A DNA stretch of 59,034 bases from assembly GCA_003167255.1 (NCBI GenBank), contig PMTR01000158.1, positions 1 through 59,034 on the forward strand. The letters run 5' to 3'. The DNA comes from Bryobacterales bacterium (GTDB lineage Bacteria > Acidobacteriota > Terriglobia > Bryobacterales > Bryobacteraceae). Shown here piece after piece: positions 1 through 59,034 of the stretch. Position numbers and translations under genes: made by a program. Under the pieces are notes generated by a model. It was not told the DNA's origin and searched no databases. It was given only the letters and a program-made list of their open reading frames with translations. Each line of letters opens with the position of its first letter. Positions within the stretch are counted from its first letter, which is position 1.

Positions 1-1163
1 TGCAAGGTGATCCAGGGGGCTTTGTCGACGTGGCCGAAGGTCGTGTAGGTCGAGTGGTCGATCAGCGCCGTGACGGGCTGCCCAAAAGGCATCGGGCCGT
101 ACTTCCGGAAATGGTATTTGAGCGCTTCGTTGAACTCATCGGCGGTGATGCTGTAGTTTTTGAGATAGATGTCGAAATGGACCTTACTGAAGATAAAGTT
201 ATAGGCGCCGTATCGGGCTACCAGATACTCGACAAAGCGCGAGTAAGATTCATTGAAATTGAAATAGGCTTTCCAGGCCGGGGCTATGTCGCGCCGGATG
301 GTCTCGAGCATGGGGACAAAGCCCTGCTCGTTGAGGTGGCGCATCTTGCGGTCGAGACTTTGGAAGTACTGCGGCACGATTCGGTCGAAGTCGGGCATGC
401 CGTCGCGATTGGCGAGGATCTCGAAGGAGCGGTAGCCGCGTTCGTCGTGCATGGATTTCGCGGTAGGCGTCTTACCGTCGACGGTGACGCCGAACTCCTC
501 CCAGGCGTTGCGAAGATACACGCCGCGGCGATCGGCATAGGTAGCCGGGTACTGGTCGGATGCCCATGTGGGGAAGGCTGCGATGAGGCTGACGGAATTG
601 AAGCCTTGCCGCTTGCGGAAGGTCACTGCCTCCTCGAACGTGACGCCGGGGCTGGGTTCGTAGAACGGATCCGGTGCATTACCGGTGATAGGCAGGCGCC
701 AGGTAGCGGCGGCGAGCCAGGTATCCCCGATGAGGAAGAACGGCGTTCCATCGGCATATTGCAGCGCGTGACCATTGGGGGTGGACCGCAGAAACCCGCG
801 CCGGTTCGGGTTGAGGGCCTTCTCCGCATCGGTCCATTGGCGCGCCGTGAATGCGCCGGACTTGCCGTTCAGCCCCGTGTCGGAGGGTTGGTTGGATCCG
901 CTGGCCCATCTCCAGTCTCCAGGGGCCGTCGAGATGACGCGAACGCGGAAGGTATCGCCGCCGTCCCAGAAACCGTAGACGCGCTTGGAGAATCCGGGTC
1001 CCTGCAGATCGACCCAGCAGTCCACATCGGTGTAGGGGTTGGCATAGGGACGAGCAGCGCGGAGCTCAATCTCCCGCAATTCCCAAACGTGCGTCACGGT
1101 CTGGGCGGGGAGCGCGGTTGAACAGAAGGTAAGGCAGGCGTATGCGATGATGGATCGCCACAT
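1..1163 (-). CDS. Apiosidase-like secreted glycoside hydrolase (DUF5060/DUF4038), 3' end outside window
   Basis: The minus strand is open from an ATG at 1163 to the window edge, 387 codons without the C-terminus. The N-terminus (MWRSIIAYACLTFC...LPAQ) is a signal peptide. Residues about 20-95 resemble the DUF5060 beta-sandwich that precedes many secreted glycosidases, and the rest (motifs FFLIGDTWLAA, RGFNSVSLIAAFPTW) resembles the DUF4038 TIM barrel found in apiosidase/GH140-like enzymes. Family members remove side-chain sugars from plant polysaccharides outside the cytoplasm. The gene is divergent from the GH51 arabinofuranosidase at 1296 and shares the 130-bp spacer with it, which holds a dispersed palindromic repeat at 1186-1230. 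The exact substrate cannot be told from the sequence. Confidence 0.75.
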   Translation of the reverse strand, partial: MWRSIIAYACLTFCSTALPAQTVTHVWELREIELRAARPYANPYTDVDCWVDLQGPGFSKRVYGFWDGGDTFRVRVISTAPGDWRWASGSNQPSDTGLNGKSGAFTARQWTDAEKALNPNRRGFLRSTPNGHALQYADGTPFFLIGDTWLAAATWRLPITGNAPDPFYEPSPGVTFEEAVTFRKRQGFNSVSLIAAFPTWASDQYPATYADRRGVYLRNAWEEFGVTVDGKTPTAKSMHDERGYRSFEILANRDGMPDFDRIVPQYFQSLDRKMRHLNEQGFVPMLETIRRDIAPAWKAYFNFNESYSRFVEYLVARYGAYNFIFSKVHFDIYLKNYSITADEFNEALKYHFRKYGPMPFGQPVTALIDHSTYTTFGHVDKAPWITL

Positions 1164-1185
1164 ATAGTGATAGGGTAGCGCCGGG

Positions 1186-1230
1186 GTGCGGGACGAGGGC
1201 GTCCCGCGCGGACCAGGGGGTCCGCCCTCC
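1186..1230. repeat. Dispersed repeat R2, copy 1 (two adjacent hairpins)
   Basis: This stretch contains two self-complementary words side by side, GGGACGAGGGCGTCCC and GGACCAGGGGGTCC. The same block occurs in opposite orientation at 20781-20836. It sits in the divergent spacer between two glycosidase genes. Confidence 0.7.
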
Positions 1231-1295
1231 ATGGTTGTTCGCGAACGCGCCATCGGAGACAATGTGGCTTCGAATTTGGGTTGGAGTCGAACAAT

Positions 1296-3359
1296 ATGTC
1301 CAAGCGCATTCTGTTTCCGATGCTGTTTCTCACAGGTGTCGCGGTTGCCCAGGTTCAGTCCGTCGGCGCCACGATTGATGCCGGCAAGACCCGCGCGCCG
1401 ATATCGAAATACGTCTACGGCCAGTTCATCGAGCACATCGCGGGTACCATCAATAGCGGCATATGGGCAGAAATGCTGGACGACCGGAAGTTCTACTATC
1501 CGGTGACGTCGCAGGCGCCGGCGCCCGGCCCGGCGCAGGGGAGGCGCGGGCCTTTGCGGCGTTGGACCCCGATGGGTCCGGATGATGCCGTCGTCATGGA
1601 TGGGAAGCGTCCGTATGCCGGCGAACATGCGCCGCTGGTGAAATTGAGCGGGGCCGAAGCGCGCGGAATCCAGCAGGCAGGATTGGCCGTGCGCAAGGGA
1701 AAGGCATACACGGGCCGCGTGGTTCTGGCGGGCGATGCGGGCGCGAAGGTGGCGGTCAGCCTGGTGTGGGGAATGAACCCGAACGAACGGCAGACCGTGG
1801 CTGCGGGAAGACTCGGCACGTCGTATGCCAAGTTTCCGCTGAGCTTCCAGGCGCAGGCGGATAGCGATAATGCGCGTTTGGAGATTGCCGGAACCGGCGT
1901 GGGCACGTTTCACATCGGCGCAGTTTCGTTGATGCCCGCGAGCCATGACCACGGTTTCCGGCCCGAAGTGATCGCGGCACTCAAGCAACTCCGTTCGGGC
2001 GTTTATCGTTTTCCCGGTGGAAACTTTGTTTCCGCTCACGAATGGCGCGACGCCATCGGCGATCCGGACCAGCGTCCGCCGAGAATGGACCCCGCGTGGA
2101 ATGCGGTGCAGCCGAACGATGTCGGCACGGACGAATTCATGACCCTGTGCCGCCTGCTTGACGTAGAGCCGTACATCACGGTCAATGCCGGCTTCGGCGA
2201 CGCCCGGTCGGCGGGGGACTACGTGGAGTACGCCAACGGCTCGGCAACTACGCCGATGGGCCGTTTGCGCGCGGCCAATGGCCATCCGGAACCGTACGGC
2301 GTCAAGTTTTGGGGCATCGGCAACGAGATGTGGGGCGACTGGTCATTCGGCGTGATGCCGCTGGCGCAGTTCGAACTCAAACACAATCTGTTCGCCCAAG
2401 CGATGCGGCGGGTGGATCCGACCATCAAGCTGATCGCGAGCGGGGCCATGCCAGACGCCATGACCGGGTCGAAGCAGGCAAAGCGCATCAGCGGCAAAGT
2501 GGTTCCCGATTACCTCTCGCCGGCGGATTGGAGTGGAGGAATGCTGGCGCACTGCCTGGAGAACATGGATCTGATCAGCGAACATTTCTATTCGTACAAC
2601 AACCAGCGTTTCGATATCGAGAAGGGTGAGCGGGTCAGCGTGGATGCGGGCACGCCCCTGGTGGAATGGGAGCGTGCGCCGGCCACTCAGGTTCGTGTGA
2701 AGTACGAGCATTATCAGGAATACCTGGCGCGTATCCCCGGGCTTGCGGCCAAGCCGGTGCCCATCAGCCTCGACGAATGGGCCTACACCGGCGCTCCGCC
2801 GAACGGGTACAAGGTGGTGCCCGCTTATGCGTGGGCGTTCCACGAGATGTTCCGGCATTCGGACCTTTACCAGATGGCGGGCTTCACTTTCGCCACATCG
2901 CTTTTGAGCGCGAACCGCACCGAGGCGGTGTTGAATCCGGCGGGCCTGATGTTCAAACTCTACCGCGATCATTTCGGCACGATCCCGGTGGAGGTGAGCG
3001 GCAATTCCCCGCAGCCGGCGCCGAAGTATGCCGCGGGCGGCGACCAGCCGAAAGTGAACCCGGGGAGCGACACCTATCCGCTGGACGTGGCCGCGGCGCT
3101 GAGCGCCGACCGCAGAGTGCTGACGGTGGCCGTGGTGAATCCGACGGAAACCGAGCAGCAACTGCAGCTCTCCATCCGCGGCGTGGAACTCTCCGGCAAA
3201 GGACGGTTGTGGCGCATGGCGCCCGCGAGCATCAACGCGAGCATCGTGGTGGGGCAGAAGCCCGGAGTGGAAGTGGAGGAACAGGCGCTGGAGTCGCTGC
3301 CAGGCACTGTGAAGATAGCTCCCATTAGCGTGAGCATTTACGAGTTTCCGGCGAAGTGA
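1296..3359 (+). CDS. Alpha-L-arabinofuranosidase, GH51 family
   Basis: This 687-residue secreted enzyme (signal peptide MSKRILFPMLFLTGVAVAQ) should release alpha-L-arabinofuranose from arabinoxylan or arabinan. The (beta/alpha)8 domain carries the general acid/base Glu344 in GIGNEMWG and the probable nucleophile Glu494 in SLDEWAY; the N-terminal FIEHIAGTINSGIWAEM block and C-terminal beta domain are also typical of GH51. A TTG lies in frame at 1281, but ATG 1296 has GGAG about 9 bases upstream, so I start there. The GH3 gene follows 40 bp downstream on the same strand, suggesting one transcript and joint action on arabinose-decorated xylan. Family is secure; substrate specificity is inferred. 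Confidence 0.9.
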   Translation: MSKRILFPMLFLTGVAVAQVQSVGATIDAGKTRAPISKYVYGQFIEHIAGTINSGIWAEMLDDRKFYYPVTSQAPAPGPAQGRRGPLRRWTPMGPDDAVVMDGKRPYAGEHAPLVKLSGAEARGIQQAGLAVRKGKAYTGRVVLAGDAGAKVAVSLVWGMNPNERQTVAAGRLGTSYAKFPLSFQAQADSDNARLEIAGTGVGTFHIGAVSLMPASHDHGFRPEVIAALKQLRSGVYRFPGGNFVSAHEWRDAIGDPDQRPPRMDPAWNAVQPNDVGTDEFMTLCRLLDVEPYITVNAGFGDARSAGDYVEYANGSATTPMGRLRAANGHPEPYGVKFWGIGNEMWGDWSFGVMPLAQFELKHNLFAQAMRRVDPTIKLIASGAMPDAMTGSKQAKRISGKVVPDYLSPADWSGGMLAHCLENMDLISEHFYSYNNQRFDIEKGERVSVDAGTPLVEWERAPATQVRVKYEHYQEYLARIPGLAAKPVPISLDEWAYTGAPPNGYKVVPAYAWAFHEMFRHSDLYQMAGFTFATSLLSANRTEAVLNPAGLMFKLYRDHFGTIPVEVSGNSPQPAPKYAAGGDQPKVNPGSDTYPLDVAAALSADRRVLTVAVVNPTETEQQLQLSIRGVELSGKGRLWRMAPASINASIVVGQKPGVEVEEQALESLPGTVKIAPISVSIYEFPAK

Positions 3360-3398
3360 AGCGGCCGGCGCGGTGATAAAGTAAATTCGGAGTCCCAC

Positions 3399-6221
3399 AT
3401 GCGCAATGAAAGAATACTCGCCGGACTGCTGGCATGGTTTGCCGCAGCCCTGATCCTGACCTGCGGCGCGGGCCCGGTGCCGGGCCAGCAGCCAGCCGCT
3501 GGAACCGAGGCAGCGTATCTGAATCCTTCCCTGCCGTTAGACCAGCGCGTGGACGACCTGGTCTCCCGTATGACCATGGAAGAGAAAGCCGGCCAACTGG
3601 TCAATCAGGCGGCAGCGATCCCGCGGCTGCAGGTTCCCGCCTACAACTGGTGGAGCGAGGCCCTCCACGGGGTCAGAATCGCAAACGTGACGGTGTTTCC
3701 ACAAGTGATCGGCCTGGCGTCTACCTGGAACACGCCGCTGATCAAGGAGATGGCAACCGCGATCAGCATTGAAGCGCGGGCCAAATTCCACGAGGCGCAG
3801 CAGCAAGCCGCCAGCGGAGCCGGAGCCGGGGGTGGGTTCGGCCGCGCGCTGGGTCTCGACTTCTGGGCGCCCAACATCAATATCTTCCGCGATCCCCGAT
3901 GGGGCCGCGGGCAGGAGACCTATGGCGAGGATCCGTTCCTGACCGCTCACATGGGCGTGGCCTTCGTCACCGGCATGCAGGGCGACGATCCCAAGTACTA
4001 TCGAACCATCTCGACGCCCAAGCACTTCGCGGTGCACAGCGGGCCGGAAACCACCCGGCACACGGTCGACGTGAAAGTCTCCCTGCACGATATGGAAGAC
4101 ACTTACCTGCCGGCTTTCCGCGCCACGGTGATGGAGGGCAAAGCGGATTCGGTGATGTGCGCCTACAACAGCATCAACGGCGAGCCGGCTTGCGTGAACA
4201 CGTTTTTGCTGCAGGACACGCTGCGCGGCGCATGGAAATTCAACGGGTATGTGGTCTCGGACTGCGGCGCCATCACGGACATTTACAAGGGTCATGCCTT
4301 TCTCGGAACGCTGCCGGAAGCGGCGGCCCTTTCGCTGAAGCGGGGAACCGACAGCGATTGCGCCAACAGCCCGGACGTCCCGGCGTATCTGGAGGCGATG
4401 CAGAAGAACCTGATCAGCCAGAACGAAGTGGACGTAAACCTGAAGCGGTTGTTCAAGGCGCGCTTCCAGATGGGGCTATTCGACCCGCCGGCCATGGTGA
4501 AATATTCGCAGATTCCGGCCGGCGAAGCCGACAGCGAGGCGCATCGCCAACTGGCGCTGAAGATATCCCGCGAAAGCATGGTGCTGCTGAAGAACGATGG
4601 CGTGCTCCCGTTGAAGGCCGCAGTGAAGAACATCGCGATTGTGGGGCCGCTGGCAGACTCGCTACAGGCGCTGGAGGGCAACTACAACGGCACGCCTTCC
4701 CGATACACTACGCTGCTCGACGGAATCCGCAAGCAGTTCGGGTCCGCGAAAGTGACGTTCAACCCGGGCACGAAATTCCTACGCAACCCGGTGACGGTGC
4801 CCGAAACGGCCTTCCATATGGCGGACGGCAAGGCCGGGTTGACGGCAGTCTACTTCAACAATAAGGACCTCTCGGGAACGCCGGTGGCTACCCGCACGGA
4901 GCCGCAGTTGGGCAATGCTGGCGCATTTGGCGCGCCTGCTCCCGGCGCGGCGGCGCGACGCCTTCCGGCCGAAGTAGGAACCGGGGACTTTTCGGCGCGC
5001 TGGGCCGGGTCGATCACGCCTCCCGAGTCCTCCAAATATGAGCTCTCCATCAACGGCGCCGGTGGTGTCCGGGTCTGGCTGGACGGCAAAGTCATCATGG
5101 ACGACTGGGTACAGCGCGCGGCCGCCGGCGGCCGCGGTGCACCGCCCGATCCCGCCGTGGCAGCCGCGAGAAGGGCCGAGCTGGACCTGGAAAAAGGTAA
5201 GAACTACGACCTGAAGGTGGAGTTTTTCCGCGATGCCGCGGCAGTCGCCAATGCTGGTGGCCGAGGCGCAGCGGCGGGGCCGACCGGCGCCGGCCCTATC
5301 GCCGGCCGGGGCGGCTTCGGCGGCCCCACCGGTCCGACCCTGCTCTGGAATGCCGAGAATGACGTCGCCCAGGCGGTCGCCGCGGCGAAGCAGGCGGATG
5401 TCGTGATCGCGACGGTGGGCATCACGGCGGCGCTGGAAGGCGAAGAGATGGGTGGCGGCCGCGCCCTGCCGGAAGGCTTTAAGGGCGGGGACCGGACGAT
5501 CATCGATCTGCCCAAGGACGAACAGAGCCTCCTCGAAGCGGTGAAGGCCACCGGCAAACCGTTGGTGGTGGTCCTGATGAACGGAAGCGCCCTGGCCGTC
5601 AACTGGGCCAACCAGAATGCCAACGCCGTCCTCGAATCCTGGTATCCCGGCGAAGAGGGCGGGACCGCGGTTGCGGAGACTCTGGCGGGCGCAAACAACC
5701 CCGCGGGGCGCCTGCCCGTGACGTTTTACAAGAGCACGGACGATCTGCCGCCCCTCGAGGATTACTCGATGAAAGGCAGAACCTATCGCTATTTCGAAGG
5801 CAAACCGCTGTATCCGTTTGGGTATGGGCTGAGCTATTCGAAGTTCGCTTACAGCAACGCGAAGCTTTCGACGGCCACTCTGAAGGCCGGAGCCAACCTG
5901 CAGGTGGACGTGGATATCCGGAACAGCAGCAGCGTCGCTGGAGACGAAGTCGCGCAGGTGTACCTGAGCTTTCCGACTCTGCCGGGCGCTCCCATCCGGG
6001 CACTGCGTGGATTCGAACGGGTGCACATCGCGCCGGGGCAAACCCGGCATGTGCGCTTCACCCTCGATCCACGAGACTTGAGTTGCGTCAACGAAGGCGG
6101 GGTCCGTGTGGTGGCCCCCGGCGCTTACCGCATCTTCGTCGGCGGCGGCCAACCGGGAACTGGCGCACCGGGTCTGGAGGTTGCATTATCCATCCAGGGA
6201 GAGTTGAGTCTGCCCCGGTAG
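3399..6221 (+). CDS. GH3 beta-xylosidase/beta-glucosidase with inserted PA14 domain
   Basis: This 940-residue exported glycosidase has an N-terminal hydrophobic signal, the GH3 (beta/alpha)8 domain and the nucleophile Asp288 in VSDCGAI. The second GH3 domain is interrupted at about residues 475-615 by a PA14-like carbohydrate-binding sandwich (AVYFNNKDLSG...SKYELSINGAGGVRVWLDGK) with Gly/Ala-rich low-complexity linkers. A fibronectin-III-like domain ends the chain (about 835-940, FTLDPRDLSCVNEGG). Domain order resembles bacterial beta-xylosidases/beta-glucosidases of plant-biomass loci. It lies 40 bp behind the GH51 gene, so the pair probably strip and cleave xylo-oligosaccharides together. 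Whether it prefers xylosides or glucosides is not visible. Confidence 0.88.
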   Translation: MRNERILAGLLAWFAAALILTCGAGPVPGQQPAAGTEAAYLNPSLPLDQRVDDLVSRMTMEEKAGQLVNQAAAIPRLQVPAYNWWSEALHGVRIANVTVFPQVIGLASTWNTPLIKEMATAISIEARAKFHEAQQQAASGAGAGGGFGRALGLDFWAPNINIFRDPRWGRGQETYGEDPFLTAHMGVAFVTGMQGDDPKYYRTISTPKHFAVHSGPETTRHTVDVKVSLHDMEDTYLPAFRATVMEGKADSVMCAYNSINGEPACVNTFLLQDTLRGAWKFNGYVVSDCGAITDIYKGHAFLGTLPEAAALSLKRGTDSDCANSPDVPAYLEAMQKNLISQNEVDVNLKRLFKARFQMGLFDPPAMVKYSQIPAGEADSEAHRQLALKISRESMVLLKNDGVLPLKAAVKNIAIVGPLADSLQALEGNYNGTPSRYTTLLDGIRKQFGSAKVTFNPGTKFLRNPVTVPETAFHMADGKAGLTAVYFNNKDLSGTPVATRTEPQLGNAGAFGAPAPGAAARRLPAEVGTGDFSARWAGSITPPESSKYELSINGAGGVRVWLDGKVIMDDWVQRAAAGGRGAPPDPAVAAARRAELDLEKGKNYDLKVEFFRDAAAVANAGGRGAAAGPTGAGPIAGRGGFGGPTGPTLLWNAENDVAQAVAAAKQADVVIATVGITAALEGEEMGGGRALPEGFKGGDRTIIDLPKDEQSLLEAVKATGKPLVVVLMNGSALAVNWANQNANAVLESWYPGEEGGTAVAETLAGANNPAGRLPVTFYKSTDDLPPLEDYSMKGRTYRYFEGKPLYPFGYGLSYSKFAYSNAKLSTATLKAGANLQVDVDIRNSSSVAGDEVAQVYLSFPTLPGAPIRALRGFERVHIAPGQTRHVRFTLDPRDLSCVNEGGVRVVAPGAYRIFVGGGQPGTGAPGLEVALSIQGELSLPR

Positions 6222-6293
6222 GCGAAATAGTTCGGCGAGCGCGTGGGCAGACCATCCGGCCTTGATGGTCCCCGGGCGCGATAATAGAGAACG

Positions 6294-7394
6294 ATGCAAG
6301 ACATTTTGCCGGTAGTCTGTTTTATCGCCGGGTTCGCGCTGGCGTGGGCGGTGCTGCGCGCGCGGAAGCGGGAGACGGAAGCGGCGCTGCTGGATGTGGC
6401 GCGGTCGGCCATGGCGCAGACCCAGGACGCGGCGCGCGGGGACCTGGAGTTGCGGCAGCAGGCCATCGCCGAACTGGTGATGCCGGTGCGAGCCTCGCTC
6501 GACAAAGTAGATTCCAAAATTCAGGAGTTGGAAAAGAGCCGCGTGGGAGCGTACGCGGCGCTGCACGAGCAGGTGCGCGGCCTCGTCGAAACGCAGCAGC
6601 AACTTCGCGCGGAGACGGGCAAGCTGGTGACGGCGCTGCGCACCCCGAGCGCGCGCGGGCGATGGGGCGAGATCCAGTTGAAGCGCGTGGTGGAGATGGC
6701 GGGCATGCTGGACCACTGTGACTTCGTCACGCAGGCCACCGTGATGGGAGAAGACGGCCGGCTGCGGCCCGACCTGCTGGTGAAGCTGCCGGCCGGCAAG
6801 ACGATTGTGGTGGATGCGAAGACGCCGCTCGACGGCTATCTGGCCGCGATCGATGCCACCGACGAAGCCACGCGCAAGGCGCGGCTGGCGGACCACGCGC
6901 GGCAAGTGCGCGCGCATCTGACGGCGCTGGGCCGCAAGTCGTACTGGGAACAATTCGACCACGCTCCGGAATTCGCCGTGCTGTTCCTGCCGGGCGAGTG
7001 TTTCTTCAGCGCCGCTTTGGAGAGCGACCCTTCGCTGATCGAATTCGGGGTGGGGCAGAACATCATTCTGGCGACGCCCACCACGCTGATCGCGCTATTG
7101 CGCGCCGTGGCCTACGGCTGGCGGCAGGAGAACCTGGCCGAGAACGCCGCGGAGATCAGCGCGCTGGGGAAAGATCTGTTCAAGCGGCTGTCGGACATGG
7201 GCGAGCATTTCAACAAAGTGGGGAAGAGCCTGAGAAACGCGGTGGAAGCCTATAACGGGGCGGTGGGATCGCTGGAGGGACGCGTGATGGTGACGGCGCG
7301 CAAATTCGCCGATTTGAAGACGGCGCCGCTGGGAGTGGAAATCGCACCGCTCGAGCCGGTGGAGACGAGTGTAAGGGCGGTGGGGGAAGAGTAG
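6294..7394 (+). CDS. rmuC: DNA recombination protein RmuC
   Basis: The 366-residue product has one N-terminal membrane helix ([18 protein letters not shown]), a helical coiled region, and the RmuC nuclease-like core marked by [31 protein letters not shown] and [12 protein letters not shown]. In E. coli RmuC limits inversions at short inverted repeats, which is notable in a window this rich in palindromes. The length is somewhat short for the family. ATG 6294 gives the membrane helix directly after the start. The gene stands alone, 72 bp after the GH3 gene, and converges on the hydrolase gene at 7720. Confidence 0.9.
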
Positions 7395-7719
7395 GCGGCC
7401 GCACTTTCCGATAAGCCCACTCGAAGGAGTTGCATCACCCCCCGCGTTTCGTGCGTGGTTGCCCTCATGGCAGATGCAATATGCAAAGCGGTTAACAGGC
7501 AATGAACAAACTTGCGATCTTTGCTTTCCCGCTTTTCTGTGGTTGATAGCCAACGGCCAAAGCGTTAAGAAAATGCCCCGTAAGGTGCCCGGGACGGAGA
7601 GGCCCGCGTGCTCGCCAGGAGCGATCTGTTTTTCGGGCGAAGTCTCCGCAGGTGAGGGGTTCCGCAAGATACTGAACGCAACGTCCCGGCCAGTAAGAAT
7701 CCTCCACTCCGGTCCCCTA
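7395..7719. other. Convergent intergenic spacer, no gene seen
   Basis: These 325 bp lie between the 3' ends of rmuC and the minus-strand hydrolase. I found no convincing reading frame, RNA gene or clean rho-independent terminator. Some words recall the glycine riboswitch, but the conserved core is missing and no downstream gene fits. Confidence 0.5.
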
Positions 7720-8679
7720 CTACTTCGGAAACAGAATCGGCAGGGCCACTTCGGCGGTGAACATGCATCGGGCGTTGTGGCCGCAGAGCGGGACGACGGT
7801 TACTACGTGCTTCGCGCCGAACTTCTCGTTGACCAGCTTGCCGAAGGCTTGGCCGCGGGCCAGCCGCGTGGGGCCTTGGGCCATGGCGGAGCAGGAGGAA
7901 TCGAAGCCGCCCAGCGGAAGAATGTCGATTTCGCCCAGCAGATAGGTGGTGGGGCGGGAGGCGAGTTGCTTCTCCAACTCCTCGGCGGTCTGCTTGGAAG
8001 CGTAGCCGGAAATGTTCTGCATGCCGTAGGGCCAGCGGTCATAGTTGGCGCAGTTCGTGACTTCGCCGATCGGGCGGGTGGAATCGAGCCAGGCGTAACT
8101 GGACGGGTTCGACACGACGTAGGTAATGGGCGCACCGAGGGATTCGTGAACGCGGTTGGCCATTTCGTAGCGGGTGACGAACTGGCCGCCGGCGGAGTGG
8201 CCAGCCACCACGATGGCCTTCAGGTTAGGGAAGATTTCCTTGTTGGCGAGCTGGCGGAGGATCTGGTCGATGAAGTCGAAGGAGGTCAGCTTGGGATCGC
8301 TGGCGGCTACGCCTCCGGATCGCCAGAGATTGCAGTTCCAGCTTACCTCGTCCGCCGCGAGCGTGTCGTGGCAACTGCCGGCGGCCGAGGCCATGCGCGG
8401 CGAAATCACGATGGTGTCTTCGAACGCGTCGGCCAGAAAGGCCGCGGCCAACGAGGAGCGGAAGTAGTTGTCGGCATCGCGATTGGCGCCGTGGATGACC
8501 ACCAGCGCACGGGTGATCTTGTCGTTCTTGGCGGCGAGGGAGAAGGTGCGGTAGATCAGCGCGCGCGACTCGCCTTCGCCCAGGGTGACGAATTCGGTAC
8601 AGGCGGGCGTGGCCGAAATGCAGGGTGTGGCGGCATAGGCCGCGGCGGAAAAAAGAAGAAAGAGGATGGCACGGGTCAT
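7720..8679 (-). CDS. Secreted alpha/beta-hydrolase
   Basis: This is a 319-residue exported protein (signal MTRAILFLLFSAAAYA). It has the alpha/beta-hydrolase fold: a strand-oxyanion segment ALVVIHGANRD, the nucleophile elbow GHSAGG, and a late His in LCGHNARCM that may complete a triad. Four or more cysteines near the ends suggest disulfides. A TTG is possible three codons upstream (8688), but ATG 8679 is preferred. Neighbours give no substrate clue; it is flanked by rmuC and a TIGR03437 protein. Esterase or depolymerase activity is inference from the fold. Confidence 0.7.
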   Translation of the reverse strand: MTRAILFLLFSAAAYAATPCISATPACTEFVTLGEGESRALIYRTFSLAAKNDKITRALVVIHGANRDADNYFRSSLAAAFLADAFEDTIVISPRMASAAGSCHDTLAADEVSWNCNLWRSGGVAASDPKLTSFDFIDQILRQLANKEIFPNLKAIVVAGHSAGGQFVTRYEMANRVHESLGAPITYVVSNPSSYAWLDSTRPIGEVTNCANYDRWPYGMQNISGYASKQTAEELEKQLASRPTTYLLGEIDILPLGGFDSSCSAMAQGPTRLARGQAFGKLVNEKFGAKHVVTVVPLCGHNARCMFTAEVALPILFPK

Positions 8680-8721
8680 TGAAGACAACGTATCATAGCG
8701 CGGGCTGCGCGAGGAGGCTGG

Positions 8722-10560
8722 CTATTGAACCGTCACGGAGACCTGATCGTGGAATGCGTTGGGCGTGTTGATGGCCAGCGGTACGGGGCCGGTCACGGAA
8801 ATCGCCGTGGGGATCGCGACGTTCAACTGGTAGAGGCCTGGATAACCGGGTGCGAGGCCGGCGTAGGACGGCGTCACCGAGACGTCGGCCACGTAGACGG
8901 AAAGCGGAGTCGCATTGATGTTACTGGCGCCGGGGACGGCGCCATCCGCCACGGCTGGAGTGACCGCTCCCATGCCGGTGAGATAAACCAGCACGGTTTC
9001 GCCAGGGACGGCCGGGTTGGCCGCGTTGACGACGGAGTAATTGGCGTGGAGGACGGCGCCCGCGCCGGTGCCGCTCTGATCGAGCGCAAAGACGCCGGGC
9101 GCAGTGACGGCCACCGGCACCGTAACGGTGTTGGAACTGGCGCTCCCGCTCTGCACGACCACGGTCGCGGTGGGCCCTTGCGTGGAGTAGGGCACCAGTG
9201 CGTTGATCTGCGTGGCGCTGACGTAATAGAGCGGCGCCTGCTTGCCGTTGACGAGCACAGTGACGCTGTTCAGGGTGGGGGGATAGGGAGGCGCGGCCAC
9301 CTTGGCGCCGGAGGCCATGCCGGTGCCGAAGAGTGCGATGAATTCGCCGGGCGCAATCGGATTGCCGGCGGGCGCGTAGCTGGCGCCATTCAAGACGCGT
9401 TGCGGATTGAGGAAGACGCCGGAGCCGCTGAGCGAGGCCATCTGCACGCCGAAGAAGATTTCGAAGCCCGGGTCGCTGGAATTGAGCACGACGCCATTGA
9501 ATGCCTTACCGCCGGCTCCGAGTGCGACGGAGCTCAGGTCGGCGGTGCCGGAGCCATCGGCAGTGAGGGAGTAGCGGTTGGTCCCGGTAAAGTCGTACGC
9601 ACCGGCGCCCACCTGTTTGAAGCGTTTGGTCCAGGTGAGGTTGCCGAGGCCGCGCGCGGAGGCGGCAGCGGCGTAACCGAGCGCCACGGGCTGGCCGGGA
9701 TCGTTGGGATCGACGCGCAGGCCGGCGCCGAAATAGTCGGCGTTCCAGGTGGTGTTGGTGGCGCCGGAGAGCGACTTCACGGCGAAGAGGAAATCGTGGG
9801 AGCCGGCGGCCGTGTTGCCACCCAGCACAATGTTGCCATCGGCCGACACATAGATCGTCCGGCTGCCGCTGAGGAGTTGGGCATTGGAAGCCGCGCCGAA
9901 GGAGAAACTGCCGGTTCCATCGGGCCCCATTGTATAGGTAGCGTTGCTCACCTGCTGGGTAGTGGGGAGGCCGCTCGAAAGGTTGGCTGCGTGGCCGTTC
10001 ACGTTGACGGTCGAGAACTGGCCCTGCACGGTCGAACCGAGGTTGAACTGGGTACTGCGCGCGTTGGTGATGGCACCGCCCGGGAGTTCCAGGGAGACGG
10101 CCCAATAAGGGCCGGGCAGCGTGCCGGCCACAGAACCCGTCGGCGCCTGGATGGCGGCGAACAGATCGTAGGTGTTGTCGGAGGATTCGGTGGTTGAGCC
10201 CACGACCATGGACGGGCCGAAGCGGGCGTTGATTTTGGTGCCGCTGCGCAGGGGGCTGTCGAGCGAAACGAAGCCGGCGGGGTCCACCGAGTATTTCCCG
10301 GAGTTGGTTTGGGAGGTGGCGGCCGCGGCGCCGACGACCTGCTGGCCGATGTACGTATAGCCACCATTCCCATCGAAGGTCATGGTGCCAAGGAGGCTGC
10401 GGGGATCGGTGAGGTTGCCCGATGCATCGAGGCCCAACGATACGTGGCGGAAGAAGTACTTCCCGCTTAGCGACTGATTACTCAGGGTTTGTGCCGAAGC
10501 CGGCAGGATTACAGCCAGCATTGTGAGCATTACCCAAACGAACCCCCGCCGATGTACCAT
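8722..10560 (-). CDS. Secreted TIGR03437-domain protein
   Basis: The 612-residue product has a signal peptide (MVHRRGFVWVMLTMLAVILPASAQ) and a long Ser/Gly/Thr-rich beta-type region. From about residue 395 it has the C-terminal domain typical of Solibacter-type acidobacteria: VLNGASYAPAGNPIAPGE, LFGTGM, LYYVSATQINALVPY, then VYLTGMGAVTP. This domain family, TIGR03437, is abundant in that lineage and of unknown function; it is probably extracellular or surface attached. The gene diverges from the DUF1553 gene across 138 bp. The start rests on ATG 10560 with GGAGG about 15 bases upstream, rather far. No enzymatic motif is visible. Confidence 0.8.
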   Translation of the reverse strand: MVHRRGFVWVMLTMLAVILPASAQTLSNQSLSGKYFFRHVSLGLDASGNLTDPRSLLGTMTFDGNGGYTYIGQQVVGAAAATSQTNSGKYSVDPAGFVSLDSPLRSGTKINARFGPSMVVGSTTESSDNTYDLFAAIQAPTGSVAGTLPGPYWAVSLELPGGAITNARSTQFNLGSTVQGQFSTVNVNGHAANLSSGLPTTQQVSNATYTMGPDGTGSFSFGAASNAQLLSGSRTIYVSADGNIVLGGNTAAGSHDFLFAVKSLSGATNTTWNADYFGAGLRVDPNDPGQPVALGYAAAASARGLGNLTWTKRFKQVGAGAYDFTGTNRYSLTADGSGTADLSSVALGAGGKAFNGVVLNSSDPGFEIFFGVQMASLSGSGVFLNPQRVLNGASYAPAGNPIAPGEFIALFGTGMASGAKVAAPPYPPTLNSVTVLVNGKQAPLYYVSATQINALVPYSTQGPTATVVVQSGSASSNTVTVPVAVTAPGVFALDQSGTGAGAVLHANYSVVNAANPAVPGETVLVYLTGMGAVTPAVADGAVPGASNINATPLSVYVADVSVTPSYAGLAPGYPGLYQLNVAIPTAISVTGPVPLAINTPNAFHDQVSVTVQ

Positions 10561-10642
10561 ATCGAGATGGTAAACCCTCCGGGGCCAATTTAGTCCCGGT
10601 GCAGGAGGGTGCTATCTGGTAAACAGAGTAAACAGGGGAACT

Positions 10643-10672
10643 CTGCCAGAGTATGCGTGTTAGGTCTATAAT
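10643..10672 (+). promoter_or_regulatory. Candidate sigma-70 promoter for the DUF1549/DUF1553 gene
   Basis: A perfect TATAAT lies at 10667-10672, 26 bases before the ATG at 10699. A weak -35 (CTGCCA, 10643-10648) sits 18 bp upstream. The predicted transcript start (about 10679) would leave the GAGGAGGG ribosome-binding site at 10686-10692 inside the leader. Confidence 0.5.
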
Positions 10673-10698
10673 GACGGCAGCGTCTGAGGAGGGTGAGA

Positions 10699-12699
10699 AT
10701 GAGTACGCCTGGTTGGGTGCCGGTTCTTGTGATCGCCGGTGTTCTGGTTTTCTGCGGGGCACTAATAACCAAAGCACAGGATGGGCCAGCGGTTTCTGCT
10801 TCGGGCCAGTTGACCATGGTCCACGCGGACTGCAGTTTCTTTGGTCCGGATCGCGATAAGTTTGCTTACACCGGGTTGAATGGCGGAAGTTCGGTTTCGC
10901 GGCATGGGCGCGCCTTGAGCGGCTTGACCGACCGCGTGGGCACGATGGTGGCCTCACCACCGCCAGGCAGTTCCACCGCGACCTTCGGTCAGACGCACCA
11001 GGCAGGCTCGATCGACTCCTACCTCCAGGCGGATTGGAAGGCCAACGGCATCACGCCGGCGCCGATGACCACGGACTGGGAGTTTATCCGCCGCGTGACG
11101 TTGGATCTGACGGGGCGCATCCCGGATCCGGCGCGCGTCCTCAGCTTCGTGGCCGACACCACGCCGACCAAGCGTGCGGCGCTGATTGAGGAACTGCTGG
11201 CCAAACCGGAGTGGGTGGACAAGTGGACCATGTACTTCGGCGACCTGTTCCAGAATACCGTGACCAAGAATACCAGCGGGGTGAACCGGCTGTCGACGGG
11301 GCGGAACGCTTTCTATCTGTGGATCCACAGTTCGCTTGTGAACAGCATCCCGTATAACCAGATGGCCTCGCAATTGATTTCGGTGGCCTCCACCAACACG
11401 TTTCAGGATGGCGGCGCCAATTACCTGGTGGGTGGCTTCATCAGCAACGGTCCCAGCCAGGATGCCATGGACCAGATGACGGCCAATGTATTCGACACGT
11501 TCATGGGCATGGCGCACGTCAATTGCCTGCTCTGCCACAACGGCCGCGGCCATCTGGATACCCTGAGCCTGTGGGCTGCCGGCACGACGCGCTACCAGGC
11601 GTGGGAACTGTCGTCGTTTCTCTCCCATACGCAAGCGGCGCAGACCAAGGACTCTAACAACAACCCGAGTTACTGGACGCTGCAGGACAATCCCAAGGGT
11701 TACACGGTGGATTACACACTGAACACCACCACGGGTAACCGGCCGTCGCGCGTGGCGCCTACTGGATGCAAGTCGGGCCAACCTTGTTACTATGTGCCGC
11801 CGCAATATATCTTCAACGGATCATCGCCGACCGCGGGGACGGGATACCGGGTGGCGCTGGCCGGCGATATCACCAATGATTTCCAATTCGCCCGCGCCGC
11901 GGTGAATTACATGTGGGCGCAGTTTTTCGGCATGGGGATCGTGGACCCGCCGGACACATTCGACCCGGCGCGGCTCGATCCGAGTAATCCTCCGCCGGCC
12001 CCATGGACGATGCAGCCGTCCGATGCCAACCTGCTAAACGCCCTTGCGATGCACTTTATCCAGAACGGGTACAGCGTGAAGTCGCTGATGCGCGAGATCG
12101 TGAATTCGCAGGCCTACCAACTCTCCAGCCGCTATAACGGCACGTGGAACGTCGCGTGGGAGCCTCTTTTCGCCCGCAAGAACGTGCGGCGGCTGTGGAG
12201 CGAGGAAGTCCATGACGCGGTGGCGCAATCGAGCGGCACCTTCCCGAGTTATAGGATGACGGGTTACACCGATCAGGGCGGGTATTACCCCACCACGATC
12301 AGTTACACGATGCAGTTGCCCGACGTGATCAACGCGCCCACCTCGGACGGCAATGCCAGCAACCTTCTGGACAGTTTCCTGCGCGGCAACCGCGACGACC
12401 AGCCGCGCAAGGAAGACGGCTCGATTCTGCAGGCTCTCAACCTGATGAACAACCCGTTTGTGGAAACCCGCATTCAGTACACGGGCACCACGCCGAGCCA
12501 GCTTATCGCCAAGAACCTGACCCTGGGCAACACGGACCTGATCAACACTCTGTATCTGGCCATCCTCTCGCGCTACCCCACTAGCGATGAGATGACTAAG
12601 TCGGCGGCGACGCTCACGAGCGCCAGCAACCGCTCCCAGGCGGTGCAGGACCTGGTGTGGTCGTTATATAACAAGGTTGATTTCGTTTTCAATTATTAG
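10699..12699 (+). CDS. DUF1549/DUF1553 protein with a CxxCH haem motif
   Basis: This 666-residue protein has an N-terminal membrane anchor or signal (VPVLVIAGVLVFCGALI). The DUF1549-like part includes FIRRVTLDLTGRIPDPARV and LAKPEWVDKWTMYFGDLF, and the DUF1553-like C-terminus contains AVNYMWAQFFGMGIVDPPD and LMREIVNSQAYQ. Between them, HVNCLLCHNGRG contains CLLCH, a classical c-type haem attachment motif. Start ATG 10699 is chosen over GTG 10693 because GAGGAGGG sits 6 bases before it. Such genes nearly always precede a DUF1501 gene, as here (14 bp spacing), and are common in Planctomycetes and acidobacteria. The biochemical role is unknown; a periplasmic cytochrome function is inference. Confidence 0.8.
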   Translation: MSTPGWVPVLVIAGVLVFCGALITKAQDGPAVSASGQLTMVHADCSFFGPDRDKFAYTGLNGGSSVSRHGRALSGLTDRVGTMVASPPPGSSTATFGQTHQAGSIDSYLQADWKANGITPAPMTTDWEFIRRVTLDLTGRIPDPARVLSFVADTTPTKRAALIEELLAKPEWVDKWTMYFGDLFQNTVTKNTSGVNRLSTGRNAFYLWIHSSLVNSIPYNQMASQLISVASTNTFQDGGANYLVGGFISNGPSQDAMDQMTANVFDTFMGMAHVNCLLCHNGRGHLDTLSLWAAGTTRYQAWELSSFLSHTQAAQTKDSNNNPSYWTLQDNPKGYTVDYTLNTTTGNRPSRVAPTGCKSGQPCYYVPPQYIFNGSSPTAGTGYRVALAGDITNDFQFARAAVNYMWAQFFGMGIVDPPDTFDPARLDPSNPPPAPWTMQPSDANLLNALAMHFIQNGYSVKSLMREIVNSQAYQLSSRYNGTWNVAWEPLFARKNVRRLWSEEVHDAVAQSSGTFPSYRMTGYTDQGGYYPTTISYTMQLPDVINAPTSDGNASNLLDSFLRGNRDDQPRKEDGSILQALNLMNNPFVETRIQYTGTTPSQLIAKNLTLGNTDLINTLYLAILSRYPTSDEMTKSAATLTSASNRSQAVQDLVWSLYNKVDFVFNY

Positions 12700-12713
12700 C
12701 GGAGGAGGATGCC

Positions 12714-14108
12714 ATGACGGAACAGGAAAAATTCAATTGTCACTGCAAGAAGCACGGTTATAACAACAAGACATTCTTCAACCGTCCGCATTGGACGCGC
12801 AGGCGCTTCTTCCAGATGGCCGGCGCCGGCGTCAGCGCGGCGTTTCTGGCGCAGAAGTATGCCAAGGCCAATTCGGTAGTGACCAATTCAGGGGCCACCA
12901 CCAAGAACACTGCAACGAACTGCATCTTCATTCTGCTGGCCGGCGCACCCAGCCATACCGACACCTTCGATCTGAAGTTCATCAACGGCGTCACGCCCGC
13001 CAGTTTCACCCCCACCACCATCAACGGGATTCTGTTTCCGGCGGGCCTGATGCCCGGCCTGGCGGCGCAGGTGCAGGATTTCGCTCTGATCCGGTCGATG
13101 CAGTCGCATGCGCTGGTGCACTCGCTGGCGCAGACGTGGACGCAGATCGGGCGCAACCCGTCGGCCGCGCTGGGCAATATCGCGCCGAATATCGGCAGCA
13201 TCGTGGCGATCGAGAAGGATCCTCAGCGGCAACCGGGACAGGTATTCCCGACGTTCGTAGGGCTCAATTCCCCCGGAGGCGTTGCGAACGGTTACCTGGC
13301 GGCGACTTACGCACCGTTCAAAGTTGTTCCCAGCGCCGGCGGCATCACTTACACCACCAATCCGGACGGACAGTCGCGTTTCAATAACCGCTACAACCTG
13401 ATGGAGTCTCTCGACGGCGGCCTGCGGGCGAATTCGCCCTATGGGCAGCCCATGGACGACTACCAGGATTTCTACGCGGCCGCCAACGGCATGATGTACA
13501 ACCCGGTGGTGACGCAGGCATTCAGCTTCACGTCGGCGGACAGCGTGCGTTACGGCTCAAGCAGCACGGGCAACGCCATGCTGGTGGCCAGCCAGGTATT
13601 GAAAGCCAACCAGGGCACGCGTTTCATCCAGATCACCTCCAACGACGGCTGGGACATGCACCAGAACATCTACAGCGCCACCAATCTTCCGGCCAAGGGC
13701 AAGCTGCTGGACGCCGGGGTTTCCGCGCTGATCGGCGACCTCAAGGCCAACGGCCTGTTCGACAGCACGCTGATCGTGATGGTGGGAGAGTTCGGCCGCA
13801 CGGTGGGGCCGCTCACCGCGGCGGCGGGCCGCGATCACTTGCAGCAGCAGTTCGCCTTTTTTGCCGGCGGCGGCATCAAGGGCGGCACGGTGGTGGGACA
13901 GACCAATGCCAGCGGCTCCGACACCTCTGTTTATGGCTGGTCGCAAAACCGCTACGTGTACCCCGAGGATATCGAGGCCACGATTTACTCCGCGCTGGGA
14001 ATCGATTGGACCAGCGTCCGGCACGACGACCCCCTGGGACGCGGCTTCGAGTATGTACCGCAGACCGGCGCGGTGCCCTATTACCCCGTGCACGAGCTAT
14101 GGGGATAG
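12714..14108 (+). CDS. DUF1501 protein, Tat-exported
   Basis: The 464-residue product begins with a twin-arginine signal: TRRRFFQMAGAGVSAAFLA at about residues 27-45. The body matches DUF1501, which is structurally related to the alkaline phosphatase/sulfatase superfamily: FILLAGAPSHTDTFDLK near the N-terminus, MVGEFGRTV and GRDHLQQQFAFFAGGG towards the C-terminus. It follows the DUF1553 gene by 14 bp with GGAGGAGG upstream, so the two are almost certainly co-transcribed. Tat export implies folding, perhaps with a metal cofactor, before transport. No substrate is known for this family. Confidence 0.85.
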   Translation: MTEQEKFNCHCKKHGYNNKTFFNRPHWTRRRFFQMAGAGVSAAFLAQKYAKANSVVTNSGATTKNTATNCIFILLAGAPSHTDTFDLKFINGVTPASFTPTTINGILFPAGLMPGLAAQVQDFALIRSMQSHALVHSLAQTWTQIGRNPSAALGNIAPNIGSIVAIEKDPQRQPGQVFPTFVGLNSPGGVANGYLAATYAPFKVVPSAGGITYTTNPDGQSRFNNRYNLMESLDGGLRANSPYGQPMDDYQDFYAAANGMMYNPVVTQAFSFTSADSVRYGSSSTGNAMLVASQVLKANQGTRFIQITSNDGWDMHQNIYSATNLPAKGKLLDAGVSALIGDLKANGLFDSTLIVMVGEFGRTVGPLTAAAGRDHLQQQFAFFAGGGIKGGTVVGQTNASGSDTSVYGWSQNRYVYPEDIEATIYSALGIDWTSVRHDDPLGRGFEYVPQTGAVPYYPVHELWG

Positions 14109-14122
14109 TTCTCATCGCTCAC

Positions 14123-14155
14123 GCGAGCCGCGACCGTGAGGGAGCGGTGCCCGTC
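14123..14155. repeat. Dispersed repeat R1, copy at 14.1 kb
   Basis: The word GAGCCGCGACCGTGAGGGAG followed by CGGTGCCC occurs here and again at 28305-28334, with inverted and diverged relatives at 22689-22740 and 39508-39534. All copies are intergenic. Confidence 0.75.
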
Positions 14156-14261
14156 CAGCGAATGTTCCTCGCGGTCAGGCAGCTATCCCGCATCACTACC
14201 TTCTCACGCGCCTGGCGGTGAAACCTGGTGAGAAAACCCGTGCGGGCGCTACCATATCAAC

Positions 14262-15488
14262 GTGCGCACCTTCTTCCATGTCGACATGGATGCCTTCTTC
14301 GTGTCGGTGGAAGAGCTTTTCGATCCATCGCTGAAGGGCAAGCCGGTGGTGGTGGGCGGGCGGCCCAACGAGCGCGGCGTGGTTTCGGCGGCATCGTATG
14401 CCGCGCGGGCGTTCGGCGTCCATTCGGCCATGCCCCTGCGGACGGCGTACAAACTTTGCCCACAGGCCATCTTCGTGGACGGCCACCCGGAGCGGTATCG
14501 GGAGTGCTCACACCAGGTATACGACGTGCTGCGCTCGTTTTCACCTCTGGTCGAGATGGCGTCGATTGACGAAGCATACCTGGATATGACGGGGACCGAG
14601 CGTCTGCACGGGCCCCCGATGCGCGCCGCGCACAAGCTGCACCAGAAGATGAAGGACCAGACCAAGCTGAACTGCTCGGTGGGGATTGCGGCGTCGCGGC
14701 TGGTTGCCAAAATCAGCTCCGACCAGGCCAAACCGAATGGCGTGCTATGGGTGATCCCGGGGCAGGAGGCCGCGTTCCTGGCGCCGCTCGACGTGCGGAA
14801 GGTGCCGGGCGTGGGGAAAGTGACCGAGAAAAACCTGCATACACTGGGCATCCGCAAGGTGGGCGACCTGGCGCTCCTCGATGACGCATTCCTCGAACAG
14901 CGTTTCGGCAAGTGGGGGATGGCGCTGGCCGGGAAATCGCGCGGCCTGGACGCGGGCGGCTGGTTCGACAGCGAGATCGGCGCCGAGGAGGGCCCGAAGT
15001 CCATCAGCCACGAACACACCTTTAACGAGGACACGGCGGACATGGCGCAAATTGAACCAACCCTGGCGCGGCTCTGCGAGATGGTAGGGCGCCGTTTGCG
15101 CGAACACGGCCTGCACGCCCGCACGGTCCAGCTCAAGCTCCGGTATTCGGACTTTTCCACGATCACGCGCGCGCAATCCATTTCGCGCGCCACGCAACTC
15201 GATACGGAACTGTTCGAGCGAATTCGCGAACTGTTCCGCCACAATTGGAAAGAGGGCGCGGGCGTGCGGTTGCTGGGGGTCCACGTTTCGGGATGGGCCG
15301 ATGGCGAACAGCAGTTGGACCTGATGGACGAAGGCCGCCACGAGAAGTGGAAGCAGGCGCTGGCCGCGGCCGACCGAATGCGCGACCGTTTCGGAGAATC
15401 GGCGGTCTCGTTGGCGGCGGGCCTGCGCGGCAACTTCCGCGAACGTGCCCACGAGAACCCGGTGGGGCTGCCGGGAAAGAAGAAATAG
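14262..15488 (+). CDS. dinB: DNA polymerase IV (Y family)
   Basis: This 408-residue translesion polymerase shows the catalytic FHVDMDAFFVSVEE at the N-terminus and SIDEAYLDMTG with the second acidic pair. The helix-hairpin-helix region VRKVPGVGKVTEKNL follows, then the little-finger domain. The start is GTG 14262, placing the first carboxylates at the usual distance; an ATG at 14286 lies inside motif I and cannot be right. The C-terminus after about residue 385 (ERAHENPVGLPGKKK) is a basic tail without an obvious beta-clamp motif. lexA lies 6.5 kb away in this window, but I do not see a shared operator. Confidence 0.92.
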   Translation: MRTFFHVDMDAFFVSVEELFDPSLKGKPVVVGGRPNERGVVSAASYAARAFGVHSAMPLRTAYKLCPQAIFVDGHPERYRECSHQVYDVLRSFSPLVEMASIDEAYLDMTGTERLHGPPMRAAHKLHQKMKDQTKLNCSVGIAASRLVAKISSDQAKPNGVLWVIPGQEAAFLAPLDVRKVPGVGKVTEKNLHTLGIRKVGDLALLDDAFLEQRFGKWGMALAGKSRGLDAGGWFDSEIGAEEGPKSISHEHTFNEDTADMAQIEPTLARLCEMVGRRLREHGLHARTVQLKLRYSDFSTITRAQSISRATQLDTELFERIRELFRHNWKEGAGVRLLGVHVSGWADGEQQLDLMDEGRHEKWKQALAAADRMRDRFGESAVSLAAGLRGNFRERAHENPVGLPGKKK

Positions 15489-15632
15489 CCGTTCCGGCAG
15501 GTAACAGCATGTATGCGAAAGTTAACAGGACCTTCCGTACCGAATGACCGAACGATACTGTAGATAGAAGCCGGCGCCCCGACTTACCATGGAAGAGCAG
15601 AGAGGGAAATATCGCGCTTTCGAAAGGCAAGT

Positions 15633-15815
15633 ATGATTTCCGTATCGAATTTGTGGCGTGACGAAGATGGCCAGGACCTGATCGAGTACACGTTGCTAAT
15701 GGCCTTTGTCGCAATCGCCGTGGTTGGGCTGTTTGCGGGAGTTGGCGGCAACGTGAATAAGGTCTGGACCATCAGCAATAACCAACTGGCACTGGCCAAA
15801 AATGCGGCTTCGTAG
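15633..15815 (+). CDS. Flp-family type IVb pilin
   Basis: This 60-residue protein has the short leader and hydrophobic stretch of Flp/Fap pilins: DEDGQDLIEYTLLMAFVAIAVVG. Gly13 followed by the Gln-Asp-Leu-Ile-Glu-Tyr stretch matches the prepilin peptidase site, with Glu at +5 and Tyr at +6 as in Flp pilins. It normally forms tight-adherence pili, but no tad secretion genes are present here, so export depends on a locus elsewhere. AAGG lies 9 bases before the ATG. It converges on the NUDIX gene 15 bp downstream. Confidence 0.88.
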   Translation: MISVSNLWRDEDGQDLIEYTLLMAFVAIAVVGLFAGVGGNVNKVWTISNNQLALAKNAAS

Positions 15816-15830
15816 TTCGCGGCTGTAATC

Positions 15831-16358
15831 CTACCGCTTGGGGCTATTGCGCCACTCAAAGAAGCCGATGATGGTCTTGGCGTCGTCGATGGTGCCTGCA
15901 CGGATCAGCTTGGCGACTTCCGGTGCGGTGAACCAGCGGGTTTCGATGCGCTCGTCGTCCATGGGCGTAGCTTTGCCGGCGATGAGGTTGGTAGCCAGGT
16001 AAATGGTCATGCGCTCCGCCACATAACCGGGGCTGACGAAAAATGAGGCCAGCTTGCGCCAGGTGCGAGCGCGATAGCCGGTCTCTTCAATCAGCTCCCG
16101 GCGGGCCGTCTGCAACGGCTTCTCGCCGGGATCCACGGTTCCGGCCGGCAGCTCCCACAAATACTTGGCGGCCGGAAGACGGTATTGCCGCACCAGCAGG
16201 ATGCGCTTCCGATCGTCCACGGCCATCATGACGGCTGAGCCGCCGTGGCGCACCACCGAACGCTTGATCTCGAATCCGGTTTTGGGATCGACGGCACGGT
16301 CTTCGGTAACGTGGAAGATCCTGCATCGATAGACTTCGCGGGTAGAAGTAATTTTCAT
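15831..16358 (-). CDS. NUDIX hydrolase, ADP-ribose pyrophosphatase type
   Basis: The 175-residue product has a complete NUDIX box (GTVDPGEKPLQTARRELIEETGY), in which REL-EETG supplies the metal-binding glutamates. LPAGTVDPGE upstream and ERMTIYLATNL downstream resemble the ADP-ribose pyrophosphatase (NudF-like) group. It would hydrolyse ADP-ribose or related nucleotide sugars in the cytoplasm. Its start overlaps the stop of polX by 4 bp (16355-16358), so the two are translationally coupled. Exact substrate is inferred from similarity only. Confidence 0.87.
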   Translation of the reverse strand: MKITSTREVYRCRIFHVTEDRAVDPKTGFEIKRSVVRHGGSAVMMAVDDRKRILLVRQYRLPAAKYLWELPAGTVDPGEKPLQTARRELIEETGYRARTWRKLASFFVSPGYVAERMTIYLATNLIAGKATPMDDERIETRWFTAPEVAKLIRAGTIDDAKTIIGFFEWRNSPKR

Positions 16359-18085
16359 GGTCTTGTGCGCAGTGCGATGGCGAACTGATCGGCGGGCAGT
16401 GTGTTCCGAATGTCAGCGGGCCCCAGCCATCCGCGGCGCGCCGTCACGACGCCATAGCGCATGTGGGTCAGGTGCTTGGGATGGTGCGCGTCGGTGGAGA
16501 TGGTGAAGGCGGCGCCCTTGGCTTTGGCCGCGCGGATGAGCGGGCCGTGCAAATCCAGGCGCTCGGGGCTGGCGTTGATTTCGAGCCACACGCCGCGGCG
16601 GGCGGCTTCCGCGGCCACGCGGTCGAAATCGAAGGGAAAGGCATCGCGCTGCAGTAGCAAACGGCCGGTGGGATGGCCGATGATCCGCAGGTGCGGGCAT
16701 TCAAGCGCGCGCAACAGGCGGCCGGTCATCTCCGCGCCTTCCTGGTTCATGTGGCTGTGGACGCTGCCGATGACGAGGTCGAGCTCGGCCAGCGCGTCGT
16801 CGGCAAGATCCATGGCGCCGTCCTTGAGGATGTCGCACTCGATGCCGGAGAAGATGCGGATGCCGATGCCTTCCCGGTTGATCTCACGCACCTGGCGCGC
16901 GAAGGCCACCACGCGTTTTTCGTCCAGGCCGTTGGCCATGGCAAGCGCCTTGGAGTGATCCGTGATGGCAATGTATTCGTAGCCTTTAGCGCGCGCGGCC
17001 TCGGCCATTTCCAGGAGCGTGGCGCGGCCGTCGGTTTCGGTAGTGTGCATGTGGAGGTCGCCGCGAATCTGGGCGAGTTCCACTAACTCCGGCAGACGGC
17101 CTTCGGCGGCGGCTTCGATTTCGCCGGTGTTCTCGCGCAGCTCCGGCGGAATCCACGGCAGGCCCAGCGCCTCGTACACGCCGGCTTCGGTCGCGCCCGC
17201 CACTTTGGCATCGTCCTCCACGCGGAACAGGCCGTACTCGCTGAGCTTGAAGCCCATCTTCACGGCGCGGGTGCGGATGGCGACGTTGTGATCCTTGCTG
17301 CCGGTGAAGTATTGCATGGCGGCGCCGAAGCTCTCCGGCGCGAGCGCGCGGACGTCCACCTGCAGGCCGTCACGGCCCACTTTGGCGCTGGCTTTGTTCT
17401 CGCCGTGGCCGAGCACTTCCTGGACGCGCGGATCGGCGACGAAGCGGTCGAGCGCATCGCGCGCCGAAGGGCCGGTGACCAGCAGGTCGAGATCGCCCAC
17501 GGTCTCACGGCCGCGCCGCAGGCTGCCGGCGGGCGTCACCGCGTCGACGCCCGGCACCTGCGAGAGCGTTTCGGCCAGGGACTGCGCCATGCTGTCCGCG
17601 TAACTGAGCAGGAAGCGGCCGGTGCGCTGGCGGTATTGCGCGATGGAGCGCAGCACCTTCTCTTCCAGCTTCGCGCCCATGCGCGGCAGCACGCGCAGCT
17701 TCTGCTCCTGGCAGAGGCGCTCCAGATCGTCGATGGAAGTGATGCGGTAGTGCTCCAGGATAAGCGCGATTCCCTTGGGGCCGAGCCCCTGAATCTTGAG
17801 AAACTCCAGCGTGGCGCGCGGAAACCTTTCAAGCAGAGCGTCGCGGCGCTCACAGGACCCGTGGTCCACGATCTCCCCCAGCACCGCGGCCAGACCCTTG
17901 CCGATCCCCGGAATGTCTGTCACCTTACGCTCCGGATTGCGGAGGATGTCTTCGATCCGTTCGGGATAGCCTTCGACGGCGGTAGCTCCGTTGCGATAAC
18001 TGCGGATGCGGAAGGAATCTTCCGCGCCGATCTCCATCAGGTCGGCGGTCTCCGAAAGCACGCGCGCGATTTCTTTATTCTCCAA
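16355..18085 (-). CDS. polX: DNA polymerase/3'-5' exonuclease PolX
   Basis: This 576-residue family X polymerase combines three parts. The N-terminal 8-kDa-like domain and helix-hairpin-helix include VTDIPGIGKGLAAVL. The polymerase core carries GSLRRGRETVGDLDLLV, holding the catalytic Asp pair. The C-terminal PHP domain from about residue 340 (DLHMHTTETDGRATL, AITDHSKALAMANG, INASPERLDL) provides the metal-dependent exonuclease. Length and order match bacterial PolX such as B. subtilis YshC. It acts in short-gap and base-excision repair. It is upstream of and overlaps the NUDIX gene. The region before the start holds a long inverted repeat (18152-18229). Confidence 0.92.
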   Translation of the reverse strand: MENKEIARVLSETADLMEIGAEDSFRIRSYRNGATAVEGYPERIEDILRNPERKVTDIPGIGKGLAAVLGEIVDHGSCERRDALLERFPRATLEFLKIQGLGPKGIALILEHYRITSIDDLERLCQEQKLRVLPRMGAKLEEKVLRSIAQYRQRTGRFLLSYADSMAQSLAETLSQVPGVDAVTPAGSLRRGRETVGDLDLLVTGPSARDALDRFVADPRVQEVLGHGENKASAKVGRDGLQVDVRALAPESFGAAMQYFTGSKDHNVAIRTRAVKMGFKLSEYGLFRVEDDAKVAGATEAGVYEALGLPWIPPELRENTGEIEAAAEGRLPELVELAQIRGDLHMHTTETDGRATLLEMAEAARAKGYEYIAITDHSKALAMANGLDEKRVVAFARQVREINREGIGIRIFSGIECDILKDGAMDLADDALAELDLVIGSVHSHMNQEGAEMTGRLLRALECPHLRIIGHPTGRLLLQRDAFPFDFDRVAAEAARRGVWLEINASPERLDLHGPLIRAAKAKGAAFTISTDAHHPKHLTHMRYGVVTARRGWLGPADIRNTLPADQFAIALRTRP

Positions 18086-18151
18086 AGCAGAATCCTTATT
18101 GTGATTGTATCGAGAGTGGCTGGGTCCTTTGGCAGGCTGATGAAAAAGGCT

Positions 18152-18229
18152 TAGCCGCCGATGAACGCCGATGAACGCAGATTGAAAACAAAGGAAGTTA
18201 TCCGCGTTGATCAGCGTTCATCGGCGGCT
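18152..18229. repeat. Long imperfect inverted repeat (REP-like)
   Basis: Arms of 28 bases, 18152-18180 and 18202-18229, match at 25 positions when one is inverted (core AGCCGCCGATGAACGC). The 22-base centre is A-rich. It lies in the divergent spacer between polX and priA and could form a large cruciform or RNA hairpin. Confidence 0.75.
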
Positions 18230-18313
18230 GAAATTGATTTTCCCGCATCCTGTTAGGGTCCCGATGGGCGGCGCTCACGGTGCAGCCGGCCATCTTCGCT
18301 ATCCTGAAGCTTC

Positions 18314-20752
18314 ATGCCCGAGGGATCGTACCTTTACTGCGACGTGAGTCTGCCCGTGCCCATGGATCAGCCGTTTACCTACGCACTGCCCGAGACGCTG
18401 CGGCACCGCGTGCAGGCGGGCTGCCGGCTGGTGGTGCCGTTTGGTTCGCGGAAGATGACGGGCGTGATTCTGCGGTGCCACGACGATCCGCCGGCCATGG
18501 CCACGCGCGAGGCGCTGCGGCTGATCGACGCGGTCCCGGTGCTGGATTCCGAATTGCTCGGCCTGGGACGCTGGATCGCCGGCTATTACTGCGCCCCGCT
18601 GGGCGATGTGCTGCGTGGCATGCTGCCGCTCGCGGCGGAGATGCGGCACGGCAAGATCTGGTCGCTGACGGACTCCGGGCGCGATGCCGCTCGCCAGTTG
18701 ATGCTGGATGCCGCGCCCGACGATCCGGTGGCGCAGATCCTGCACATGCTGGAAAAGCGGCCGCTTTCGCAGGCGTATCTGGCCAAAGCGCTGCCGCTGG
18801 CCGACAAAGCCATGCGCTCGCTCGAGCGCAAGGGCTTCATCGTGGTGGAGCAGGTGGAGATGGCACGCGACCCGCTGCGCGCCCCATCGGAACGGCTGCG
18901 GGTGGAACTCAGCGGAGAGACCGGCGATGCCAAACTCGGCGACGTCAAACTAAATAAGCCGGAGCGCGAACTGCGGGCATTTCTGGAACTGCACCCCGGG
19001 TCGCACAACCTCAAAGAGCTGGAAGGGACGGTTCGCAACGCGAGCCTGGCGGCGCGCTCGCTAGGTCGCAAAGGATTCGTGACGCTGAAGCCGGAGACGG
19101 TGGTGGTGAAGTCGGGGCCGATCCGCGCGCGGCATGCATTGAACGCGGCCCAGCAGGTGGCATGCGACGAGATCGCGACCGCCATCCGCGCGCACCGGTT
19201 TCAAACGTTTCTGCTGCACGGCGTGACGGGCTCGGGCAAAACGGAGGTGTACCTCAACGCGATCGAGGTTGTGGTGGCGGAAGGGCGCGGCGCGCTGTTG
19301 CTGGTGCCGGAAATCGCCCTCACGCCAGCCATGGCGGGCCAATTTTTCGGGCGGTTCGGCGACCGGGTGGCCATCCTGCACAGCGCCTTCACGGATTTGG
19401 AACGGTCCGAGCAATGGCGGCGCATCCGTTCCGGCGCGGCTTCGGTGGTGGTGGGGACGCGGTCGGGCGTTTTCGCTCCGGTGCGCAATCTGGGGCTGAT
19501 CGTGGTGGACGAAGAGCACGACGGGAGTTACAAGCAGGAAGAAACGCCGCGCTACCACGGCCGCGATGTGGCGATCGTGCGCGCCCAGGCGGCCGGCACG
19601 TGCGTGGTGCTGGGTTCGGCGACCCCCAGCCTGGAAAGCCGCTACAACGCCGAACGCGGCAAGTATCGATTGATCGAACTTCCGGGCCGCATTGAGGAGC
19701 GGCCCATGCCGGCGGTAGAACTGATCGACATGCGCCAGGAGTTTCTGGAAACGCGCCAGCAGGCTACGCTTTCGCGCAAACTGGTCGATGCCATCGGGGC
19801 GCGCCTGGAGAACGGGGAGCAGACCATCGTTCTGCTGAACCGCCGCGGCTTTTCGAGCTTCGTCGCCTGCCGCGCGTGCGGCGAGCGCGTGCAGTGCGCG
19901 AATTGTTCCCTCACTCTGACCTACCACAAGCGCGACCGGCGGCTGCTGTGCCACTACTGCGGCTACGCGGAAAAGGTGCCGAGCATCTGCCCCAAGTGCG
20001 CGAGCGACCACATCTATTTCCTGGGCGTGGGGTCGGAGAAAGTGGAAGAGGAGCTCCACCGCGCGTTTCCGGCGGCGCGCATCGCGCGGCTGGACCGCGA
20101 TACCGTGACGGGCAAGCGGCAGTACGAAACCATCCTCCAGGATTTCCGCGACGGACATTTCGACATCCTGGTGGGAACCCAGATGATCGCCAAGGGCCAC
20201 GATATTCCCAACGTGACGCTGGTGGGCGTGATCTCCGCCGACATCGGGCTGGGGATGCCGGATTTTCGAGCGGCCGAGCGGACCTTTCAACTGTTGACGC
20301 AGGTGGCGGGACGCGCCGGACGCGGCAGCGTGCCCGGCATCGTGCTGATTCAGACCATCAATCCCGACCACTACGCGGTCCGCATGGCGGCCGCGCAGGA
20401 CTACCAGGCCTTCTACGAAAAGGAGCTGCACTTCCGGCGCATGATGCACTACCCGCCGTTCAGCGCCATGGCAAATGTGCTGGTGCGCGCCGAAAAAAAA
20501 GAGATGGCTATGCGAATGAGTTCCGAGTTGGGACTGCTGCTCTCACCGCCGCCGGAGAAACTGAAAATCATGGGACCGGCCGAAGCGCCGGTTCCACGGC
20601 TCAAGAACGAGTATCGCTACCAGTTTCTGGTGAAAGCGGCCAGCCGCAAGGCGCTCAACGAATTGTTGGGCCGGGTGCGCGCGTTTGCACTGGAACGGAA
20701 GTGGGGCTCGACCGCGCTGGTGATCGACGTCGACCCGCTGACCTTGATGTAG
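18314..20752 (+). CDS. priA: Replication restart helicase PriA
   Basis: This 812-residue protein is the 3'-5' helicase that reloads the replisome at collapsed forks. An N-terminal DNA-binding domain begins at MPEGSYLYCDVSLPVPMDQPFTY. The SF2 core has Walker A GVTGSGKTEVYL, the variant DEEH box VVDEEHDGSYKQEE and motif VI QVAGRAGRG. The inserted zinc module is intact (CRACGERVQCANC and CHYCGYAEKVPSICPKC, eight cysteines). ATG 18314 is directly consistent with the family start. The next gene converges on it from 20925. Confidence 0.94.
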   Translation: MPEGSYLYCDVSLPVPMDQPFTYALPETLRHRVQAGCRLVVPFGSRKMTGVILRCHDDPPAMATREALRLIDAVPVLDSELLGLGRWIAGYYCAPLGDVLRGMLPLAAEMRHGKIWSLTDSGRDAARQLMLDAAPDDPVAQILHMLEKRPLSQAYLAKALPLADKAMRSLERKGFIVVEQVEMARDPLRAPSERLRVELSGETGDAKLGDVKLNKPERELRAFLELHPGSHNLKELEGTVRNASLAARSLGRKGFVTLKPETVVVKSGPIRARHALNAAQQVACDEIATAIRAHRFQTFLLHGVTGSGKTEVYLNAIEVVVAEGRGALLLVPEIALTPAMAGQFFGRFGDRVAILHSAFTDLERSEQWRRIRSGAASVVVGTRSGVFAPVRNLGLIVVDEEHDGSYKQEETPRYHGRDVAIVRAQAAGTCVVLGSATPSLESRYNAERGKYRLIELPGRIEERPMPAVELIDMRQEFLETRQQATLSRKLVDAIGARLENGEQTIVLLNRRGFSSFVACRACGERVQCANCSLTLTYHKRDRRLLCHYCGYAEKVPSICPKCASDHIYFLGVGSEKVEEELHRAFPAARIARLDRDTVTGKRQYETILQDFRDGHFDILVGTQMIAKGHDIPNVTLVGVISADIGLGMPDFRAAERTFQLLTQVAGRAGRGSVPGIVLIQTINPDHYAVRMAAAQDYQAFYEKELHFRRMMHYPPFSAMANVLVRAEKKEMAMRMSSELGLLLSPPPEKLKIMGPAEAPVPRLKNEYRYQFLVKAASRKALNELLGRVRAFALERKWGSTALVIDVDPLTLM

Positions 20753-20780
20753 CGGTTAACGCGGGGTTCGGACGTAAGTT

Positions 20781-20836
20781 GGAGGGCGGACCCCAGGGCG
20801 GACCCCCTGGTCCGCGCGGGACGCCCTCGTCCCGCA
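20781..20836. repeat. Dispersed repeat R2, copy 2
   Basis: This is the reverse complement of the block at 1186-1230 with the GGACCCC word duplicated. A partial third copy (GGACCCGGGGTCC plus GCCCTCC) lies at 20881-20907, just before the end of the degenerate-GGDEF gene. Confidence 0.7.
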
Positions 20837-20924
20837 GTCGGATCAGCGAGTGCAAACGCCAGCAGGCCGACGGGGGCGTCGGCCGCGGACCCGGGGTCCG
20901 CCCTCCAGGTTGTGCACATGCGGG

Positions 20925-21950
20925 TCAACCACCGAATGTTTTTTCAACGCACTTGAGCATCGTCCCCGGCGGACCCTCGGGCGCCGGCAGAACTTCCACC
21001 GAGACTTCCAGCGAAATGCGAACCACCTTACCCGCCATCATGCAGGCATAGGGCATGGAGAGGTGATCGGAGACCGCTTGGGGGTCGGTTTTCTCCCTGC
21101 CCTGGGAGACCGGCAGAACCGCCATGAAATCCTGCTCGTTCCAACGGCCCATCACGGCATCCTTGGGGACACAGTTTCGCATACGCCGGGCAAACATAGC
21201 TACCAGTTCGTCGGCGATCGAGGCGCCGTACTTCGCTCTGGCCTGCGCCAGGCCGCGCGCTTTGAGAATCAGAACCATGAAGCCCGCGATGGGCAGTGAT
21301 TCGACGTACTCTTCGATGGAACGGCGGCTGGAAAACTTCGAGGCCTGATCCATGGCGGCGGCATTCTGCAGGGCTTCGACGCGTTGATGCAGGATGCGCA
21401 CTTCGGTTTGCAGTTGCGCCATCGTAAACTGCTGCTCCCGGCGCATTTGAGCGAGGTCCCCTTCGATGGAATCGACGGCCGCCGTCAACATCGCACGCAG
21501 CGGCGCGCCTTCTGGTGTAGCTGCCGCTTCGCGCACCCGCTTCAGGGTATCGCGCAGCCGCGTGGAGTGATCGCCGTCGGATTGAGCGAGCGCCTCCACG
21601 GTTTCCTGCAAAGCTTTGGCCGTGCTCTCCAGTTGTTGGCGCAGCCTGCACAGGAACTGGGCCGCCTTGTCGCGATAGTCCCGGAGCAAGCCTCGCAGCG
21701 TGGCCCGGCTCTCCGGCAGGAATTGCGACGGCGCCGCCTGAACCTCCGCCGCCAACCCGGCCAAATACTTGACGTGCGGCCCGGTAATTTCCGCGTCCAG
21801 TTCCACGGCATAATGAGCGATATTTTGAATGGCCGCGATGTAGCACTCGAGGGCGACGCCGGACCCTTCGAGTGGGCGGCTGGGAGGGGTCGAGGATTCT
21901 CGAATCCAGATCACGTTTTGACTCTCACCCCATATATCGGCTCCGCACAT
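20925..21950 (-). CDS. Helical protein with degenerate GGDEF-like C-terminal domain
   Basis: The 341-residue predicted product has a helical N-terminal two thirds with heptad-like stretches (LRQQLESTAKALQETVEALAQ, MAQLQTEVRILHQRVEALQ). The last 130 residues have a diguanylate-cyclase-like pattern: SIEEYVESLPIAGFMVLILKARGL, then DELVAMFARRMRNCV, then GRWNEQDFMAVLP. In an active cyclase the last segment would read RYGGDEF; here WNEQDF replaces it, so GTP condensation is unlikely. It may be a c-di-GMP-independent scaffold or signalling relic. It diverges from lexA across 68 bp. The start (21950) is uncertain since no good ribosome site is seen. Confidence 0.6.
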   Translation of the reverse strand: MCGADIWGESQNVIWIRESSTPPSRPLEGSGVALECYIAAIQNIAHYAVELDAEITGPHVKYLAGLAAEVQAAPSQFLPESRATLRGLLRDYRDKAAQFLCRLRQQLESTAKALQETVEALAQSDGDHSTRLRDTLKRVREAAATPEGAPLRAMLTAAVDSIEGDLAQMRREQQFTMAQLQTEVRILHQRVEALQNAAAMDQASKFSSRRSIEEYVESLPIAGFMVLILKARGLAQARAKYGASIADELVAMFARRMRNCVPKDAVMGRWNEQDFMAVLPVSQGREKTDPQAVSDHLSMPYACMMAGKVVRISLEVSVEVLPAPEGPPGTMLKCVEKTFGG

Positions 21951-22018
21951 CCAAACCTTTACCGCAAGTTTCTCTTGATTTTCCCTTTTTGTTCGCCCAC
22001 AATAGAGAGGGGCTCATC

Positions 22019-22642
22019 ATGGCACTCACGAAACGGCAAAAACAGGTGCTGGATTTTATCGCCGGATTCCTCAATGAGAACGGCTACTGCCCGAGCTACG
22101 AAGAAATTGCCCGCGGGTTGGATCTGGCCTCACTCGCCACAGTCCACAAGCACATCTCCGTGCTCGAGACGAAGAGTTACCTGAAGCGGGGGTTCAACCA
22201 AAGCCGCTCGATCGAGCTGATGCCGAAATACCTGCAGGAGTACCAGCGCCCGCGGCCGGCGGCCATGGAAATCCCGCTCTTGGGGCGCATCGCAGCGGGC
22301 GCGCCGGTGGAGGCTATCGAGCAACGGGAGACCTTGAATTTCGCCGATTATGTGGGTAACGCCGACACCTTTGCGCTCGAAGTGCGCGGCAATTCCATGA
22401 TTGACGACCACATCTGCGATGGCGATCGCATTCTACTGGAGCACGTCGCCGAGGCCAGGGATGGCGATATCGTGGTGGCGCTGGTGGCTGGCAGCGAAAC
22501 TACGCTGAAGCGGTTCTACCGTGAAGCGGACGGCATGGTACGGCTGCAGCCGGCCAACTCGACGCTCAAACCGATTGTAGTGCCTGCGCGGGACGTGCAG
22601 ATTCAGGGCCGCCTTCTGGCGGTGCTGCGCAAGTACAAATAA
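22019..22642 (+). CDS. lexA: LexA repressor
   Basis: This 207-residue SOS repressor has an N-terminal winged helix (LTKRQKQVLDFIAGF, YCPSYEEIARGL) and the S24 self-cleaving domain. Ser126 (GNSMIDDH) and Lys164 (TTLKRFY) form the dyad. The probable cleavage site is the Ala-Gly in IAAGAPVEA. The ATG at 22019 is preceded by GAGAGGGG, 7 bases away. Longer in-frame extensions upstream run through non-conserved sequence. I could not identify a convincing LexA box in the spacer. dinB and priA nearby are plausible members of the DNA damage response, but co-regulation is inference. Confidence 0.93.
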   Translation: MALTKRQKQVLDFIAGFLNENGYCPSYEEIARGLDLASLATVHKHISVLETKSYLKRGFNQSRSIELMPKYLQEYQRPRPAAMEIPLLGRIAAGAPVEAIEQRETLNFADYVGNADTFALEVRGNSMIDDHICDGDRILLEHVAEARDGDIVVALVAGSETTLKRFYREADGMVRLQPANSTLKPIVVPARDVQIQGRLLAVLRKYK

Positions 22643-22688
22643 CTAAGTACACCCATTTCATAAATGCAGTCTCGTATTCTGCGAAGAA

Positions 22689-22740
22689 CGCTCCCTTACG
22701 GTCGCGGCTCTGATCGGAGCCGCGACCGTTAGCAAGCGGT
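22689..22740. repeat. Palindromic pair of R1 repeats
   Basis: Two R1 units face each other: CGGTCGCGGCTC, then GATC-containing centre, then GAGCCGCGACCG. The result is a long near-perfect palindrome between lexA and the convergent DUF2934 gene, which could also act as a bidirectional terminator. Confidence 0.7.
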
Positions 22741-22775
22741 TTTGGATACGTTAGCGAACTTCTGAAGTGACGAGG

Positions 22776-23042
22776 TCAGGCAGCGGAGGCTTGGGCGCGC
22801 AGTTCCTGTTCGGCGCGCAGCCAATCTTCCTCGGGAGAACCACCCCGATTGCCGCGAGCTTCCCAATACGAGTATGCCAGGTGAGCAATCTGTTCGGGAG
22901 CAGGAGCGGCGGGCGCGAGAGCGGCTGCCGCGGCGGGCTCGGCCGCCGAACGGCGCGGGCGCCGGGGGGTTGCGGGTTTGTGACGAACCGGCGCTGGGGC
23001 CGACACCACGATTTCTTTTTCCGAGACGCGCTTTCTAGCCAT
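22776..23042 (-). CDS. DUF2934 protein
   Basis: The 88-residue product has a basic, Ala/Pro-rich N-terminal half (RKRVSEKEIVV, RHKPATPRRPRRS). It ends in the DUF2934 motif: IAHLAYSYWEARG, then SPEEDWLRAEQEL. The family is small, widespread in acidobacteria and proteobacteria, and uncharacterised. The basic tail hints at nucleic-acid contact, which is speculation. A second DUF2934 gene is at 53310-53717. It converges with lexA and diverges from nfeD. Confidence 0.75.
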   Translation of the reverse strand: MARKRVSEKEIVVSAPAPVRHKPATPRRPRRSAAEPAAAAALAPAAPAPEQIAHLAYSYWEARGNRGGSPEEDWLRAEQELRAQASAA

Positions 23043-23185
23043 ATTTGATTTGATAACTCCCGTGTGGATTAGTTGCTTTCATTGTATCTCATTGTGTGTT
23101 AACGTCCCATCAAAAGTTTCTATCAATTGGATTACGGGGCCTTTTTCAGACACCCTTGTCTGAGTAGCGTATACTAGGGTCTAGA

Positions 23186-24475
23186 TTGCGCAGAATCGTA
23201 TTTCCCGGAATTCTGCTTGCGTTCCTGGCGCAGGCAGCTTCCGCGCCACCGAAAGTCATTGCGGTGGACGTGGACGGGGTAGTGCACCCCATCACCGTTG
23301 AAATCGTCGCCGGCGCGATTGCGCAAGCCCGCGCCGAGAACGCTTCCCTGGTCCTGGTACGTCTCAACACACCCGGCGGCCTGATGGACGCCATGCGCGA
23401 AACCATCGAGGAGATGCTGGCCTCGCCGGTTCCGGTGGTCACATACGTGGCGCCCAGCGGCGGGCGCGCGGCCTCCGCCGGATTCTTCCTGCTGGAAGCC
23501 GGCGAGGTGGCCGCCATGGCGCCCGGCACCAATACGGGGGCCGCGCACCCGGTGGCCATGACCGGCGAGATGGATGCGGTGATGTCGCAGAAGGTGGAAA
23601 ACGACGCGGCCGCCTACATCCGCAGCATTTCCTCCAAACGCGGCCGCAATAGCGAACTGGCCGAAACCACCGTGCGGCAAAGCAAGTCGTTTACGGAACG
23701 CGAAGCGCTCGACCAACACCTGGTGGACTTGATTGCGGCCAATGAAGGCCAACTGCTGGCGGCGCTCGACGGCCGCACGGTCACGCGCTTCGATGGCCGC
23801 GTGCAGACGCTGCACACGGCTGGCGCAATCGTGGAGGTCTACGAAAAGTCGCTCCGCCAGAAAATCGTCAGCTCGATTGCGGACCCCAATATTGCGCTGG
23901 TGCTGCTGGTGATCGGAGCGCTGTCGATTTATCTGGAGTTCAATTCCCCGGGGCTCATCGTGCCTGGTGTGGTGGGAGCGATCCTGGTGCTGTTGGGACT
24001 CTCCGCCATCTCCGTGCTTCCCATCAACTGGTTGGGCGCGGCGCTGCTGCTGCTGGCGTTCACGTTGTTCGTGCTGGAGGCGAAGTTCGCGACGCATGGG
24101 ATTCTGGCCGTGGGAGGCGCGGTGTCCATGGTGTTGGGGGCCGTGATGCTGGTGGATAGCCCGGTTCCCGAAATGCGCATTCACTGGGGAACCGCGATTG
24201 CCCTGGCGGTGCCCTTCGCGGCCATCACCATGATGCTGCTTTCGCTCGCCGTGCGCGCGCGGCGCGGCAAGGTGGAGACGGGGAGCGAGGGCATGATCGG
24301 CCAAACCGGCTCGGCCGTCACCGAACTGGCGCCGGAAGGCAAGGTTTTCGTGCACGGCGAGTATTGGGATGCGGTCTCACTCCGCCCGGCGGCCGCGGGC
24401 GCTCGCATTCGCGTTACGGCCATCGATAGACTGAAACTCACGGTAGAGCCGGTTCCGGATCAAACAGGAGGCTGA
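23186..24475 (+). CDS. nfeD: NfeD family membrane serine protease (long form)
   Basis: This 429-residue protein has a signal peptide ([20 protein letters not shown]) and a ClpP/crotonase-like protease domain with the catalytic Ser in [16 protein letters not shown]. Four to five membrane helices follow ([46 protein letters not shown]). A C-terminal OB-fold ([21 protein letters not shown]) ends the chain. Long NfeD proteins pair with stomatin-type SPFH proteins in membrane quality control, and the next gene is exactly that, one base downstream. The start is TTG 23186; it gives the signal peptide, and no ATG/GTG serves better. Confidence 0.9.
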
Positions 24476-24476
24476 A

Positions 24477-25277
24477 ATGAACATCGATGTCACGAGTTTC
24501 ACCACTATCGTTGTGGTGATCGTCGTACTGTACCTGATCAGTTCCATCAAGATTCTGCGGGAATACGAACGCGGCGTCATTTTCCGGTTCGGCCGCCTGC
24601 TGCCGCAGCCCAAGGGCCCGGGCATCATCCTGGTGTTCGCGCCCGTCGACCGGATCGTGCGGGTTTCGCTGCGCATCGATACCCTGGAAGTGCCCGCGCA
24701 GGACGTGATCACGCGCGATAACGTGACCGTGAAGGTCAACGCGGTGATCTATTTCCGGGTGGTGGAACCGCGCCTGGCCATAGTGGAGGTTTCGAATTTC
24801 CTCTATGCCACCTCGCAACTGGCGCAGACCACGCTGCGCAGCGTGCTGGGCGAAGTGGAGCTGGACGAACTGCTGAGCCAGCGCGAAAAGCTGAACATCC
24901 GGCTGCAGGCGATTCTCGACCAGCACACCTCGCCGTGGGGCGTGAAAGTGTCCATGGTGGAAGTGAAGCAGGTGGATCTGGCCGAGCAGATGATTCGAGC
25001 CATCGCGCGGCAAGCCGAGGCGGAACGCGAGCGGCGCGCCAAAATCATCCACGCCGAGGGAGAGTACTCGGCGTCGGAAAAGCTAGCCATGGCGGCCGAG
25101 GTCATCCAGAAACAGCCGATGGCCCTCCAGTTGCGATATCTCCAGACTTTAGTCGAAATCGGGACGGAGAAGAATACGACTATCGTTTTCCCCCTTCCGC
25201 TGGATATAATTGCATCATTCAAGGGCGCCCTGGACCGATACAGCAGCGGCAACGGACCGGGCACCCCACAGTCGTAA
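24477..25277 (+). CDS. Slipin/stomatin-like SPFH protein
   Basis: The 266-residue product has an N-terminal membrane hairpin ([20 protein letters not shown]). The SPFH/band-7 domain follows ([47 protein letters not shown]). A long helical tail typical of oligomeric slipins ([22 protein letters not shown]) and a C-terminal [12 protein letters not shown] segment complete it. It begins one base after the nfeD stop behind a GGAGG site, the standard nfeD-slipin operon. The complex is thought to organise membrane microdomains and control proteolysis. It is unlikely to be HflK/HflC, which come as a pair. Confidence 0.9.
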
Positions 25278-25280
25278 AAC

Positions 25281-25910
25281 ATGCGCAACAAGGAAACCGG
25301 CGAATTCGAACTGGTGGTGGGCGACCGGCAACTGCTCAGCGGATTCTTTATCGGAGTCCTGCTGCTGGCCGTAGTCTTCGCGATGGGCTACGTGCTGGGG
25401 CAGAACTCCCCCCGGTCCACCAAATTGGCGACGGAGGCGGTCGCGGCCAATACCGGTGCGCCCAACCGCCCGCTGCCGGCATCTCCAGCCGAGCCCAAAC
25501 CCGACACAGCGGCCGCCGCCACTCCACCAGACGACGGGAAGGCAGGAGCCGCTGTCGCAGCCGATGCGCCGCCCCAGCCGACCACTCAACCGGCGCACGA
25601 CCCGTCGGCGCCCGCAACCACGCAACCGGCCTCCGCAACCGCCGCGCCGCCGGCCTCCGCTCCGGTTTCGGCGGCGGAAGCCGATCCGCCCAATGCATCA
25701 TACCTGCAAGTCAACGTGCTGGCGTCGCGGAGTTCCGCGGAAGCCGTGATGAAGACCCTGAAAGAGAGCGGTTTCCCCGTCATCCTGCATGCCAGCCCAA
25801 ATAATCTCACGGCCGTCTGGGTCGGTCCCTATACCGACCGAAAGCCGCTGGCTGAAGCCAAGGGCAAACTCGAGAAGGCCGGACTCAACCCCATCCTCAA
25901 GAAGCCGTGA
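25281..25910 (+). CDS. SPOR-domain membrane protein
   Basis: This 209-residue protein has a short cytoplasmic tail and one membrane helix (FIGVLLLAVVFAMGYVLG). A 100-residue Pro/Ala/Thr-rich periplasmic linker follows. The C-terminal SPOR domain is at about 135-209 (YLQVNVLASRSSAEAVMKTL, VWVGPYTDRKPLAEAKGKLE). SPOR domains bind glycan strands lacking stem peptides at division sites, so this is probably a division or cell-wall remodelling factor. It starts 3 bp after the slipin stop and overlaps lipA by 4 bp. Confidence 0.85.
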   Translation: MRNKETGEFELVVGDRQLLSGFFIGVLLLAVVFAMGYVLGQNSPRSTKLATEAVAANTGAPNRPLPASPAEPKPDTAAAATPPDDGKAGAAVAADAPPQPTTQPAHDPSAPATTQPASATAAPPASAPVSAAEADPPNASYLQVNVLASRSSAEAVMKTLKESGFPVILHASPNNLTAVWVGPYTDRKPLAEAKGKLEKAGLNPILKKP

Positions 25911-26836
25911 ACCATTCCCTGGTCCAACTCGGAGCCCCCGCCCGGCCCCGGCTTCCCGAGTGGGCGCGCAAGAGCCGCACGCATTTCGAATCCCTCAACC
26001 ACCTGAAGTCCGGATTCCGCCGCTTGAACCTGCACACGGTTTGCGAATCGGCGCGCTGCCCGAATATCCACGAGTGCTTCCATCGCGGCGCCGCCACCTT
26101 CATGATTCTGGGCGACCGCTGCACGCGCGGATGCGGTTTCTGCTCGGTCCCCAAGTTCAATCCGGCGCGCCAGGAACTGCCGCTCGACCCGGCCGAACCG
26201 GCCAACGTGGCCCGCATGGCCGCCGAAATGCGCCTCCGCTACGTGGTGATCACGAGCGTCAACCGCGACGACCTGGAGGATGGCGGATCGCGCCATTTCG
26301 CCGAAACCGTGCGTGAGGTGCGCCGCGCGCTGCCCGCTGCCCGCGTCGAAGTGCTGACGCCGGATTTCTGCGGCTCGCTCGAAGCCGTCGAGCGCGTGCT
26401 CGACGCCGGGCCGCACGTGTTCAATCACAACATGGAAACCGTGCCGCGGCTCTACGCCCGCGTGCGCCCGCAGGCCGATTACCGGCAGTCGCTCGACGTG
26501 CTGGCCTTCGCCCACCGGCACCCTGGCGGCGCTCTCACGAAATCCGGTTTCATGGTCGGGTTGGGCGAAACCGAAGACGAAGTCCGGGCGCTGCTCCGCG
26601 ATCTGCACGCCGCCGGCGCCGGCGTTGCCACCATCGGCCAGTATCTCCAGCCCACGCGGCGCAACCTGGCGGTGGCCGCTTTTATCGAGCCGCGCGTGTT
26701 CCAGGAATACCGCGATTACGGCCTTTCCCTCGGCTTCCAGATGGTCTTCAGCGGGCCGCTGGTGCGGAGTTCTTATATGGCCGATGAGGTCAACGCCAAC
26801 GCTTTGAGCGAAGCTGCCAGACGGACCTTGTGCTGA
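25907..26836 (+). CDS. lipA: Lipoyl synthase
   Basis: The 309-residue radical-SAM enzyme inserts two sulfurs into octanoyl groups on E2 and GcvH proteins. Both iron-sulfur clusters are recognisable: the auxiliary cluster in CESARCPNIHEC and the SAM cluster in CTRGCGFC, with the conserved RSSY near the C-terminus (LVRSSYMADE). The start is GTG 25907, overlapping the SPOR stop by 4 bp. lnt starts inside the last codons of lipA. Placement between a SPOR gene and lnt is an operon convenience rather than a pathway link. Confidence 0.95.
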   Translation: MNHSLVQLGAPARPRLPEWARKSRTHFESLNHLKSGFRRLNLHTVCESARCPNIHECFHRGAATFMILGDRCTRGCGFCSVPKFNPARQELPLDPAEPANVARMAAEMRLRYVVITSVNRDDLEDGGSRHFAETVREVRRALPAARVEVLTPDFCGSLEAVERVLDAGPHVFNHNMETVPRLYARVRPQADYRQSLDVLAFAHRHPGGALTKSGFMVGLGETEDEVRALLRDLHAAGAGVATIGQYLQPTRRNLAVAAFIEPRVFQEYRDYGLSLGFQMVFSGPLVRSSYMADEVNANALSEAARRTLC

Positions 26837-28287
26837 ACCTTCTGCTCTCGCTCGCTTCGGCGGGGCTGCTGATCCTGTGTTTCCCGCGGTTCGAGATCGC
26901 GTGGCTGGCTCCTTTCGCGCTCACCCCCATGCTGGTTGCGCTGGCGCGCGAACGCCGGCCCCTGCGCCGTTTCCTGCTGGGCTGGAGCGCCGGCGTGGTC
27001 TTCTGGTTCGGCGTCTGCTATTGGATCCAGTTCGTGCTGGCATTCCACGGCGGTATGGGCGACCTGGTGGGCTGGTTGGTGTTCCTGCTCTTTTGTGCCG
27101 CCAAGGCGGTTCACATGGGATTCTTCGCCTTGCTGGCGGGAATCCTGATGCGCCGCTGGTGGGCCATTCCCGGAGTCGCCGCCTTGTGGGTCGCGGTGGA
27201 AGTGACGCACGGTCCACTGGGCTTCGCGTGGCTGGCGCTCGGCAACTCTGGCGTCGACATGGGCATCCCCATGCGCCTGGCGCCCTACACCGGCGTCTAT
27301 GGGCTCTCCTTCGTGTTTGCGATGATGGCCGTTGCCATGGCGCTGGCCGCGCTGCGCCGCCCGCGCGTCGAACTCTTGTGGCTGGCTCCGCTGGCCGCGC
27401 TGCTGTTGCTTCCGCCCCTTCCACCCGCCGAGCCGGGCCATGATACGGCACTCCTGGTGCAGCCCAATATCTCCGAAACCGAGCGCTGGACCTTCGAATC
27501 GCTCGAGCGCGCGGAGCGCCGCATGGCGGCCCTGACTCTCGAAAGCGCCCTGGCGCACCCCGAGCAGCCGCCGTCCCTCCTGATCTGGCCGGAGGCGCCC
27601 GCGCCTTTTTATTACGCCGAAGACGCGCGCTTGCGCAACTACATCGGCACTCTGACGCGCACGGCCCATGCCTACCTGCTCACCGGCGAGGTGAGCCACA
27701 CGCCGCGGGGAGCGCCGCTCAATTCCGCCGTCCTGGTTTCGTCCGCCGGCTCGCTGGTTAGCCGCTACGACAAAGTGAACCTGGTGCCCTTCGGCGAGTT
27801 TGTTCCGTGGCCCTTCGGCTGGCTGACCAGCAAGATTTCCACCGAGGCCGGCGATTTCGCCGCAGGCAAGCGCGTGGTGGTCTCGTCAGTAGGCGCGCAC
27901 AAGATCGGCGCCTTCATCTGCTATGAATCGGTGTTCCCGAACTTCGTGCGGCAGTTCGCCGATAACGGCGCCCAGGTGCTGATCAACATTTCGAACGACG
28001 GCTGGTTCGGGCGTAGCGCCGCGCGGCGCCAGCATCTCAGCCTGGTGCGCATGCGCGCCGCCGAGAACCGGCGCTGGATTCTGCGCTCGACCAACGACGG
28101 CATCACCGCCACCATCGACTCCGCCGGCCGCGTGCGCGGATCGCTGCCGGCCTATGTGGAGGCCACGTCCTACACCGGCTTCAGCTACATCGCGGAGAAG
28201 ACCGTCTACACGCGTTTCGGCGACTGGTTCGCGCTGCTCGCGGCGACGATTGCGATTCTGTGCCTGGTGGGGGATCGCGTGGCGTAA
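26830..28287 (+). CDS. lnt: Apolipoprotein N-acyltransferase
   Basis: The 485-residue integral membrane enzyme adds the third acyl chain to lipoproteins. It has an N-terminal set of about six to seven membrane helices, then a nitrilase-fold periplasmic domain with the Glu255 (WPEAPAP), Lys315 (DKVNLVPFGEF), Cys364 (FICYESVFP) triad in the expected order, and a final helix (WFALLAATIAILCLVG). GTG 26830 overlaps the lipA stop by 7 bp, indicating coupled translation. This is the last gene of the operon that begins at nfeD. Its length is near that of E. coli Lnt. Confidence 0.94.
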   Translation: MLNLLLSLASAGLLILCFPRFEIAWLAPFALTPMLVALARERRPLRRFLLGWSAGVVFWFGVCYWIQFVLAFHGGMGDLVGWLVFLLFCAAKAVHMGFFALLAGILMRRWWAIPGVAALWVAVEVTHGPLGFAWLALGNSGVDMGIPMRLAPYTGVYGLSFVFAMMAVAMALAALRRPRVELLWLAPLAALLLLPPLPPAEPGHDTALLVQPNISETERWTFESLERAERRMAALTLESALAHPEQPPSLLIWPEAPAPFYYAEDARLRNYIGTLTRTAHAYLLTGEVSHTPRGAPLNSAVLVSSAGSLVSRYDKVNLVPFGEFVPWPFGWLTSKISTEAGDFAAGKRVVVSSVGAHKIGAFICYESVFPNFVRQFADNGAQVLINISNDGWFGRSAARRQHLSLVRMRAAENRRWILRSTNDGITATIDSAGRVRGSLPAYVEATSYTGFSYIAEKTVYTRFGDWFALLAATIAILCLVGDRVA

Positions 28288-28304
28288 GGGGGACTCCGCA
28301 CGAT

Positions 28305-28334
28305 GCGAGCCGCGACCGTGAGGGAGCGGTGCCC
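28305..28334. repeat. Dispersed repeat R1, copy at 28.3 kb
   Basis: This matches the 14123-14155 copy across 30 bases and lies 18 bp after lnt, in the convergent spacer with the toxin gene. Confidence 0.75.
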
Positions 28335-28380
28335 ATCCGTACCGGGGCGTCGCGTCGGTAAGCACAAGCGCGCAACCAGC

Positions 28381-28716
28381 TCAAGCCCGCTTGATGATGA
28401 CGATCAGGCGGTCCACTACTTCGTTGAGCTTGGACTCGGAAACGTGGCCGGCACGATAGACGATAATGCCCGCATCGGCCGTGAATAGCCGATTTGGGCG
28501 AATGCGGCTGCTCTGGTTGAGCCCTCCCGAGACGAAATCAACCGCATCGAGACGAATCGAGTATTCATCCGCTCGAACTTGGCTGGTGACCTGGCACAGA
28601 ATGACGTCATCGCCTGTCAGCGATGCGATCACGAGCGCCGGCCGCCGCTTTGTTTGGCTGAGGTCCGAGAAGGGGAAGTTGAGGACTACAATATCGCCTT
28701 TTACAAATTGGCCCAG
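28381..28716 (-). CDS. PemK/MazF-type endoribonuclease toxin with apparent CTG start
   Basis: Reading from CTG 28716 gives a 111-residue protein beginning MGQFVKGDIVVLNFPFSD and continuing LSQTKRRPALVIA. This is the hallmark N-terminus of PemK/MazF ribosome-independent mRNA interferases. No ATG, GTG or TTG exists before residue 29 (GTG 28632), which would delete the first strands of the fold. A strong GAGGAGG lies 7 bases before the CTG, and the frame opens right after a TGA. The CTG overlaps the last codons of the upstream antitoxin, so translation is coupled. Either CTG is used, keeping toxin dose low, or an ATG has mutated. Confidence 0.8.
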   Translation of the reverse strand: MGQFVKGDIVVLNFPFSDLSQTKRRPALVIASLTGDDVILCQVTSQVRADEYSIRLDAVDFVSGGLNQSSRIRPNRLFTADAGIIVYRAGHVSESKLNEVVDRLIVIIKRA

Positions 28717-28892
28717 GCCGTATCCTCCTCAGGCGTGAGCCAATCCTTAGCCAGTGACGATTCGGCGGCCAGCGCCGGCATTGCAGTCTCGGCATTTACG
28801 TCCTTGAGCGATCGCAGGAACGCCAGCAACTTGTCAAGATCCTGCTCCGGAATGTGATCCAACTCGCGGGCGATCAGTTCCCGTTTGCTCAT
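28701..28892 (-). CDS. Probable antitoxin partner of the PemK/MazF-like toxin
   Basis: The 63-residue product (MSKRELIARELDHIPEQDLDK then LLAFLRSLKD...) ends in an acidic, flexible tail (TPEEDTAWANL) that overlaps the toxin start. Size, position and acidic end are typical of antitoxins that wrap around PemK/MazF. ATG 28892 has GAGG 5 bases upstream; longer in-frame starts (28919, 28976) run into a hairpin and lack support. Its N-terminal helix resembles small DUF2281-like antitoxins, but I cannot name the family with certainty. Confidence 0.7.
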   Translation of the reverse strand: MSKRELIARELDHIPEQDLDKLLAFLRSLKDVNAETAMPALAAESSLAKDWLTPEEDTAWANL

Positions 28893-28925
28893 TTCAGCCT
28901 CAATTCCATCGTAAGGCATTTTAGC

Positions 28926-28946
28926 GCGCCCGGGCGGCCCGGGCGC
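28926..28946. other. Perfect GC hairpin upstream of the toxin-antitoxin operon
   Basis: A 9-bp stem (GCGCCCGGG / CCCGGGCGC) with a 3-base loop sits 34-54 bases ahead of the antitoxin start. It may be an operator, leader hairpin or terminator. No U-tract follows on either strand. Confidence 0.45.
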
Positions 28947-29069
28947 CGTTTGGTCTTGGCTAATTCGCTGGCGCAAACTGGGACAGTCCCATGGTTTCTC
29001 AGCACGGCGTGAGAAATGCGTCAGCTTTTGGCAAAGGGGGCGGGAGCAAAGCCCGGAGTCTACGTTCGA

Positions 29070-29306
29070 TTACGACGCCAGACGCAAGGCCCGCTGAAGT
29101 TCGCTTGGCAACGTCAGTCTCTGGAATAGTCCGGCAGGATAGACGTAGTCCTCGCCCGATTCATCGATCACACGGATAAGATCGTTCGCTTCCGCGTCGG
29201 GGTCGGCAACTACCGGATACAACTATCTGACCTCAAGTGAGGCGCCAAAGCCGGCATTGTGTATGCACACGGCGAATCCCCGCGTTTTCATTCGACGAGA
29301 CGGCAT
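29070..29306 (-). pseudogene. Small 'RVIDESGEDYLYP'-type protein gene interrupted by an amber codon
   Basis: Reading minus from ATG 29306 gives MPSRRMKTRGFAVCIHNAG, FGASLEVR, a TAG at 29225-29223, then LYPVVADPDAEANDL, IRVIDESGEDYVYP and GLFQRLTLPSELQRAL to a TAA at 29070. The two halves join in the same frame into one small family I recognise from many bacteria (vRVIDESGEDYLYPa followed by an LP-containing end). The TAG probably replaced a Lys or Gln codon. TTG 29222 directly after the TAG, with GAGG 8 bases ahead, could allow a 50-residue restart product. The function of the family is unknown. Confidence 0.6.
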
Positions 29307-29383
29307 GGCTAATCTACAAATCGCTTGATCTTGAATTCCTTCTTGCCGATTCCCGATGCTTCGTACCACGACGGATTACCGGC

Positions 29384-31084
29384 TTACTGAAGACTTGGAT
29401 CGTGTACCGGCCTGGCGTTGCTGTTGGCGATGAACACGTAGTCGGCGTAGACATCCTGTGTGTAGAATGGGCCGGCGCGCGGGGTGGGGTTCAGCATTTT
29501 TCGCATGGATGCCTTGATCTCATCCATGTTGACCACGCCGAGCGACCCTCCGTAGTGCCGCAGGATGGTGAGAAACGAGCGCGCAAACGGCGAGTGCCTG
29601 CCTGGGTCGCCGTCGTTCACGGCGCGGACACCGCCGGAGGCCAGATACATGCGCGAACGGCCTTCCATGGAGCGGTCGATGAGCTTCTGCTTGTCGCTCG
29701 GGTCGTCTCCGCGCAACCTGGAGTCGGCAATGGCTTTGTCAAACGTGCCGCCATAGCAGACGTCCAGCACCACCAGGATATGCTCGACTGGCAAATGGTC
29801 GATCATGTCGCGAAGCTCGGAGAAAGACGTGAACGAGGAACGGGCAACGTCATCGGCTGCGATCTTGGTATCGGCGCTGATCAGGTAACCAATGCCGGTC
29901 TTGGAAAAATCGCCGTGGCCGGCAAAATAAATCAGCAGGCGGTCCTGCTTGGAGAACTTGCGGTTCTGCAGATCTGCAAGAGCCGTGTAGACCTGTTCCT
30001 TGGTGGGATTCTTGGCGATGTCGGAAGGCACGTATCCGTAGTTCGCATCCAGTTCCTGCTTCAATATCTCGGCGTCGTAAATCGGATTGTTCAATGGGTC
30101 CCAGTGAGCGTATTGATCGCCAGCGAAGATCAAATAGTAATCCTTGCCCTGGCTTCCGGAACTGGCTTCGGTCTTATCATCCGCCACCAAGCCGCCGCCG
30201 CGCATGGCGGACGCCTTGGTCTTATCCACCACTTTCAGTGGCAGGGTGCGCATAGTCGACCGGCTCACCAATTGGACTTGAGAGGCGCCGTTGAGCAGCT
30301 TGGCGTTGATACTGGGGATTTTCCAGGTCAAATATCCTTCCAATTCGGCCTCGGTGATGACTCCATCGTGGTCCGCGTCGGCTTCCCCTTCAAGCCCCTT
30401 CAGTAGGGCGTAGGTCATCAAGCCGTGGCCGAGCTGTAGCACTTCCAGCTCCTGGCCTTCGAGTCCGAAAAGCGCGAATTGGCGGTCCACCGCGCGCAGG
30501 GTGAAATCAGGATCGGCATTCAAGGCTTCATGCAGCGACTCCAGAGCGGAATCGGAATCGCAACTGTCGAGAATCACTAGTTGCTTCCGCGCCGGCACCA
30601 GCTTGAGGAATTCGCTGAGGTCGCGCGAGGAAAGAGCGGACTCGTAGACATTGGCCTTGGGCCGCAGGATGGTGTCGGCAGTGGCGAACTGGAATTCGCG
30701 CTGGCCGCCTGCCAGTTTGGCGGCCTGGCCTGTCCCGGCATAGAAGAACAGCAGCACATCTTCGGGCTGGGAAGCGTCGGCGATGCGGCGGATGGCAGAC
30801 TGGATTCCCGCGCGCGTCGCTGCGGAGTCTCGTAGCAGGGTGACTTCCACGCCACTGAAGGCCGCAGTCTTCCCGGCTTTTTCGAATGCCTGCGCCACGG
30901 AGACGGCATCGGCGACGGCAAACTCCTGGTTGGGCAGTCCGGACTCCGGCCCGTAGCGGTCGATGCCGATCGAAAGAACGTGCAATTTGGGCACTACTTC
31001 TCGCCGAATGCCGGCGCGCAGGAATGGCAGCGCGAGTAACGCCACGCTCAATCCAACGGCCGTCATGAAACGCCAGTTCCGCAT
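29384..31084 (-). CDS. Exported protein with two caspase-like (C14) domains, first one degenerate
   Basis: The 566-residue protein starts with a signal or anchor (MTAVGLSVALLALPFL). Counting from the ATG one codon upstream at 31087, a first caspase fold spans about 35-275. Its Cys is present (LDSCDSD, Cys176), but the His loop reads FFYAGTGQ, so Thr119 replaces the catalytic His. Within it, DADHDGVITEAE (237-248) resembles an EF-hand calcium loop. The second caspase fold spans about 314-555 with an intact pair, His391 (FAGHGDF) and Cys444 (LDVCYGG). ATG 31084 is preferred because AGAGG lies 5 bases upstream. Such tandem pseudo-active plus active domains suggest internal regulation. It follows the next caspase gene by about 17 bp, as one operon. 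Confidence 0.85.
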   Translation of the reverse strand: MRNWRFMTAVGLSVALLALPFLRAGIRREVVPKLHVLSIGIDRYGPESGLPNQEFAVADAVSVAQAFEKAGKTAAFSGVEVTLLRDSAATRAGIQSAIRRIADASQPEDVLLFFYAGTGQAAKLAGGQREFQFATADTILRPKANVYESALSSRDLSEFLKLVPARKQLVILDSCDSDSALESLHEALNADPDFTLRAVDRQFALFGLEGQELEVLQLGHGLMTYALLKGLEGEADADHDGVITEAELEGYLTWKIPSINAKLLNGASQVQLVSRSTMRTLPLKVVDKTKASAMRGGGLVADDKTEASSGSQGKDYYLIFAGDQYAHWDPLNNPIYDAEILKQELDANYGYVPSDIAKNPTKEQVYTALADLQNRKFSKQDRLLIYFAGHGDFSKTGIGYLISADTKIAADDVARSSFTSFSELRDMIDHLPVEHILVVLDVCYGGTFDKAIADSRLRGDDPSDKQKLIDRSMEGRSRMYLASGGVRAVNDGDPGRHSPFARSFLTILRHYGGSLGVVNMDEIKASMRKMLNPTPRAGPFYTQDVYADYVFIANSNARPVHDPSLQ

Positions 31085-31101
31085 CATTTCCTCTTACCCT
31101 C

Positions 31102-33456
31102 CTACTTTTTCTCCGCCGGTTTGGGGACGCTTCGTATCTGAAGATACTGTACACCCCAATCGGCGGTGATGGTCAGGCCGCCCGAGCGGGTGCCGGAGCT
31201 GGTGGAACGGAGGAGATCCTCGAGGGCGCTGCCGCCGCCGCCGCGCGTGGCGGCGCCTTCGAAGTTCAGCACCCCTGGATCGGGTAGTTGGTCGGCGGTG
31301 GTCAACAGCACGTAAGTATCCAAGCCGAAAGGCGCCCGAATTCCGAGTTTGTACCTGCCTAGCGGAAGGGGAATTTCGTCCAGCTTGCCGTCTTGGTTCG
31401 GGAACTGGTTTTCGCCGCCGGTCACCGGGAACAGGAGCGTGCCCTGGCCATTGCAGGCGATGGTGAACACGTAGACCCATCGGGGAGAAACGGCGCCCGG
31501 GCGATCCGACTTCAGCACCAGGTTGTATTCTTCGCCGTCGACCGCTGGCGCAGCGCCGGCGTAGACGCCATCGGATGCACGCTTCAGCGCGAGGTGGTAG
31601 GCGAAATTACTGCTGCCCTGAAGTCCAGGGGGAAGTTCCAGCCAGCCGTGAACCTTGGCCAGGCGGGAGGCGAGCTCGCCGAGGTCGCGGGCTGCCTCGT
31701 CGAGCGATGCGGCGCCGGTGGCGGGTACCCAGTCGGAGCGCAGCGGGTAAGGCGAGTCCGCCGAACAGACCGCTTCCACGCCGGCGGCCGCCGATGCTGT
31801 GATGCCTTGTTCCAGCGCGGTCCGGCGAAGCCAGGCGTATTGGAGTTGGCTTCCGGTGGCGGTTCCCACCAGCAGGTACGGCGCGGCGCCAGGCGAGGCG
31901 GCGGCTTCCAGAATGCTGGTGGGCCCGCCGATTTTCCACTTGGCCGCCATCTCAACCGGGGGCGGCAGATTCACCAGAAGCCTCACGCCGGCGGCGTTGA
32001 GGCGGGAGGCGACGGCTTGTGCGCTGGGCTTGGCGCCCAGGCTGGTCTTTTGCGTGGAGCCTGCCCGCGAGAGCACCCACTCGCGGCCATCCCAGGAGAT
32101 TTGATGCGTAGGCGCCTGCTGCACCGGGTCGGTCACCCAGGTGAGGTGCGCCAGCCCGGGGAGTTGGGAGAACTCGCGCGCGGCGGCCTGGATGTCCTGG
32201 TAATGCAGGTTGGCGCTGCCGGTCCAAACGGCCAGGCGGCTGGCCGGCGGGGGAGCCCATTTGGTCACTTCGAAGAGGTCGCCGATCGAAACCGCCGCTT
32301 CTTTCGGATTTAGGATTTCGGCGGTGGAGCGCGCTACGCCCTCGAGGCTACGAACGCGGATCCGGGCTCTCTGCCGTGCTTCGGTGACCTGCACGAACTC
32401 GCTGCCGGGGCCGATATTGCTGGCGATTCCGGCATCCAGCGTAACCGAATTCCCATCGACCTGGAGGATGGCTGCGCGCGTCTTGCCATCTGCGGCGCCG
32501 GCGCCCAACATGGGCTCGGCCAGGCGGTTCGTCGAGTTCGAAATCATGGGCTGCTGGTTGGTGAGGCCCATGCCCTCCATCACGACTTTCACGCGCCTGT
32601 ACACGTCGGCTGAGGAGGTATTGGCGGGAAGCGTGCCCAGCGCATCCACCAGCGCCACGGTGAACGCGCCATGACCTTCGTCTCCGAGCCACTTTTCGTG
32701 GGAAAGCTGGTCGGGCTGGGTGGCGGAGAAGATCAAGGCGGGGTTGTTGGCGCGATCTTCGGGAGCGGTCACTTCCTTGCCATTCTTCATGTCGGGCGGT
32801 TCGTTGATGTCGCGGGGGTCGTAGGCCAGATAGCGGGTCTTGCCTTCCTCGCCGAGAGTGACGCCGCGGGCGATGGTGCCGCTGTTGCAGCTATCGAAGA
32901 TGGCGGTGAGGCGGATGCCCTTATCGAGAGCGGCGTTGAAGATGCGGGCGATTTCGCGGTCGCGGACGTCGAAAGCGCCGGAGCCGGCGTCGATGGGGAC
33001 GATGGTGTTGTCGAGGTGGTTGGCGCGCTTGAGGGATTTCGAATTCTTACGCAAGGAGCCGTGGCCGGCGTAATAGAAGACTACCTGGTCGCCGGATTCG
33101 GGCTTGTCAACCAGGTAGGTGCGCATGGCGGCGAGGATGCCTTCGCGAGTGGCTTCCATCTCGGGGAGAATGTGGAGGTGGTCAGGGTCGCTCGGAAAGG
33201 CGAACTTGGCCGAGGTGAGCAATTTCTTTACGGCGTCGACGTCATTGAGGGAACCCCCGAGGTCTAACCACTTGGGGATTTCGAAGCGGCTGGGGCCGGC
33301 GCCATCACCGGGGGTGGCCTTGGGACCGGCGGAGGGTTTGTAGCCGGTGCTGTATGACTGGATACCGATCAGCAGGGCCCGCTTGTCGGCGGCGTGAGCG
33401 GACGGAACGAGCAGGAGCAAGAGCGCCGGAAGAGAGCGATAGGCCAGGGTGCGCAT
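31102..33456 (-). CDS. Exported caspase-family protease with C-terminal DUF4384-like domain
   Basis: From ATG 33456 the product is 784 residues with a clear signal peptide (MRTLAYRSLPALLLLLVPSAHA). The caspase p20-like domain begins KRALLIGIQSYS and has catalytic His132 (YYAGHGS) and Cys190 (FDSCNSG). A middle beta-rich region follows. The C-terminus (EEYNLVLKSDR, WVYVFTIACNGQGTLLFPV) matches the DUF4384 pattern often found behind bacterial caspase domains. Longer starts at 33471 and 33522 are open but would bury the signal peptide. It sits 113 bp after the big WD40-caspase gene and ahead of the double-caspase gene, all on the minus strand. Substrates are unknown; bacterial orthocaspases usually cleave after Arg or Lys. 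Confidence 0.88.
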   Translation of the reverse strand: MRTLAYRSLPALLLLLVPSAHAADKRALLIGIQSYSTGYKPSAGPKATPGDGAGPSRFEIPKWLDLGGSLNDVDAVKKLLTSAKFAFPSDPDHLHILPEMEATREGILAAMRTYLVDKPESGDQVVFYYAGHGSLRKNSKSLKRANHLDNTIVPIDAGSGAFDVRDREIARIFNAALDKGIRLTAIFDSCNSGTIARGVTLGEEGKTRYLAYDPRDINEPPDMKNGKEVTAPEDRANNPALIFSATQPDQLSHEKWLGDEGHGAFTVALVDALGTLPANTSSADVYRRVKVVMEGMGLTNQQPMISNSTNRLAEPMLGAGAADGKTRAAILQVDGNSVTLDAGIASNIGPGSEFVQVTEARQRARIRVRSLEGVARSTAEILNPKEAAVSIGDLFEVTKWAPPPASRLAVWTGSANLHYQDIQAAAREFSQLPGLAHLTWVTDPVQQAPTHQISWDGREWVLSRAGSTQKTSLGAKPSAQAVASRLNAAGVRLLVNLPPPVEMAAKWKIGGPTSILEAAASPGAAPYLLVGTATGSQLQYAWLRRTALEQGITASAAAGVEAVCSADSPYPLRSDWVPATGAASLDEAARDLGELASRLAKVHGWLELPPGLQGSSNFAYHLALKRASDGVYAGAAPAVDGEEYNLVLKSDRPGAVSPRWVYVFTIACNGQGTLLFPVTGGENQFPNQDGKLDEIPLPLGRYKLGIRAPFGLDTYVLLTTADQLPDPGVLNFEGAATRGGGGSALEDLLRSTSSGTRSGGLTITADWGVQYLQIRSVPKPAEKK

Positions 33457-33569
33457 GGTGGTAAAGATCATATCAGTTGAGAAGCGCGCCATGTAGCAGC
33501 CGGCGAGCAGGAGAAACGGCATTGGTCCGGGGGTTTCCGCGAGGCAGTATCCTACCGCGGGCGGTTCAA

Positions 33570-36500
33570 CTATCTCTGACCGCGAAGCAGGAGCCCGAGG
33601 AGGCCAGCCGTGTACCCGTCCGGCCTATCGCTTAACGGAACGATGCCGCCCTGGGTGTTGCGGAATATCCTCGTCCACGATTCGCGCGGTGCGTCGAAGC
33701 GGTCGTCCGGAGCTTCCACAAAAAGTGCCTGTGTACCCGGCACAGGTCTGATCCGCGCCAACAATTCCCCGGACGCGGCGTCGTAGATCTGACAGCCCCC
33801 TGTATTCGACAGAACGGCAAGCAGTCTGCCGTCGCCTGAAAACGCTAGTGCCGTCACGCTCGAATCGAGTGGGGCGAGAATGGTGGAACGATTGTCATCT
33901 TTCCCCAACTCTACAAGGGCGACCTCGCCGTCGCGGTCCGCGGCTGCAATCAGCCTTCCATCCGGACTGAACTGAAGCTGGCTGGGGCCGAAACTGGATG
34001 GCAGCTTTCTAAGCACCGAATGCTTTCTAACGTCCACCAGTTCGAACTCCGAGTTGGTCACGATGGCTGCCGTCTCGCCGTCCGGGTCGAGTGCGAAGGC
34101 CAAGATGCCGTTTAGGGCAGCGCCCTGTATGTCGACGATCCTTTCTTGGCCATTTGGTACCGGGTATACATGGACTGTCAATGCAGGCCCCTGCTCCATC
34201 GCGAGTGCCGGCTCGCCATCCGCCATGGTCCACTGCAGCGGCCCGCAGCCACCGTCCCTTGAAGAAGCCAGACGCTGTGCCCGAAACGCAGGCGTCTCCG
34301 CAATGAATAGGGAATAGCCTGTAGCGCCGGGCTTCGCGCACCAGGCCAGCCTGCTGTAGTCGGCGCTCATCGCCGCAGTCCCCGCTTTGACCGGGATACT
34401 CGCCAGAATCTTGAGCGAGGCCGGGTGATAGGCGCGGATAGTGTTTCCATCAGAGGAGACTATCGCCGCGGAGCCATATTGGATCGTGGCGCCGGCTCTC
34501 TCTGCGGAGTGGAATTCGAATCCGCCGGCTCCCGCGCGGTAGGAGTACAGATCGCCGAAGGTAAGGCCACCGGATGCGCTGGTCACGCGCTGGCCTGCTA
34601 TCGTGAGGTTTTCATTCGAGATGCTGACCACCTGCGCCGTTCCCTCCAACCTGACAATGGCGGTTGCCTCCGGCGTGCCTGCCTTCCACACGGCCAGTGA
34701 AGCGCTGCTTGCCGCTGCAATCGTCGCACCGCTCGATGCCAGATAATCGTAGCGCCACCCTTTGGAAACCGGCGTGCGCATGAGCGGCGCGCCTGGTCCG
34801 CCAATACTGCAAAGATCCCCCGTGTCGCCGGCGATCAGAAAAGCACCGTCGCGGAATAGAACGGTGTTGGGGTTCATCGGAATCTTCACTGGCTGGCCAG
34901 TCTCCCGCCCTTCGCGCACATCCCAGAAACGAACGAAGCCGTCAGCGCCGGCCGAAACCAGAAGAGATCTGGCGGGATCGTAAGCCGCCCCACGAAACTC
35001 CGGGTGCGTGCCCAGTTTCCGCATGTTGGGGCCCGCCGGGCCGGGCTGGTCGAGGTCCACAACGTAGATTTCGCCTCCCATGATTTGGTCCCCGATGCGC
35101 GCTCCATAGTTGGCCGCGATCAGCACATGACGGTTGCTCCAGATGGGCCGAAGACCGTACCGGTTCACGCGAGCCAATACCGTTCCTTTTGCTGCATCCA
35201 GTATCTCCACGCCATCCGCCAGACCCAGCAGGAGCGTGCCGGAATCCAACCATTCGATTCGCCCAAAGTTGGACAGCCGCGCAGGCGAGAGCGCGGTGAA
35301 TCGCGAACGCTCCGCTCCAGAGGAGAGATCGACCAGCGAGACATCCGCTTCCGTTGTCAGACACGCGAGCGTCGATCCATCCGGGCTCAGGGCTGCCGCC
35401 ATAATGCGGGGTGGCCCCGATATCGAACGCACGGGCAGCAGGTCCGGCAGCCGCCAGATACGAATTCGGCCCGTCGATTCCGCGGTGATCACCCAGTCCT
35501 CGCGCGGGCCGATCGCCAGCGCCTTTACGTCACCGGGGTTGGACTCGGGCAGAATAAACCGTTCGGGGATGGGTTTAGCAGCGCTCACGCGAGGCTCGAC
35601 GAGCGAGCCTTTGACGGTCAAGGTTAGCGGATCGATGTCAACGGTCGTGGCGGCGACGATGAGAGGCGGAGCGCCGGGACGCCGTCTGGCTTGCAGCATG
35701 GGACGCTGCACCGTCGCGTTGTCGGGAGTTGCGCCGGGCGGCAGAATCAGTCCGGCGGCCCGTTTTGCGCTAACGGCTTCTTCATGCAACAAGGGGACAC
35801 GCCAGGCGGCCCAACTGAGCCAGTCTCCCAGTTCCAGCCCATCGCCCGTGGCATTCAACGCGCGGCCCTCTCTGAGGCCCTCTTCCACCAGCGTCCACGT
35901 CAGCAGCCCGTGTTGCAGCCGTTCCAGTTCCGCCGCGCTCTGATTCGATTGGGAAGCGGCGAGAAGCAGAATGTCCTTCTCAAACGCGAACTGAGCAAGC
36001 CCATCAGCATCGATCGGTCCACGCCTCCAATCACCGGAAGTCTGCGCCGCCTGGCCGGATTCGCAGGCATCGATAATCAGAGCAGCGGCGGCCACGTCGA
36101 GATCCTGGAGCGCTTCCACGAGATCGCTGTCTGAAATCGCCGTCTTGCGTGTCGCCGCTAGTGCGTCCTCGCTCCGGCCCGGGAAGACTACATCCTGAGG
36201 GAACAGATAGTAACTCTTTCCCTCCGCGTCCCCGTGTCCGGCAAAGAAGAGGATGAATGAATCCCGCGGCTGCGCCCTGGCAACCGTTTCGCGGATCGCC
36301 TGCAAAATTGCTTCCCGTGTCGCCTCGGCGTCGGTGAGGGTCTGGACCTTAATCTCCCCCGAAGATGCCAGGAAGGACATCAGTCTTGGGTCGTGATAAT
36401 CGCTGCCTGAGTTTTTAGCGCCTGTTTCAACCCGCCTCATCTCCCTGGCAAACTCCACAAGCTCGTCGCGCCCGCCACGCAGCGAGGCGGCGAGCATGCG

Positions 36501-39023
36501 GGCGTCATTGACCGCAAAGTTCAGCTTGAGGCTGGGATCGTGATATTCATTGATGCCGATGGCCAGCACATACAGGGTGCCCGGATCTGCGGGCACCGCC
36601 GCCCCACCCTGCACCTGCATCTCGGAAGGTTCGGTCCTGACACCGGCAGTGTTGAATCCGTATGCCGTGAAGACGTTAGTCCCGGACTCCAGGTGGACCT
36701 GGGCTCGCAGCTCACCACCGGCGGTTCCGTTCCAGCGGTGAACCAGCACGCCGTTTCGGAAGAGGCGAACATCGCGGATACCACCTGCCGGAGGCGCCGT
36801 GAGGCGGATATCGAGAGTGGTGGCGTCCGGGGCCGGTGTCGCGCCTGGACGGAATTCGAGAGGCGCGGTCTGGCGATCGAGCGTCTCGAGTTCAGCCGAG
36901 ATCCGCGGCAGGTCGCCGCTCAAAGCCTTTGCGAACAGGCCCGGATAGAAGAAGTCGCCAAAGTATCGCGCCGCGCTCGAATAATCGAAGGTGCCGCCGC
37001 TCATCCGCCATACGACCTCGTTCCAGGTGGTTTCGCTTCCATCGAAGAAGCCGGAATCGGTGAAAACCATCCACGGACCGTCGTAAGACCGCAGGTACAG
37101 CGTCGCCTGGAGCCTCCCGGTTTCGACGGCGAAGATATGTACAAAGTTCGTGGACGTCGCGGCGAGCAGCAGTTTGCCGTCGTCCCGGAACTTCAGGAAC
37201 TCGACCGGAGATCCGGCTTGGAGAGGCGCGCCGGACCTGTGCGAGGTGGCGACATCCCAGAAATCGATGTTTCCTTCTGAATTGCCAATAGCGAGACGAT
37301 TGCCATCCGGGCTGAACTCGATGGCTCCGCCGTCCGCATTCGAATCGAACGTAGTTTCGAAGCTGCCTCGATCGACATTCCAGACCATGGTCCGGCCACG
37401 GCTATCCAAAAGGGCCAGTCTTTTGCCATCGTGCGAGAATGTCATTTGACGAACTCCGAAGCGGCGGCCAAGCACGATCGGGCTTCCCGGTCTTGCTTCT
37501 TCTTTCACTTCAAACGACGCCGATTCATGCGCTGCGGGTAGAGACCAGACGCGGATGACCACCGTTTCTCCGGGCGGTCCTGCGACGGCCATGGCGTTTC
37601 CCGCCGGGCTCAACGCATAGGCCGAATACCAATCGTCGTCGGATCCGTTGTAGGGAACGCTCCGTTCGGACTTGGCGCTGGTGTCGAAAAGGCGGAGCGC
37701 CTTCTTCCCCTCGCCCCAGCCGGCGGCCCAGCGACCATCGCCGCTGATGGACTCAGCCCAGGCAATCCGCTCGACCTTGTCTTCCTTATGAGTCACCACG
37801 TGGCGGAAGACCAACCCGTTCCCGTCGTTCAGAACGATGAACGGGCCTTCCACGTTGTTGTGGCGCTCGACTAAGCCGATGGGACGAGCAAGGCTTCCCT
37901 CGATCCGTTCGACTTTTGCGCCAAGCGACCAAACGGCCGCGGAGTCGTAGCGGGCGAGGGAATTCCGTCTGGGACGATCGGCCAGCAGAACGCCCTCGGC
38001 ATCGAACAACGCGGCAAACGCCTCGATGCTACGTCCCGCGGACACGGTGCTGAGCGCGTTTTCCAGCGAACCGTCGAGCACCACCAGATCGCCGTTCACT
38101 GAGCCGCCGAGGACCACGCTACGGCCATAAACCGGCAACATGGACTGGGCGGAAAGGTGGGCGGGGTCCGACAGAGCCGTTCGGAAAGATCGGGAGGCAA
38201 CATCGAGTATCTGAAACCGGCGCTCGAACGAATATACTCCGAGTGAGCTTCCGTCTGAAGAAAATGCAATCGAGAGGGGATCTTTGCCAACATCTGCCGT
38301 ACCTGCTTCAAGGTGTTCATTCGATAACTGCCAGAGCTGCAAATTACCCTCGACGCCGACTACTGCCAGCGTGGATTCCGTTGCGTCGACGGCTGTGACA
38401 ATACGGCCTCGATGGCCTTCAAATCTTGTGAGTTCCTTCCAGGTGGCGGTGTCATATAGGAGGACCATTCCTGGAAGCGAGTTCGAGAAATCCGCGGGCG
38501 CGTGTGCGGCCACCAGCAACTTCCCCCCCTTTAGAAACTGCATGTGTGAAACCTCAAAAGCATCTGGCAGAGCAACAACTCTTGCGGCCCGTCCGCTTTG
38601 CGGATCCACACGTAAAATCTGCCGGAAGCCGGCCAGCAGGTAACTGCCGTCGGGCGACCATGCCAGCGCATTCGCCTGGTCCGGAAGGCTTTCGTTCAAT
38701 GAACTGACGGAGCCGTTTGAGGCATCGAGCAGGTCAACGGCAGAGCCGCGGCCGATCGCCAGAATAGCCCGCGACGGATGTGCCGCGATGGCTCGGGCGT
38801 CTCTCGCCGGAAAGGTGCGTAGATGGATTCCAGTGGGTATGGTCCAGATCTGAATGGCGGAGTGCGCTCCCGATGTCAGAGTGGCGAACCACTCGCCCTT
38901 TGGTCCAGCCGTCATGTCCGAAATGCCTCCGAGAGGCCGCAGAGGCACCACCAATCCGGGAGCCGCGCCGTAAAGACGCAGCGTGGCCTCGAGTGCGACG
39001 AACAGGACCTCGAGTTTTTTCAT
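33570..39023 (-). CDS. Giant exported protein: WD40 propeller - caspase - WD40 propeller
   Basis: From ATG 39023 this is 1,817 residues with a signal-like N-terminus (MKKLEVLFVALEATLRLYGA). WD40-like blades fill about 25-640 (FSHDGKRLALLDSRGRTMVW, FSPDGNRLAIGNSEGNIDFW). A short beta-sandwich linker follows, then a caspase domain at about 815-1100 with His930 (FFAGHGDAEG) and Cys987 (IIDACESGQA). A second propeller runs from about 1165 to the end (LSPDGSTLACLT, FSPDGRLIAAADRDGEVALV). Propellers usually present partner-binding faces, so this may be a scaffold-bound protease or a processed zymogen. It heads the three-gene caspase operon. A further 22 codons upstream are open but lack a signal. 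The orphan copy of its 3' end is at 39378-39440. Confidence 0.87.
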   Translation of the reverse strand: MKKLEVLFVALEATLRLYGAAPGLVVPLRPLGGISDMTAGPKGEWFATLTSGAHSAIQIWTIPTGIHLRTFPARDARAIAAHPSRAILAIGRGSAVDLLDASNGSVSSLNESLPDQANALAWSPDGSYLLAGFRQILRVDPQSGRAARVVALPDAFEVSHMQFLKGGKLLVAAHAPADFSNSLPGMVLLYDTATWKELTRFEGHRGRIVTAVDATESTLAVVGVEGNLQLWQLSNEHLEAGTADVGKDPLSIAFSSDGSSLGVYSFERRFQILDVASRSFRTALSDPAHLSAQSMLPVYGRSVVLGGSVNGDLVVLDGSLENALSTVSAGRSIEAFAALFDAEGVLLADRPRRNSLARYDSAAVWSLGAKVERIEGSLARPIGLVERHNNVEGPFIVLNDGNGLVFRHVVTHKEDKVERIAWAESISGDGRWAAGWGEGKKALRLFDTSAKSERSVPYNGSDDDWYSAYALSPAGNAMAVAGPPGETVVIRVWSLPAAHESASFEVKEEARPGSPIVLGRRFGVRQMTFSHDGKRLALLDSRGRTMVWNVDRGSFETTFDSNADGGAIEFSPDGNRLAIGNSEGNIDFWDVATSHRSGAPLQAGSPVEFLKFRDDGKLLLAATSTNFVHIFAVETGRLQATLYLRSYDGPWMVFTDSGFFDGSETTWNEVVWRMSGGTFDYSSAARYFGDFFYPGLFAKALSGDLPRISAELETLDRQTAPLEFRPGATPAPDATTLDIRLTAPPAGGIRDVRLFRNGVLVHRWNGTAGGELRAQVHLESGTNVFTAYGFNTAGVRTEPSEMQVQGGAAVPADPGTLYVLAIGINEYHDPSLKLNFAVNDARMLAASLRGGRDELVEFAREMRRVETGAKNSGSDYHDPRLMSFLASSGEIKVQTLTDAEATREAILQAIRETVARAQPRDSFILFFAGHGDAEGKSYYLFPQDVVFPGRSEDALAATRKTAISDSDLVEALQDLDVAAAALIIDACESGQAAQTSGDWRRGPIDADGLAQFAFEKDILLLAASQSNQSAAELERLQHGLLTWTLVEEGLREGRALNATGDGLELGDWLSWAAWRVPLLHEEAVSAKRAAGLILPPGATPDNATVQRPMLQARRRPGAPPLIVAATTVDIDPLTLTVKGSLVEPRVSAAKPIPERFILPESNPGDVKALAIGPREDWVITAESTGRIRIWRLPDLLPVRSISGPPRIMAAALSPDGSTLACLTTEADVSLVDLSSGAERSRFTALSPARLSNFGRIEWLDSGTLLLGLADGVEILDAAKGTVLARVNRYGLRPIWSNRHVLIAANYGARIGDQIMGGEIYVVDLDQPGPAGPNMRKLGTHPEFRGAAYDPARSLLVSAGADGFVRFWDVREGRETGQPVKIPMNPNTVLFRDGAFLIAGDTGDLCSIGGPGAPLMRTPVSKGWRYDYLASSGATIAAASSASLAVWKAGTPEATAIVRLEGTAQVVSISNENLTIAGQRVTSASGGLTFGDLYSYRAGAGGFEFHSAERAGATIQYGSAAIVSSDGNTIRAYHPASLKILASIPVKAGTAAMSADYSRLAWCAKPGATGYSLFIAETPAFRAQRLASSRDGGCGPLQWTMADGEPALAMEQGPALTVHVYPVPNGQERIVDIQGAALNGILAFALDPDGETAAIVTNSEFELVDVRKHSVLRKLPSSFGPSQLQFSPDGRLIAAADRDGEVALVELGKDDNRSTILAPLDSSVTALAFSGDGRLLAVLSNTGGCQIYDAASGELLARIRPVPGTQALFVEAPDDRFDAPRESWTRIFRNTQGGIVPLSDRPDGYTAGLLGLLLRGQR

Positions 39024-39175
39024 GGCGATATAATAACAGGAGTAAGAGCGCCGGCAGAGCGCGACGAGCCTGGGTGCGCTTAGCGGCAAAGATCATATCA
39101 ATTGAGACGCGACCCTTGTAACAGCCGGCGGGCAAGAGAAACAGCACTCGTCCGAGAGTTTCAACCAGGCAGTAT

Positions 39176-39357
39176 CTAGCCCGCTTTTCTCACCAGGTTT
39201 CGTTGCGAGGCGCGGCCCACCGGTGGGGCAGGCGCTTCCGCCTGCCAACCCTGATCACAGCGTGCACGCGCAACAAGCCAGTGGGACAGGCCTCCTGGCC
39301 TGTCGTTCCGGCCTTATCGCGCGCCCCGGCAGAAAGCTGATGAGAAATGCGGACTAG
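39176..39357. mobile_element. MITE-like element R3 with about 21-bp terminal inverted repeats
   Basis: Left end 39176-39196 and right end 39337-39357 are inverted repeats, matching at 18 of 21 positions (core CTGRTGAGAAA). Inside are a GACAGGCC-TCCT-GGCCTGTC hairpin and no coding capacity. Comparison with the homologous gene junction at 33440-33640, which lacks it, shows that this block is an insertion. Its right-hand 105 bases recur at 55991-56097. Confidence 0.7.
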
Positions 39358-39377
39358 CCGCGGGCTACGTTCAATCA

Positions 39378-39440
39378 TCTCTGCCCGCGAAGCAGGAGCC
39401 CGAGCAGGCCGGCCGTGTAACTGTCCGGCCTGTCGCTTAA
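39378..39440 (-). pseudogene. Orphan 3' end of a second WD40-caspase gene copy
   Basis: The minus strand reads LSDRPDSYTAGLLGLLLRGQ then Arg and stop. This is nearly identical to the last residues of the 1,817-residue gene (LSDRPDGYTAGLLGLLLRGQ). Beyond this match no other part of a caspase gene remains before ychF. It is the residue of a tandem duplication in which most of the upstream copy was deleted. Confidence 0.75.
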
Positions 39441-39507
39441 CTAATCCCATGACCGCGAGATTTTAGCCCATTGGAATACCGCTTCCTGAAGCGCGCGACT
39501 CGGATTA

Positions 39508-39534
39508 GAGCCGCGAACGTAAGAGAGCGTTGCC
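39508..39534. repeat. Diverged R1 repeat copy
   Basis: The word GAGCCGCGAACGTAAGAGAG followed by CGTTGCC matches R1 with several substitutions. It lies about 40 bp beyond the stop of ychF. Confidence 0.5.
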
Positions 39535-39574
39535 GGCCGGCGGAACAACTTCTAGCGGTCAAAGCACTGGTAAG

Positions 39575-40648
39575 TTAACCGTGCCTTATCACCAGCACGT
39601 CGCCATCCTTGACGATGTATTCCTTGCCTTCCAGCCGCAACAGCCCTTTCTCCCGCACACCTGCATAGCCGCCGTGATCCACTAGCGCTTTCCAGTTCAC
39701 CACCTCGGCGCGGATGAACTTCTTTTCGAAATCGGAATGGATGGCGCCAGACGCCTTCACCGCCGGCGTATGCATCGGGATGGTCCACGCGCGGCATTCG
39801 TCCTCACCGGCGGTCAGGAAGCTCATCAGCCCGAGCAGCGCGTAGGTGGCGGTGATCAGCCGCTCCAGTCCCGACTCCAGCAGGCCGTAGCTGGCCAGGT
39901 AATCGGCCTGCTCCGCCCGCGGGAGTTCCGCCAGCTCGGCTTCGATCTTGCCGCATACCGCCGCCGCGGCCGTGTGCCGGCGCGCGGCCAGCGGCCCTTC
40001 GCGATACTCGCGCTCGCGGTCGTGCAGTTTGGCGGCATCGGTTTCGCCCAGGTTGAGCACGTACAGAATCGGCTTCTGTGAAAGGAATTGGAAACCGCGC
40101 AGGCGCTTTTCGTCGTCCGGGTCGAGCTCCAGTTGGCGCAGCGGCTTGTTTTCCTCGAGCGCCGCCTTGCACTTCTCCAGCAGCTCGAACTCGCGGTCGA
40201 ACTCCGGATTCTTGATCTTCTTGCGGTCTTTGTCCAACCGCTCAAGCCGCTTCTCCACCACCACCAGATCGCTCAGCTCGAGCTCGGTCTCGACATCCTC
40301 CAGGTCGCGCAGCGGGTCCACCGACCCCTTTTCGTGCGGCACGGTATCGTCGTCGAACAGCCGCAGCACGTGCGCGAAGGCGTCCACCACGCGCAGGCTG
40401 GCCAGGTAACTGGGGTCGCGCAGGCATTCCTTCGAGATCGACGGCATATCCACGTATTCCACCGTGGCGTGCGTGACTTTGGGCGGCTCGAAGAGACGGC
40501 CCAGTTCTTCCAGGCGGGCATCCGGCACCTTCGCCACTCCGGTGCGCGCGGCCGTGGAGCCGATGCGGGTTTCCTGCTGGACTCCGGTGAGGATGGTGAA
40601 CAAAGAGGTCTTGCCCGTCATGGGCAAACCGATGATGGCTGTCTTCAT
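39575..40648 (-). CDS. ychF: Redox-regulated ATPase/GTPase YchF (OBG-like)
   Basis: The 357-residue P-loop protein has G1 GLPMTGKTS at the extreme N-terminus and a coiled-coil insertion (VVVEKRLERLDKDRKKIK). The nucleotide-specificity motif reads VLNLGE instead of NKxD, as in the ATP-preferring YchF/Ola1 group. A C-terminal TGS domain follows (DFEKKFIRAEVVNW...VKDGDVLVIRHG). It binds ribosomes and influences stress translation. ATG 40648 places the P-loop at residue 8, as in the family. It is 12 bp after the MoxR gene, likely one transcript. Confidence 0.92.
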   Translation of the reverse strand: MKTAIIGLPMTGKTSLFTILTGVQQETRIGSTAARTGVAKVPDARLEELGRLFEPPKVTHATVEYVDMPSISKECLRDPSYLASLRVVDAFAHVLRLFDDDTVPHEKGSVDPLRDLEDVETELELSDLVVVEKRLERLDKDRKKIKNPEFDREFELLEKCKAALEENKPLRQLELDPDDEKRLRGFQFLSQKPILYVLNLGETDAAKLHDREREYREGPLAARRHTAAAAVCGKIEAELAELPRAEQADYLASYGLLESGLERLITATYALLGLMSFLTAGEDECRAWTIPMHTPAVKASGAIHSDFEKKFIRAEVVNWKALVDHGGYAGVREKGLLRLEGKEYIVKDGDVLVIRHG

Positions 40649-40660
40649 ATGAGGGACTGT

Positions 40661-41653
40661 TTACAGGGGAACTTCCACCTGGCTCAGGATTTCTTCGATG
40701 ACCCGCTCGCCCGCGTCGGCGCGGCGCGGCGCCAGCGTGGTGCGGGCATTGATCACCACGCGATGCGCGAACAGCGGCGTGGCCAGCCGCTTCACGTCGT
40801 CCGGGATGGCGTAATCGCGGCCTTCCAGCAGCGCCAGCGCCTGCACCGCGCGATATAGGGCCTGCGATCCGCGCGGGCTCACGCCCAGCGCCAGCGATTC
40901 GTGGTTGCGGGTCTTCTCCACGATCGCCAGTATGTAATCCACCAGGGCCTCTTCCACGGTGACGCGGTGCACGGCATCCTGCAGGTGCAGCACGTCGGAC
41001 GCCACCAGCCCCGAGGGCGCCCCTTGCGGCAGCGCCCGGTCCGAATTGCGCAGGATCTGGCGCTCGCTGGCGGCGTCCGGGTAACCCACCCGCAGCCGCA
41101 TCAGAAAGCGGTCGAGCTGCGATTCGGGGAGCGGATAGGTGCCGTGGTGCTCCACCGGGTTCTGCGTGGCGATCACCATGAACGGCCGGGGCAGTTCATG
41201 CCGCTTCCCGTCGATGGTGACCTGGCCTTCGTTCATGGCTTCGAGCAGCGCCGATTGCGTCTTGGGGGTGGTGCGGTTGATCTCGTCGGCCAGTAGGAAA
41301 TTGCTGAAGATGGGGCCCGGTTTGAACTCGAAGGCTTCCGCGTGGGAGTTGTAAATAGTGACGCCCAGAACGTCGCTCGGCAGCATGTCGCTGGTGAATT
41401 GCAGCCGGTCGAAGCGGCACGCCACCGACCGCGCGAGCGCCTGGGCCAGCGTGGTTTTCCCGACGCCCGGCACGTCTTCGATGAGCAGATGTCCGCGCGC
41501 CAGCAGGCACACCAGGGACAGCCGCACGACTTCGGGTTTGCCGCGAAGGGCCGATCCGAGCGAGAGTTCCAACTCCGCCAGCCGGGCCAGAATTTGCGGC
41601 GAGACCCCAGCCGGCGGTGCGACGATTGAATCCCGCTGGGACATTACGTTCAT
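40661..41653 (-). CDS. MoxR-family AAA+ ATPase
   Basis: This 330-residue ATPase carries Walker A DVPGVGKTTLAQAL, Walker B FLLADEINRTTPKTQSALLEAM, sensor region FMVIATQNPVEHHGTYPLPE and arginine-rich lid elements. MoxR proteins act as chaperones for cofactor or metal insertion, normally next to DUF58 and von Willebrand genes; none is present here. A second ATG three codons in (41644) is equally possible. It lies back to back with tRNA-Val and ahead of ychF. Confidence 0.9.
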   Translation of the reverse strand: MNVMSQRDSIVAPPAGVSPQILARLAELELSLGSALRGKPEVVRLSLVCLLARGHLLIEDVPGVGKTTLAQALARSVACRFDRLQFTSDMLPSDVLGVTIYNSHAEAFEFKPGPIFSNFLLADEINRTTPKTQSALLEAMNEGQVTIDGKRHELPRPFMVIATQNPVEHHGTYPLPESQLDRFLMRLRVGYPDAASERQILRNSDRALPQGAPSGLVASDVLHLQDAVHRVTVEEALVDYILAIVEKTRNHESLALGVSPRGSQALYRAVQALALLEGRDYAIPDDVKRLATPLFAHRVVINARTTLAPRRADAGERVIEEILSQVEVPL

Positions 41654-41763
41654 GATACTAAAGTTCCGCGGGCCGAAGGCCGCGAGGCCCGCGGCCTTCG
41701 TGGTAGACTCGATACTTGGCGCGTCTGACGTTGAGGCGTCGCCGAAGCACGCCTGCTATTTTC

Positions 41764-41840
41764 GGGCGCGTAGCTCAGTTGGTTAGAGCGCCTGCTTCAC
41801 ACGCAGGAGGTCACAGGTTCGAGTCCTGTCGCGCCCACCA
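41764..41840 (+). tRNA. tRNA-Val (anticodon CAC), CCA encoded
   Basis: The 77-nt cloverleaf is complete: acceptor GGGCGCG/CGCGCCC, D-loop AGCTCAGTTGGTTAGAGC, anticodon stem CCTGC-TTCACAC-GCAGG giving CAC, T-arm ACAGG-TTCGAGT-CCTGT, and encoded CCA. The 3' half is duplicated at 58144-58179, which makes it a likely integration site. Confidence 0.97.
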
Positions 41841-41841
41841 T
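41806..41841 (+). other. Putative attL: tRNA-Val 3' end
   Basis: Bases from GGAGGTCACAGGTTC to CCACCAT match 58144-58179 at 34 of 36 positions in the same orientation. tRNA 3' ends are the classical target of tyrosine integrases. Confidence 0.6.
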
Positions 41842-41886
41842 TGCATTTTCAATAACTTAAGAGGCCGGCTGACCGCCCGAGTGCTG

Positions 41887-41945
41887 AGTTTTGATACGGT
41901 GACCACCTGCTTTTCGCTTGAATTCTGCCGAACTGTATCAAAACT
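41887..41945. repeat. Inverted repeat downstream of tRNA-Val
   Basis: AGTTTTGATACGGT at 41887-41900 pairs with ACTGTATCAAAACT at 41932-41945 (13 of 14 positions). It is AT-rich against its surroundings and lies just inside the tRNA edge of the island. It may be an integrase arm site, an operator or a terminator. The rest of 41841-42125 has no convincing gene. Confidence 0.5.
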
Positions 41946-42061
41946 CCGGCGCAAGCAATCTTGGCCTACCTTCACCTGCCTTCCATCATCCACAACAAGC
42001 AGAAATCGAACGGATTGCGGATTCCGCGATCCCATGTGCGAAGACTCTCTTCGCGCCCTCT

Positions 42062-42119
42062 GTTCATTCAGGTTCATTCAGGCGCCAGCGTTGGCGGTGC
42101 ATCAATAAAGTTGTAGTAT
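42062..42119 (+). promoter_or_regulatory. AbiEi promoter, probably leaderless, with tandem repeat upstream
   Basis: Two perfect copies of GTTCATTCAG lie at 42062-42081. A -35 TTGGCG (42091-42096) and -10 TAGTAT (42114-42119) follow with a 17-bp spacer. The -10 ends 6 bases before ATG 42126, so the transcript would start at or near the A of the start codon. The tandem repeat could be the AbiEi autoregulation site. Confidence 0.5.
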
Positions 42120-42125
42120 TGTGTT

Positions 42126-42737
42126 ATGGCCCAGTCTCACCGTGAAGCGTCGCGGCGGCTCTTCGAAATCGCTGAGCAGCAGCAGGGCTTCTTCACCACC
42201 AAGCAGGCCAAGGCGGCCGGATTCGCCGAAAACACACACCCCTATCACGTGCAGGTCGGGAACTGGGTTCGCGAGCACCGCGGTATCTACCGGCTCGCTC
42301 TTTTTCCGACTGCTGATCGGCCCGACCTCGTCCTTTGGGCACTATGGTCCCGGAACCGGAACGAGGAAGTCGAGGGCGTATACAGCCACCACACGGCGCT
42401 CAGCCTCTACGATCTATCGGATCTGAATCCAGCGAAGCTTCACATGACTGTTCCGTCGGATTTCCGGCGCAACAGCGATATTCCCAACATTCTCGTACTC
42501 TATTATGCCGACCTGCCCGGAAGCGACATACAGACTGCGCAGGGTTTCAAGTATACGCGCCCGCTGCGGACGATTCTTGACCTGATCGAGGCTGGCACGG
42601 TCGAGAAAAACTTCATCCGGCAGGCTCTAAGGCAGGCCGTTGACCGTGGCCTGATTACTCGTCAACAGATTCGAAACGCGCGACTGATTGGACCCGCGCG
42701 CAAAATAGTTGAGGAAGTGCTCCGGCGAGTTGCATAA
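42126..42737 (+). CDS. AbiEi-family antitoxin / autorepressor (type IV TA)
   Basis: The 203-residue product has an N-terminal winged helix (LFEIAEQQQGFFTTKQAKAAG, FRE-like YHVQVGNWVREHRGIYRL). The AbiEi C-terminal domain includes GVYSHHTALSLYDLSDLNP, LHMTVPSDFRR, GFKYTRPLRTILDLI and LRQAVDRGLITRQQI. AbiEi represses its operon and blocks the AbiEii nucleotidyltransferase by antagonism rather than by tight complex. Its stop overlaps the toxin ATG by one base (42737). There is no ribosome site, in line with a leaderless message. It is the first gene inside the tRNA-bounded island. Confidence 0.88.
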   Translation: MAQSHREASRRLFEIAEQQQGFFTTKQAKAAGFAENTHPYHVQVGNWVREHRGIYRLALFPTADRPDLVLWALWSRNRNEEVEGVYSHHTALSLYDLSDLNPAKLHMTVPSDFRRNSDIPNILVLYYADLPGSDIQTAQGFKYTRPLRTILDLIEAGTVEKNFIRQALRQAVDRGLITRQQIRNARLIGPARKIVEEVLRRVA

Positions 42738-43618
42738 TGCCCTCACCAAGGACATATACGACGGCGGGAGCATTCCGAAGGGCTCTTGAGGAACACCTGA
42801 AGCGGGCCTCTATGGCCGATCAGGTCGATCTCAACCGCCTCCGGCGGCAGGTATCGTTCGACCGCTTGCTCGCAAGGCTGTTCCGGGAAGAACCAGCGCC
42901 ATGGGCGTTAAAAGGCGGTTATGCCCTGGAGCTAAGATTCAAGGGTGCTCGATCAACGGTGGACATTGACCTGACGTTGCAGCGAGTGGCGGGAGCGACG
43001 GCGGGTGTTGACACAAACCATGTGGTACGGGAGATGCTTCAGAGAACGGCTAACATTTCTCTCAGCGACTGGTTCGAGTTCGTAATCGGGCCGCCAGTCA
43101 TGGACTTGATGGCCGCGCCGTACGGTGGAGCCCGCTATCCGGTCGAAGCTCGAATGGACGAGCGGATCTTTGCCCGGTTCCATCTGGACGCCGGTATTGG
43201 TGACGTGGTTATGCAGCCGCTGGAAACAATCGTCTGCCGGGACTGGCTGGGGTTTGCTGGCATCGAATCGTCGCAGGTCCAGATGATTGCTCGCGAACAG
43301 CAGTTCGCGGAAAAGATCCACGCCTTCACGCTCCCGCGGAACGCTGCGAATAGCAGAGTGAAGGATTTGGTGGACCTGTCTCTCCTGATCGGGGCGGGTG
43401 GACTGGACAAGCGGAGGGTTCTGGATGCCCTGCGTCTGACCTTCGAGAGAAGAGGAACGCACGATTTGCCGGGAAATTTGGTTCCGCCGCCAGCGGATTG
43501 GCAGATTCCGTTTCGCGCCCTCGCGGAGGAGTGCGGCCTCTCGACAGATGTCGCCGCCGTGTTTTCGGCGGTACAGGAGTTTCTCGAAGAAGTGCAGGCA
43601 CCGCGCACAGAGCGGTAG
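42737..43618 (+). CDS. AbiEii/AbiGii-family nucleotidyltransferase toxin
   Basis: This 293-residue protein has the polymerase-beta-like nucleotidyltransferase core: LKGGYALELRF with the GG motif, then ARSTVDIDLTL carrying the DxD metal pair. Later HAFTLPRNAANSRVKDLVDL supplies the conserved Lys-Asp pair typical of AbiEii. Related toxins add nucleotides to tRNA acceptor ends and abort phage infection. It is coupled to AbiEi (TAATG overlap) and followed 7 bp later by the primase-helicase gene, so all three may be one transcript. Length is normal and catalytic residues look intact. Confidence 0.88.
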   Translation: MPSPRTYTTAGAFRRALEEHLKRASMADQVDLNRLRRQVSFDRLLARLFREEPAPWALKGGYALELRFKGARSTVDIDLTLQRVAGATAGVDTNHVVREMLQRTANISLSDWFEFVIGPPVMDLMAAPYGGARYPVEARMDERIFARFHLDAGIGDVVMQPLETIVCRDWLGFAGIESSQVQMIAREQQFAEKIHAFTLPRNAANSRVKDLVDLSLLIGAGGLDKRRVLDALRLTFERRGTHDLPGNLVPPPADWQIPFRALAEECGLSTDVAAVFSAVQEFLEEVQAPRTER

Positions 43619-43625
43619 ACGCCGT

Positions 43626-46085
43626 ATGAGTGAGAACGGTTCTGAGTCTCTTCCATTCGAACCTCCCGAGCAGGAAAATATTCGTCTCCGCGAGGAGAAT
43701 GCACGTCTGCGCCGGCTTCTGGCGGTTCACAGCATTCCAATTCCGCAACTGGCACCAGAGAATCCGCCCCCAACCAAAGCCGCTGGGCCGGCGTCCCCGG
43801 TGGATAAGGAGGAGCGCGCTAGAAGAAGGATCGCACTGTTTCGAAGCCTGTTTCGCGGGAGAGAAGATGTCTACGCACGGCGATGGGAGAATGATGATGG
43901 CCGAAACGGATATATGCCGGTGGTTGTAAAGGACTGGAAGGCGATCAACAGAAGCCGCCCGGAGGAGCGGAAGAAAGTCGACCAGAAGACACGAAAGTTC
44001 ATCCCGCTGACCGACACCGTCATTGAGAACCACCTCTTGGGCAAGGAAACTGTCGGCGTATATCCACTCCTGCCAGACGAAACTTGCTGGTTTATCGCGG
44101 CCGACTTCGACAAGAAGACTTGGGAGTATGATTCGCTGGCTTTCCTGGAGACCTGCCACGAGTTCAACGTGCCCGCAGGTTTGGAACGCTCCCGTTCCGG
44201 GAAGGGTGGACACATTTGGATTTTTTTCGACCGTGCGCTTCCGGCGATCACCGCACGCAAACTCGGATGCGTGCTCCTCACGCGAACCATGGAGCGCCGG
44301 CACCAAGTCGGCCTTGATTCCTACGATCGATTCTTCCCAAACCAGGACACCATGCCCAAGGGCGGGCTTGGGAACTTGATTGCACTTCCCCTACAGTTTG
44401 CGCCACGCAAGTCGGGCAACAGCGTATTCATCGATCCCGACTTTCACCCGTACCCCGACCAGTGGCAGTTTCTATCGGCGATCCGACGAATGACTGCCGA
44501 CACCGCGGAGGAGATCGTCGCGGAAGCGCAGCGCAAAGGCGATTTGATCGGAGTCCGGATGAGCCTAGCCGATGATGAGGAGGCGCACGACCCCTGGACG
44601 TTGCCACCTTCCCGCAAGCGGCGGGAGAAGCCGATCGAAGGGCCGCTGCCAAAGACTGTTCAGATCGTTCGCGCGAACCTTGTATATGCGGAAAGTGAGA
44701 ATTTGCCGCCAGCTATGCTGAATCGGCTACTCCGGCTGGCCGCATTTCAGAACCCCGAGTTCTACAAGGCTCAGGCCATGCGGCTCTCGACGTACGACAA
44801 GCCACGTGTCATCGCATGCGGCCAGGAATTCATCCAGCATATCGCTGTGCCTCGCGGATGTCTGACGGAGACCTTGGCGCTTCTCGAGGCGCACAAAATC
44901 AGGCCTGACGTTCGAGACGAACGCTACGCGGGCACGGCGATTGAAGTGGAGTTCCAGGGTCAGCTTCGGCCGTTCCAAGAGGAAGCCGTCGCGAGGATCA
45001 CTGCCCACGACGAAGGTATTCTCTGCGCTCCAACGGCGTTTGGGAAAACCGCCGTTGCGGCGTGGCTGATCGCGAAACGTAAAGTCAACACTCTGGTTGT
45101 CGTTCACCGGCAGCAGTTGCTCGATCAGTGGCAGGAGCGCCTTGGCATGTTCTTGGATCTGCCGGCGAAGTCGATCGGGCATATCGGTGGCGGCAAAATG
45201 GACCGGACAGGTCGTATAGACGTTGCCGTGATCCAAAGCCTTTATCGAAAAGACGAAGTGAAGGACTTCGTTGCTGAGTACGGCCAGGTGATCGTCGACG
45301 AATGCCACCACATATCCGCTTTCACGTTTGAACAGGTGATGCGGCAGGTGAAGGCTAAGTACGTTGTCGGTCTGACCGCCACGCCGACACGGAAAGATGG
45401 ACACCATCCGATCATTTACATGCAGTGTGGACCCGTGCGGTTTAGCCTGAGTGCCAAGACGATGATGGAGACGACTCCGTTCGAGCACAAGGTTACTCCC
45501 CGCCACACAGAATTTCGCATGGCGCCGGAACTCACCGAGATCACGATCCAAGACGTCTACGCCGCGCTCGTTAACGATCCCGTGCGCAACGAGATGATCG
45601 CAACCGACATCGTGCGCGCCATCGAATCCGGACGCAGCCCACTGCTTCTAACCGGCCGGACAGAACACCTTCAGTATTTCGCAGCCAAGCTCGAAGGTGT
45701 TGCCAAGCATGTCTTCGTCTTGAAGGGAGGCATGGGAAAAAAGCAACGTCGGGAAATATCGGCAGCGTTGGCGGCCGTGCCGGAAAACGAATCGCGAGTG
45801 ATTCTGGCGACGGGAAGCTACATCGGGGAAGGGTTTGATGACGCGCGTCTGGACACGCTTTTCCTGGCTATGCCAATTTCCTGGAAGGGCACGCTGCAAC
45901 AGTATGTGGGGCGGTTGCACCGTCTCCACGACAACAAGCGATTTGTGCAGGTCTATGACTATGTAGACGGCTACGTTCTGATGTTGGCCCGGATGTACGA
46001 GCGCAGGCTGAAGGGCTATGCCGCGATTGGTTATGTGATCGAGCAGGAGACGAATCCACCCCACGCCCCGGCGGCACATGCATGA
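43626..46085 (+). CDS. TOTE-type archaeo-eukaryotic primase fused to an SF2 helicase
   Basis: This 819-residue protein opens with a leucine-rich coiled segment (EQENIRLREENARLRRLL). The archaeo-eukaryotic-primase domain (about 50-330) has the DxD pair Asp160/Asp162 (FIAADFDKK), the GHIWIFF His motif and GLGNLIALPLQ. From about 440 it is a superfamily 2 helicase: Walker A variant TAFGKT near 472, DECH near 558 (VIVDECHHIS), GLTATPTRKDGHH, and QYVGRLHR. This arrangement is that of the primase-helicase of TOTE conflict systems, predicted anti-invader NTP-dependent machines. ATG 43626 is chosen over upstream codons that overlap the toxin. The nuclease partners sometimes found in such systems are not visible here. 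Confidence 0.85.
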   Translation: MSENGSESLPFEPPEQENIRLREENARLRRLLAVHSIPIPQLAPENPPPTKAAGPASPVDKEERARRRIALFRSLFRGREDVYARRWENDDGRNGYMPVVVKDWKAINRSRPEERKKVDQKTRKFIPLTDTVIENHLLGKETVGVYPLLPDETCWFIAADFDKKTWEYDSLAFLETCHEFNVPAGLERSRSGKGGHIWIFFDRALPAITARKLGCVLLTRTMERRHQVGLDSYDRFFPNQDTMPKGGLGNLIALPLQFAPRKSGNSVFIDPDFHPYPDQWQFLSAIRRMTADTAEEIVAEAQRKGDLIGVRMSLADDEEAHDPWTLPPSRKRREKPIEGPLPKTVQIVRANLVYAESENLPPAMLNRLLRLAAFQNPEFYKAQAMRLSTYDKPRVIACGQEFIQHIAVPRGCLTETLALLEAHKIRPDVRDERYAGTAIEVEFQGQLRPFQEEAVARITAHDEGILCAPTAFGKTAVAAWLIAKRKVNTLVVVHRQQLLDQWQERLGMFLDLPAKSIGHIGGGKMDRTGRIDVAVIQSLYRKDEVKDFVAEYGQVIVDECHHISAFTFEQVMRQVKAKYVVGLTATPTRKDGHHPIIYMQCGPVRFSLSAKTMMETTPFEHKVTPRHTEFRMAPELTEITIQDVYAALVNDPVRNEMIATDIVRAIESGRSPLLLTGRTEHLQYFAAKLEGVAKHVFVLKGGMGKKQRREISAALAAVPENESRVILATGSYIGEGFDDARLDTLFLAMPISWKGTLQQYVGRLHRLHDNKRFVQVYDYVDGYVLMLARMYERRLKGYAAIGYVIEQETNPPHAPAAHA

Positions 46086-46119
46086 TCCTGAACGTGTCAC
46101 TTGATCGGTGGTCGGTCCG

Positions 46120-46983
46120 TCATTCACCGTATTGGAGAGACGCCGGCGAATTCTCCAAATCTCCCAAAGCACGCAGTCCGCGATCAGGCAAAGCCCAAAT
46201 TGGATCGAGCACCAACTCCGGCTGGCTGAGGTAGCGGGGGAGAGGGGAGCCCTCCACGGGGTCGATGAAGAGTGGGGAGATGGTAAACCAGAAAAGCCCC
46301 GTCCGCTTGGCCGGGCCAGCGACAAGAGGATGGTTGACGAGTTCCATCAGCCGCTTGCCTCTGGCTTCGTCAGTCGTCTCGACCAGAACCGCCCGGACAG
46401 GGTGGATGCCAAATGCCTCCTTGTGCCGCTGCTGTTTCTTGATGAAGTGGTGGTATCCGCGAAACTTCCTCAGCATGTCGGTCAGGACCATCGTGCCGCG
46501 GTCAGCTTCGTAGAAGAAGTGAGCGAGTTGTCGATCCTGCGGGCGGTCATTGAGGCGCGGGGTAACGAGAGCATCCGGCTCAACCGGCACTCGCTCGGTC
46601 TCGTCGACTTCCTGCCAAAAGAACTCCCCGCCCACCTTGGATGATCTTACTTTCGGCACATTCACCTTGTGGCGAGCAATCTGGCCGCCCTGGCACCAGG
46701 CCTCCAGCGCGACAGCGCCACCGGATCGTTTGCATGCCATCTCGACCATGAAGTGCATCCGAGAAACCATAAGGCCGTGGTTCAAGCACCCAAGTTGCAT
46801 GTGCTGGCCACGGACCGCAGCACCAGCGTAGTCCTTCTCGCGGTGGCTGCGGATCTCTTCGAGCATCTGCGGGTGGATTTGAAGAAGGCGCCGCTCGGCC
46901 AACAGGTCGAGCGGCTCACGGTTATCGAGGTAGTAATAGAACTCGCTGTGAGCGCGAAGGCCGGGGAAGGCCCAGCAAGCCAC
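46120..46983 (-). CDS. Replication-relaxation family protein, N-terminally truncated
   Basis: The 287-residue frame has features of Replic_Relax proteins of conjugative plasmids and ICEs: MQLGCLNHGLMVSRMHF (usually HxLxVNDF), PDALVTPRLNDRPQ, HFFYEADRGTMVLTDMLRKF and AFGIHPVRAVLVET. These proteins resemble relaxases and help open supercoiled plasmid origins. The expected N-terminal winged helix is mostly missing: the frame enters at a GTG right beside REP-like sequence (46990-47027), where homology appears cut. It converges on the primase-helicase gene 34 bp away. I regard it as a decayed mobile-element gene. Confidence 0.65.
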   Translation of the reverse strand: MACWAFPGLRAHSEFYYYLDNREPLDLLAERRLLQIHPQMLEEIRSHREKDYAGAAVRGQHMQLGCLNHGLMVSRMHFMVEMACKRSGGAVALEAWCQGGQIARHKVNVPKVRSSKVGGEFFWQEVDETERVPVEPDALVTPRLNDRPQDRQLAHFFYEADRGTMVLTDMLRKFRGYHHFIKKQQRHKEAFGIHPVRAVLVETTDEARGKRLMELVNHPLVAGPAKRTGLFWFTISPLFIDPVEGSPLPRYLSQPELVLDPIWALPDRGLRALGDLENSPASLQYGE

Positions 46984-46989
46984 GAGGCT

Positions 46990-47027
46990 ATAGGGGCGAT
47001 AGGGGACAGACGCATTTTCTTCCCGGG
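46990..47027. repeat. REP-like half hairpin, left copy
   Basis: GGGGACAGACGCATTTTCTT followed by CCCGG is preceded by two CGATAGGGG words. The same block recurs at 47271-47332 as a full hairpin. Such GGGACAGACGCATTTTC repeats are REP-type palindromes. Confidence 0.65.
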
Positions 47028-47055
47028 CGATAGGGGGCGATAGGGGACGGCGACC

Positions 47056-47258
47056 GCATCCCAGCTATGACGAGCCGGATCTGAATCCCACCTACCGCGA
47101 TCTGGGCGAGCACTACGGGGTGGCGATCATTCCGGCACGACCGTATCGAGCCAGGGACAAAGCGAAGGCAGAGGTGGGCGTTCAAGTAGTGCAACGCTGG
47201 ATCGTCGCGGCCCTGCGCAAGCACAAGTTCTTCTCTCTGGACGAAGCCAACCAGGCGA
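47056..47258 (+). pseudogene. IstA transposase fragment (IS21 family)
   Basis: The plus strand reads [20 protein letters not shown], then [20 protein letters not shown] and [20 protein letters not shown], a highly typical internal piece of IS21 IstA containing the last DDE-region glutamate (KAKAEV). Both ends stop abruptly in REP-like repeats after about 67 codons. No IstB or terminal repeats are present, so the element is dead. Confidence 0.8.
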
Positions 47259-47332
47259 TAGGGGACGGCGATAGGGGACAGACGGATTTTCTTCCCGGCA
47301 GTCGGGAAACTGCGTCTGCTCCCTGTCCCCCC
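47252..47332. repeat. REP-like full hairpin, right copy
   Basis: Two CGATAGGGGAC words lead into TAGGGGACAGACG-ATTTTC-CCCG, loop GCAGT, then CGGG-GCGTCTG-CCTGTCCCCCCTA. The result is a 62-base imperfect hairpin (47271-47332) directly abutting the IstA fragment. Confidence 0.7.
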
Positions 47333-47404
47333 TAGCGACGAATCAGAGGCTCTCGATTACGCTCGGGAGAACCCATTTCCTGGTCATCCAAGGAGGCGAA
47401 CTCG

Positions 47405-47680
47405 ATGACTTCAAAGCACGCGCAGCTCCGGATACAGCAGCGTGGAATTCCGCCGCTGGTTCTCACTTGGCTTCTGGATTATGGTCAGGAACGCCATGAT
47501 CACAGGGGCGGTCTAGTCCATTATCTTGACAAGCAATCCCGGCGTGACTTGGAGCGGACTGTCGGTAGTGGTGTCGTCCGCCGATTGCCCGAGTACATGG
47601 ACAGCTATGCTGCTTCTTCCGTCCATGACAACGTAGTTGTGACCGTCGGTCACCGGTATAAGCGCCTCGGTGCCAGTTAG
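47405..47680 (+). CDS. Small DUF4258-like protein
   Basis: The 91-residue product starts SKHAQLRIQQRGIPPLVLTW and contains EHDHRGG-like ERHDHRGGLVHYLDK, and ends VVVTVGHRYKRLG. This matches a widespread group of small cytoplasmic proteins, often annotated DUF4258, whose HAxxRxxQRGI start recalls RelE-like folds. Toxin activity has been suggested for relatives but is not shown here, and no antitoxin gene is adjacent. GGAGG lies a few bases before the start. It converges on the DprA gene. Confidence 0.6.
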   Translation: MTSKHAQLRIQQRGIPPLVLTWLLDYGQERHDHRGGLVHYLDKQSRRDLERTVGSGVVRRLPEYMDSYAASSVHDNVVVTVGHRYKRLGAS

Positions 47681-47705
47681 CCGCGAACCGATCTGAATCC
47701 GCCGC

Positions 47706-49028
47706 TTAGGAGGGCGTCCCAGATTCGATTTCACGTCCCTCGTTCGAGCCGCTGAATAATGGGTGAACGTGCTTCGCGGCGACGTAGCGCACTGGACGGC
47801 TCAGCTTTTTGACATGGCCCTCATCGCAGGCGCGTTTCAGCCACGCCTTGGCTTGCGCGGGAACAACGCCGAGCGCCTGTTCGAGGATCTTCTCGGTAGC
47901 AGGCTCCGACAGGGCCAGAAGCAAGTCGGGCAGGACGACATCAAAAGCATCGCGGGGTTGCGATGTCGGCGGAATCGGGGCTGCGGGCCCCGCTTCTTGC
48001 GTTATGTGCGGTTTCTCGAAAGCCATTGAGGCCGCGGCCGGTTCAGGTTCAGGCGCCGGCGCCGGTGCGAACAGCGTCGGCTCGGGCGCGACTGGCACCA
48101 ACAGGGGTCGCAAATCCGCCCACGGCCCTTCCGGAAACGGACGCCCTCCGCGCGCCAGCAGCTTGCGATTGCCTTCCTTGACGCTGCCGTGCGCTTTCAC
48201 GTACACCGTGATGCGTGCGGCGTTGAGCGCTTCCACGGCGCCGGCCCAGGTTCCGCCGTTCTCGGCCGCGGAACTCACCACCAGGGCGGCGTCGCTCAGT
48301 GCGTAAATCACCCTATTGCGCTCCATGGCGGTGAATGCGAACCAGCGCGCGTCCGGATCGTACGGCGAAATCAAAACCAGCCGGCCAGACACAAGTCCCT
48401 CGCGATATCGCGCTGAAACGGCATTTCGAGCGAGGCTGTCCGGCAGGACCCCGACCGCCTTTCCGCCCGCTTCGAATCCGGCCGCCATGGCTTCCAGGTC
48501 CACGCCACGCGCCCCACCGGAAATCACGGGGACATGCTGCGATGCGCACGCCGCCGCCACACTCCGGGCAAACTCGATATCCTCCTCCGAAGCATCGCGC
48601 GACCCCACCACCGCCAACCCGCCCGCCTGGAGCAATCCGGCATCGCCCGCGCCGAACAGGAGTGGCGGCGCTGCCTGTCCCAAGTAGCTCTTGAGACGGC
48701 CGGGGTAGGTGTCGTCACTACGGCTGAGCACCCACAGCCCGCGGCTAGTCCACCGTTCGGCCATGATCCCCAACGCCGCGCCGCGGTCGAGCAACTGTCC
48801 CAGCGTCTCCGGGGCGAGTTCCGCCGCCTGCAACTCCCCAAGCCGGGCGCGGCCGGTGTTCTCCAGTAAATCCGCCGGACGCATGGATCGCTCGCGCAGC
48901 CAGCGCGTCAGAACGCCGTACTGCCTCGCCGTCAGAGGCTTGGCGCCATTCTCGTCCTTCTGGCCCAGCCGGCTGCACAGCAGGAGTACCACTTGCGTGT
49001 CGGCGCTCAATCCTTCGGTCATGGTCAT
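47706..49028 (-). CDS. DprA/SMF-like protein of a RecQ-PRTase cassette
   Basis: The 440-residue product has the DprA Rossmann core: GLAVVGSRDASEEDIEFA, VPVISGGARGVDLEAMA and GGKAVGVLPDSLARNAV. It then has SAAENGGTWAGAVEAL where transformation DprA has the SGSLITA loop. A Pro/Ala-rich linker leads to a C-terminal winged helix (LEQALGVVPAQAKAWLKRA). It is longer than house-keeping DprA and its start overlaps the RecQ-PRTase stop by 4 bp, so it should work with that helicase rather than in competence. Single-strand or nucleotide-ligand binding is inferred from the fold. Confidence 0.82.
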   Translation of the reverse strand: MTMTEGLSADTQVVLLLCSRLGQKDENGAKPLTARQYGVLTRWLRERSMRPADLLENTGRARLGELQAAELAPETLGQLLDRGAALGIMAERWTSRGLWVLSRSDDTYPGRLKSYLGQAAPPLLFGAGDAGLLQAGGLAVVGSRDASEEDIEFARSVAAACASQHVPVISGGARGVDLEAMAAGFEAGGKAVGVLPDSLARNAVSARYREGLVSGRLVLISPYDPDARWFAFTAMERNRVIYALSDAALVVSSAAENGGTWAGAVEALNAARITVYVKAHGSVKEGNRKLLARGGRPFPEGPWADLRPLLVPVAPEPTLFAPAPAPEPEPAAASMAFEKPHITQEAGPAAPIPPTSQPRDAFDVVLPDLLLALSEPATEKILEQALGVVPAQAKAWLKRACDEGHVKKLSRPVRYVAAKHVHPLFSGSNEGREIESGTPS

Positions 49029-51109
49029 TTGCTACTCCCATCATCAGCCGAAGAGTCGGCCAAGGCAAATGGAAAGACCGGACCGGCACCGGCCTTCAGG
49101 AGTTTCCATGCCAAAACCGTGAAAGTCCAGCGGGAGTCCACCATATCGTCCACCAGCAAGACAGGCCCGGGCCGGACGGATTCCCCCTCGACCTCGAACG
49201 CATTTTCCAGATTGCTGGCTTGCTGAAAACTGTTCTGGCGTGTCTTCTGGAGGTCCGTCCCGCGGGTCTTCCGCACGCACTCGATGAAAGGCAGCCCCAG
49301 TTGAGCGGCCAGCCTCCTCGCAAACTCCGGGACCAGCGCCGGGTGCCGGCGCGAGGGAACACACGTCACCCACTCAGGTGTGGGCCTCGGGTTCCAGCGT
49401 TGGATTAAATCCGCGGCCGCGTCCACCAGGCGATCCGCGAAGTGCCGGTCGCGTTTGCCGTCGCGGACCAGGTCACCGAAGCCGGCATCGCCCCATTTGC
49501 AGAGCGCTCGGCCTTCGGCGGCCATAAACGCGGCGGCGATGCGGCCGCGCTCGCCTTCGAATGTGGCGGCTTGGGGCCACAGCTTCCTCGGCTCGACGAT
49601 CAGCCAGAGCCGCTCCAGGAATCGGGCGGCCTCCTCCCCCAGGTGAGCGGGATACGTTGCCCCGAGACGCTCGCCGGTGCAGTTGGCACACTTGCCGCAT
49701 GGCGCCGCCTCCGGGTCGCTCAGTTCCTCCGCCAGGAACTGCATCAGGCAGCCCTCCGCCTCCATGTACGCTCTCATGCGTGCCTGTTCCTGCCGCCGCA
49801 GTTGCGTGATGCGTTCGACCCGTTCGGCGGGCATGGCCCAAGCCACGGGCGTCCGCACATACGCCGTGCCTTCATGCGTGATGGGAGAAGGCGATTCCAC
49901 CTCCAGGAACTTCAATGCCTTGGCCAGCTTGGAGGGCCGGATGTTCAGCGCCCGCTGTAATTCGGCGGCCTTGAGCGGTCTGGGCGCTGCCTCGAGCACC
50001 CGCAGAACCTCGGCCACCTCCTCCGCCGAAGGGAACGCCGTCCGGATGAAATAGTTCGCGATCTCGTCGTCCTCCGCGCCGGACATCAGCACCCCATATG
50101 CCTCGTCGATAGCGCGCCCGGCGCGGCCCACCTGCTGATAGTAGTGGACCACCGATCCGGGCCGCTGGAAATGGACTACAAAGCCGAGATCGGGCTTATC
50201 GAAACCCATGCCCAGCGCCACGGTCGCGACGAGCGCCTTCACCTGGTTGGCCAGCAACATGTCCTCCAGTTGCATCCTCTCCAACCAGCCAAGGCCGGCG
50301 TGATAGGCGCGCGCGTTGATGCCGCATTGTTGCAGCCATGCTGCCAGATTATCGGCGTCGCGGACAGTGAGAGTATAAATGATCCCGCTGCCCGCGAACT
50401 TTGGGACATGATCCGCCAGCCATGCCATTCTCGCGGATTGGGTGGGAATCCGCAGATTTTCCAGCCGCAGGCTCTCCCGCAGTAACGGACCGCGGATGAT
50501 GCCCAGACGCGGCCCCAACTGCCCGGTGACATCGCCGACCACGCGGTCGTTCGCGGTGGCGGTGGTGGCCAACACAGGCAGATTCCGGGGCAGCGCTTGC
50601 AGGATGCGCACGATGCGCCGGTAATCCGGCCGGAAATCGTGGCCCCAGTCGGAAATGCAATGGGCTTCGTCCACTACGAACAGCCCCACGCGCGCGGCCA
50701 CGGGCAGCAGGCAGCGGGTCATAAACTGTTCGTTCGCCAGGCGCTCGGGCGAAACCAGCAAAATGTCGATCTGGCCGGCCTGCAGCGCGGTCTCGACCGC
50801 CGGCCAGTCATCCGGGTTCGTCGAGTTGATGGTCTCCGCGCGAACCCCGATGCGTTCGGCGGCGGCGATCTGGTTGCGCATCAGGGCCAACAAGGGCGAG
50901 ATCAAAAGCGCGCAGCCGGCGCCCCGGTCGCGCAGCAACCGGGTGGCGATGAAGTACACGATGCTCTTGCCCCAGCCCGTGCGCTCCACCACCAGGAGGC
51001 GCTTCCGGCCTTCCACCAATGCCTCAATAGCTTCCCATTGACCGGGATGAAACTGCGCGCGGGGATTCCCGACGGCCTGGCGCAGAAGTTCGAGCGCACG
51101 TTCTCTCAT
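49025..51109 (-). CDS. RecQ-family helicase fused to a phosphoribosyltransferase
   Basis: This 694-residue fusion has a RecQ core: Walker A ERTGWGKSIVYF (Trp in place of Gly), DEAH at 147-150 (VVDEAHCISDWGHDFRPDY), and motif VI YYQQVGRAGR. The zinc module uses Cys454, 471, 474 and 477. From about 579 it has a phosphoribosyltransferase domain with a PRPP loop at 650-663 (VLLVDDMVDSRWTF) and VTCVPSRRHP. RNaseD-type HRDC is absent. Fusion with a PRTase implies nucleotide sensing or modification linked to DNA unwinding, as suggested for predicted immune cassettes that pair PRTase, RecQ and DprA. Its stop overlaps the DprA start. Confidence 0.88.
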   Translation of the reverse strand: MRERALELLRQAVGNPRAQFHPGQWEAIEALVEGRKRLLVVERTGWGKSIVYFIATRLLRDRGAGCALLISPLLALMRNQIAAAERIGVRAETINSTNPDDWPAVETALQAGQIDILLVSPERLANEQFMTRCLLPVAARVGLFVVDEAHCISDWGHDFRPDYRRIVRILQALPRNLPVLATTATANDRVVGDVTGQLGPRLGIIRGPLLRESLRLENLRIPTQSARMAWLADHVPKFAGSGIIYTLTVRDADNLAAWLQQCGINARAYHAGLGWLERMQLEDMLLANQVKALVATVALGMGFDKPDLGFVVHFQRPGSVVHYYQQVGRAGRAIDEAYGVLMSGAEDDEIANYFIRTAFPSAEEVAEVLRVLEAAPRPLKAAELQRALNIRPSKLAKALKFLEVESPSPITHEGTAYVRTPVAWAMPAERVERITQLRRQEQARMRAYMEAEGCLMQFLAEELSDPEAAPCGKCANCTGERLGATYPAHLGEEAARFLERLWLIVEPRKLWPQAATFEGERGRIAAAFMAAEGRALCKWGDAGFGDLVRDGKRDRHFADRLVDAAADLIQRWNPRPTPEWVTCVPSRRHPALVPEFARRLAAQLGLPFIECVRKTRGTDLQKTRQNSFQQASNLENAFEVEGESVRPGPVLLVDDMVDSRWTFTVLAWKLLKAGAGPVFPFALADSSADDGSSK

Positions 51110-51151
51110 TACACCCAGACTGTAACTGCTTGCGGGTCAGGATTGCACACG

Positions 51152-51508
51152 TCAGCCAGCGTCCGACTCTGCGCCGCGGCGAAGGCTCTCACGCGCCCCG
51201 TTCAGCAATGCGTCGAAATCGTCGAGAGAAGCCGGTCCCGCGCGGCGCGCCTGCAACATTGCCAGCCGGACCTCTTCCGGGCGGTTCTCCTCGATCCAGG
51301 CGGCATGAATCTGATATGCGGCCGGTTGGCGCGGCAGAAGCGTGGCATAAGCCCGCCGCCCACCGGGCGCGACCCCGGCAAGCCGTTCGCACACGCCACA
51401 GGTGTAATACTGCGCCAGTCCCTTCGACCACGGCTCTGCCGCTGCGCGTGAATCCGTGCGTCGACCACCAATGGCCGTCGATGTCGGACCCCAGGTGCGT
51501 ATAGGCAT
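51152..51508 (-). CDS. Small protein of unknown function in the RecQ-PRTase cassette
   Basis: This 118-residue frame contains WSKGLAQYYTCGVCERLAGV with a CxxC pair, then LLPRQPAAYQIHAAWIEENR and PEEVRLAMLQARRAG. Its composition is protein-like and it lies in line with its minus-strand neighbours, 42 bp before RecQ. I do not recognise a family. No ribosome-binding site precedes ATG 51508, and a TGA closes the frame about 27 codons further upstream, so a remnant of a longer gene is possible. Confidence 0.45.
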   Translation of the reverse strand: MPIRTWGPTSTAIGGRRTDSRAAAEPWSKGLAQYYTCGVCERLAGVAPGGRRAYATLLPRQPAAYQIHAAWIEENRPEEVRLAMLQARRAGPASLDDFDALLNGARESLRRGAESDAG

Positions 51509-51565
51509 GGCGTGCAGCGAGTGGTCAGGCAGAGCCCATATCGGCTCTCCGCATCACCGGTACTC

Positions 51566-52915
51566 TCAGGCCAGAATATACTGGCGCTTCGGGTCGTGCG
51601 GACCCGTACCGATTTCGACAAGAAGGCCCCGCGATGTCATCGACTTTAACCGTGTCAGGGTGGCTCGCTGGGAAAGTCCGACGTGCTTCGCCACGGCCGC
51701 CGTCGACCGTGCAACTCCATCGCTGAACAAAGCGAGGATGCGCCGGTCCGTCTCGTCCGTATGGGGTTGCTTGACCCGCCCGCTGGAAATGGTCGCGCGG
51801 AAATGCATCCCGATCTCTTCCAGTTTGGGAGCCGCCAGGCCAGCCTCGTGGCAAGCAGCGGTCATCCGCTGAATCCCGCTGCCCCATTGCTCAATCAGGT
51901 GCAGTTCGTGGAAGACCCGCCCGATCACGCGATTCCGCAACTTGGAAACACCTTGCATAATGTCCTTGATCGTCAGGCCGAACGGCAGAAGACCGGGGTT
52001 CTCGATCTCGATCCGGTCGTCAAACAGAGCAATACGGATGGGCGATCCTTGCTGGGCGTAGTCCGCATGGACGATGGCGTTCATGAGCGCCTCCCGGATT
52101 GCTACCAGAGGAACCGACCAACGATCCTCCCTGCGGACGCCCTCGATGATCGATTCGTGCGTCAGGTGCTTGTGTGCGAATGCAATCGCTTCTTCCGCGG
52201 CGCGGGGCAAGAATGAGCGGATCTCCACTGAATCGAGGAGGCGCGCTCGATTCGTTCCGGCAAAGCGACCCGCCTGGATCCAGGCATCCGGGAACCGGGC
52301 GAATCGGTCCTTGCCGAAAAGAAGCAGCCCTCCGATGGTTGGCACCTGACGGCCTTGATGCTCCGTGGTGATGTGCAAGGTGCTCCATGCCTGGGCGGTC
52401 AGTTGCCGGTAAGGCGCGAATAACTCGGAAGCAGCTCGGAAGTCGATGGCTTCCGACTTCAGATCCGGGATGGCTTGCTCGTCGAACGCGGTTCTCCAAT
52501 TCAGGCGTTTCAACTCTTCGATCTGCAGTGCCTCGGCCTTTCGATTGGTCGAGCCGACGCGGATGAAGACTCCGTCTTCGGATCCCAGCCGTTCCAGATA
52601 GTGCGGGCGCGTGTTGCTGGGGTAGACCTGCACGGCCAACACGTTTAGCTTCCGCCACGGAACTACCTCGATATCGGGAACGAGGCGTGGACGGATCGAA
52701 TCGGAGACCAGGTTTGCGAGTTTCTCTTCCGCTCGAAGCACGTCGGGCACGCCGCGGACGTTCTTTGACCTGTCCTCGACACCGATGACGATGATACCGC
52801 CGGCAGTGTTCGCGAACGCAACCAGGCACTTGAGAATGGCCTCAGGGGATGACAAGTCCCGCTTGAATTCGAGGGTTTTCCCCTCGTGGCGTTTCAGCAG
52901 TTCGACGAGTCTCAC
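51566..52915 (-). CDS. AlbA_2-domain ATP-binding regulator (COG2865 type)
   Basis: The 449-residue protein has an N-terminal AlbA_2/Schlafen-like domain (EGKTLEFKRDLSS, FANTAGGIIVIGVEDRSK). A GHKL-type ATPase region follows (VPLVAIREALMNAIVHADY, EIENPGLLPFGLT, HELHLIEQWGSGIQRM). It ends in a C-terminal winged helix (VARSTAAVAKHVGLSQRATL). COG2865 members are often annotated as RecG-like or transcriptional regulators and are frequent in defence and mobile regions. GTG 52915 with GGAG two bases ahead is the best start. It heads the minus-strand set leading to RecQ-PRTase and DprA and may control it. Confidence 0.85.
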   Translation of the reverse strand: MRLVELLKRHEGKTLEFKRDLSSPEAILKCLVAFANTAGGIIVIGVEDRSKNVRGVPDVLRAEEKLANLVSDSIRPRLVPDIEVVPWRKLNVLAVQVYPSNTRPHYLERLGSEDGVFIRVGSTNRKAEALQIEELKRLNWRTAFDEQAIPDLKSEAIDFRAASELFAPYRQLTAQAWSTLHITTEHQGRQVPTIGGLLLFGKDRFARFPDAWIQAGRFAGTNRARLLDSVEIRSFLPRAAEEAIAFAHKHLTHESIIEGVRREDRWSVPLVAIREALMNAIVHADYAQQGSPIRIALFDDRIEIENPGLLPFGLTIKDIMQGVSKLRNRVIGRVFHELHLIEQWGSGIQRMTAACHEAGLAAPKLEEIGMHFRATISSGRVKQPHTDETDRRILALFSDGVARSTAAVAKHVGLSQRATLTRLKSMTSRGLLVEIGTGPHDPKRQYILA

Positions 52916-53309
52916 AACTCCGCGTTCTACTCGGAAGTACTGCTCACCGCAAGGCTTCCGAGCGCGTCAGCCGATGTTCTCAATCGGCACGCACCCTTCG
53001 CGCCATTTGCACCTGATTTGTTGCAAAGTACAGCACAAACTGCAGCAGTTGTACTCACCGGTACATTTCAAGTTCTCGGCCCGCTTTTGGAAGGCCTGCC
53101 CCGCTTGCATCCGTCCAAGAGTCGCTACATAATTGCTTCAGCGCTCAAGGTCTTATTATCTCTCGGGCCCTTTGGTTGTGGCGCCCAAGTCCGCTGTTCT
53201 GCGGTCGTGCACCACCCCCGGATTGATATAAAAGGCGCGAGGCTGGATCGAGCCAGGCCTTCAGCTTGCCCTGAGTCGCGCAGCCACTGGGCTGCGAAGG
53301 AAGTGAACT
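52916..53309. other. Divergent intergenic region
   Basis: About 394 bp lie between the AlbA_2 gene and the DUF2934 gene. It must hold both promoters, but I can point only to an AT-rich GATATAAAAG near 53226. No RNA gene or reading frame was convincing. Confidence 0.4.
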
Positions 53310-53717
53310 ATGCCAAGGCGAGGAAGGAGAATGGGCTCGGGCGCGACGGCCCTCCAAGAGTCGTCGGAAACCATGTCAAGCGACGCGGCAACGATGATGC
53401 CTGAAAGCAGCACCGTAGTTGTATCCGTGAAAACTGCCGCTACCGTTAGCCCAACTGAAAGTGAAATCTCGACGGTTGCATATCAATTGTGGCTGGACAA
53501 CGGCTGTCCCGTTGGATCGGATCGAGAAGACTGGTTGCGGGCGGAAACGATGCTCAAAAACGCACTCGTCGCGCAGCGCGAAGATCTGTCGAGACGTCCA
53601 TCGATCCCCCGCTTCGATACTCGCGCCGATTCCGAAATACTGGTCGAGTTCCGATGGGAGGGACATTGGGAGGTATGGGAAAGGGAATGGGGCGGCGCCC
53701 GCTGGATCTGGGATTAG
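53310..53717 (+). CDS. DUF2934 protein, second copy
   Basis: This 135-residue protein has a Ser/Thr/Met-rich N-terminal half and then the DUF2934 motif ISTVAYQLWLDNGCPVGSDR followed by EDWLRAETMLKNAL. The tail is Trp- and Glu-rich (WEGHWEVWEREWGGARWIWD). Its domain matches the 88-residue protein at 22776, though the flanks are unrelated. GAAGGAAG lies 7 bases before ATG 53310. Function unknown; presence of one copy inside the island may reflect capture of a host gene. Confidence 0.7.
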   Translation: MPRRGRRMGSGATALQESSETMSSDAATMMPESSTVVVSVKTAATVSPTESEISTVAYQLWLDNGCPVGSDREDWLRAETMLKNALVAQREDLSRRPSIPRFDTRADSEILVEFRWEGHWEVWEREWGGARWIWD

Positions 53718-54040
53718 GCCACTCCTGGTAGTGGTCCCCAAATAATGGACCCCAAAAACCTGGACACGAAGAAGTTCCTTTCTTAGATGGTGGACGGCAT
53801 TGAAAGTGCAGCGGAGTCAATGCCCCGAACCCGTGCAAGTCACCCGCCCAGGCTGAAGGCCCAAAGTCGCCGTCCCACAGCTCCTCGAAGGACTTGGCAC
53901 CCGGAATGCTGTAACTATCGGCAACCTTCACCGGCGGCCGGGGATTCTGGCAGCCAAAAGCGTGCTGAGAGCCGCGGAAACGGGTCGAGTACGACATCGC
54001 CGGATCTGGTGAAGGTCCTGGATAACCGACTTTAACTGAC
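53718..54040. other. Intergenic region with an insertion-sequence-like end
   Basis: Near 53733-53785 the sequence reads TCCCCAAATAATGGACCCCA then AAAACCTGGACACGAAG. This pattern (TGGACCCC / GGACAC) resembles the ends of IS3-type elements. No transposase accompanies it. The rest holds no supported gene. Confidence 0.35.
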
Positions 54041-55987
54041 ATGGCCTTCTTCTGGAACCGACCGTTCTTCCACAAGCTCCCCGAGACCGGTCCCGCGGCC
54101 AGCGCGGTTGATTCGCGCAGTGCTTCAGGACCGGCGGCCCTCGGCCCATCACACCGCCAACTCCCGAGATCCAATAACTGGGCGATGGTCATGCTGTTTG
54201 GCACCATCGCGGCGCTGTACTTTGCCCGCCAGATTCTGATCCCCCTGGCATTTGCTCTCATTCTGACGTTTATTTTGACCCCCGTGGTCGCGCTCCTGCA
54301 AAAATCGCGCATCGGCCGGATACCGTCCGTCGTCGTGACCGTCCTGCTAACCATGGCGGCGGCCGGCTGCCTTGGCTGGATCATCGCAATTCAGCTCGTT
54401 GATGTCGCCAAGGAGCTTCCCAGGTACGGCCAGAACATTCACGCCAAGATGGAAGCGCTTCGCATTCCCACCACGGGACCGTTAGGCCTTGCGGCCAACA
54501 GCTTGAAGGAAATTGCGCACGATCTTTCCAGCCCCGGGGCACCCCCTCCGGAACCAGCTCCTCCGGCGAAGAATCATACGCAAAGCACTGCGCCGGGTAC
54601 TCCCGAGCTTCCTCTGCCCGTACAGATCGTGCAACAGCCGGCAGATGGATCGGAGTACCTCCGTGGTCTGATCCAGCACGTTCTTCGGCTTCTGGGACTG
54701 ACCGGACTTGTCCTCATCTTCACGGTCTTCATGCTGATCAAAAGACTCGACTTGACACATCGTCTTTTCCGGCTGGTTGGACTCGGTCAGATCAACCTCA
54801 TGACGCAAGCGCTCGACGACGCGGCCCAACGTGTCAGCCGATACCTGTTGATGCAGATCCTGGTCAATGCCGGCTTTGGAGCTCTGTTCGGATTCGGTCT
54901 GTACTGCATTGGCGTGCCCTATCCCGCGCTATGGGGAGTCGTCGCCGGCCTCCTGCGCATCGTGCCGTATATCGGCACGACGGTTGCCGCCGCGCTGCCC
55001 ATCGCACTCTCGTTGGTGGCTTTTAACAGTTGGCTGCCGCCGCTGCTGGTGTTCCTGCTGTTTGCCTGCCTCGAACTGACCATTGCCAACGTCGTCGAGC
55101 CGTGGCTTTACGGGGCGAACACGGGAATCTCTTCGTTGGCACTGCTGGTGGCGGCTGTCTTTTGGACTATTCTGTGGGGACCCGCCGGTCTCATCCTGTC
55201 TACCCCTCTCACGGTTTGCGTGGTTGTGCTGGGCCGCTACGTTCCTCAATTCTCTTTTCTTCATATCCTGCTGGGGGATGAAGTAGTTCTGGGGGCGGAA
55301 GCTCAGATCTACCAGCGCTTACTGGCGATGGACCAGCCGGAGGCGCACGCGATAGTGGACCGGTTCTTGAAAGAAAAACCCCTGGTGGAGTTATACGATT
55401 CGGTGCTCATACCTGCTTTGAGCCTGGCCGAGCAGGATCGCCACAAAGGGGCGATTGACACAACCAGGGAGGAGTATCTCTTTCTCAGCATCAACGACCT
55501 GATTACCGAGCTTTCGGAATACCAACCGGCGCACGATTCATCCCAACCCGAAGCTGCCGCGGCAGATTCAGGCAAGGCGGAGCGTCTCACCACCAGAATC
55601 ATCTGCCTTCCCGCAAACGATCGGGCCGATGAGGTCACGGCCGCTATGCTGGCGCAGCTCCTGGAGCAGGCGGGCCACGCGGCTCTGTCTCTTCCCATCG
55701 CCCACGCTTCCCTAGCGGAAATGCTGGCGTTGCTTGAGATCAGACAAGACGACGTCATCTGCATCTCCGCATTGCCGCCTTATGCCTTTACGCCCGCGCG
55801 GACCATGTGCAAACTGATTCGGGAACGCTTTCCCAAGGTCAAGCTGGTAATCGGAGTCTGGGGGTTCAGTGGCGATACCGAGAAGGCCAAGGCGCGTTTC
55901 GAACGAACCCAACCAGATCGATTGCTCACGAGCCTGGCGCAGGCTGTCGAGCAAATCCAGGAGCTGATCCAGCCCAAGGCGTCATGA
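54041..55987 (+). CDS. AI-2E family transporter with extra C-terminal Rossmann-like domain
   Basis: The 648-residue membrane protein matches the AI-2E transporter (UPF0118/PF01594) family over about 45-425, with around eight helices (ALYFARQILIPLAFALILTF, VPYIGTTVAAALPIALSLVA, FWTILWGPAGLILSTPLTVC). After a 90-residue linker, residues about 520-645 form an alpha/beta domain (RIICLPANDRADEVTAAMLA, DDVICISALPPYAFTPARTM, VKLVIGVWGFSGD). This domain resembles a cobalamin-binding fold but lacks the B12-ligating DxHxxG histidine. The domain may bind another ligand and gate the transporter. Some family members are antiporters or small-molecule exporters; the substrate is not visible. ATG 54041 is used; the first 40 residues are not conserved-looking. 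Confidence 0.82.
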   Translation: MAFFWNRPFFHKLPETGPAASAVDSRSASGPAALGPSHRQLPRSNNWAMVMLFGTIAALYFARQILIPLAFALILTFILTPVVALLQKSRIGRIPSVVVTVLLTMAAAGCLGWIIAIQLVDVAKELPRYGQNIHAKMEALRIPTTGPLGLAANSLKEIAHDLSSPGAPPPEPAPPAKNHTQSTAPGTPELPLPVQIVQQPADGSEYLRGLIQHVLRLLGLTGLVLIFTVFMLIKRLDLTHRLFRLVGLGQINLMTQALDDAAQRVSRYLLMQILVNAGFGALFGFGLYCIGVPYPALWGVVAGLLRIVPYIGTTVAAALPIALSLVAFNSWLPPLLVFLLFACLELTIANVVEPWLYGANTGISSLALLVAAVFWTILWGPAGLILSTPLTVCVVVLGRYVPQFSFLHILLGDEVVLGAEAQIYQRLLAMDQPEAHAIVDRFLKEKPLVELYDSVLIPALSLAEQDRHKGAIDTTREEYLFLSINDLITELSEYQPAHDSSQPEAAAADSGKAERLTTRIICLPANDRADEVTAAMLAQLLEQAGHAALSLPIAHASLAEMLALLEIRQDDVICISALPPYAFTPARTMCKLIRERFPKVKLVIGVWGFSGDTEKAKARFERTQPDRLLTSLAQAVEQIQELIQPKAS

Positions 55988-55990
55988 CCC

Positions 55991-56097
55991 GATCACAGTT
56001 GTGCACGCGCAACAAGCCAGTGGGACAGGCCTCCTGGCCTGTCATTCCGGCCTTATCGCGCGCCACCGACCGAAAGCTGGTGAGATATGCGCGCTAA
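55991..56097. repeat. R3 element, partial second copy
   Basis: These 107 bases match 39253-39357 closely, including GTGCACGCGCAACAAGCCAG and the GACAGGCC/GGCCTGTC hairpin. The left half of the element is missing. Its right end contains the site into which the next element inserted. Confidence 0.75.
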
Positions 56098-56100
56098 CCC

Positions 56101-56236
56101 CAATACTGTTCAGTTAAGTGGGACAGGCCATCGCCTTTTGTGGCCTGTCATGCCTCGCTGAAGCACGGGCGCTTGACAGACGACAGAAACCGATCGTCTG
56201 ACCCACCCCCGACGCCGGCTTAAGTGAACAGCATTG
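56101..56236. mobile_element. 136-bp MITE with 18-bp TIRs and perfect 10-bp target duplication
   Basis: Ends 56101-56118 and 56219-56236 are inverted repeats matching at 16 of 18 positions (CAATACTGTTCAGTTAAG / CTTAAGTGAACAGCATTG). They are flanked immediately by GCGCTAACCC at 56091-56100 and again at 56237-56246. There is no coding capacity, so mobilisation needs a transposase elsewhere. Confidence 0.85.
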
Positions 56237-56253
56237 GCGCTAACCCCAGCCAT

Positions 56254-57660
56254 TCACGAGCCGGGATTTGCCATCTTCGCCCCTTCGCGTAGTGCGGCGA
56301 TCCGGTTCTGCAGCGTCCGCAGGCTGATCCCCAACATCTCGGCGGCCAGTTTGCGATTGCCGCGCACGTGCTCGAGGGTGAGTTTGATGTAAGCCTCCTC
56401 GAGTTTCACTAGTGGCTGCCCAGGCTGGAGTGTGGTAGGCCCCTCAGAGCCAGGTGAAGGCCGTGTATACGGGCCCGGGCTTGCACCCAACGCAGAGGAA
56501 GAAAGGTCCGTCAGCCCGATCAAACCCTCGCCTGCCATGATGGCGGCTCGCTCCAGAATATTGCGCAGCTCCCGCACGTTACCGGGCCAATCATACCGGT
56601 GAAGAAGCTCCAGCACTTCGGCCTCCACCCCGGTTACCCGCGTGCCGTGTTTCTTGTTCAGATTCTGCAGCATCGCTTCGGCGATGGGTGGGATATCTTC
56701 CTTATGTTCCCGCAGCGGCGGCACTACGATCTGGAAGACACTCAAGCGATAGTAAAGTTCTTCGCGCAAATGCGTCCCCAGTTCCTGACTGGTCGCGGCA
56801 AGTACCCGGGCGTCTACCGCGATTTCGTGCTTACCGCCAAGTCGCCGCACTCGCAAGTCCTCGATCACCCGCAGCAGCTTTGGCTGCATGGCGAGCGGCA
56901 TCTCGCCGATCTCGTCGAGCAACAAAGTGCCCCCGTGAGCCTGCTCAAAGCAACCGGCCGAACGCTCCATGGCTCCCGTAAATGCGCCCTTCTCGTGGCC
57001 GAATAACTCGCTCTCCACCAGAGTCTCGGGTAAGGCGGCGGCATTGATCGCGACGAAAGGCCCATCGCTGCGGGGGCTGCACTTATGGATCTCCCGCGCC
57101 ACCAACTCCTTCCCGGTGCCGCTCTCTCCACAGATCAATACGGGCGCTGAAGTGGGCGCCACCTGCCGGATCAGCGAGAAAATCTGCTGCATCGCCGGGG
57201 AAGTCCCTACCAGGTCCCCCAGTACGCCGCGAAGGCTCAGGTCGCGCTTCAGCTCGTCGGCTTTCTGCAGGCTCCTTTTGTAACGAATCGCACGTTCCAG
57301 AAGGGTCTTGAAGGCGCGCGGTTCCACCGGCTTCTCCAGGTACCAGAATGCCTTGAGGTCATGGACGGCGGAAAGCGCCTTGTCCATGCTGCCGAAGCCG
57401 GTGAGGGTGATCGCCGGAGTGAGGTCGCCGCGTTCCTTCAGGTGGCGGAGCAGTTCAAAGCCGTCCATGCGCGGCATAATCAAATCCGCCACGATGACGT
57501 CTGCGTTGAAGGCAGTGAGCCGTTCCAGCGCTTCCTGCCCGTCGGAGGCGACCTGCGTGTCAAAGTCGCAATCGGCAAGCATGGCAGTCATGGCGGCACG
57601 CTGCCGCTCGTCATCGTCGACGATCAGGATCCGGCCCGAAACCGCAGGCTGTCGGGGCAT
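56254..57660 (-). CDS. Sigma-54-dependent response regulator (NtrC family)
   Basis: This 468-residue activator has a receiver domain ([10 protein letters not shown], phospho-acceptor Asp59 in [13 protein letters not shown]). The AAA+ core has Walker [12 protein letters not shown], the sigma-54 contact GAFTGA and Walker [12 protein letters not shown] Fis-type helix-turn-helix lies at the end ([20 protein letters not shown]). ATG 57660 has GGAAGG just upstream; a longer frame to 57828 runs through repeat sequence and is rejected. It should activate sigma-54 promoters after phosphorylation. No histidine kinase is next to it in the window, and the target genes are unknown. Confidence 0.92.
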
Positions 57661-57740
57661 CGCCTTCCATTCTAGCAAGCCGCGTCGGAACCGCCCGTGA
57701 TTCGAATTGCGATGGGTGCGCGACCTAAAAGTGGGACTCC

Positions 57741-57897
57741 GGCTGGTTTGTATCAGGGCACGGCCTTTAGCCGTGCCGCAAGTCGCCGCACCAGAGGCTT
57801 TAGCCACTGTGAGTTTTCCGGGTGCCACAGGGGCTAAAGCCCAACTTTCCGAGCAACCCTAGGGCACGACTAAAGCCGTGTTCTGATACAAAGCCGA
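57741..57897. repeat. Element with about 35-bp imperfect inverted termini
   Basis: Left arm 57741-57777 (TTTGTATCAGGGCACGGC, CTTTAGCCGTGCC) and right arm 57862-57897 (GGGCACGACTAAAGCCGTG, TTCTGATACAAA) are inverted copies. Each arm is itself a small hairpin. The block sits upstream of the response-regulator start and could insulate or carry its promoter. Confidence 0.65.
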
Positions 57898-58143
57898 AGA
57901 CCCAACCTCGCGTACCCCTACACTCAGATTCCTGCGAATTTCGCCGGATCGGGAGCTCCGCCACTTTTATGTCGGACACCCAATTGCGATCGTCTGCGTG
58001 CTGAACGAACTCGAGATTCGCTTCGGCTTGGCTTAGACGGCAAAACCTGCATGCTCCAGTAGATCCTGCACTTCTGGTGACAGCTTTCCCCCGCCTTCCC
58101 GTGCTTTCCCGGCGGGCTAAGCCCTTGTCTGCCGCGGAGCCCG

Positions 58144-58179
58144 GGAGGTCACAGGTTCCAGTCCTGTCGCGGCCACCAT
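58144..58179 (+). other. Putative attR: duplicated tRNA-Val 3' end
   Basis: GGAGGTCACAGGTTCCAGTC followed by CTGTCGCGGCCACCAT matches tRNA-Val 41806-41841 except for two bases. No tRNA 5' half precedes it, so it is a fragment, as expected at the far end of an integrated element. Confidence 0.6.
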
Positions 58180-58212
58180 CAAACCTGAGATCTACGCCAG
58201 ATTCTGTAACGT

Positions 58213-58500
58213 CCCGTCCCCTGGTATTCGCACGAGCAACTCGTCAACTCCCGTCTGGCTTATGTCAGCGTCTCCCGAGGCCGCTACGACGCCCAGATCT
58301 TTACCAACAACGCCAACAAGCTTGGCAACGAACTCAGTTGCAACGTGTCAAAACGTTCCGCCATCGACGGTGACCAGAGCGTAGCGAAGCTGCCCGAGGC
58401 GGAGCGGAACCGCGCCGAACAAATCTCTCCCGGTGGCGAAACAGGGCGTGCCCAGACTCATGCCGTGGGCAAATCCCATGGGCACGGAATGGAACGCTGA
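58213..58500 (+). pseudogene. MobF-type relaxase/helicase C-terminal remnant
   Basis: After a TAA at 58207, the plus strand reads HEQLVNSRLAYVSVSRGRYD, AQIFTNNANKLGNELSCNVS and KRSAID, ending at TGA 58498. This is the characteristic end of the helicase part of TrwC/TraA-type conjugative relaxases (normally LAYVAVSRGRxDAQIYTN). Only about 90 codons remain. It lies just outside the putative right att site. Confidence 0.7.
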
Positions 58501-58663
58501 CGCCAATCCCGTTGGCTCCTGCGAGAGCCCTCTGTGCGGAAGCCGGCACCGAATGGTAAGTGGCTCCAGAGCCTCAATAAGTCCCCGACCACGAGTTGAA
58601 CGGAATGGACCGGCACGCGACCTATGGCGAAAAGAACGAACTTGCTGCTTCGTTTCATTGGCT

Positions 58664-59034
58664 TTATGCCATTGCCTCGCCGCGCGTTGGTTTCCACTCA
58701 CGAGCCCGGCGCTGCGCGTCGGCGATCTGATGGGAGGTCATTTTCTTGGCAACAAATTCTCGCAACTCTGCATATTTCTCTTGCTCATCACCACTGGCGC
58801 GCGAAGCCGCAAGGTTTAGCCACATGTGCGCGGCGACATAGTCCTGCGGCACGCCATTGCCGTTGGCGTACCGATGGCCGAGGTTGTACTGAGCAGCAGC
58901 AAGCCCCTGGTCGGCAGCATCGCGGTACCAGCGAGCAGCCTCGGCGCGGCCCTTTAGCACCCCTTGGCCGTTGTCGTACATATAGCCGAGGTTGAACTGT
59001 GCGCGAGCGCTCCCCTGGTCAGCGGCTTTGCGGT
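58664..59034 (-). CDS. Sel1-repeat protein, 5' end outside window
   Basis: The frame is open to the window edge and reads RKAADQGSARAQFNLGYMYD, NGQGVLKGRAEAARWYRDAA and DQGLAAAQYNLGHRYANGNG, i.e. two to three Sel1-like repeats (A-x2-G-x2-x-A-x2-x-L-G). It then has a last, looser repeat (DYVAAHMWLNLAASRASG) and a basic C-terminus. Sel1 proteins are helical-repeat scaffolds, often periplasmic. The start, any signal peptide and the number of repeats cannot be seen. Confidence 0.8.
   Translation of the reverse strand, partial: RKAADQGSARAQFNLGYMYDNGQGVLKGRAEAARWYRDAADQGLAAAQYNLGHRYANGNGVPQDYVAAHMWLNLAASRASGDEQEKYAELREFVAKKMTSHQIADAQRRAREWKPTRGEAMA

Follow-up and report, generated by a model that had tools for sequence, protein, structure and literature searches.

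Three adjacent C14 caspase genes of different architecture, one of them a pseudo-caspase/caspase tandem, in an acidobacterium

Described caspase systems and the locus

Predicted operons with up to three metacaspases were described in 2012, the multi-gene operons coming from Alphaproteobacteria, Bacteroidetes, Cyanobacteria, and Deltaproteobacteria (Asplund-Samuelsson et al. 2012, PMC3501461). The same study names WD40, TPR_1, Sel1, and TPR_2 as the commonest partner domains, considers that many N-terminal helices may be signal peptides, and suggests surface or fratricidal roles for exported metacaspases. The window analyzed here is one whole contig of 59,034 bases from a soil acidobacterium, whose genome of 7.35 Mb lies in 200 contigs and is 98.85% complete. 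It carries three C14 genes, all on the same strand and spaced as in an operon, and is thus, as far as the layout tells, a multi-metacaspase operon, resembling those of 2012 in holding more than one C14 gene per predicted operon but coming from Acidobacteria, a group not among the four of PMC3501461. In the available text of that paper the word "tandem" does not occur and a set of the three types was not seen, and some of its Bacteroidetes operons may be of the present kind; in the open-access literature, we found no description of the tandem or of a recurrent set. The first-pass annotation of the locus could not match it to a described system, which has to be corrected for the multi-caspase operon as such and holds for the tandem and the recurrent set. 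The set is therefore a variant of the multi-metacaspase operons known since 2012, in which the tandem and the recurrence appear to be new.

Three other systems invite comparison. Pseudo-orthocaspases, in a study that deals mostly with the Tyr/Ser and Tyr/Asn variants of cyanobacteria, lack the HC dyad and keep the Asp residues of the pocket (PMC6426788). The loss of the HC dyad in a C14 domain is the same here, but the dead domain is fused to a live caspase, and Thr, Leu, Gln, Tyr, or Val stands in place of His. Caspases are also reported to activate EACC1 systems (PMC7159879). The model of the two-gene EACC1-caspase conflict system, NF047832, is the only NCBIfam model matched by the tandem protein P0001 (117.8 bits; P0002, 29.4 bits; P0003, 49.8 bits), all below the cut-off of 140. 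In contrast to that system, the gene 5' of P0001 is P0002, which encodes a caspase-DUF4384 protein, no EACC1 gene stands there, and P0001 looks exported. The pair of cFLIP and caspase-8 is metazoan, cytosolic, and Asp-specific, and consists of separate chains. By analogy, a dead caspase likewise stands next to a live one as its regulator in that pair, cFLIP having been called an inactive caspase (PMC8195603).

Architecture of the three caspases

The three genes are transcribed on the minus strand in the order P0003, P0002, P0001. P0003 (33570..39023, minus strand; reading frame opening with a TTG at 39089) likely starts at the ATG at 39023 and encodes a propeller, a linker, a caspase, and a further propeller behind a doubtful export signal. 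P0002 (31102..33456, minus strand; reading frame opening at 33522) likely starts at the ATG at 33456 or 33471 and comprises a signal peptide, a caspase, and a DUF4384-like tail, while P0001 (29384..31087, minus strand; 567 aa) comprises a signal-type N-terminus, a pseudo-caspase domain, and an active caspase domain. That three consecutive minus-strand genes encode C14 proteins of different architectures, as first annotated, was borne out by the reading frames and by Pfam, where all three pass the curated cut-off of 21.4 bits for Peptidase_C14 (PF00656) with 86.6 bits in two stretches for P0001, 75.1 bits for P0002, and 55.0 bits for P0003. Of the spacings given earlier, about 17 and 113 bp, the latter stands for P0003-P0002 with the ATG at 33456 (98 bp with that at 33471), and the former was measured as 14 bp between P0002 and P0001. 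The genome contains 11 C14 genes, ten with a Pfam C14 match and one found by a custom profile, for which the Pfam scan did not list C14. With these 11 genes placed among an assumed 6,300, a run of three neighbors appeared in 9 of 400,000 random draws, so the adjacency is not due to chance. Promoter-like sites between 28.2 and 39.7 kb numbered 2, against 1.9 in shuffled sequences, and terminator-like sites 13, against 9.8, from which no conclusion was drawn. Behind the caspase genes, a PemK/MazF-like short reading frame (19.8 bits against a cut-off of 23.1) and a small reading frame occupy window positions 28381-28976 on the minus strand; the small one matches no family and may be the antitoxin of its neighbor.

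The first caspase domain of P0001 (residues 35-258; 30314..30985, minus strand) carries the motifs FYAGTG and LDSCDS, with Thr in place of His and the Cys retained, and the second (residues 314-531; 29495..30148, minus strand), of the lineage that we call L1, carries AGHG and LDVCYGG with an intact His-Cys dyad. The dyads were read after 31 C14 domains of six loci had been aligned together, and those of P0002 and P0003 are intact as well. The His is absent from the first domain in all six tandem proteins and the Cys in five, only the window's protein retaining it; these p20 domains with a substituted HC dyad are thus pseudo-orthocaspases. The second domain has an intact dyad in six of six proteins, as do the L1 domains overall (7/7). 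Among the 31 domains checked, all 22 active ones have an Asp two positions before the Cys (Cys-2), which we take to be the position of Asp211 in the trypanosome metacaspase MCA2. In MCA2, two Asp residues, Asp211 being one, accommodate basic residues (PMC6426788). From the Asp at Cys-2, cleavage after Arg or Lys is predicted, and the caspases of the locus may also need Ca2+. The pseudo-caspase domain of P0001 contains an EF-hand-like DADHDG loop; such loops occur in 5 of 74 C14 domains and in 12 of 557 background windows, which is too weak for a claim of Ca2+ binding.

The structure model of P0001 is of middling quality (pLDDT 61, pTM 0.44), and nothing was drawn from the placement of its two halves. 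The active half matches metacaspases and caspases, metacaspase-4 best (6w8r; Z 20.2, 2.5 Å over 203 residues), its best Foldseek match is GSU0716 of Geobacter, and 3h11, the complex of cFLIP with caspase-8, is among the fold matches of P0001. Since the fold-match rows span residues 311-557 only, the caspase fold expected from the first annotation is supported by the predicted structure for the active half of P0001, and that of the pseudo domain is suggested by sequence profiles and the predicted strand order. A sequence search of the PDB gave no match for P0001 and ten metacaspase sequences for P0002, and a search of plasmids with P0001 gave 17 records, none covering 80% of it in one place.

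The active domain of P0002 (32560..33390, minus strand), of lineage L2, has an intact dyad. The DUF4384-like segment behind it (31294..31536, minus strand) scores 19.7 bits against a cut-off of 27, so that of the domains named in the first annotation C14 passes in Pfam, propeller/WD40 gives matches, and DUF4384 stays below its cut-off. Proteins of the same layout in the genomes RYN_26 and G663 score 30.3 and 24.9 bits, respectively, which makes the label a fair but weak one for the tail of P0002. The structure model of P0002 (pLDDT 33) was unusable. In P0003, the active domain (35793..36581, minus strand; dyad intact) belongs to the propeller-type lineage L3 and is flanked on both sides by propeller/WD40 matches among the best 25 of 42 Pfam families.

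Export was scored with a simple hydrophobicity script, without SignalP, as the best 10-residue core. The cores of P0001 (2.60) and P0002 (2.64) are uncharged, and that of P0003 (2.20) includes one charged residue; five cytoplasmic controls reached 0.59-1.63, all lower than P0003. An export signal had been assigned earlier to all three proteins; on these scores it appears clear in P0001 and P0002 and doubtful in P0003. The propeller caspases tested from RYN_26 and Labilibacter have uncharged cores, and the G663 proteins have, by eye, signal-type N-terminal stretches. The complete Pfam lists of six proteins, three each from G663 and Labilibacter, contain no T9SS sorting tail; for a further G663 protein, the TPR-C14 one, the list gave the best 25 of 26 families. 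Signal-type N-termini together with the lack of a T9SS tail in these lists favor the periplasm as the probable site of the caspases.

The weak signal of P0003 may be connected with a rearrangement directly upstream of its gene, where a copy of its last 84 bp, an insertion with a repeat, and a copy of the P0002 leader follow each other. The first of these (39358..39441, minus strand; 87% identical over 84 bp) reads LSDRPDSYTAGLLGLLLRGQR followed by a stop, where the end of P0003 reads LSDRPDGYTAGLLGLLLRGQR; it has 21 codons with one residue changed and the stop in the same place. The last (39037..39176, minus strand) is 81% identical over 140 bp to the P0002 leader and 5' end in use (33412..33551, minus strand). 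The insertion contains the first copy of a dispersed repeat of ~110 bp (39250-39359 and 55988-56099; 89% identical). Taken together, the relic of the P0003 end and the copied P0002 leader point to a former second propeller-caspase gene, now lost, as the simplest reading of the region. P0003 now begins directly behind the copied leader, and its weak export signal may result from this position.

The tandem and its relatives in other genomes

We scanned a collection of 84,980 genomes with the tandem alignment, which gave eight loci, and surveyed Acidobacteriota (121 and 396 genomes) and Bacteroidota (296 and 148 genomes) with 3 to 4 candidates scored per genome, so that misses are likely; the reading frames of all loci were called mechanically by a script. 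Six loci have the pseudo-active tandem: the window, SbA4 (a Solibacteraceae bacterium of the same family as the window genome), Acidobacteria RYN_26, Labilibacter marinus, a Sphingobacteriia MAG, and G663 of the Bacteroidota. The tandem is rare, being present in 2 of the 121 and 2 of the 396 Acidobacteriota genomes, with the window's own counted in both. In the case of G663, one strand carries a C14-DUF4384 gene, after 20 bp a C14 gene with weak propeller matches, after 18 bp a gene for a three-caspase protein (C14 with the Cys lost, pseudo domain, C14), and after a further 869 bp a TPR-C14 gene. In Labilibacter marinus, two propeller-C14 genes separated by 27 bp are followed after 36 bp by a gene for the same type of three-caspase protein, all on one strand, and a separate L2 (C14-DUF4384) gene is absent from the stretch, where the P0002-type domain is present only in fused, dead form. 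RYN_26 has 11 C14 genes by the custom profile over ~52 kb, among them C14-DUF4384, DUF4384-pseudo-C14-C14, and six propeller-C14 genes, together with TPR-CHAT and subtilase genes. In SbA4, a stretch of 12 kb encompasses a tandem preceded by TPRs, a TPR-CHAT gene, and, 6.3 kb off on the opposite strand, an L2 caspase. The tandem of the Sphingobacteriia MAG has no other C14 gene in 21.7 kb. RYN_26 and G663 thus show all three architectures in linkage once more, and Labilibacter marinus comes close, so that the linkage noted in the first-pass annotation was found elsewhere, and its recurrence in a distant phylum suggests a genuine system of several proteases and not an accident.

Two neighboring families were noted at these loci. 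A TPR-CHAT gene follows the tandem on the same strand in SbA4 (L030:9242-14857, gap of 469 bp) and RYN_26 (L092:3380-8077, gap of 36 bp), and its product is a possible further partner of the tandem; none was seen beside the caspase genes of the window. In five of the nine L2 loci examined, those of the window's family, a protein family of ~380 aa with, by eye, twin-arginine-like N-termini is encoded near the L2 gene (L030:5968-7065, L031:8194-9330, L033:10892-12031, L037:9706-10857, and L040:10011-11216). No Pfam match was obtained for the members of L030 and L040 and no NCBIfam match for those of L040 and L031, and tblastn found no member in the window.

The lineage labels L1, L2, L3, and PS are our own and derive from profiles built on a first tree, L3 in this labeling being the wide propeller-type group. 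In a second tree of 83 domains, from which the rows of L116, L114, and one L097 protein had been dropped beforehand, L1 forms a set of 15 rows (support 100/99) and L2 a set of 17 rows (100/99), and P0003 belongs to a set of 19 rows (100/99) nested in a propeller-type clade of 35 rows (96/87), which also holds the propeller caspases of Labilibacter and G663 outside the 19-row set. The three active domains of the window therefore lie in three separate supported clades and did not arise from one another by recent copying. All six pseudo domains group together within the propeller-type clade, with a support of 96/66, which is under the two-test mark; the first tree, with five pseudo domains, did not settle their placement and long branches were flagged, so that the grouping comes from the second tree alone. 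That the dead domain arose once, from a caspase of the propeller type, appears to have moderate support from these sequences. Labilibacter and G663 contribute the first domain of their three-caspase proteins to the L2 set as well, which means that in these proteins an L2 domain is fused ahead of the pseudo-active pair, just as P0002 stands before P0001. Both fused L2 domains retain the His but not the Cys, and the Cys is also missing from one propeller caspase of RYN_26.

C14 genes of other lineages cluster too; C14 clustering was therefore rejected as special in itself, and the tandem loci were compared with lone-L1 loci instead. The tandem/L1 profile matched 43 of 148 genomes of the order of G663, and 20 lone-L1 neighborhoods from those 43 genomes (18 from the upper list, with G516, G893, G907, and G946 skipped, and two lower) showed neither a pseudo domain nor a second C14 gene. 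To these, 13 further lone-L1 loci were added (L110, L113, L134, and L136-L145; L114, a 4.7-kb contig, was excluded). A second C14 gene is nearby in 5 of 6 tandem loci and in 2 of 33 lone-L1 loci (L134 and L139), with a Fisher p of 0.0002, or 0.0006 when the eight Flammeovirga loci among the 33 (L113 and L139-L145) are collapsed to one, p values that serve as a guide only, the loci being related and several of them ended by contig edges. The lone-L1 loci are 11.5 to 20.7 kb long, and some neighbors or much diverged pseudo domains may have been missed. L1 usually occurs without the set.

A tentative model and its alternatives

We tentatively favor an extracytoplasmic C14 protease module of the Arg/Lys type whose live domain is governed by the dead one. 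The architectures, dyads, recurrent linkage, fusion in two genomes, repeated inactivity, and signal-type N-termini of most members on which it builds are read from the sequences. In such a module, exported C14 proteases would act together, most likely in the periplasm, with the L3 propeller protein and the L2 DUF4384 protein as separate Arg/Lys-type proteases whose extra domains would bind partners or sense a signal. In P0001, a dead copy of a caspase, probably a propeller-type one, would be joined to an active L1 caspase and would most likely be a built-in regulator or docking site, restraining the L1 protease until its release by an L2 or L3 enzyme or by a bound ligand. We infer the cascade, which the first-pass annotation suggested next to a programmed processing of the surface, its order of activation, its substrate, and its trigger from this arrangement, and the module may have a role in killing, defense, or envelope repair. 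Several points weigh against it. L1 mostly occurs without the set, as the 20 neighborhoods from 43 of 148 genomes indicate; the tandem is rare and stands by itself in the Sphingobacteriia MAG; and the Labilibacter stretch has no separate L2 gene. Moreover, the grouping of the pseudo domains derives from one tree, other C14 lineages cluster as well, the export signal of P0003 is weak, and the model of P0001 is middling.

A rather unlikely alternative is a lineage-specific expansion, in which exported caspases became neighbors through duplication and act singly, each with its own substrates. The duplication and deletion scar upstream of P0003, the six propeller-C14 genes of the RYN_26 cluster, and the usual solitude of L1 would suit it, as would the numbers in two further genomes: G087 has 21 C14 matches, several of them on shared contigs, and the Flammeovirga genome G517 has 19 matches to the tandem/L1 profile. 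However, an expansion does not agree well with three active domains from three separate clades, with the recurrence of a similar combination and of a domain fusion in two phyla, or with the linkage of 5/6 tandem loci against 2/33.

The surroundings of the locus bear on a second alternative. A defense island begins 3 kb upstream of the caspase genes (window 42126-52915, from a family scan of the window's flank) and includes AbiEi/AbiEii (42126-43618), a TOTE primase-helicase (43548-46085), PsyrA/PsyrT (PsyrTA; 47706-51109; 417.7 and 949.7 bits), and a Schlafen-type AlbA_2 gene. Between the island and P0003, on the same strand as P0003, lie genes for YchF and for a MoxR-type AAA ATPase (40661-41653), the latter 1.6 kb upstream and two genes from P0003 with YchF between. 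With this island so close, the view that the caspases belong to a defense or conflict system against phage or neighboring cells, in which propeller and TPR parts would serve for recognition and the caspases would do the killing, gains weight, and the module favored above loses some, since the island would suit a cytoplasmic role as well. The PADLOC caspase model matches all three caspases, the distribution is patchy with turnover of paralogues, TPR-CHAT partners are present in RYN_26 and SbA4, the activation of EACC1 systems by caspases (PMC7159879) is a precedent, and the MoxR-type protein passes the bpMoxR model of MoxR-vWA-propeller systems (32.3 bits against a cut-off of 27). The PADLOC match, however, is at the level of the domain, the MoxR-type protein fits AAA_3 far better (213 bits) and is separated from P0003 by YchF, P0001 and P0002 look exported, and the evidence from defense genes is that of the window's own flank. 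We consider a defense system unlikely on balance. A set for envelope maturation or digestion, with a role like that of gingipains and clostripain, which are exported Arg/Lys clan-CD proteases, would agree with the signal-type N-termini, the predicted basic-specific pocket, and the subtilase of the RYN_26 cluster, but is improbable, as neither a gingipain-like C25 domain nor a C11 match is found in the complete Pfam lists of P0001 and P0002 and the large repeat arms and dead caspase suit regulation better.

Returning to the module controlled by its dead domain, it is possible, though doubtful, that Acidobacteriota and Bacteroidota have a periplasmic caspase relay in common, its effector being the pseudo-caspase/caspase protein on which the propeller and DUF4384 caspases would act, possibly in defense. 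If true, such a relay would follow, in bacteria and outside the cytoplasm, the same logic as initiator, decoy, and executioner caspases. Should the dead domain indeed control its live neighbor, it would be a pseudo-caspase regulator of bacterial origin that shares one polypeptide with the protease it regulates and probably lies outside the cytoplasm. The proteins form a small cloneable set with clear predictions for the dead domain, the basic P1 residue, and Ca2+, and Labilibacter marinus Y11 is a named strain in which bacterial caspase relays could be probed.
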